Positions 1-35,705 of a stretch of DNA of 35,705 nucleotides are shown piece by piece. Source of the DNA: Saccoglossus kowalevskii (lineage: Eukaryota; Hemichordata; Enteropneusta; Harrimaniidae); assembly GCF_000003605.2 (NCBI RefSeq), contig NW_003116948.1, positions 233,028-268,732 of the forward strand, given 5' to 3'. Made by a program: the position numbers and the translations under genes. Within the stretch, counting starts at the first letter, position 1; each line of letters opens with the position of its first letter. The notes under the pieces were generated by a model that saw nothing but the letters and a program-made list of their open reading frames with translations, made no database searches and had not been told where the DNA came from.

Positions 1-460
1 TTATTGACAGCATTTCTTGTATTAATTTCCATTGCACACAAAAAAGAAGAAGTAAATACTGATACTGAAGCACAGAATTTGCATGAATTTTTCTCCCGGC
101 CATTCACGCAAACTGCAAACGAAGTCTTTTACCTAATCCATAGTTGTTGACACTTTGCAACCGCCTTGATGGATGTATTGTGACGTATTTTGACCCGGAT
201 TCTGACCTTGCGTTCTGGCTACATGTACTGCCCTTTCATACCAGTTCAATTTCCTTTCATTATTACATCCAAATGTCATGATATTTAATATTTAAAACAA
301 ACCTTTATTTCACAGTCACTTTTGTTTTCACTTTTCTAAAATTATTTTACTGATCAAAGGACTTTTCACTCCCATCATGCAATCTCCCATAGTACTTCCG
401 CAGACACAGCGGCGATCGCCAACATATCTACAAATAACCTCGCTCTCAGGAGCTGAGGAA

Positions 461-558
461 TAAAAACGCAAAGGCTCATGGGTAGACGCTTGTTTTTTTA
501 AACAATGACACGCTATGGCCATCTGACGCATGCGCAGGTGACTACTCCCCCGCTTTAA
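461..558 (-). mobile_element. Truncated copy of TTAA-flanked MITE (family M1)
   Basis: On the minus strand this starts with TTAA then AGCGGGGGAGTAGTCACC and continues through the family core (CATGCGTCAGATGGCCATAG, then CCCATGAGCC). Similarity stops near 461, so the distal inverted repeat is missing. The same element occurs complete at 20751-20915 and 27441-27605 and truncated at 14409-14529. A reading frame running through this stretch on the minus strand (328-618) is an accident of the repeat and is not a gene. Confidence 0.8.
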
Positions 559-1004
559 TGAAGCATAACGTGTTTCGATTTGAAACCGTGTTTTGACATT
601 ACTAGACCGCTGACGCAATTAATTATAGTTATATAAAATAGACGAGGTCTGGTGTTACATCTCTTCACCAAGAAAAGATTTTCAAAGTTAAATAGTATAA
701 CATTAAATTATGCATGAGAATTGTCAAAAACAAATTCAACATGGGTCATAAGATCGTCGTTTTTTTTTACCTGATTACTAGTATTTATTCGGTTGGCTAT
801 AATAATTGCTACATTTGATCAAAATTCATATCACGCTTTGAATGTCGTCATTATCAATTCGTTTTTTAATAAATTTTCATATAATGCGAGCGTTTTCAAC
901 GTACACCCTCGTGGTGTTGAACTCACTGACACGGTCAGGCATGTTGACCTCTTATACATTGTATGTATGTAAGCCGAAATTGGCGTCGGATTGGGATTCG
1001 GTTT

Positions 1005-1634
1005 CGAGTTTATTTATTTATTTATTAACACACAACATCCCCCGGAGGGGATAAAAAGGGTTACAAATCAAATATTAGTAAAAGAAAAATAACTATATAA
1101 AAAGTAAGGGAACAAAAAAGCATTAAAAAAAGAAAGATAAATTTGTATACGAGGAATGTGTTACTGACTTAGTTTATTTAGATGCTGCTGTCTTGTATTA
1201 AAACAGTTTTTTAAATATTGTGCTAAAGGAATTGACATTTTCTCGTTACTTAGTAATGATATGAATTTATTTTCATTACTAAATTTGTCAAAATTTGGTA
1301 TACATTTATTAGCTACAATGTAAAGTGTTGATCTTATTTCGTTGTAATGAGGACAATTTATGACAAAATGTTGTTCATCTTCAACATGGTCATTGTCGCA
1401 CATATTGCAGACTCTGTCTTTAAAATCCAAACCTATATGCCGGCCTGTTTCAATTTTCAGACAGTGGTTGCCAAGTCTAAATTTTGTTAAGGATTTGCGA
1501 AGTTCATTGTTTTTCATAATTGTTAAGTAGTTTTCTTGTTCAATCTTGTTATCAAGTAACACTAGAGCTACATTTTCAGGAGACTTGGATGAGTACTTTG
1601 ATGTATGTTTGTGTTTCCGTTTATCGTCACTTGG
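1005..1634 (-). mobile_element. 5'-truncated LINE (non-LTR retrotransposon) fragment
   Basis: Read on the minus strand, this is the last coding part of a non-LTR retrotransposon (stop at 1161-1163), then about 110 bases of 3' UTR, a short GC hairpin (ATCCCC/GGGGAT, 1036-1052) and a tail of TAAA repeats ending near 1009. A simple-repeat tail after a hairpin is the usual 3' end of several LINE clades. The coding part is open only back to an in-frame stop at 1635-1637, which fits 5' truncation during reverse transcription. The clade cannot be named from this fragment, and no target-site duplication was identified. Confidence 0.8.
1161..1634 (-). pseudogene. C-terminal tail of LINE reverse transcriptase, zf-RVT-like
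   Basis: The frame is open for about 157 codons with no convincing start. The codon opening the longest conventional reading (1560-1562) is GTG, and the frame continues upstream to 1634. It contains LRKSLTKFRLGNHCLKIETG followed by RVCNMC and EDEQHFVINC, giving a CX2C-X9-H-X4-C knuckle. That pattern, with the preceding R-x-G-R-H block, is typical of the zinc-knuckle region downstream of the polymerase domain in animal LINE ORF2 proteins. Polymerase and endonuclease domains are absent, so this is a dead fragment. The family assignment rests on motif recognition only. Confidence 0.75.
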
Positions 1635-1639
1635 CTAAT

Positions 1640-3470
1640 TAATAAAAACAAGAAATTTTGACAGCGGGACCATCCACCATACAAGTGTCACCCCAAGAAT
1701 CATTTAAAAATTTGATAAGCGGCAAATCCGCTTATTTGTTGGCCTGGCCGAAAGTTATCTTACTTCGTTGCCATAGGTACATAATCCTGTTGAGTCTATA
1801 CGTTTTGGTAGCGGCAGGTTGACTTGTGCGTGTAAACCGCACCGTTACTTGAAAAGACCATCGGGAAGGGGTACTCATATTAAACCTGATAAATTATGAA
1901 TGTGTGGAAAAGTGAGTGGAATCCATTTTGAGTCACGTGGTCTTAAAATGAATACACCGTCAGCATCCAGTATTGACTTGGGTTTAAATTCGCCATCCGT
2001 CATTACTTGTAACAGTATTAACAACCACCAAAAACAATTGTTCGAGCTTCAAAAATTGATATTTCAACAAAGAAAAGGTGTTACACTTAACCAACGACAC
2101 CAGCCTGTTATGGGATATACGTTTTCCCGCAAAATATTGTGAAAGGGGACATTGAAGTATCAGTGAGTACATTTCCTGCATAGTCAAATGGAGAGGGTGC
2201 TTATTAAAAAAATGCGTTAAATAATGAAAACATTGAATAATTTAAGTGTAAGAGCTAGTCTAAGAATTGAATCACTCAGAGGGCGTCACGCTCGACTACT
2301 ATTGGTAGTATCAGTCCAGTGCGCTATGGATGGCATTTTAATTGGCAACTGATTGAATAATTCCCCCATAAGACAACAAAGACGCTATACATCGGGTCAA
2401 GTGCAAGGTGACTCTGTTGAAGTACACTTGACGTTGAGGGTTGCTTTTAATATCACAATAGTGTCCCTGTGGGTAAGTAGTCTTGACAAGAAAGTACGAC
2501 AGACCGATTTAAAGTTGACGTGCCGTATTTAGTAGTGCACAGACGGCGACACCTGCTCCTGTCAAAACTGTGATCTGCATGGGAAACGTCACGATTTTAG
2601 TTGACAGAAGCCGCGGAACGAAATGTTGGGGGGCGAGACATGGTCTCCTCACTAGGGGGTCCGAGGGCATGCCCCCTTAAAATTTGTTTTAATCTAGACT
2701 CTCTTTAACGCTATTTCCTGCATTTTGAGGGGCACATTTTGCTGGTGACAAAAGGTTTCAGTTCGATTTCAGGGGCGACCACATGCAAATACTTACACCA
2801 GTGGTCCTCGTGGCTACTAGTGGTCTTTAACAATTTAAATGAATATTTGAGCAGCATTTTTTGTCATTCTTGTTTATATTTTGTTATCCGGGATTTGTTA
2901 TCCTGGATAAACTTGAAGATTTATTAGTTGTGCATTAACCTGAATGATATTTCGGGGTATGTGTCTTGTTCATAAATTTGTCTCAGGCTGACTGCGGTGA
3001 GTTTTAGTAACCGTTTTCTCGCAAAGCTGTGCTAGTGATTCTAATATGGCTGCTAAAGTCGTCCGGACTCTGCGATCTGAACTGGTGACGTAAGGCGTGC
3101 ACTCATTAGCATAAACTGAACTTCTCATAACCACTGACATAGCTGTACCAGCTGGCAATTTTCTGATGTGGTCGAAACTCGGGACATTAAGCAAATTTGA
3201 ACGGTGTTAGATACAACTTGTTACACTCTACTGTGGGTATCCTCGGGGCGGAGCTACGTCACGGACGTTCTACGTTGCTAAGACGCGCACCACTGTACCA
3301 CGTATTCCTATGGGCTTTGTGCGCGCTGCTGTGGAACGCCGGTGGAGCCGGTGAAAACTCGAGAAAACAACACAAACTCAACTTTGAAGTAATTCTGAAC
3401 AACCAAATTCATATATGTTACACACGTAGGGCTAATCTTGTTACACTGTTCAGGGGACTCTCAACAACCA
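1640..3470. other. Non-coding stretch, no gene recognised
   Basis: No frame here has a recognisable domain or codon pattern. A small hairpin (ATAAGCGG/CCGCTTAT with a CAAAT loop, 1715-1735) and a dispersed-repeat segment (2709-2772) are the only structure seen. Confidence 0.5.
2709..2772 (+). repeat. Dispersed repeat segment shared with 15214-15276
   Basis: About 60 bases beginning GCTATTTCCTGCATTTTGAG and running to GGTTTCAGTTCGATTT match, with scattered changes, the inner part of the inverted-repeat element at 15143-15299. It is followed by CAGGGGCGACCACATG, which resembles the CAGGGGCG terminus of that element. This is probably a degraded relative of the same transposon family. Confidence 0.6.
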
Positions 3471-3473
3471 TCG

Positions 3474-3558
3474 CAAAGTACCGTTTTCTGCGAGTTTTTG
3501 GTCTTTGTTTTCACCGCGAGGGTTGCCAGGCGGTAGAAAATGCCCGGATGTCCGCCCC
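3474..3558 (+). repeat. 85 bp dispersed repeat (copy 1 of 2)
   Basis: This runs from CAAAGTACCGTTTTCTG to GCCCGGATGTCCGCCCC and matches 12601-12684 with roughly nine in ten bases identical by eye. It lies inside an open frame (3197-3616) that is not otherwise protein-like. The adjacent hairpin at 3568-3596 may belong to the same element. Confidence 0.75.
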
Positions 3559-3567
3559 GAGAATAAG

Positions 3568-3596
3568 CACAGTCCCTCCACACTTGAGGGACTGTG
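3568..3596. repeat. Hairpin CACAGTCCCTC / GAGGGACTGTG
   Basis: An 11 bp perfect inverted repeat with a 7-base loop. The same arm sequence forms a 14 bp stem at 23286-23319, and a single arm occurs at 14538-14548. Recurrence at three unlinked places suggests a transposon terminus or a foldback element. Confidence 0.7.
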
Positions 3597-3599
3597 GTA

Positions 3600-6500
3600 T
3601 AAGGATCATATACTAGTACAGTAGAAATTGTAAATTGTTCACCCGTCGCTGAGGGCGCTTTAAGTGGGGCCCAGTGGGGTTACAAGTTCTTTTGCGGTCA
3701 GGATCTATGCAAAAACCCAAATATTGAATTCACCCAGAAAGCGTCTAAAATGTAACATCAGACTAAAATATATATATAATAAATATGTACAGGATAGAAA
3801 CCTAGCGGGAGCCGACATGTTATTTTTCCGACTGATCTCTATGCTAGTCAGAGAAGACCACCAGATGTATTTATTTTGTATCTAATGTTTTGGCAAATAC
3901 AGAAGTGACATTTACCAAATGCTCTTCAACCACAACATGCACATTGTAATTCAGAAATTTATTGAAATATACAGGAGATCTGGCGAAAAAAAAATTATAA
4001 ATAAAATAAAATTTTAATTTAAAATTAATAAATAAAATTTAAGTCATTGCCAGAAACATTAAAAACAATAGATACATGGAACGCAAATACAAAATAATAT
4101 ACTGACAATATAATAGCTTGAAAATAAAAAATGGAACTATTTGAGTTATTCCAAACAATTTTTAAACAATTACCAAACCCAGAATTGAAAAAAACAACAT
4201 TTAACTCTGAACATAATTATGACGCATTAATAAAATACGCAAGTTTCAATACATAACTGTAAACAAACCTCTGCGTAAAATTATTTCTTGCATATTTTAA
4301 TAATAAACATCATATACCAAAATATTTATATTATGTACGCCCATAACATTTTTACAGACCTATTACGTAATTTCTTTAAAAGAACGCACATTCAATTTGC
4401 TACAGCTGCTTCTCAGCACCGTTCTAACCAAACACCTCTAACGGAAAATTCTCGCATATGGACAGTAACCCGTCATCGGAAGGAAATATTAGTATACGAT
4501 TTGATTCACTGTTAGAGTAAATAAGTGAGCGTGTAGTTGTTTTACGATGACATACGTGTATTCCCGAGTACCGACTCTAGTTTACGGGCGCGGTGATGGA
4601 CATATGGCAAACAAAGCCGGTTTCGACAACGCCCGAGATCACTCGAATTCTACAGTCTCGTTACCCGATCAGAAATATTCGTTTGTACTCTACGGCGATG
4701 ATGAATTAAATTCGCTTATTAATACTACAAGTGTTGTTTGATATTGGAGTAGTTATGTTTGTTTTTTATTGGATAAATTAAATCCCATGTGCAACTTGTA
4801 TTTCGCTAAAAACAAGACAATCAAAACAGTGTGTGTCGGCTCCAGGTTGAATTATTGACCATGTAAATAAAGAGTAGGGACGAAAGAAAAGAGGGAACTT
4901 GGATTGCCTTCAGTGTGTAAACACACCTCTTGGTCCGCTTTAGTGATTACATCAATACAAACAGCCAATGTTTACAGACAAACACTGTAACAATAAATAC
5001 AAAACATACGTGGACAATCTGAAGGGCTTGACTGCACCAGGCGGAAATCCTATTAGATAGTGACAAAGACAAGTTCCATATGGTGTACTTGTTTGGGTGG
5101 ACATGTGGACACTGGCCATGACCTTGACTAGCCCGGTTTTTTTAGTTTAGCCTACTCAGATGTTCTCATGAAAGTTCCACGTATTTCTGTTATGAGTTAT
5201 ACTAAAGTAATTTTAAGAATAAATGTCACGACCATGTATTAAACTTTTTTTAGCACGATCCATGCTGTAAAGTAGTAATAAAAGGGAAAATGTCAGGCCT
5301 ACTACTCATCTAAGATCATAAGTTTAGTGGTTAGAGTACTCGTAGTCGCGGTCGGTAAAGTTAAAATCTGCCATGCACGTAGAATGTATTTTTTTTAGCG
5401 TCAACATTCTCAGTCTTACAAAGTCTCGGCAACAATAACAATGACACCAGTTAGCTGGTCGTCTGTCAATCATACAGACAGGAAGTAGGTTATACGGCTC
5501 AGATGAGCGGTAAGTAGCTAGTTTTTCACACATTGTGTGTCCGCGTTTAATCTGGTATTAAGGGTGTGGGTCTGACAAGTCTCTTCAGGACAGACAATCC
5601 TTTTAATCACACAGTCACAAGTAGTTGAGACAACCCATATTAAGGGGTCATGACCATTATAACCCATGAGAGAAAAAGTTATAGGAATAACAAAAAATGG
5701 GCAAATTAATGATTTGATTCGCTTACTTTTGAGTGGGACTAGTTTCCAGAATAATGTTGCTGCACATTTGTTTTTTCTTTCTTATGTTAAATATGTGTGG
5801 CTATATATTGAGTTTTAGCTTCACTGAACCATCAACAATGTCGATTTTCTATACTGCTTACGATATAGCAATTCTATTCTATTTTATTTTATTTTATTTT
5901 ATTCGAGAAAGTTGGGTGATTGTGTCGGTTATAGAGTTGCTCCTTTATCCGATTGCGATCCACTAAATGAAACCACGGAACTATAAGCTAACTAGTATGT
6001 TTATTTGGAAGAGGAAGGGGGTACGTTTTGTTTTGTCTTTTTTTCCCCACAAAAAGTCGACGCGACTAAGGAATAACAAAGAATAATTTGAAATCTCTCT
6101 AAATCACCAGTGGGGTGGTGTGTTTCTCCAGATGGCATTCGTGTTGTTTCACGCCAAGATAGTCGGCTTCCGGCGTCCCCTGCAAACACCTGGACAGTAA
6201 CATGTACCCCGACCACGGGGGACCTCCGCTTCTCATCATTCAGATTTGCGAGTTTTATTTCCAAACATAATTATTTACCACATGCCGTGCCAACGCTCGC
6301 CTTCTGATTGAAAAAAACGAAAGAATGCATTACACGCCGGTTTAATACGGGTATCGCCCTGCGACTCCAATATGGGGTGTTGGAAGTGATGTTTCATGCC
6401 CGATAACGCGGAGGACGGTCGCTCCACCACTTTATTCCTACCACGAGCACACTGTCAACACTTTCTCGCATAGCTACGGAGATATTCACGATAGTCTTTT

Positions 6501-8100
6501 AATATAAACTAACCGGGATTTCCCGTTCCATATTCCAGTGTCTGGAATAAGTCAGTACTATACTTTCTCAGTGTTGTTGTTTTTCCCCCGGTACTTCAAG
6601 GAACAATTGTGGGAATTGTACACCATTTCAATTCGGCGAATACGATTTATTTAACATGACATGTGTGTGTACCCACTTCCTATCTCATTGTTATTCACAT
6701 GGAGATGAAAATAGAGCTCCATCTTTTACCCAACTATACCCCGGAACAACCCATAGTACAATATCGTCTTCATATACTCCACTTCATATCAATATTTTAC
6801 GCTGAGGCCCAGAGTCTAAAAAAAAAAAAAAAAGATCGAAACACGATATCCATGTCTAATAATAAACACACGGTTTTCAAAGCACAGCTCGTATAATGTC
6901 CATCTTCGGTTTATTCCACATTTTGCTAGTTGCCCGTGGGAATACGGTCAACGGGGAAACCTACATTTCAAACTTCCGAAATCAGTTCTAACACACTTTT
7001 TTTTTACCAATGATGCCAACATCACCTGTTGCCGGGCAACCACCTGATGCTTGACCAGCCATCATCTTCACTCAAAATGACGTATTTCATAATAAAGTGT
7101 TGGTATTTTATGAATTAGAGACATATGGCGTATTTATCATACTCCACGGAGGTCAACTGTTATTCGATACTTCTCGAGACATTTAATGAAGTCAAAGGTC
7201 ACGCCGGAAGTATGTTCATACTGATAATCATAGGGCAACAATTATGCCAGGAAAGATTACCTCTCAGCCACGGTGGCCCCACTTCCCCCAAAACATAGTA
7301 TTGATATTCACAAGAAAGTTACAAAGAGAGATGTGAGCCAATTTTATTCTCTTGGACCCGACGTATATACATCTGCCAACGTTCGGCTGGGAAGAACCAG
7401 CGAGCAAACGGAAAACAAAACAGAGGCACAATCACAGCGGTGGCTGGTAGGATGGGGCAGATGCTTTCTCCTTTTTCGGTATGGAATGTGACGAGCAACA
7501 GGTTATTTACTGCATGATTCGTTGGTTGGTTAATTGATAGTGTCACTGTGGTATGTCTTCGCCTTCCTGTCAAGTTATCAGCGTCATCCAATCAGAGTGA
7601 GCCGCGTTGCCATGTCGACGCACTGCGCCAGCAGAGAAGGATGGGCGTCCGTCGCTTGATGTATGTTGATGCTATTGCTTTGTGGAATGGGAAATTCCGA
7701 AGTAATTATTTTAACAGGGAAGGGGAATGAGAGAAAAGTTATCGATGGAATGAAAATGGGTACGAATATAGAAGATCGCGTAAAGATCTCATTTCAGGTC
7801 ATTAACATATTTTTTAAAAACTAGAACAATTAAATGCAACGTCTATTCATAAACGTGTGAACTTATTCACAATTTCAAGAAGAGGAAATAGCTCGTCTGT
7901 TGTTGTTTCACAATGTTTCGCTTGATGGAACTATGACGTCCTCACCATTATGATAATATATTTTCATATCAGTGACGATATCGAGTTGGCACTCGACCAA
8001 TTTGTGTTCGTCTACGATGAAAACGACAGAAATGTTTTAGAAACTGTTCGCCCTCCGCGGTTTTCTCAATTTCTCGCCAGTACATACGTTTCCGATTTGA
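3600..8100. other. Long non-coding stretch, no gene recognised
   Basis: The open frames here are short, carry no recognised domain and often overlap on both strands, as at 6001-6307. AT-rich low-complexity sequence occupies about 3985-4060, and there is a poly-A run near 6818-6832. This is probably intergenic DNA upstream of the zinc-finger gene. An unrecognised lineage-specific exon cannot be excluded. Confidence 0.45.
5871..5904 (+). repeat. TTTTA pentanucleotide microsatellite
   Basis: A run of ATTCT units followed by ATTTT units, about 34 bases. It lies in non-coding DNA. Confidence 0.85.
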
Positions 8101-8115
8101 AACCTACTTAACTAT

Positions 8116-8153
8116 ATGCAAATTAGGCACCGATCGCTTTCACAAATATAAAG
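8116..8153 (+). promoter_or_regulatory. Possible core promoter: octamer plus TATA-like box
   Basis: A perfect octamer ATGCAAAT (8116-8123) is followed about 20 bases later by ATATAAAG (8146-8153). This would place transcription start near 8175-8185 and give a 5' UTR of about 350 bases before the SNAG start codon at 8535. The arrangement is suggestive, but short AT-rich motifs are common by chance in this DNA. Confidence 0.3.
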
Positions 8154-8534
8154 TAGCTCCCCTGCGCAACAGGAGATTGTTTACAAAGGCGTCACACATA
8201 TATCATCATCATCACCATCGTTGGTACGAGGCTCATCTCATCGTTTAGAAAGTGAACTGATAATACGCGTCTTTCCGTAAATTTATCAGATATATCTACA
8301 AATTCTGAGAGGAAAAAACGAAAAGGACAATTTTGGAGCACGGTAAATTGTTGAAATTCCGCCATATAAGCAACTCAGCAGGACACCGTGGATATCAGTT
8401 GACACTTGTTGCTGGCTCTCTATCGTCTAACTTAGCCATCGGTTTGACAGGGAGCAATACCAGGCGGGCAGCTCGCACATCGAAGTTCTGCAAAGTCTTA
8501 TTTAACCCATTGCTTGGACCGAGGTGCTATCGAG

Positions 8535-8637
8535 ATGCCGCGTTCATTTCTTGTGAGAAGATACAAGCAGGCTCATGCCATCGTCCTTATGGAGGAAGAG
8601 AGGCGGGACAGACTTGAAAAACATAACGAATTCCAGG
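8535..8637 (+). CDS. scrt: SNAG exon (coding exon 1)
   Basis: ATG at 8535 (G at -3) opens [14 protein letters not shown], a near-perfect SNAG repression motif, followed by a charged helix-like segment rich in E and R. The donor is GTGAGT at 8638, leaving phase 1. A reading starting about 20 bases upstream adds residues before MPRSFLV. It is unlikely because SNAG works at the extreme N-terminus. The donor is followed directly by a long T run in the intron. Confidence 0.85.
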
Positions 8638-11600
8638 GTGAGTTTTTTTTTTTTTTCAACAAATCCATGATGGCCGACTGTGTCATCATTCATCCCCCTG
8701 TATTGCACACTGACGCGAAGCTTATGTATAGTATATGAAACAGTTCCGTTATTCTAAAGTGATATTTAAAAAAACAAAACATTTAATAGCAGACATAACG
8801 ATGTAGACATCTTTTCTACGATTGTTCTCAACACACTGACTGTGTCAGTGGTTCTCCGTTTAAATATTGGTATGTCGAATCAATCTGGGCGGTATTAACA
8901 ATCCATGACAAGACAGAAAAAAAACGCTCAATGACAATTACATATGTATTCTTTCGGTAACTCATATCCCTTGGCATTTTTAGTTGTATATTACGTCACC
9001 GTTTCCGCTTTCAGTTGTTTTTTCTCATTGACTTTTCCGTGGTTATGTAGACGTATTGAGATGTGACGTAGTTCTGGTTCGCATAAACAATAATCCCCGT
9101 TATACGCACAGGATGTAAAGCATACTGTATCACCGATTTAGATTATAAGCACAGGCCTCCATTTTGTAGGACTTTTATTACTGTACACTACTCAGTACAT
9201 TTCCAGTTACAACAACCTGTTTGCCAGCTCAGATCCGGTCTTGGGTGACGAGACACAACATTGCTCAAAGGCTTGGGTAGATTTTTAAGTCTGCGGACAA
9301 CTTGTTGGATTTAACTCGGGTTTCACGTTTGCGTCGCCCACTCTACACACCCAAATAAACTTTTTTAATAGACATAAACTGGAACAGGGCACAGCAATGG
9401 CCTTTACTGAACGCATTCCAGTCTGCCGTATAAAATATCGTTTCTATAATACATCATTTTTAATTGTAAACAGATTGTCTCGAAACTGCGTGTGTACTCG
9501 AGCAAGGCGGCATGCAGTTTTCTGGCCTTCGCTTGAGAAACTGTTTTATTTGATACTATACTTTCAGGAATGTTGTTCGACGTCAAAACACACGGAATGA
9601 AAACAATAAATAAACCACGTTTCCAGTCACCGTGGTCCATCGGCATATTTTCACAAACTTTCGACGGATATATAACTTGAGTTTGACTTAAAAATCATCG
9701 TAGATGGCCTTGTTATTGAGATCTATGTTTATCTCGCTAACTGCCTGCCATCAATCGCCAACAAATCGCTGACATACCCTAATACATCGATGACCTCTTT
9801 AAAAAATCAGTTGAAACCGCCATAATGCAAGTATTTCAAATGCAACACAGACATTTTCATTATAGCTTGAAATAAAAAAAGTGTACAATTCGTTTATTGA
9901 AAAAAAAAAGTTCCTGATTTCTTTGATTGGCATCTCTCTCACTCTCTAAAAAAAGGAGTCCAATTCTGGGTGTTGAATTACGTCTCATCCGCTTATAGCT
10001 GATAACCCTTTTACGTGACTTTTCCTTTCGCCCAGTTTTCTATTTCGAGTAGAATGTGTCTGTTATTTCACTTGAAAGAATAGCACCAGCGGCGCAGTTT
10101 CCACTTGCGAAGTGAAATTGACGCCGTTCTAGAACATGCTCGTTGGTGATCTTGGTAAAAAGCACAGATGACGATACCCAGGGAGGGCCCACGACATGTA
10201 CACGTGATACGTATAGTCGGTTATGATAACAACTGGACGCTTACAATTCTCTTGTTATTTAGAGACTTAGTCTTATCTGAAAAAAACAGTCTATATTTAT
10301 GTGGAAACAACTTAAAATAAATCTTTTTAGATTTCCAGATGGGGTCCTTAAAAAAAACACTAATAATAGCAGTGTGGGTATAGTCAAACTTGGTTCAGAA
10401 TTAAGTCTACTTTTGTTGTGGTTTGTTTTAATAATGAAACCGGAGTATTAAAATAAATCCGCGGATGTGCATGGCCGTGGCTGTCATTTTCACGGTGGTC
10501 TGGTGAATGAATCCTTCCTGTGTGTTAACCCTAACTAGTACTATTTATTCTCCGTTTATATCAAAACTGGCTTATTTCAAATAACCCGAAAAAGAAATCA
10601 TCCATTGTTTCGGCCCATGGCAAAATCGGCTTGATCATGCCTAAATTAGCCACAATTACCGGCGTAAAGAATTCACAATGATTGGTAATTGTAACATTGG
10701 GATAAATTAACTGCTCTTGGATTTGTTAAACTTCAGCGCGTATAAGTAAGGGTGTCCCCGTTTTGAGAAAAAAAAATCAGACAACAATGCAAGCTTTCAA
10801 GTAAATGGCTTCTTCGTTTATTTTCTCGCGTCGCCTCTTAAGGAGTTGATTGTTCCACGTTGTTCACAGCAAATTATGTTTGACAACATGGTGTTTGAAA
10901 AGTTACAATGAATAATGCCCTGAAAGATAACCGATTAATAAGGGAACACTGAGACAGTGGGGGCACAGAGGTAACCTTTACAACAACAGAGAGTAAGGTC
11001 TCTAAGTTGCGGTTATCGTGTGACCCGCTATGGGTAAAAGTTTAACGGTAACGCGATACTCTCACCAATCTTATACCGCAACAGAGAGTACCTACTAATT
11101 GACCTTTTTTTCATTAAAACAGAGTGTTATCCATGTTCAGAACTCAAGAATGTAAACTTGGAGAGAGACATGGAAGACCTGCTCCTGTTACCCACCCCTG
11201 AAGCCCAGGCAATTGATAGTTTTCCCAGTAAAGCGCCATCACGCCGCAAGCGATACAGGGGGCGCCCGCGGATCCCGCGGTTTATTTCACGCTCGTCGCT
11301 TACCGTTGACGAGTTTCTGTCCGGTATGAAGATGGTACGACCCCGAAAACAGAGAAAAAGAAAAGAATGTGACGACAACAGTCAAAAACCAACCCGAGTT
11401 CAGACACGAAGATCCACGTCCATTTATCGACGCTCGTCGAACACCGAGAACGAACCCGAGGCCCTTGAAAAGGATGATGATGAGTCGTTCGTTGCCGGAG
11501 AAACGGAAGATGCAGAGGAATCCTTGTTTGTCGATTCGAATAAAATGGAAGAGCATAATAACAACAACAACAACAACTTAAAATCAGAGCCGGAACAGAT

Positions 11601-12356
11601 TCTAGAAAACATTATGTTGGGCAATGTCGAAAACAGTGAAGATAGTTTTTCCGATACGGAGCAGCACACTGTATCANNNNNNNNNNNNNNNNNNNNNNNN
11701 NNNNNNNNNNNNNNNNNNNNNNNNNNNNNNNNNNNNNNNNNNNNNNNNNNNCCTCACTGTGAAAAGATATACGTCTCATGCCAGCTTTGAGCATGCACAT
11801 TAGGTAAGTTAGAATTACAGGTGTATGACCAGAAGGCCGTCGGCCTCCTTGCGTGGATTGCGCGTGGGGACACAACGTGTAATGATAATAACAACTTTAT
11901 TGATATCGTATCCCCTCTGGGATCTAGATTAGAATACAATAAGGATATAAGTGTTTAGGAGAGAATGACGAAAACCAATGATGTCTACACATTTGAGTAA
12001 CTTTTCTGTAAGACCGACATTTCAGCTTGCCAAATCACACATGTAAATGATAAAAATCTTATTTCTTCTATTCACACAGAACTCATAAGCTTGGCTGTAA
12101 ATGTGACATTTGCGGGAAGTGTTTCAGCCGCCCGTGGCTGTTACAGGGACATATCCGGACACACACCGGGGAAAAGCCGTTCAACTGCAAAGATTGTGGC
12201 AAAGCGTTTGCCGACAAATCTAACTTGAGGGCGCACATCCAGACACACAGTAATCTCAAGCCGTACGTCTGTAAGCGCTGCAACAAGGCGTTCGCGCTGA
12301 AGAGCTACCTGTACAAGCATGAGGAATCATCATGTAGCCGTGATGACTCCATGTAA
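8535..12356 (+). CDS. scrt: Snail/Scratch-family SNAG zinc-finger repressor (gene)
   Basis: Coding exons are 8535-8637, 11123-11803 (with an N gap at 11677-11751) and 12080-12356. The protein begins MPRSFLVRR, the SNAG motif that in this family recruits histone demethylase/corepressor complexes. A long acidic and basic linker follows, then C2H2 fingers. The fingers include [19 protein letters not shown] and [14 protein letters not shown], shared by Snail and Scratch. The last finger is a C2HC finger reading [15 protein letters not shown], which is Scratch-like rather than Snail-like. Family members are nuclear E-box-binding repressors, often neural. Splice phases agree at both introns, but summed coding length is one base short of a multiple of three because of an apparent deletion near 11782-11785. 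Length is about 353 residues if that base is restored. The superfamily is secure; the choice of Scratch over Snail rests mainly on the last finger. Confidence 0.85.
8638..11122 (+). other. Intron 1 of the Scratch-like gene
   Basis: About 2.5 kb between donor GTGAGT and acceptor AAAACAG. No exon or repeat was recognised within it. A short direct repeat, CAACAGAGAGTA, occurs near 10984 and 11079. The poor pyrimidine tract before the acceptor is compensated by exact phase agreement with exon 1. Confidence 0.65.
11123..11803 (+). CDS. scrt: Linker and first-finger exon (coding exon 2), gapped
   Basis: It joins exon 1 in phase 1 (split Glu codon). It encodes a hydrophobic-acidic patch ([13 protein letters not shown]), then a basic segment with an AT-hook-like core YRGRPR at about residues 79-84. 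A second basic block (RPRKQRKRK), an acidic Ser/Glu-rich stretch and a run of seven Asn follow. After the N gap comes CPHC-type finger sequence [10 protein letters not shown], then, one frame away, ALSMHI. The donor is GTAAGT at 11804, phase 2, which matches exon 3. The visible part has no first finger, so finger 1 would have to lie in the gap. Confidence 0.75.
11677..11751. other. Assembly gap (75 N)
   Basis: Seventy-five undetermined bases inside coding exon 2. In Snail/Scratch proteins the first zinc finger and its linker, about 30 residues, would precede the finger seen at 11752. Twenty-five codons are too few, so the gap length may be only an estimate. Confidence 0.95.
11880..11945 (-). 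mobile_element. LINE/SINE 3'-end fragment in Scratch intron 2
   Basis: On the minus strand this reads AGATCCCAGAGGGGATACGA, then ATCAATAAAGTTGTTATTAT and a simple-repeat tail. The hairpin ATCCC-AGA-GGGGAT followed by an AT-rich microsatellite tail matches the 3'-end plan of the LINE fragment at 1009-1052, although the sequences differ. Only the 3' end is present. Confidence 0.6.
12080..12356 (+). CDS. scrt: Zinc fingers 3-5 and stop (coding exon 3)
   Basis: The acceptor is TTCACACAG. The first base completes an Arg codon, giving IRTH of the previous finger. Three fingers follow: CDICGKCF...[13 protein letters not shown]...HIQTH, and [17 protein letters not shown] ending in C instead of the second H. 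A TGEKPF linker joins the first two. A short tail (SRDDSM) ends at TAA 12354-12356. The C2HC last finger is a hallmark of Snail/Scratch proteins. Confidence 0.9.
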
Positions 12357-12510
12357 ACATGAACACGCTATGGCATGAATTATTTATATTATAATGTAGC
12401 ATTGTGACAATATGCAAGAAATACTTTAACAAGACATGGATCATTTATGCGGAGGAAAGTAACAACAAACACATATAGAAAACAATCGCCGCACAAAACC
12501 AGCTCACCCC

Positions 12511-12516
12511 AATAAA
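12511..12516 (+). terminator. Polyadenylation signal AATAAA
   Basis: The canonical hexamer lies 155 bases after the zinc-finger stop codon. A second AATAAA-like hexamer lies close downstream near 12549. This suggests a short 3' UTR. Confidence 0.5.
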
Positions 12517-12600
12517 ACAAAACCCAATTTCAACTTCGAACGTATTAAATAAATATCCTACCCTCCGGGACGGTGGCTGTAGAACGCCGGTCGAAGAGCC

Positions 12601-12684
12601 CAAAGTACCGTTTTCTGAGAGTTTTCGGCCTTTGTTTTCGCCGTGATGGTTGCCAGGCGGTGAAAATGCCCGGATGTCCGCCCC
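12601..12684 (+). repeat. 85 bp dispersed repeat (copy 2 of 2)
   Basis: This is the partner of 3474-3558, starting CAAAGTACCGTTTTCTGAG and ending GCCCGGATGTCCGCCCC. The copy differs by a few substitutions and one missing base. It lies just beyond the 3' end of the zinc-finger gene. Confidence 0.75.
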
Positions 12685-14408
12685 TACAGTCATTTGTCTA
12701 GGTGATACTAGTAAATGGTTTCACTATACAGTACAGACAATTTGTCCACAACCACAGACCAAAGAAATAATAGGGATGTACAAACCAGGCTAGGAAGCAG
12801 AAGAAGGGGGAATTGCTTAGCCCATTTTCCAATTAAAAGCCAAATTTTAGATTGTATTTTGTCTAATTAAATTGGCCGTCCAAGTAACGAAAATTGCATT
12901 CTAATGGGACCAATACGAAGCAAAACATAACCTTGTACACAATGTATTGACTTGTTATCATAATGATCACCGTTCTTCGCGTCGCCTGGCTTGATATGCG
13001 CCATTTTGTACAAAAGGTATATTTTTTCGTATTTTACCAAGTATTAAGTCAATATACTAATAATATTATAGTATTTACCGCCCAATGATATAATACGTAA
13101 ATTCAAGCGTTATGGTGTTTTTTGTTTGTTTTGTTATTATTATTGTTCCACCATCCCTCTGAATTCACTTCACGAGAGCAGACTCGACATTGTATATACA
13201 CATGTACATGTAGTCCCTATCCCTCGAGGAACCATAAGTTTTTTTTGTTGGCGAGTGATACCAACGAGGTATGAAACCATCTACTGCGTAGACAATTTCT
13301 CGTGTCGCCTCTAAGTAACGGAATGGAGACGTTTTTGTCATGCTATCGGAGTTTACTTGAAACCAGGGTAGCGCTAACCATCTGTGATGTGGAATGTTAT
13401 TGTACGTGGAGCCCGGCTTAATTGGCTTATTAGCGAGGACCTAATACCTCCGGTCATTCGACAAAGAGCTTGCTTCTAAGTGGTTGTCGACGTTGTTTCT
13501 AAAATTGCCACTGTTGTAATTATTTATATTATGTAAATTAAACATTCTCGTATTTAATGTGCGTCATAATCAGTGGGTCATGTGATTGGTGTTTTCGATG
13601 CATACTTATAATAGTGTGCGTGTGTGTGCGAATAGATATACTAGTACGTGTAGTTAGATGAACTGCATGGGGTCCATCTTGTTCAATCCCCCCCCCCAAG
13701 AAAAAAAAACACCCCACGCCAGCAATAAAATCGAGCTCGACGGTATCAGTGTATTAAATTGTCTGATACGTACTGGCTTTACTTTTTATGGTCCTTGAAT
13801 TTGGAACTGAAACAGAACAAAATAAGTCTCAAGGCACGCCTGGGTTTAAGTTGTTGAGGTGCTTCTTTATGTGCCGCCCTCTGTGAACGTGATCGTAGGT
13901 TTTATGCAAGGTAGATATTACCATAAAACAATTTAGTCCTTATAAATACCATGGTTACTATATCTTACCATATCACAACGTGCTCTCATTGTTTTCAATT
14001 ATATGTAGTGTCAGCAACGTATTATAGTTACAGTAACTCTTGTGTGCACGTGTTTGAACATAACGGTCTATATTAGGTGTACATACTATGTTTTTCTATC
14101 GGCAAAAAAAAAAACTGTTTCTCTTGATTTGCATACTCCCCTCACAACTATCCCGATTCGACATCTAGGACGTTGAGGGCAGCATTATTGGGTAATACTA
14201 GTACTAGTACTAGCTATACAATGAAATCTCGAAAGGTAAAGATCCGATACATGTACTAGCATTCACAGAGTATTGTTGGTTTGATGACGAATGAAATGAA
14301 ATTACAGTACACGATTCTATTCAAATATATGACAGTAACATAAAGCCCACGCGACGGGTGTATTTAAAAAGCACGCCATTGTAGTAGACATGCTTACGTT
14401 CGAAAATT

Positions 14409-14529
14409 TTAAAGCGCGAGAGTCGTCATCTGCGCATGCGTCAGATGGCCATAGCGTGTCATTGTTTACAAACCCATGAGCCTTTGTGTTTTTAGCGTAT
14501 TATAACATCGTCGCTTGGGACTCAATTCC
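14409..14529 (+). mobile_element. Truncated M1 MITE copy
   Basis: Starts TTAAAGCGCGAGAGTCGTCA and follows the family to GGGACTCAATTCC, where the right inverted repeat should begin. There it switches to a different sequence containing the arm GAGGGACTGTG (14538-14548). It also has a short internal deletion after TTTACAAA relative to the 20751 copy. Confidence 0.75.
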
Positions 14530-15142
14530 TCCTTGTGGAGGGACTGTGGTTGAAAATTGAACACACACGCACACACAAACGTTGGGGGTTTTTTTTTGGC
14601 TCTAAAATTGGCATTTTCGTTAAAAAATTGCCAACATTTTGCTAAGTTAGTCAAACATGTTTAAAAAAAGGCCCAAAAATTCGGCTCTGTCGTTAAAATG
14701 AGGGTCAAAACAGCGGCGCATAACCTCCGGGTCAAATGTTTTTCTTTGGATTGTTTATCTTGCGACCCCATCTAAAATGTTGGCCCACCGCTGAGCAAAT
14801 CCGTGGGACGTAGGGGGCGCCCCAAGTAGACCTATATTACTCAACTGTTCATTCAGACCATCGAAGTAATCGACCGGGCATCTCCTTTTCAAGTCTCGCA
14901 ATTAGCCTCAGTACATATGGTTGAGGTTAACCTAAGTTGTTAAAATGTAGGTTTTTTTCTGTTCGAGGGCGCACTTCACTTCAATGTCGGACTAGTGCGT
15001 GAAAGTTTATTGACAAGAACCGGTTACTGTGGATCTGGGCAATTGTCTATTAGGCACGATAAAAGTGACTGTTTTCCTGAGCCATTGTGTAGGAGTTTAC
15101 CATGTGTGTGTCTGTTTTTGGAGAAAATGTTGTTACTGTGAA

Positions 15143-15299
15143 CAGGGGCGGCGGCATGGGGGTGGGGGGTTTGTTTAGAATCTGCTCAATTTTGAAATCT
15201 CGACCAGCTGAAATGCTATTTCCTGTATTTTGAGAGGCAAATTTTGCTGACATACAAGGGTTTCAGGTTGATTGCCCCCACCCCATGCCGTCGCCACTG
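15143..15299 (+). mobile_element. 157 bp inverted-repeat element, hAT-like ends
   Basis: The left end CAGGGGCGGCGGCATGGGG pairs with the right end CCCCATGCCGTCGCCACTG, an imperfect terminal repeat of about 25 bp. There is no coding capacity. Termini beginning CAGGGGCG are common in hAT transposons, but no 8 bp target duplication is evident in the flanks, so the superfamily is tentative. The inner segment is shared with 2709-2772. Confidence 0.65.
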
Positions 15300-17011
15300 T
15301 CACACGTGGTTTCAAAAAATAATCAATACTTTATTTAATCTTTGAAACCTAATTAACCCAAACGCTAAGAATGTTGTCTATGGAAATTTAATTAGTGGCA
15401 TGGAAGCTTCAACTTTCTCACGAACGTGATATTCACGTATTTACATCTTCGCCAGCCATGGTTCATTTATTCGATCATCGAGTATGTTTATATCGAGCTC
15501 ACGAAGCCGCGCGATTCGGACGATGTATTATATATCGGACGATGTATTATTTTCATTAACTTTCACATATGGTAGTACATTTGTATATGAAAATAGAGGG
15601 CGCAATTCACCCCACCACTTTCGTAAAATATCTACGTGTAATGTAATGGATTCGCATTGTTCCTGTTATTGTTTGAATAATAGTGATTGTGTCACTCGTT
15701 TATTGAATCGACACCGCAGTCAGAGGTGAAACGAATGATTTCGCAGCCAGTGGTGGTAAAAATATGGCAGCATACAGCGGTATGATGATTTCCCGGTCAC
15801 CTAGCTTGTCACTATCGTTCATACTCACCGTATAATATGCTTGGTGGTATTAAGACACACCCATGTAAACCCCCAACACTAGACAATAATAAACACGTAT
15901 ACGATTAATATCATCACCATATCTAGTCCGTCAGCTCAATGATTCCTTGTCTGCGGCTTGCAAATAGCGGGTCACACTTTCCGCATCGGGGTACCCAGTG
16001 ATAATTGCCGTGAATTACAGTGGACTGGGCTGATTCCATTCGTATATACGGTGGTCTGCCCATGATACAAATACAGCGAGGTTAAGTGAGCTGTCCCGTA
16101 AGGTGATAAATTTTATGAAAGTTGTTATTTTGACACAAATATACATTTCACATGAAATAGATAACGGACCGCTTCATAACTTCATGACAGACGCCAAGCG
16201 CAAAACGCGGGGCAAAACGTTGACAAGCCAACGAATAATTTACACATAATTTTCGGGGGGCACATTTTCGGGATTTTAGTTAATATATCAACACAGACCA
16301 CTGACACTTGTTACAGTGCCGACATATTTGATGCTATAGATTTCAATGATTTATCTCGTAATCCAGCGCCGTGCTGTCCCCGATGAGACTAAATGAGCAA
16401 TGCGTGCAACATTTAAAAATGCTGTAACCGATGAGTATGTATTCATCGTATACATGCATTGAATATCAATGAATGGTTTTATAACAGCAAACGCTATTGC
16501 TTTTGTGCAGTCTTTAGTAACCACGGTAACCAGCTGCGCAACTGCGGCCATTTTTTTTTAAATATTGGTATTCAAAATAAAAGAGAAAAAAATATATAAT
16601 ATTTTATAATAACAAATAATAAGGTAGCGAGAAAATGATTTGCATACTAGTTTTCATGTTTCATTCGTGAACGCTTGTATCTACGTGTGACACGCTCAAA
16701 TATGAGTAAATTTATTCATCAACCTATGGAACTTATTAACTACTATAGCATCGCGGTAATTCTCTGTCCTCATTCTATCTAGGACGGCACACCATTACCA
16801 GTCTGCGGATATACATATAAATACCGTCAGTCTTTTTACAGCGGGTAGGTACCGCGTGCTTTGCCTATAATCGAAGCATTGTCTAATGACACAAATAGCG
16901 TGCAACTTATAAATATCGCTAGGTCATTACGGTGTGTCAGATGACATTATACGGAAATAGTTATTTTCGTTATGAACTTGTTTTCGGCAAGCTGTAAAAA
17001 TAACGGTAAGT

Positions 17012-17062
17012 CACGTGATTTAGAAATTACATATTCTAATCACGTGGTTAATTGTGACCAAT
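17012..17062 (+). promoter_or_regulatory. Inverted E-box pair plus CCAAT box upstream of the CCP gene
   Basis: CACGTGATTTAGAA (17012-17025) and TTCTAATCACGTG (17034-17046) form a near-perfect dyad around an 8-base spacer. Each arm holds the CACGTG E-box bound by bHLH-Zip factors (MYC/USF/MITF type). A CCAAT box lies at 17058-17062. The block is about 300 bases upstream of the signal-peptide ATG, so a promoter role is plausible but unproven. Confidence 0.4.
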
Positions 17063-17348
17063 GGCGAAGACGAGTTTCGATCCCGGAATTCAATGCTTTA
17101 TACGAAGAAGCCGCGATGAAACGGTGTTATTATTCCAGCGTCTACAGGTAGTTGTCAAGTTACACATCGCGATAACACTCCCTGGGATATGCAAATCAGA
17201 TGCGTGTGTGACCTGAAAATATCGCTTGTTTCACAGTGCTTGATTCGAGTAAAGATACCAGTAGACCGTGTCCTATTTCCGTGTGATCGCAGTACAATGC
17301 TCAGAGCTCTCCGACACGACCGATATACAATGTAATTGCGTTTACAGC

Positions 17349-17430
17349 ATGCGCAGCTCTGTGGGACGACACTTGAACTTGATCCCGGTACTGTATTTGT
17401 ATTTAATACCACAACATCTCACACAAGCAG
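17349..17430 (+). CDS. Signal-peptide exon (coding exon 1)
   Basis: ATG with A at -3. It encodes MRSSVGRHLNLIPVLYLYLI then PQHLTQA: a basic start, a hydrophobic core and a polar cleavage region. The donor GTAAGT at 17431 leaves phase 1, exactly what the next CCP exon needs. The link across a 4 kb intron is inferred from phase and the lack of any other secretory start upstream of the first CCP. Confidence 0.65.
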
Positions 17431-20400
17431 GTAAGTTAACACGAGATTTGATATATCCAACGCATTGCTACTAACACGGGGGCTGAATGAGAAATTATTT
17501 TCATATAATAACAGCAATCGTTATAACTAAATATTAGAAATTCAACCACCACTTTATGTATGTATATTTATTTTAAAGATATACGATGCGATGAAAATAT
17601 AACAAAGCTATAAATACCATGCAATATTTTTTTTTTTCAATTTAAATGATAATTTCTCCCATACAAATAAACGGTTGCGTGGTGATAAATTACTGCCCAG
17701 TGTCGTATATATTGAGTTTGGTACTGTGGATACGTCACATTGATTATCAATCGTACTTCATGTTTACTTATCTGCTGTACTATCGAGTGAAAGTGTCAAT
17801 ACGGGTGTGGTCTGTCACAGCACGCCAACAATCGCAATTACCGGCTAATCATATTTACGTCAAAAGCAAATGTCGAATGTACAATGTACGTCATATATGA
17901 TAAATACAGCTATAAAAGTGTAAATTAGGATGATGACGTGCACGGGGCAATGGATCTTCCGAATTGTTGCGATACAGGAAATGTTAGGTAAAGTGGGACC
18001 GTATGGGGTTTGTTATGTCGAGGAAAACAGCGACGTGAGCAACAATGAAAGTATTGATATACTCAACGACACACGCCAGCCTGTCTTTTGGGCATGGTGC
18101 ATTGATGGACAGGATGTATGATTTATAGAGAAAACAGTTCCACAATGCTGGGCGTGCGACTGTGACGATGATTTCTCACGGTAAACTACGCCACACACTC
18201 TCGGCGTCGGAATCAAACAAACCGCGCGGTTTTATTGTTCAAATTTCTGAAGTCAACTACTATAATGATTGTTGTTAAGGAAACACCACTTATAATTTAA
18301 TGTTTTATATCACCTGTATTGATTACTATTGTGAATATAATGTATAATGTATTCGTATTGTTGTGGAAATTAAAAACATATAAAATTGTAATGCAGAGAT
18401 AATGAGTACCGACAGTTATAATAACTCATATTATTTTATAATTAATTACTTCTTTCATAGGCGTTTGTTAAGTATTGATGCGAGCAACTAGTTTATTTAT
18501 TGACTTGTCATTTGATCGACTTTAATAACGCCGCACTAATCACATAAATGTGATATCAATACGTCTTGATTCCGATATTTTGATTTCTCAGAAGTTTTAA
18601 AAAAACGTATGAAAGAAAATCTTTTGAAATGTAACATGGATAATTTATAATTATTTATAATGAAAATATATAAATTTACATCACTCAAATACGGGGAAAA
18701 GATCCATTCTGACAATTTTGAATGGTAAGTAGGGAGAGTATTGCTTCATTTCGAAACAGTGGGGCTAGTATCTCCCATTTTGCTACCTTTACCAACTCCG
18801 TCATTGTAATCAATACAGATGATATAAAACATTAAACTGTAATTACGTCTTTTTCTTAGTTATGTACTTGTTCAATGAGATTAAAACATCCATGCAAGGA
18901 TGGATAAGAGAGATATCGTGGATTGTCAATTTTGGGAAAATCCTTGTTGCCAAGAATAATATCATGTTTTGAAAAAAATTGTAAAGGAAGGCAGTCAAAG
19001 CACAATCGTTGTATTGTTATTTTTTTTTATATACAATATGCATTTTTAGGAAATTACTAGATTGGAATTATCAATACATGTCATATAGATCTTTGTTTGT
19101 GTGCAGTATAGTTGGATTCAGATTTAATTTGAAATTGCGTGTTACAATTATAACAAATGAAAAAGTTTGAACATCAGAGAAATCAATTACGTTGTTACAG
19201 TACTCTATATTGCGCGTATTCGCCAGTTTACTTTCAGTAGTTAGCACTGAACGAATATTTCACTATCTATATTTGACGAATCTCAGTAATGAAAACGTTA
19301 CTTATAATTTAATGTTTTATATCACCTGTCTGTATTGATTACTATTGTGAATATATATAGATGTATTCGTATTGTTGTGGAAATTAAAATATATAAAATT
19401 GTAATGCAGAGATAATGAGTACCGACAGTTATAATAACTCATATTATTTTATAATTAATTACTTCCTTCATAGGCGTTTGTTAAGTATTGATGCGACCAA
19501 CTATTTTATTTAATACTTGGCATTTGATCAACTTTTAGTAATGCCGCACTAATCACGTAAATATGATATAAATACGCCTCGATTTCGAGATTTTGTTTTC
19601 AGAAGTTTAAAACAAACGTGTGAAAGAATGTTCTTTTTGAAATGCACTATGGATAATTTATAATTATTTTTATCTACATTACCCGTGACATGGGATAAAA
19701 GATAATTTGCAAAGGAAGGCAGTTTATAAAACATCATTGATATGTCAAAGCACAATTGTTTCATCCTCATTTTTTTATTACACAATATGCATTTTTAGGA
19801 ATTTACTAGATTACAAAACGGAATTACCAAGTAATTTACGTGGATTTCAGTAGGCAACATTTACTGTACTGTGACGTAATCTTAGGGACGGACCTAAATG
19901 TCAACAGCCAACCAATTCATCCAGATTAATGGTAACGGAGATTTTTTCACTTGCATGGTATCGATGCATTTATTAAAAAAAATGATCACTTAAAAAGCTA
20001 TTATCGTATCGACACTGGTGTCACACGCTCCAATAATTCACCAGTGTCTTACAGGATGGCAATGAAATCGATTACTACTCGTAGCGTGCGAAAATGTGTT
20101 ATTATTGGTTGCAATGTGTAGAATCACTTATGTGTACAGCAAAAACCGTAGAAACATCTAAAGTAATGAAACCAATGATATCCCCAGACGGTGTCCGTTG
20201 TTATGGTTACGTATTCGGCGAATTGTAAGATTGAAATTGCGTTATACTGTGAGAAGAAAATTATTCATCAGCCGAAATTAATTTGATATAATTATACTGT
20301 CTGTATGCTCTTTTATTAATCATAACGTTATTCATATCACATGCTGCATATTATTATCTACACGATTGCATGAGCCTGAGTACGCCATATTTGTAAAGCG

Positions 20401-23400
20401 CGGTGTTCGTTGCGCCACGTCTTGTTTGATATGGGACGCATAGCGACGTACACAGCGCGTGTAAAATACATTGTTTATTTACATGAAATTCGAACACGCG
20501 CTGCGCGACGACCACCGCCCTTTATTACTATGCTGGTTGTGACAAGCCCTCCTCATCGAAAAATATGTATAACCAAATGATGTCGTAAATTTATAAGTCC
20601 AAATGACAAATGGCTGACAAACATTTCACAAGTTATGCCACAATGATTCAAAGCAAACAACTAATATACTTCAAGAGAGAAAGAAATAAAAAAAAACAAA
20701 TACGCCGCAGTACTTAGTCAAATCAGTAAGAAAAGAACATAATATGGACGTTAAAGCGGGGGAGTCGTCACCTGCGCATGCATCAGATGGCCATAGCGTG
20801 TCATTATTTACAAACAAGCGTCTACCCATGAGCCTCTTGCGTCTTTAGCGTGTTTTGTTATCGTCGCTTGAGACTCAATTCCCGCGCGTGCGCAGGTGAC
20901 GAACCTCCCGCTTAAAACATCAAGTGATTTATACACAAAATCGGGTGACTGTATTTAGAGTAAATTTTGGCAAATGATAGATACAACTAGGATGACCTAG
21001 GGTGACATGCGATAAATATCACCTTGAAGTCTCGCGAGAAGTCGCGAAAAGCAAAATAAACTGTGAGGGGAATGGTTTAGTATACGATTAGCAACAGGTG
21101 GTTTACTTATATTGTACTTAGCGTATGTTTCCGTGCACGTGAAATCTCGCGTGATTACAGTGACCATGTATAGATATGGTCGATGTAAGCCCTTCTCTAG
21201 TATCCGCCTTCGATGCCGGTATAATTTCAGGGATGGGATGTAATATATGTCTACACCTGTGGTCCGCCAGAAAGAGATTACTTGCTTGCTTGCTAACAGC
21301 TGGTTCACTAACATTCTTTTTTTTCATCTTAAAAATAATCTCCCCATCTGTTCAGGTACAATTCTGGTAACATAAGGAAGTGGATTTTGTTTTTTTACAG
21401 CATGTGACGTGAACTTTGACCCACCGGAGCATGGTTCTTTTAGGAACAACCCTACGTCAGTCGACACCTACGGTGTGCTGTTTATCGAGTGTGACCAGAA
21501 CTACACGTTGTCAGGACAGTCATCGCTCTTTTGTATGGGCAGTTTCTTTCTCTCACTGAACTTGCCAGACTGTGTTGGTAAGGGTATTTTTTGTTTATTT
21601 TGGGCTGCCTTTAAATCAAATAATACGCTTCTCGCGCCGGGCCGTGTTTGATATGGATTCCATGCAATGTCATACACTGAAGTCAACTAAGGCATGTACG
21701 TCATATTTTATTTATAAATCGAAATAAGTACGAGCCCGTGCACTGACGTTGGCTTTTGTAACGCGTTCTATTTCATATAATGAAGGTTCGTACTGACCGA
21801 CCGAGCCAATCGTCTCGTTTATTTTGAACATAAACCATATTGTCTATGCTTTGGATAAAACATATTTCAGTGGAGTTTGTATATTTTTTATAAACACATT
21901 CGATTGTAAGTATAAATATACCCGTGTTGTATTGATTATGTGTTTGTAAATCGAACGCGCATTTCACGCCGCGCCAACTATAACGCTTTAATCAACCAAG
22001 ACTCCCTTATAACAAAATGTTATTTCTCTTACGCCATCCTTTACATAATTATGGCTTATTAATCTGTGATTGGCTCAATTTCTATTTGATCTGAATAACA
22101 ATATACTCATGTACTCGCGACAGACGATGGTCTAAAAAGGTGACTATTCCAATCAATCAATCAATCAATCGATTAGTCAGCGTGGTGGTGCCCTCTGGTG
22201 GTGATATCAGGTCCAAGTTACCAAAGAATTACGCTCGAGTTTAGACTGCTGATCCCGTATTCATTCTTTTTCAGCCAACTGCGCAGATCCTGGCGCACCT
22301 GAAGCCGGCAGTCGTTCTCCTGACCCTACCCAGCCACACAATTTGTATAGACATGGTGACGTCATTGATTTTCAATGCGACAGAGGATCCAGTCAGCAGG
22401 GGGCGCCCTCTTCCACATGCACGGACGGAGAATGGAACCCTGTAAACGTACCCCCTCCTTGTCAAGGTAGGAAAACTCATTTGTAATATCATCTTTTACG
22501 CATACTGTGTTGTCGATTCTTTGCGCCGTTCCACTCGCTATAGCTCTCTCTAGTAACGCCCAGATGCATGTAACCTTTAATTGCGGCCAGCCTTTGGCCG
22601 TAAAACCAATCACAGAAGTTCACGTGATCACGTGTGCAACCGTGCTTTCAATCGAACCAATGACCAACGAGCATTATATTTTCCTGAGAACACTCGTAAC
22701 GTATGTATGCCTCTAAACAGGCATCGAGATATTACCGCCATCGTACCTACGCGTTATTATGATCAGGTATAGTCGGTCGGACACTACACAGAGACTGGCC
22801 TACAAATACTGCCTGTTTGCGGTTGTGATGATGGCTTACACGTATTATTAGTAAATATTCACAATCAACAACTTAGAAAAGAAACTACACTTATATATAT
22901 ATATATATATAGAGATAATCTATCGTGTATTCACCGTAGCTGTGCATTTCAAACGCTAACCATTTCTTGATTTCAGCATAGGGATGCGTTTCTTATAGCT
23001 ATACCGTCATTTCTACTGGGGGAATATCGAAAAATATCTTGTACTGGTGCTTGACAAACTGCTCTGGCAATACTGGCCTAGACAATACCAACATGGATAC
23101 TACCTCACCCCACATGCATTTAACAGTAGACCACGTGCACGTTTACCCCCTTTATTACATCTCGTCGTGCAGTATAAACTGCGCCCTCTAGCGGCTAAGT
23201 AACTATGTGACGTCAAAATGGCGTCTTCCTTTCCTTGTTTACGTCACAGAGTCGCTTCGTCTACATAGGTCGCTATTTATAGAACCACAGTCCCTCTATC
23301 CCTCTATAGAGGGACTGTGATAGAACAGTTGTATTATGTTTAACGTGCTATTTACTTTTCAACAGCTGATTGTGGTGACCCTGGTACCCCAGTTAACGGA

Positions 23401-26400
23401 CACCAACTAGAGGGCGGCAGTTATCTACATAACGGCATTGTACAATTTGCATGTGATGCTGGTATATTGGTAGGTTATTCTTCAACCACGTGTAATAACG
23501 GCGTATGGAGCCATGTCACGCCCTCATGCGGAAGTAAGTACACTATTATTTTGTTTTCCATGGAATGCGTTGGCACGTATTTTGTATACCTACTATCTAA
23601 GTGTTGTCGGCAAAATTTTGTTGAAAGTCCTTTCAATTTTAAGTATATCACATGCAAGTATATAAATAAGTATATAAATAAATAATAAAATTACATTCGT
23701 TGGGTCAAAGGTCAAATTTAAGCTTGTATCAAGTTAAATAAATTATGAGCAAAAATAGCAAGGTTATACGTGAGAGTATTAGTATTACTTGACACAATTT
23801 TACAACCACGTTATCCATTGTGGAATTGGGTGGTGTATAACCAATTTGGTATATATATATATTGTTCTTCATGGGTTTCATGAAGAGGGCAAGCGAGTAT
23901 AAAGTGAAATTCCTTCTGTGTTACTAACGAATTACAAAATGCATGTTTCAGCATCCAAACCCTGTGTTCTGCCCTCCTCGGCTGCTAACCCATGACTCGA
24001 GCATTTAATCAGTTGTTTCCAACGTTAATTAAATATCTGCGTATCTAGCCTTTGACCCCTGAACCACACCCAACAAAATCAACGGTCGACGACTAATTTG
24101 TTATTATTTCTGCTGATTTCAATTTGGTAACTCGCTTTTCACCTTTATTTAGAACTTTTTTCAATAACTTTAACCTGTAGCTGATGCATCTACCAGTTGT
24201 AGATAGGGAAACAGGAAAGCTGTCACATTCTCCTAAAGCAGCTACACCAGGAGAGGATGATTCCAAAAACACCTCAAATGAATTCTTTCTAATACCTACT
24301 GCGACAAGTAATTGTTGTTTTGACAACGTACATAGCGTCACATATTGCACGTTCTAAATCTGCTTCCGATGATAGCGAACACAGAAAACGGGTCCAGAAT
24401 GTTTTGAAATGTTTTGTGTGTTGCCTTGACAACCGTCCGTTTCAATAACTCAACAACTATTTTAGAGTCACCATTCTCTCTAAAGTTTTACTAATATGGC
24501 CGCCGTTTTTAAAATGGGGGAAATCCCACCATTGCTTGCATGTGCATAGATGGTTCTGTTAAATATTCTCACCATGTAGTCTGAAAGCAGTTTGAACTGA
24601 CCATCTGACTAATGTGTTTTCGTTCGTCTAAAACTGTTATAGCAATATCGAAATCTCATCCAAACTTCCACTAACCATCTTTTAGTTCATCTATATACAT
24701 TCTGACCTGCGATAACTGAACGAAGACAATTCCGTTCATGGTTGTGTAGTTAATCATTTATAAGAATATAGTAAAATTGTACTTCTAATAACGGTCTTGG
24801 ACAACGATACCGTGTAGTCGCAAAGAGGCGCAATTTATTGTAAACCGTGCAGCACGGACATTATAGTCTATTACATTAAGAACGTTGGCTCAAAAACAGA
24901 TTCACTGACTAGAGGTTGAAAAAAACATTATTTTTTGTCTACTTTGATCTGTTTTACCATTTAAAAAGTTATCAGAAGGAATCACCACGTGTACTGTAGA
25001 TTATACTAGTAGTTTGTATACTAGTAGGAATGTTTGTTTTCACTCCTTAGCCGTAATTATCCACAGCGTTGTGGTCATGGTAACATCGGGAGGAGACTTG
25101 AAAAGCGATGACGTTAATAACATCACCGTTGACGCAATCGTGACGTCAAGCTCTCTTGGGACTGATATCAGCGGCAGTGGGTTGTGGGATATTGAAATCT
25201 ACCTACAAGACTCCAACGGCGACAACTACACCGTTGACTCGCCGACGCTGAGTTCAGACGAAAGTAATCAGACACTCCTAAGCGGCGGTGAAATAAGGTT
25301 CAACGATATAGAGTTTTCGGTTAACGGGAGTGAAATACCATGCTCGGATAGTTTAGAAGTGTGCGTCATTCTGCGAAAGGGAATCTCACCGAATCCCGAT
25401 TTTGAACTGAGTGGTGTTCAGAATGAAATAAGCTTAACGGGATGCCAGTCTGTAACCTGTGGTAAGTTAGGGGGCACGGTTGTAAAAGTGCGTCTCCATC
25501 ATTCATATGTGTGTACCCACACAACAAGCCGGTGCAAGTAACAAACGTGTTAATTTTAAATATCTATATTGCGGTGCCATGACGCGGTAATAGGAGTAGA
25601 AGCTTTTCACCATTCAAATTCGCCAAAAAAAGGTAAATTTACTCGGACCCGTACCCACTGTGCAATTCTGAATTTCTCAACTACTAACAGAAGATACTGT
25701 TGCTGTATGTAATGGCGCATTTCTCTTCTGGTACTTCAGTAGTTAACTCGTATAGTTACCGGTATTATTATCACACACCGTCGAAATAAGTCATACAAAA
25801 GTATCTTGTGTTGTAAACAGCGGTATTCTATCGACAGGCACTTGTCAGGATCCCGGTTCGCCGGTGAACGGACGACAGGAAACAGGCGCTAGCTTTGTGA
25901 ACGGGGGTGTCGTAGAATTTGTATGTGATCTTGGTATACTGGTGGGAACCAATCAAATCACTTGTTACGACGGCGAGTGGAATGACGTCATTCCTTCATG
26001 TGCAAGTAAGTTAAAAAAGAAAGAATCCAGAAATGATCTTAATCGGTGTCTTTTAATGCGTAATTCATTCACATATTTTGTATTTCAGTCGTTATAATTA
26101 ATAACGTCATGGTCACAGTCACATCAAGTAATGAACTCAACGGAAATGGCATCAATGACGTGTTTCTCAATATTGCTGCGACGTCAAGCATTCTTGGGTC
26201 TGACGTCACAGGTACTGATCTCTGGGGGCTTGAAGTGTTTCTACAAAACACCGAAGGTGACATGAACGTGCCGTTTGTACCACAACTGACGTCAGAGGAG
26301 GCCGGCCAGAGGCTTTCCCCCGGGGACCAGATACTGTTTAATGGCATTCAGTATACAGTTGATGGTAGCCAGATACCATGTGACGAAACCTTAGAAGTTT

Positions 26401-28875
26401 GCGTAACTCTGAAAAAGGGAAATTCACCGAGTCCGAATTTTGTGCTCAGCGGTGATCCCGACGATGAGGCACTCACCGGGTGTCAATCTATGTCCTGCGG
26501 TGAGTAACTGTTGTGTTTTGTGTAATAAGTATTGTTGTTTAACCAAGTTCTACAAACCAAACAGAAATTTTTCTTGACAATTCACAAAATGAGACGCCCA
26601 CCGGAAATTCGGATCTCCAAATTCTGTACTGAATTATTTAATTTATACAAAAAGTTATTTCCACAATAAAATATAAATATTCAAAAAAACAGGATCTTTC
26701 ACCAAATTTGACTGAACATTATCCGTCATTCAATTTGAAAATAAGGTTCAGTTGACCAGAAGTTCTGTCCATAGATTAGGGTGACCCTGTGCGAAGAAAA
26801 GTGACTACATTAAAATTCTGATAAATAAACGAAAGAGATTTTTATAAATTTCAAGTTTCTCAACAAGTTTCCACCTTGTTACGTATGACGATGCTTACGT
26901 AAGTACAAACAAACAACTCTCCCTATCTGAGCTAACATCTTTTGCTTGGCGGCAGACGACAGTTTCAACGAATGTCAATTACATGTATGGCTACTTGTAA
27001 ACATTACAGATGTCGACGAGTGTCAGGACCCAGACATCTGTCCGCCACCAAACCACGTCTGCGAAAATGTACCCGGCACTTTCTATTGCCGATGCGCGGG
27101 AGGATACAGTGGTGAAGACTGCCACGTCACCGATAACTGTGTGCCGGTAAACCCATGCCAGAACGAGGGCAACTGTACGTCATCACTGAATTCATACCAG
27201 TGTCAATGCGCCTCTGGGTTCGGAGGAATTGACTGCGGTGAGGAAATTGATTATTGCGACCCCAATCCTTGCCAGAACGCCTCCATCTGCAAGAATTCGA
27301 CATTTGGTTACAAATGTGAGTGCCGTTTGGGTTTCGAAGGAGATGTTTGCAACGAGACAGGTAAGACCATTAATTTTGGAAAGGACTGGTGAAAAAATAG
27401 TAAAACAAATTCCAGCGACTTTTTAAAAAAAAAAAATGGATTAAAACGGGGGAGTGGTCACCTGCGCATGCGCCAGGTGTCCATAGCGTCTCATTGTTTA
27501 TATGCAAGTGTCTACCCATGAGCCTTTGTGTTTTTAGCGTGTGTTGTTATCGTCGCTTGGGACTCAATTCCCGCGCCTGCGCAGGTGACGACCCTCCCGC
27601 TTTAAACTGCACTAAAATGTCATTTATTGTAAAAGATAGTCGAAACAACATATTTTTCTGCGAGTAACATTGGAATTTCTTCTGACTGAGGACGTATATA
27701 AATTGTTACAGTAAATAATATATTACTCATTCTTAGTGCCTTACTTCACCGTATGTCCAGAAGGGGAAACTCGGGTGTACACCCTGGAGGCCAATTCGAC
27801 ACACGCGTACGTCAATATCACCCTCGCTGCTGAAGACTGGCTACAGAGAAACTTGACAGTCGAAAGCGTTGGCCACGACGTAACTCTTCCTGGAACAGTT
27901 GAGTTTTCGATGGATTTTCGGCACGGGAGAGAAGTCTGGTTCCGAGCAACTGATGAAAATAGAAATATCGCCTACTGTGTGTTTATGCTACAACTAATTG
28001 GTGAGTCGAATTTCGATATCGTTGCGTTCATAAAATCTACTTCTAACGGGTTGTCCGTGAGTCATAACCTCCCTCATGACACAATGAACTTTCGTTTTAA
28101 CCGGATTAAGATGTTTTGACTGTTTTTTTACAGATGCCGAGCCCCCAGATATCACATGCCCGGTCAACGTCTTCCTGACGACGACCAGAACAAGCGATGC
28201 GGCAGTTTGGCCTCTGGCAACAGCTCACGACAACATCGGGCTCCATCCCATAAAACCAATCACGTACAACAGACAGAATGGATCCGAGTTGTTTGCTGGT
28301 GAACAGCGCCACCATGTGACGGCAACTGCGACGGATTCTTCTGAGAACACAGCCTCTTGTAATTTCACGGTCAGTTTGAGGAAAACAGGTGAGCAAATAA
28401 TCTTAGCGGCAGATTTTACTTTGATTTCTTTCTTAATTTAACATATACAAAAACGAGTCAGATGAAGAATCACCATGCAATGTACATTGCCAACAACAAA
28501 CTTCCAGTTGAGCTAACCAGTGATTCCTGCAAACTATATCAACCAATCACAAAACAGCAAACACCACACCACTCTTCATTTCTTCCTTTTTTTTCAGAAG
28601 AACCGCCGAAAACATCGCCACTAACAGCCATCATAGCAGGCAGCATTCTCGGCATTGTCGCCCTCATTATAATCGTTGTTTTTATCAGTGTCTTGATATG
28701 CCATCGTAGAACAGCTCACGATGACAGCAAGGCGTATATGCATGACAGATCTCGCCATTTTCAGGACCAGATTGACATGAAGGCACAAAACAGAAGTAAT
28801 TATTACGGTCAGGGACAACAACAGACTTCTCACAATGGCACATTCGACAACCCAACAATTGACATTCACCGGTGA
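17349..28875 (+). CDS. CCP/EGF/HYR type I membrane protein (gene)
   Basis: Eleven coding exons: 17349-17430, 21401-21577, 22275-22466, 23366-23533, 25051-25461, 25838-26005, 26089-26499, 27010-27360, 27737-28000, 28134-28388 and 28598-28875. They sum to 2757 nt, a multiple of three, giving 918 residues. All ten introns are phase 1, as expected of shuffled extracellular modules. Order by residue: signal peptide 1-27; CCP 28-87, 87-151, 151-207; unknown module X 207-344; CCP 344-400; X 400-537; three EGF 537-654; two HYR 654-827; transmembrane helix about 835-860; tail to 918. CCP, EGF and HYR modules mediate adhesion or complement-like binding, so a cell-surface adhesion or recognition role is likely. 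The ligand is unknown and no named orthologue was recognised. An alternative or extra exon in the long introns cannot be excluded. Confidence 0.85.
18288..19073 (+). repeat. Large direct repeat, copy 1
   Basis: AT-rich. It begins ACTTATAATTTAATGTTTTA and ends around TTTAGGAAATTACTAGATTG. Most of it is repeated at 19300-19829. The middle (about 18660-18975) is much longer than in copy 2. It has no coding capacity or terminal repeats typical of LTRs. Confidence 0.85.
19300..19829 (+). repeat. Large direct repeat, copy 2 (internally shortened)
   Basis: Colinear with 18288-19073, sharing long blocks such as TAATGCAGAGATAATGAGTA and CATAGGCGTTTGTTAAGTAT. About 260 bases of the middle are missing, and small indels and substitutions are scattered through it. 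The divergence implies an old tandem duplication separated by about 225 bases. Confidence 0.85.
20395..20523. mobile_element. GC-rich foldback/MITE-like element
   Basis: The outer arms AAAGCGCGGTGTTCGTTGCG and, in reverse complement, AAAGGGCGGTGGTCGTCGCG form an imperfect terminal repeat. A perfect inner inverted repeat CAGCGCGTGT (20453-20462) / ACACGCGCTG (20494-20503) is nested inside. It is about 129 bp with no coding capacity. The element stands out as GC-rich within an AT-rich intron. Target duplication is unclear. Confidence 0.55.
20751..20915 (+). mobile_element. Complete M1 MITE with TTAA ends
   Basis: Flanked by TTAA on both sides (20751-20754 and 20912-20915), 165 bp. The left repeat AGCGGGGGAGTCGTCACCTG pairs with the right end CAGGTGACGAACCTCCCGC; both include CACCTGCGCA. 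TTAA target sites are typical of piggyBac transposons, so this may be a piggyBac-mobilised MITE. It has no coding capacity. Confidence 0.8.
21401..21577 (+). CDS. CCP/sushi domain 1 exon, tryptophan lost
   Basis: Acceptor TTTTTTACAG, donor GTAAGG. Four cysteines are in sushi spacing (ACDVNFDPPEHG, IECDQNYTL, LFCMGS, PDC). The near-invariant tryptophan between the third and fourth cysteine is replaced (CMGSFFLSLNLPDC), so this is a divergent CCP module. It directly follows the signal peptide. Confidence 0.8.
22149..22173 (+). repeat. AATC tetranucleotide repeat
   Basis: About six CAAT/AATC units in an intron, 15 bases before a CTCF-like site. Confidence 0.85.
22188..22201 (-). promoter_or_regulatory. 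CTCF-consensus-like site A
   Basis: On the minus strand CCACCAGAGGGCAC matches the vertebrate/insect CTCF core CCASYAGRKGGCRS at all 14 positions. It is intronic, 74 bases before the CCP2 exon. Confidence 0.45.
22275..22466 (+). CDS. CCP/sushi domain 2 exon
   Basis: Acceptor TTTTTCAG, donor GTAGGA. It contains ANCADPGAPEAGSR, IDFQCDRG, SSTCTDGEWNPV and PPCQ: four cysteines plus the conserved EW before the last cysteine. The loop after the first cysteine is longer than in the other copies. Phase 1 at both ends. Confidence 0.85.
22393..22406 (+). promoter_or_regulatory. CTCF-consensus-like site B (within CCP2 exon)
   Basis: TCAGCAGGGGGCGC matches 13 of 14 positions of CCASYAGRKGGCRS on the plus strand. 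It overlaps coding sequence, so it could be coincidental. Confidence 0.3.
22891..22911 (+). repeat. TA dinucleotide repeat
   Basis: About ten TA units within the intron between CCP2 and CCP3. Confidence 0.9.
23181..23194 (-). promoter_or_regulatory. CTCF-consensus-like site C
   Basis: On the minus strand CCGCTAGAGGGCGC matches 13 of 14 positions of the CTCF core. It is intronic. Confidence 0.4.
23286..23319. repeat. 14 bp hairpin of the CACAGTCCCTC family
   Basis: CACAGTCCCTCTAT and ATAGAGGGACTGTG form a perfect stem with a 6-base loop. The arms are shared with 3568-3596 and 14538-14548. It lies in the intron before the CCP3 exon. Confidence 0.75.
23366..23533 (+). CDS. CCP/sushi domain 3 exon
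   Basis: Acceptor TTTCAACAG, donor GTAAGT, 168 nt. Canonical CCP: ADCGDPGTPVNG, VQFACDAGILVG, TTCNNGVWSHVTPSCG. It is the same length as the CCP4 exon (25838-26005) and very similar to it (DPGxPVNG, CDxGILVG). It is the first half of a duplicated CCP+X exon pair. Confidence 0.9.
23404..23417 (+). promoter_or_regulatory. CTCF-consensus-like site D (within CCP3 exon)
   Basis: CAACTAGAGGGCGG matches 13 of 14 positions of CCASYAGRKGGCRS. It overlaps coding sequence, so it could be coincidental. Confidence 0.3.
23534..25050 (+). other. Intron between the CCP3 and X1 exons
   Basis: About 1.5 kb. No further exon was recognised. A minus-strand open frame at 24093-24350 has no identifiable domain. 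Confidence 0.6.
25051..25461 (+). CDS. Unrecognised 137-residue module X, copy 1
   Basis: Acceptor ACTCCTTAG, donor GTAAGT, 411 nt, phase 1 both ends. It begins VIIHSVVVMVTS and includes SSLGTDISGSGLWDIEIYLQ, IPCSDSLEVCVILRKG and LTGCQSVTCG. There are four cysteines (CX6C near residue 100, CX3C at the end) and alternating hydrophobic strands that suggest a beta-sandwich. It has four N-glycosylation sequons (NIT, NYT, NQT, NGS). I do not recognise the family. An internal acceptor at 25066 is possible, but the alignment with copy 2 supports 25051. Confidence 0.8.
25838..26005 (+). CDS. CCP/sushi domain 4 exon
   Basis: Acceptor ATCGACAG, donor GTAAGT, 168 nt. GTCQDPGSPVNG, VEFVCDLGILVG and ITCYDGEWNDVIPSCA give the four cysteines and the Trp. 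It is the closest relative of CCP3 in the window and lies only 83 bases before the second X exon. Confidence 0.9.
26089..26499 (+). CDS. Unrecognised 137-residue module X, copy 2
   Basis: Acceptor GTATTTCAG, donor GTGAGT, 411 nt, exactly the length of copy 1, and it aligns without gaps. Shared residues include VII, VTS, TSSxLG, LWxxExxLQ, IPC, LEVCVxLxKG, SPxPxF, LSG and LTGCQSxxCG. About half the positions look identical by eye. It lacks the N-glycosylation sequons of copy 1. It is followed by the EGF exon. Confidence 0.85.
27010..27360 (+). CDS. Three EGF-like domains in one exon
   Basis: Acceptor ACATTACAG, donor GTAAGA. EGF1 begins DVDECQDPDIC and has the calcium-binding N-terminus plus the Asn/Asp-hydroxylation pattern CENVPGTFYCRC. 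EGF2 is NPCQNEGNC...YQCQCASGFGG. EGF3 is NPCQNASIC...YKCECRLGFEG. Each has six cysteines. A longer reading opening at 26946 would insert non-EGF residues. The acceptor at 27008-27009 restores the standard DVDEC start in the correct phase. Confidence 0.9.
27441..27605 (+). mobile_element. Complete M1 MITE with TTAA ends (intronic)
   Basis: Flanked by TTAA (27441-27444 and 27602-27605), 165 bp, the same length as the 20751 copy. The left end AACGGGGGAGTGGTCACCTG pairs with the right end CAGGTGACGACCCTCCCGCT. It sits 80 bases after the EGF exon, so it is a recent passenger in the gene. Confidence 0.85.
27737..28000 (+). CDS. HYR domain 1 exon (divergent)
   Basis: Acceptor ATTCTTAG, donor GTGAGT, 264 nt. 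It starts VPYFTVCPEGETRVY and ends VWFRATDENRNIAYCVFML. The paired cysteines and the ATDxxxNxAxC block are the HYR (hyalin repeat, Ig-fold) hallmark. The middle is unusual for HYR and the PPxIxCP start is degenerate. Confidence 0.75.
28134..28388 (+). CDS. HYR domain 2 exon
   Basis: Acceptor TTTTTTTACAG, donor GTGAGC, 255 nt. EPPDITCPVNV at the start, AVWPLATAHDNIG in the middle and VTATATDSSENTASCNFTVS at the end match the HYR pattern closely. The domain is adhesion-associated and membrane-proximal here. Confidence 0.88.
28598..28875 (+). CDS. Transmembrane and cytoplasmic exon
   Basis: Acceptor CTTTTTTTTCAG. A short stalk (EEPPKTSP) leads into a hydrophobic helix AIIAGSILGIVALIIIVVFI followed by SVLICHRR, a stop-transfer signal with a membrane-edge Cys. 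The tail of about 55 residues is Gln/Asn/Tyr rich and ends FDNPTIDIHR. FDNPTI resembles the FxNPxY endocytic motif but lacks the Tyr. The stop is TGA at 28873-28875. Confidence 0.88.
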
Positions 28876-28882
28876 GGACACG

Positions 28883-28888
28883 AATAAA
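28883..28888 (+). terminator. AATAAA close after the CCP gene stop
   Basis: Only 7 bases after the stop. It would give an unusually short 3' UTR, so a later signal may be the one used. Confidence 0.3.
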
Positions 28889-29835
28889 CTGGTTCTACGT
28901 CATTTAGCATCGGTGGTCTGCATAGATCTAATGATATCGTATATCATGCACTATTTCATATCAAGATCGTGCCTGATGTACAAAAAAAAAATACATCCGG
29001 GATTTCGGTTCCGAATATCATTATGCAAGAAACAAATGTTAATTAACATCACGTGACGTTAACAACCAATCATTTCTTTACATACAGGTAATGTATGTGC
29101 ATAAATTACTGCATGACACAGTTATGGCCAGCACTAAGAAATAGACACATCTATATAATACACTTCTTCTCTCTGTCGGCGCCTGGCTTCAAAACTAACG
29201 ACGGCGGGGGGGGGGGGGACACAGTTACTAATCGGCAATTGTATCATCGCTTTTAAAAGACGGTGACAAAAAGATACAATTGTAATTGCCCTATCAGCTG
29301 GATTATCGGAAATCAAAGTAATGTCTATTTGCATATTTTATGCCACGAGTTATTTTGTCCGCGTACGTCACCAACCGCCATTTCCGCACATCCATATCCA
29401 GCTATCGATCTCCTCGCCATGACTTGGCAGGTAAATGTTGAAGCACCTTGAAATTCAGAAAATGTGGGTAGATATGAGCTGACGACCATTCTTCTTGGAA
29501 ATAAACTTCGAATGAGCCTAATTGTTGGTGACTTGGAAAGAAGCTACAAGTTGCTAACATAATCGGACATAATATCGCGCGCATCGGAATCCGCAAATGA
29601 AACATTCAGTTTTTGGCAAAATTATAATCCGAAAGTCATTTTTTTTTACAATTTTTATATTGGCTCCCATGGTTAAAGAGTGAAATATAAGATATATTGT
29701 CACATACATAATTTTCGATATTTATTGCAATACTTACGTTTGTATTATTTTAAGTTTCGGAAAATGTGTGTAATTTGTTTACTAGCTCTCATAATAGTAG
29801 AACTTTTTGCATGTTCTTGATTTCAATCACCATTA

Positions 29836-30192
29836 GGCCAAAAAAAACCTTATGTTGCCCTCAAGTCGAAAAATTGATAAATTAGGTCTGTCGGTCGGAT
29901 TTTTTTTTTAAATTTGTGAAAACTAAGAGTATCGTAAATAGCCAAGGTATATGGACTTCATAGTATTCGGAACATGTCTGAGAAATACAGATCAACCCGA
30001 GGTTCAAAATCGCCACTTACGGGGACTCTGGGGATCAAACAACGGTCCGGGATCCTTAATTTTTAGAGGAAACATTTTTTTACTGTTCCAATGGTGAGTT
30101 TTCAATATTTGGGCCTATTAAAAAAAAAAACGCGACCCAATATTTCATATTTTTTGGTCGGTCGCTGAGGGCAACAAAACAATTTTTTGGCC
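29836..30192. mobile_element. 357 bp MITE, PIF/Harbinger-like
   Basis: The left end GGCCAAAAAAAACCTTATG then TTGCCCTCAAG pairs with a right end that reads GGCCAAAAAATTGTTTTG then TTGCCCTCAGC in reverse complement. The terminal repeats are about 32 bp. The element is flanked by TTA on both sides (29833-29835 and 30193-30195), the TWA target duplication typical of PIF/Harbinger. There is no transposase frame, so it is non-autonomous. Confidence 0.8.
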
Positions 30193-31033
30193 TTATACTG
30201 ATTAAAATAACATTTACGAGCTTGTTAAGAGCCCAGTGCATATTTAGTTGGTTTTGAGTTATCTCAGAAAGTGTTTTAGGCAAACGGTTGTAGTGCGTAT
30301 ACATGGCCAATCATCGGAAAATATACCCTTATTGAGATTTATTTAAATTTTATTTAAACTTCAATTTTATGCCAATTTTATGTCTAAATAGGATTAAACT
30401 GATGAAACACAATGTCTGACTACAGTTCAAATACATTGTTTCGCCCTGGTAATTCATATATAATATTTAGACATTGGTGACCCATTTGACGGTGGAGATA
30501 ATTGGTCAATTGCATGCTTTTTATCACACTACTATAGCAGGGATTATTTTTTTCATGTAAGAGGTTTTTTTTCGAAATTCTGTTGAGAGAGCCTTTTTTT
30601 ACTATTGAGTCTGGGTTGTTTTTCCTTGATTTCAGTCCAATCAATTTTCCCCCACATCCTTCATCCCAGATTTCAGATGGGTTACCTCTTATGACAAATA
30701 TTAACAACAAACTATTTTATAATTTTTGTAAACTTATAAATTGTACATATCATATACTGTGGATGTGCCAGTGTACATGTATTCATTATCTACTTAATAA
30801 TATTATAATGGACCATTTTATATTCTGTTTATGATTATATCAAATATCATCATTGTTATCACTGTGAAATTACGTCATTGTGAATGCATGATGGGTAATG
30901 AGAACATAAATATTCATGTACATGTATCTATAAATATATTCCCCTATATGTTCTCTTGTTTACTTTGGGAAATATTGCTACAGCTGTTAAATAAAGGTTA
31001 TGTTGATTTCGTTTAAAGTCATTTATTTGTTTG

Positions 31034-31060
31034 TTGTGTGTGTGTGTGTGTGGGGGGGGG
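31034..31060 (+). repeat. TG microsatellite followed by a G run
   Basis: About nine TG units, then eight G. Confidence 0.9.
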
Positions 31061-31513
31061 TGATTTGAGTGAACAAAACTACTAAAAGAGAAACAGTTAC
31101 ACAAGCAATATATTTCATGTCAAAAATGCAAATAGCGTCACTGAATGATGTCTCAGTCGCAAACTCTTTCAACGAGGCAGATCGGTAGCATATATTAAAA
31201 TGACCTCTAAAATAGAAACGAAAACGTAGAAGTAGATGTTGCCTAGTTACCCACACATCTACGTTTGTGACGTCATCCGATTTTCTCATCCGCTTTGATG
31301 GCGTCGCAACTTATGTATCGAAAAACGATGCCCGTGGCCCAGTATTCGTGTAAATTTCTTGACATGGGGTTGCCCGGCCTCGGGATTTGTGAAAGTTTCG
31401 AATGGGACTTTTGGAATTCATTGCGGGTATTATTTTGAGTGACATCGAAAGTACTTCTTGTGAATGCGCACAATATCAAATTAATTTGCAATATACGATC
31501 TATTGTCTATAGG

Positions 31514-31793
31514 TTAATCTGATTTTTGTTTTTGTGAATTGCGTTTACAACATAGTATACACATCAAAAAGAAAAACATTTTAACCAGAATAAACACCGT
31601 GATAAGTGCAATGAATAAAAAAGCGAAAACATCCATCAAGAAATACTGGGAGAAATTTAAATTGAATGCTTCTGCCCTGAGATGTTGTCCGCCATGTTTG
31701 ATCACATGTTCGATCCAGAATACGGCCGTATCGCTGGCAGACATTGGTTTATCTCTGTGTATGCGGGATATCTTCTCAGCGTTCGCTTTGTAT
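31514..31793 (-). CDS. UGT exon 4: C-terminal helix and ER-retention tail
   Basis: Acceptor TCATTTCTAG. ISRIHRDKPMSASDTAVFWI is the conserved C-terminal UGT block. A membrane helix around VFAFLFIALITVFILVKMFF follows, then CCKRNSQKQKSD. The last five residues fit KxKxx, the dilysine ER-retrieval signal. The stop TAA is at 31514-31516. Confidence 0.92.
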
Positions 31794-34012
31794 CTAGAAA
31801 TGAAGAGAACAATTACGGATAAAACTAACATGAATCGCCAGTAATACAAAATTCGTCCACTTTTTTCGCGTAGTTACGGGCAGTAGCCATTATGTTGTCA
31901 CTCGCTCCTGGAAGGTTTGGTGGAGGTCTGTTTGCTACAATTTCAAACCTCAAACTGTATGGTTAATGGATGTGTCGTGACAAATTTTACTGAAAATATC
32001 TCCGAAGGAAAATTCGGCAACAAAATCTGTTTCTGTACCTTGTGTTCGTGATAACTTTAATGATAGCATCAAAAAGTCCATCAGATGTTAATGTCCCAAT
32101 CTCAACCGTCTCAACCATGCCTTTACTTCGTAGTCTGGCAAAGTTATCAAAATGATCGTCATAGATAGGTATTCCCACCATGGGCACCCCGTGATAGACC
32201 GCCTCGTAGATACCGTTCAACCCACCATGGGCGACGAACACCTTCGTATTGGGATGACCTGCGAGAAAAGTGAGATACAGTTTGAATTTTCTAGTTCAAC
32301 CAAGTTTATTTACTAGTAATTCATCTATCTATTATGTATATGCCAAACATGAGGTTTATGAGGAATAATTTAACTTTGAGAATGACGCCAGATACCGATA
32401 AACTACAGAGTTTCATTACTATAGCACTAGAGGGCGTTCTCCAAACTAATCAAATTGTATTAGACAACCTATCGAGAGACCAGATACAGCTAAACACTAT
32501 CCCAGGTCTCACACTACAATTAAAATAAAAGACAATAGAAAAACTTTGAAAAAAACAGGGTAATTTTACGTATACATACAGCCAATGTAAGTGAGTCATC
32601 GATAATGAACGTCGCAAAATGAAGCCAACTCAACACACTTGTATTAGTAATATTAGACAATTGTCCCAGCCGACTACTCACTCTAAATATACCAGTCCGC
32701 CATTTCATAACAGTTGGTTTTCGATAAAACTGTATTTAAAAATTGTCAAAGTGAATCCTGTGTCCGGTTTAAATTATCAATCCGCATAACTGTGCAACGT
32801 ACCTAGTAAATCATTCTGCGGTATCCATTTAGACAGCTTGGTGTTATTTCCCAACGTTGATGGCGGTGTTCCGTCGTATTTTATGGCAACTTTTTGAGAC
32901 AGCCTGGCAAGAGCGCTGAAAACGATCTCTGATTTTACGCTATTATGAGACAGATCAATCAACGAACCGAAAGAGAAGACAACCAATCCAATATCAGCAG
33001 CTGATCTAACGAATTCCTCCCATTCCTGGAAGAACAATAAATGTGATTACTGTTATATATTGTTACTTCCCTAATATCATAACACACCTAACTCCTAGTG
33101 TTTCGTCGTACAGGAAATATTAACCTACATGTACCAAGTCATAATAATAATAATCACACTACTTACTTCAGCTAATGGTGTTGCTGGTTTGGCCAACAAA
33201 CCACCAATACGTACGGTGTTCGGCATCATAGGGCAAGGGAAATCCACGTCCCAGTCCATTCCGAAGATGGTTAGTTGAGATTTACTGAGCGATTCCACGA
33301 TGCTCACATCGCGGTCGATGTCACATTCCTGTTTTAATCTATTATACGGTGGCAGCAATAATAAGTTAACAGCAAGATGCACGACAGCGTGGTTGACAAC
33401 GTTCGTTAGTCTCTCCCAGAGGGTCATTCTGTCTGTTAACCCGGAAACAAAACCAGGAACGTACGACAGAGGCGTCGGCATGTTCAGCAGGTAAGTGTCG
33501 AATGACGGGAGTGGGCGATTGGTAGACACCGTTATGAACGGTAGGGAGAGTTTATCAGCGATGAGAGCGCGACAGGGTGTCACATTATCCCCTATCACTA
33601 TGTCGAATTTAGATTGCTCCAGGCGTTGCATCAAATCAGCGTCTAGTAGTACGGTTCTACAATCTGTAAACATTGCGTCGTTAAGTAACGACGTGGCACG
33701 TTGAAAATACATGTTTCCCTGCAGCAATTCGTTCATGGCGTCCCAAACCCTTAAAAACATATCTTCGTCCATCGCACTGTGGTACTTCTCAACTGTGAAG
33801 ACGTTTCCATGCCCAAATGTCTTATTCAAATCGTTGTGGTTCTCCGCGACAAGCAGGGTCACCGAATGACCTTTTCTCGTCAGATGCTCGCCTATTTTCG
33901 ACAGATACAGGAAATGGCTACCGACTGACATAGCTAAAACAGTCAGTATATTGTAGGCTGAGATGTTGGTTACAAACAGGGCCAATAAAGCGAAACACAT
34001 TCGAACTGCCAT
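31514..34012 (-). CDS. UDP-glycosyltransferase (UGT, GT1 family) gene
   Basis: Minus-strand exons are 33167-34012, 32803-33025, 32039-32258 and 31514-31793. The total is 1569 nt and about 522 residues, the usual animal UGT size, with phases 0, 1 and 2 at successive introns. It has an N-terminal signal peptide (MCFALLALFVTNISA) and SHFLYLSKIGEHLTRKGHSV with the likely catalytic His33. The UDP-binding signature is FVAHGGLNGIYEAVYHGVP, and a C-terminal membrane helix and KQKSD tail follow. UGTs transfer a sugar from a UDP-sugar to small lipophilic acceptors in the ER lumen. Oddities: His392 replaces the usual Gln of the donor-binding DQ pair, and Ala366 replaces Thr/Ser in the signature. The acceptor is unknown. 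The gene is convergent with the CCP gene. Confidence 0.92.
32039..32258 (-). CDS. UGT exon 3: UDP-sugar signature
   Basis: Acceptor TTCTCGCAG. GHPNTKVFVAHGGLNGIYEA then VYHGVPMVGIPIYDDHFDN is the UGT signature. The donor-contact pair is Asp391-His392 (codons at 32155-32157 and 32152-32154). The donor GTACAG is a weak site, but it fits phase 2 and the conserved NTRYK junction. Confidence 0.9.
32803..33025 (-). CDS. UGT exon 2: start of nucleotide-binding half
   Basis: Acceptor TGTTCTTCCAG. EWEEFVRSAADIGLVVFSFG is the classic UGT block after the interdomain linker, and LSKWIPQNDLL precedes the signature. The donor is GTACGT, phase 1. Confidence 0.92.
33167..34012 (-). CDS. UGT exon 1: signal peptide and acceptor-binding half
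   Basis: The start has G at -3 and +4. The 282 residues include the signal peptide, the catalytic-His motif, and FDIVIGDNVTPCRALIADKL, whose Asp is the likely catalytic partner. PMMPNTVRIGGL lies near the domain junction. The donor is GTAAGT, phase 0, after PLAE. Confidence 0.92.
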
Positions 34013-34081
34013 AACTACATATGTATATGTCAGTATATGATATACACCTTGCTAATCACGGGCGACCTACGACCTGTCTAT

Positions 34082-34089
34082 ATGCAAAT
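34082..34089. promoter_or_regulatory. Octamer upstream of the UGT start
   Basis: A perfect ATGCAAAT about 70 bases upstream of the UGT ATG (gene on the minus strand). No convincing TATA box accompanies it. Confidence 0.25.
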
Positions 34090-34543
34090 AATCACACCGT
34101 GTGGCGGCGTTCACCAAACAGTCGCAAAAACGAGCGAAAAAAAGATTGGGCGAGATGAGTACTGCACGTTGGATAGATTGGCGAGGTCGTAACGTAAATA
34201 TACACAGGCGAGGCTGACTTCAATATGGCCCCACCGTGGGAAAATTTCTGATTACGTGATGGGGTGACGCCGCAAGCGGCCGTTTATCTCGAAAGTGAGC
34301 TATTCGAACTATTCAGTCACCTATAACCACTAACAAGTTGAAATGTCGATAAACTATGCATATGATCTTTGACCGCAGATTGCCCTGACCTGACAATTCC
34401 GTTTTGTATCTGGCTGCACCTACTAAATCAATGTTAAATTAATAATAGTTTCAGTAAGGGCTTTCACGGACGTAGCACGTCTGTAGGGCCACTTCACATT
34501 TTTCTGCTACCATAAGTGTCCTTATAGACAAACGCCGGTCTTC

Positions 34544-34627
34544 ACTATACTCTTATACCATTTAATAAATTCTATTATACTTCATTCATTCAATAATGAT
34601 TGATGAGCCAGAGATGCGGCAGCTTTA
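34544..34627 (+). repeat. 84 bp direct repeat, copy 1
   Basis: Starts ACTATACTCTTATACCATTT and ends GAGATGCGGCAGCTTTA. Nearly identical (about five mismatches by eye) to 35066-35149. The sequence between the copies is unrelated. Confidence 0.9.
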
Positions 34628-35065
34628 TTTACAGACGTGGATAGAAAAAGAAATTATTACATGACACGTTATACCAGGGTGGGCTGTTACTTGTTGTGAT
34701 CTCCCCGTTATCCTATGTCCGCCACCCAGGAAAAACCAGAGATAAAAACCCTATACTTTATATTGCGGGATATTCTCTGGAAACCTGTGTCCGAAAGCAA
34801 TGCAGCACATAGAACAGGGACAGTGTCAGACTGCACTGTTATCACATAAGGGCAAAGCTAAGTGAACTTTTAAAATTAATATTTGATGTAATTGAACTTG
34901 AACATCTGTGAGCTGCTGAGTTGCTGACTAGACTGACTAACTTCCTACTGCTTCCAGCTATTCCCTATCTGATTGCCCCACCCATCTCATCAATTACTGT
35001 CACCGTAACATTGAAGACAGTATTTTCCCTCTATACTATCGAACCGAGGGAAAAAATATGTCTTT

Positions 35066-35149
35066 ACTATACTCTTATACCATTGAATAAATTCCATTAC
35101 ACTTCATTCATTCAATAATGATGGATGAGCCAGAGATGCGGCAGCTTTA
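35066..35149 (+). repeat. 84 bp direct repeat, copy 2
   Basis: Same length as 34544-34627. The 438 bases between the copies contain no gene. The pair may mark the ends of an element or a local duplication. Confidence 0.9.
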
Positions 35150-35367
35150 GACTCCACTAAAGAAAGGGGAAGTGAAAATATCTGATTACAGACCAAGGTT
35201 TTTGGATACAAGCAGTCGCAATGATCCCGGGACCCGCCGTAGGCGGCAGTATTTTCATTCCAGGTCAATTTTGGATCACCAGGTCATTCCTAAACGCGTA
35301 ATTAGGACTGAGTCGAGAATCAATTTTGTACGGTGGCCCACAAGTGTCACATTAATTTCAATGTCCA

Positions 35368-35690
35368 ACAACACAAATTTAATTTTCACAACACAACTTT
35401 AATTTTCACAACACAAATTTAATTTCTCACAACACAACTTTAATTTCTCAAAACACAACTTTAATTTACACCACACAATTTTATTTTCTCGCAACACAAT
35501 TTTAATTTCTCGCAACACAATTTTAATTTTCACAACACAACTTTAATTTTTCACAACACAACTTTAATTTCTCACAACACAACTTTAATTTCTCACAACA
35601 CAAATTTAATTTCTCACAACACAACTTTAATTGCTCACAACACAAATTTAATTTCTCACAACACAACTTTTATTTCTCGCAACAACTTTT
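35368..35690 (+). repeat. 20-21 bp AT-rich minisatellite
   Basis: About 15 head-to-tail units of consensus ACAACACAACTTTAATTTCTC. Variants alternate at AAC/AAA/AAT before TTTA and at TTTC/TTCTC at the end. The array reaches almost to the window edge and probably continues in degraded form. No spacers or coding sequence were seen. Confidence 0.95.
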
Positions 35691-35705
35691 TTAAATCATC
35701 AGAAC

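Follow-up and report, generated by a model that had tools for sequence, protein, structure and literature searches.

The window, by which we mean the whole 35,705-nucleotide stretch of Saccoglossus kowalevskii DNA analysed here, contains a plus-strand gene model of 11 exons, which we built by joining exons bordered by AG and GT and which is open throughout its 919 residues. All ten introns lie in phase 1, and each of the nine internal exons is class 1-1, with phase-1 introns on both sides, the two module exons (M1 and M2) included. The exon order is a signal-like segment, three CCP domains, M1, a fourth CCP domain, M2, three EGF domains, an HYR-like domain, an HYR domain, and a transmembrane segment with a tail:

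17349..17430 (+): putative first coding exon, a 27-residue signal-peptide-like N terminus with the donor CAG/gtaagt in phase 1
21401..21577 (+): CCP1, weak and divergent (Pfam Sushi 19.1 bits, E 0.0018 when searched alone, cut-off 20.7), phase 1-1
22275..22466 (+): CCP2 (Pfam Sushi E 6.4e-07), phase 1-1
23366..23533 (+): CCP3 (Sushi), first half of the putative cassette 1
25051..25461 (+): module copy 1 (M1), 137 residues, residues 207-343, with C304, C311, C338 and C343 and four N-glycosylation sequons
25838..26005 (+): CCP4 (Sushi), first half of the putative cassette 2, phase 1-1
26089..26499 (+): module copy 2 (M2), 137 residues, residues 400-536, with C497, C504, C531 and C536 and no sequon
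27010..27360 (+): three EGF domains in one exon, the first of the calcium-binding type
27737..28000 (+): HYRa, a degenerate HYR-like exon of 88 residues, phase 1-1, no Pfam match alone
28134..28388 (+): HYRb, an HYR domain exon (Pfam HYR E 9.3e-13)
28598..28875 (+): last exon, with a transmembrane helix, a 58-residue cytoplasmic tail and the stop codon

The first exon comes from a hydropathy-plus-donor scan covering 12401-21400. The scan returned candidates at 13557 and 17349, and a second scan with other thresholds only the latter, which agrees with the intron phase and with the residue numbers in a first-pass annotation of this DNA: the residues 207-344 and 400-537 given there for the modules fit 207-343 and 400-536 once the 27-residue exon at 17349 is counted. 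Over the whole predicted protein, Pfam recognised Sushi in four stretches (E up to 1), and the EGF exon matched EGF_CA (E 4.7e-11, 2 stretches) and EGF (E 1e-06, 3 stretches). HYRa was related to HYRb by BLASTP (E 2e-4 over 35 residues) and by a global alignment score that was reached in 6 of 5000 shuffles. The labels of CCP1 and HYRa are the weaker ones because CCP1 falls just under the Sushi cut-off and HYRa has no Pfam match of its own. The best 19-residue hydropathy mean of the transmembrane helix is 3.45, starting at residue 843. Probably, the gene product is a type I surface protein that crosses the membrane once; its orientation is presumed, and its signal exon is a candidate taken from the scan. 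As phase 1-1 exons within a CCP/EGF/HYR protein, M1 and M2 fit the earlier description of them as extracellular modules.

The first-pass annotation had also described M1 and M2 as two 411-nt, phase-1 exons whose products align without gaps. Both exons are indeed 411 nt long and in phase 1 at both ends, with consensus splice sites at their AG/GT borders (cttag/CC...TGTG/gtaagt for M1 and ttcag/TC...TGCG/gtgagt for M2), and over 136 whole codons the gapless alignment gave 63 identical (46%) and 101 positive (74%) positions. BLASTP between the copies returned an E of 5e-45 as a single comparison, and the global alignment score is 345, against no more than 32 in any of 2000 residue shuffles. The three shared motifs reported earlier, LWxxExxLQ, IPCxxxLEVCVxLxKG and LTGCQSxxCG, were found alike in both copies, at residues 251, 302 and 335 in M1 and 444, 495 and 528 in M2. 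The four conserved cysteines and the CX6C spacing were likewise recovered, but the second spacing had been miscounted as CX3C; it is CX4C in both modules, resulting in a pattern of CX6C followed by CX4C. In module numbering, the nested pairs C97-C136 and C104-C131 may form disulfides that staple the last two strands. The difference in sequons between the copies, four in M1 and zero in M2, suggests a barer surface for M2.

The exons of the two modules are 58% identical in nucleotide sequence, and the differences over the 136 codons are distributed as 49, 41 and 81 among the first, second and third codon positions. The Nei-Gojobori method gave a pS of 0.73, near saturation, and a pN of 0.33. This difference, together with the excess at third positions, indicates that the protein sequence of the module has been constrained and preserved at the protein level in both copies. 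As judged from the nearly saturated pS, the divergence between M1 and M2 is old. When the bases of 19001-29000 were shuffled 200 times, 12 of the resulting sequences had an open frame of at least 136 codons on the plus strand, and the length of the frame alone is therefore weak evidence; the paired similarity and the splice sites rule out two chance open frames. When a profile of both copies was run against the six-frame translation of the window, no third copy was found, the best other match having an E of 0.24.

The duplication seems to extend beyond the module. The two CCP domains that immediately precede a module, CCP3 and CCP4, are identical at 29 of 55 positions; the alignments of the other five CCP pairs span 58 to 64 columns and contain 12 to 23 identities. 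Blastn between the two CCP+module pairs produced three matches at equal exon offsets, of which one lies within the CCP exon and the others within the module exon, and no match between introns. The simplest account is a two-exon cassette of CCP and module that was probably duplicated once, long ago. The unit of duplication was thus probably larger than in the first-pass annotation, which reported the module by itself: CCP+module is the more likely unit.

We searched both modules against Pfam with hmmscan (E up to 10) and found no family above its gathering cut-off. M2 had no match, and M1 had two sub-threshold ones, DUF4589 (14 bits, E 0.052, cut-off 27) and YDG (13.6 bits, E 0.081, cut-off 25). 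Neither copy matched Sushi, EGF, HYR, CUB, fibronectin III, Ig or CARDB in this search, in agreement with the earlier failure to assign the module by motif to any of the first six. Since most neighbouring exons were recognised by the same means as Sushi, EGF or HYR, the method itself worked. NCBIfam and PADLOC contained no match to the module, PHROGs a single match at chance level (E 0.17), and PDB searched by sequence two matches for each query, M2 and the profile of both copies, with E from 0.35 to 0.91. The first-pass annotation had named, as the observation that would refute a new family, a known domain matching significantly over the full 137 residues; Pfam, NCBIfam, PHROGs, PADLOC and the PDB sequences contained no such match. 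At the level of sequence, none of the family models searched significantly matches the signature LWxxExxLQ ... IPCxxxLEVCVxLxKG ... LTGCQSxxC.

An origin of the modules as diverged local copies of CCP or HYR was ruled out by Pfam and by comparison with six exon peptides (CCP1-4, HYRa and HYRb), the EGF exon being left out. The only BLASTP match in that comparison was M1 to CCP4 (E 0.014, 29% over 38 residues), and the profile gave E values of 0.019 for CCP4, 0.24 for CCP3, 0.3 for HYRb, 0.35 for HYRa and 0.5 for CCP1. We treated the match between M1 and CCP4 as chance because it is partial and was obtained in a database of six sequences.

The domain could be catalogued elsewhere (InterPro unintegrated, CDD, SMART or ECOD), or be widespread among the predicted proteins of lancelets, hemichordates, echinoderms or molluscs and simply have no Pfam model. 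Class 1-1 exon modules of CCP/EGF/HYR proteins are often widely shuffled, as this explanation would expect, whereas no description of the module appeared among the titles and abstract openings that the literature searches listed. We give it a substantial chance, though somewhat short of even. Searches of other genomes bear little on this question, because the collections are viral, prokaryote, phage and plasmid ones without animals. Three scans of viral contigs gave 51, 11 and 85 pattern matches and two of prokaryote genome contigs gave 553 and 40, none of them confirmed by tblastn; with M2 as the query, phages gave three matches (E 0.8 to 6), none confirmed, and plasmids no match.

Exons, phases, copy similarity, constraint and the context of known families can be read from the DNA; the fold of the module is a prediction. 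The best AlphaFold2 models had a pLDDT of 79.2 and a pTM of 0.75 for M1 and 83.2 and 0.79 for M2. Both are predicted as two-sheet sandwiches of about seven strands with most of the module aligned to structures of the Ig-like/E-set type, and the beta-sandwich suggested by the first-pass annotation is thus reproduced in the models. The best Foldseek match was Spo0M (5cl2; E 4.3e-3 and 2.0e-2, with 13% and 10% identity, for M1 and M2, respectively), whose N-terminal domain is arrestin-like; unlike an animal surface module, Spo0M is a bacterial sporulation control protein. RbmA from Vibrio cholerae (4be6), a tandem of fibronectin-III-like domains, shares 10% identity with the module and is a bacterial biofilm matrix protein. 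CARDB (3idu) is likewise a small sandwich (11% identity; Foldseek E 1.4e-2 with M1), but its Pfam model matched neither copy at E up to 10. 3idu was absent from the 50 VIA matches listed, which does not speak against CARDB, and from the 50 Foldseek matches listed for M2. Ig-like beta-sandwiches of GH2 glycosidases and transglutaminase C-terminal domains share 5-14% identity with the modules; they are not known as modules of CCP/EGF/HYR surface proteins, and we know of no LW/IPC/LTGCQS signature in either. The model of M1 found no match in BFVD at E <= 0.001.

Because the best structural matches are common sandwiches of the Ig-like/E-set type, the fold is probably not new. Judged from the models it looks ordinary, and any novelty would lie in the sequence family. 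The earlier suggestion of an undescribed domain family is partly supported: the sequence family is unassigned within the libraries searched, and the fold appears to be of a known kind. Alternatively, the module may belong, as a divergent member, to one of the Ig-like/E-set families on record (CARDB, BsuPI-like, fibronectin III or transglutaminase-C-like), missed by HMMER and joinable by HMM-HMM comparison. Against this, Pfam gave no meaningful score for either copy, DUF4589 and YDG being weak, confined to M1 and far under their cut-offs. The VIA matches listed, moreover, are scattered over many proteins of different names, at 5-16% identity. As to structural matches at the family level, RbmA, transglutaminases and 3isy come within about 1 to 3 Z units of the top match, among differently named sandwiches. 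We consider membership in such a described family unlikely.

The explanation we favour, with rather better than even confidence, is that M1 and M2 represent one extracellular module of 137 residues, an Ig-like (E-set-like) beta-sandwich, which is present twice in a probable surface protein with a receptor or adhesion role. A receptor or adhesion protein is the simplest reading of a single-pass protein in which an EGF-HYR stalk carries an array of CCP+module pairs. The stalk would hold the array out from the membrane, and the array would offer the face for ligand binding or homophilic adhesion, with the modules as its likely, putative recognition surface. CCP, EGF and HYR modules are also combined in metazoan proteins of the cell surface or matrix, SVEP1 among them; unlike SVEP1-type proteins, this gene has two unassigned sandwich modules beside CCP domains, and a transmembrane helix with a short tail.

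The modules could instead play a structural part, as spacers that make the CCP array longer and stiffer, and bind no ligand of their own. They do alternate with CCP domains, Ig-like sandwiches commonly serve as spacers, and the four sequons of M1, if used, would hide much of its surface. Identity at 63 of 136 positions despite nearly saturated synonymous change, together with the LW, IPC and LTGCQS motifs, suggests constraint beyond the fold, although core residues could account for both. A spacer role is credible to us, but the less probable alternative. For the favoured recognition module, a wider extension can be proposed, in which M1 and M2 would found a family, as yet undescribed, of Ig-like domains with a disulfide staple that have spread as CCP+module cassettes among the surface proteins of animals from several invertebrate phyla and act in recognition in immunity or in gamete or cell adhesion; we regard this as tentative and somewhat unlikely. 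Should the module recur in other animals, its profile would put a name to part of many invertebrate receptors that are still uncharacterised, and provide a domain with a predictable fold that could be tested for binding. Should it be restricted to this gene, or prove to have been catalogued before, the locus would illustrate ordinary exon shuffling and internal duplication.

Several other features were observed in the window. A short repeat family, probably a MITE-like element, occurs at 461-558 (-), 14409-14529, 20733-20918 and 27425-27607 in pieces that are 81-92% identical; two of the four places are within introns of the gene model. As regards a possible transposon origin of the module exons, none of the four overlaps the M1 or M2 exon. 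The first intron of the model also contains a direct repeat (18288-18659 and 19300-19672; 89% identity over 380 columns). Upstream of the gene are a C2H2 zinc-finger exon at 12054-12353 (+), preceded by an open frame at 11038-11787 (+) that holds a run of N, translated as X, and an open frame at 1164-1634 (-) with a sub-cut-off match (E 0.033) to zf-RVT, a zinc-binding region of reverse transcriptases, which is perhaps a retroelement remnant. Downstream, parts of a UDP-glucuronosyl/glucosyltransferase gene lie at 31990-32295 (-) and 33128-34051 (-) (Pfam UDPGT E 4.6e-25 and 1.9e-37), and a 21/62-bp tandem array is found at 35368-35684, close to the end of the window.
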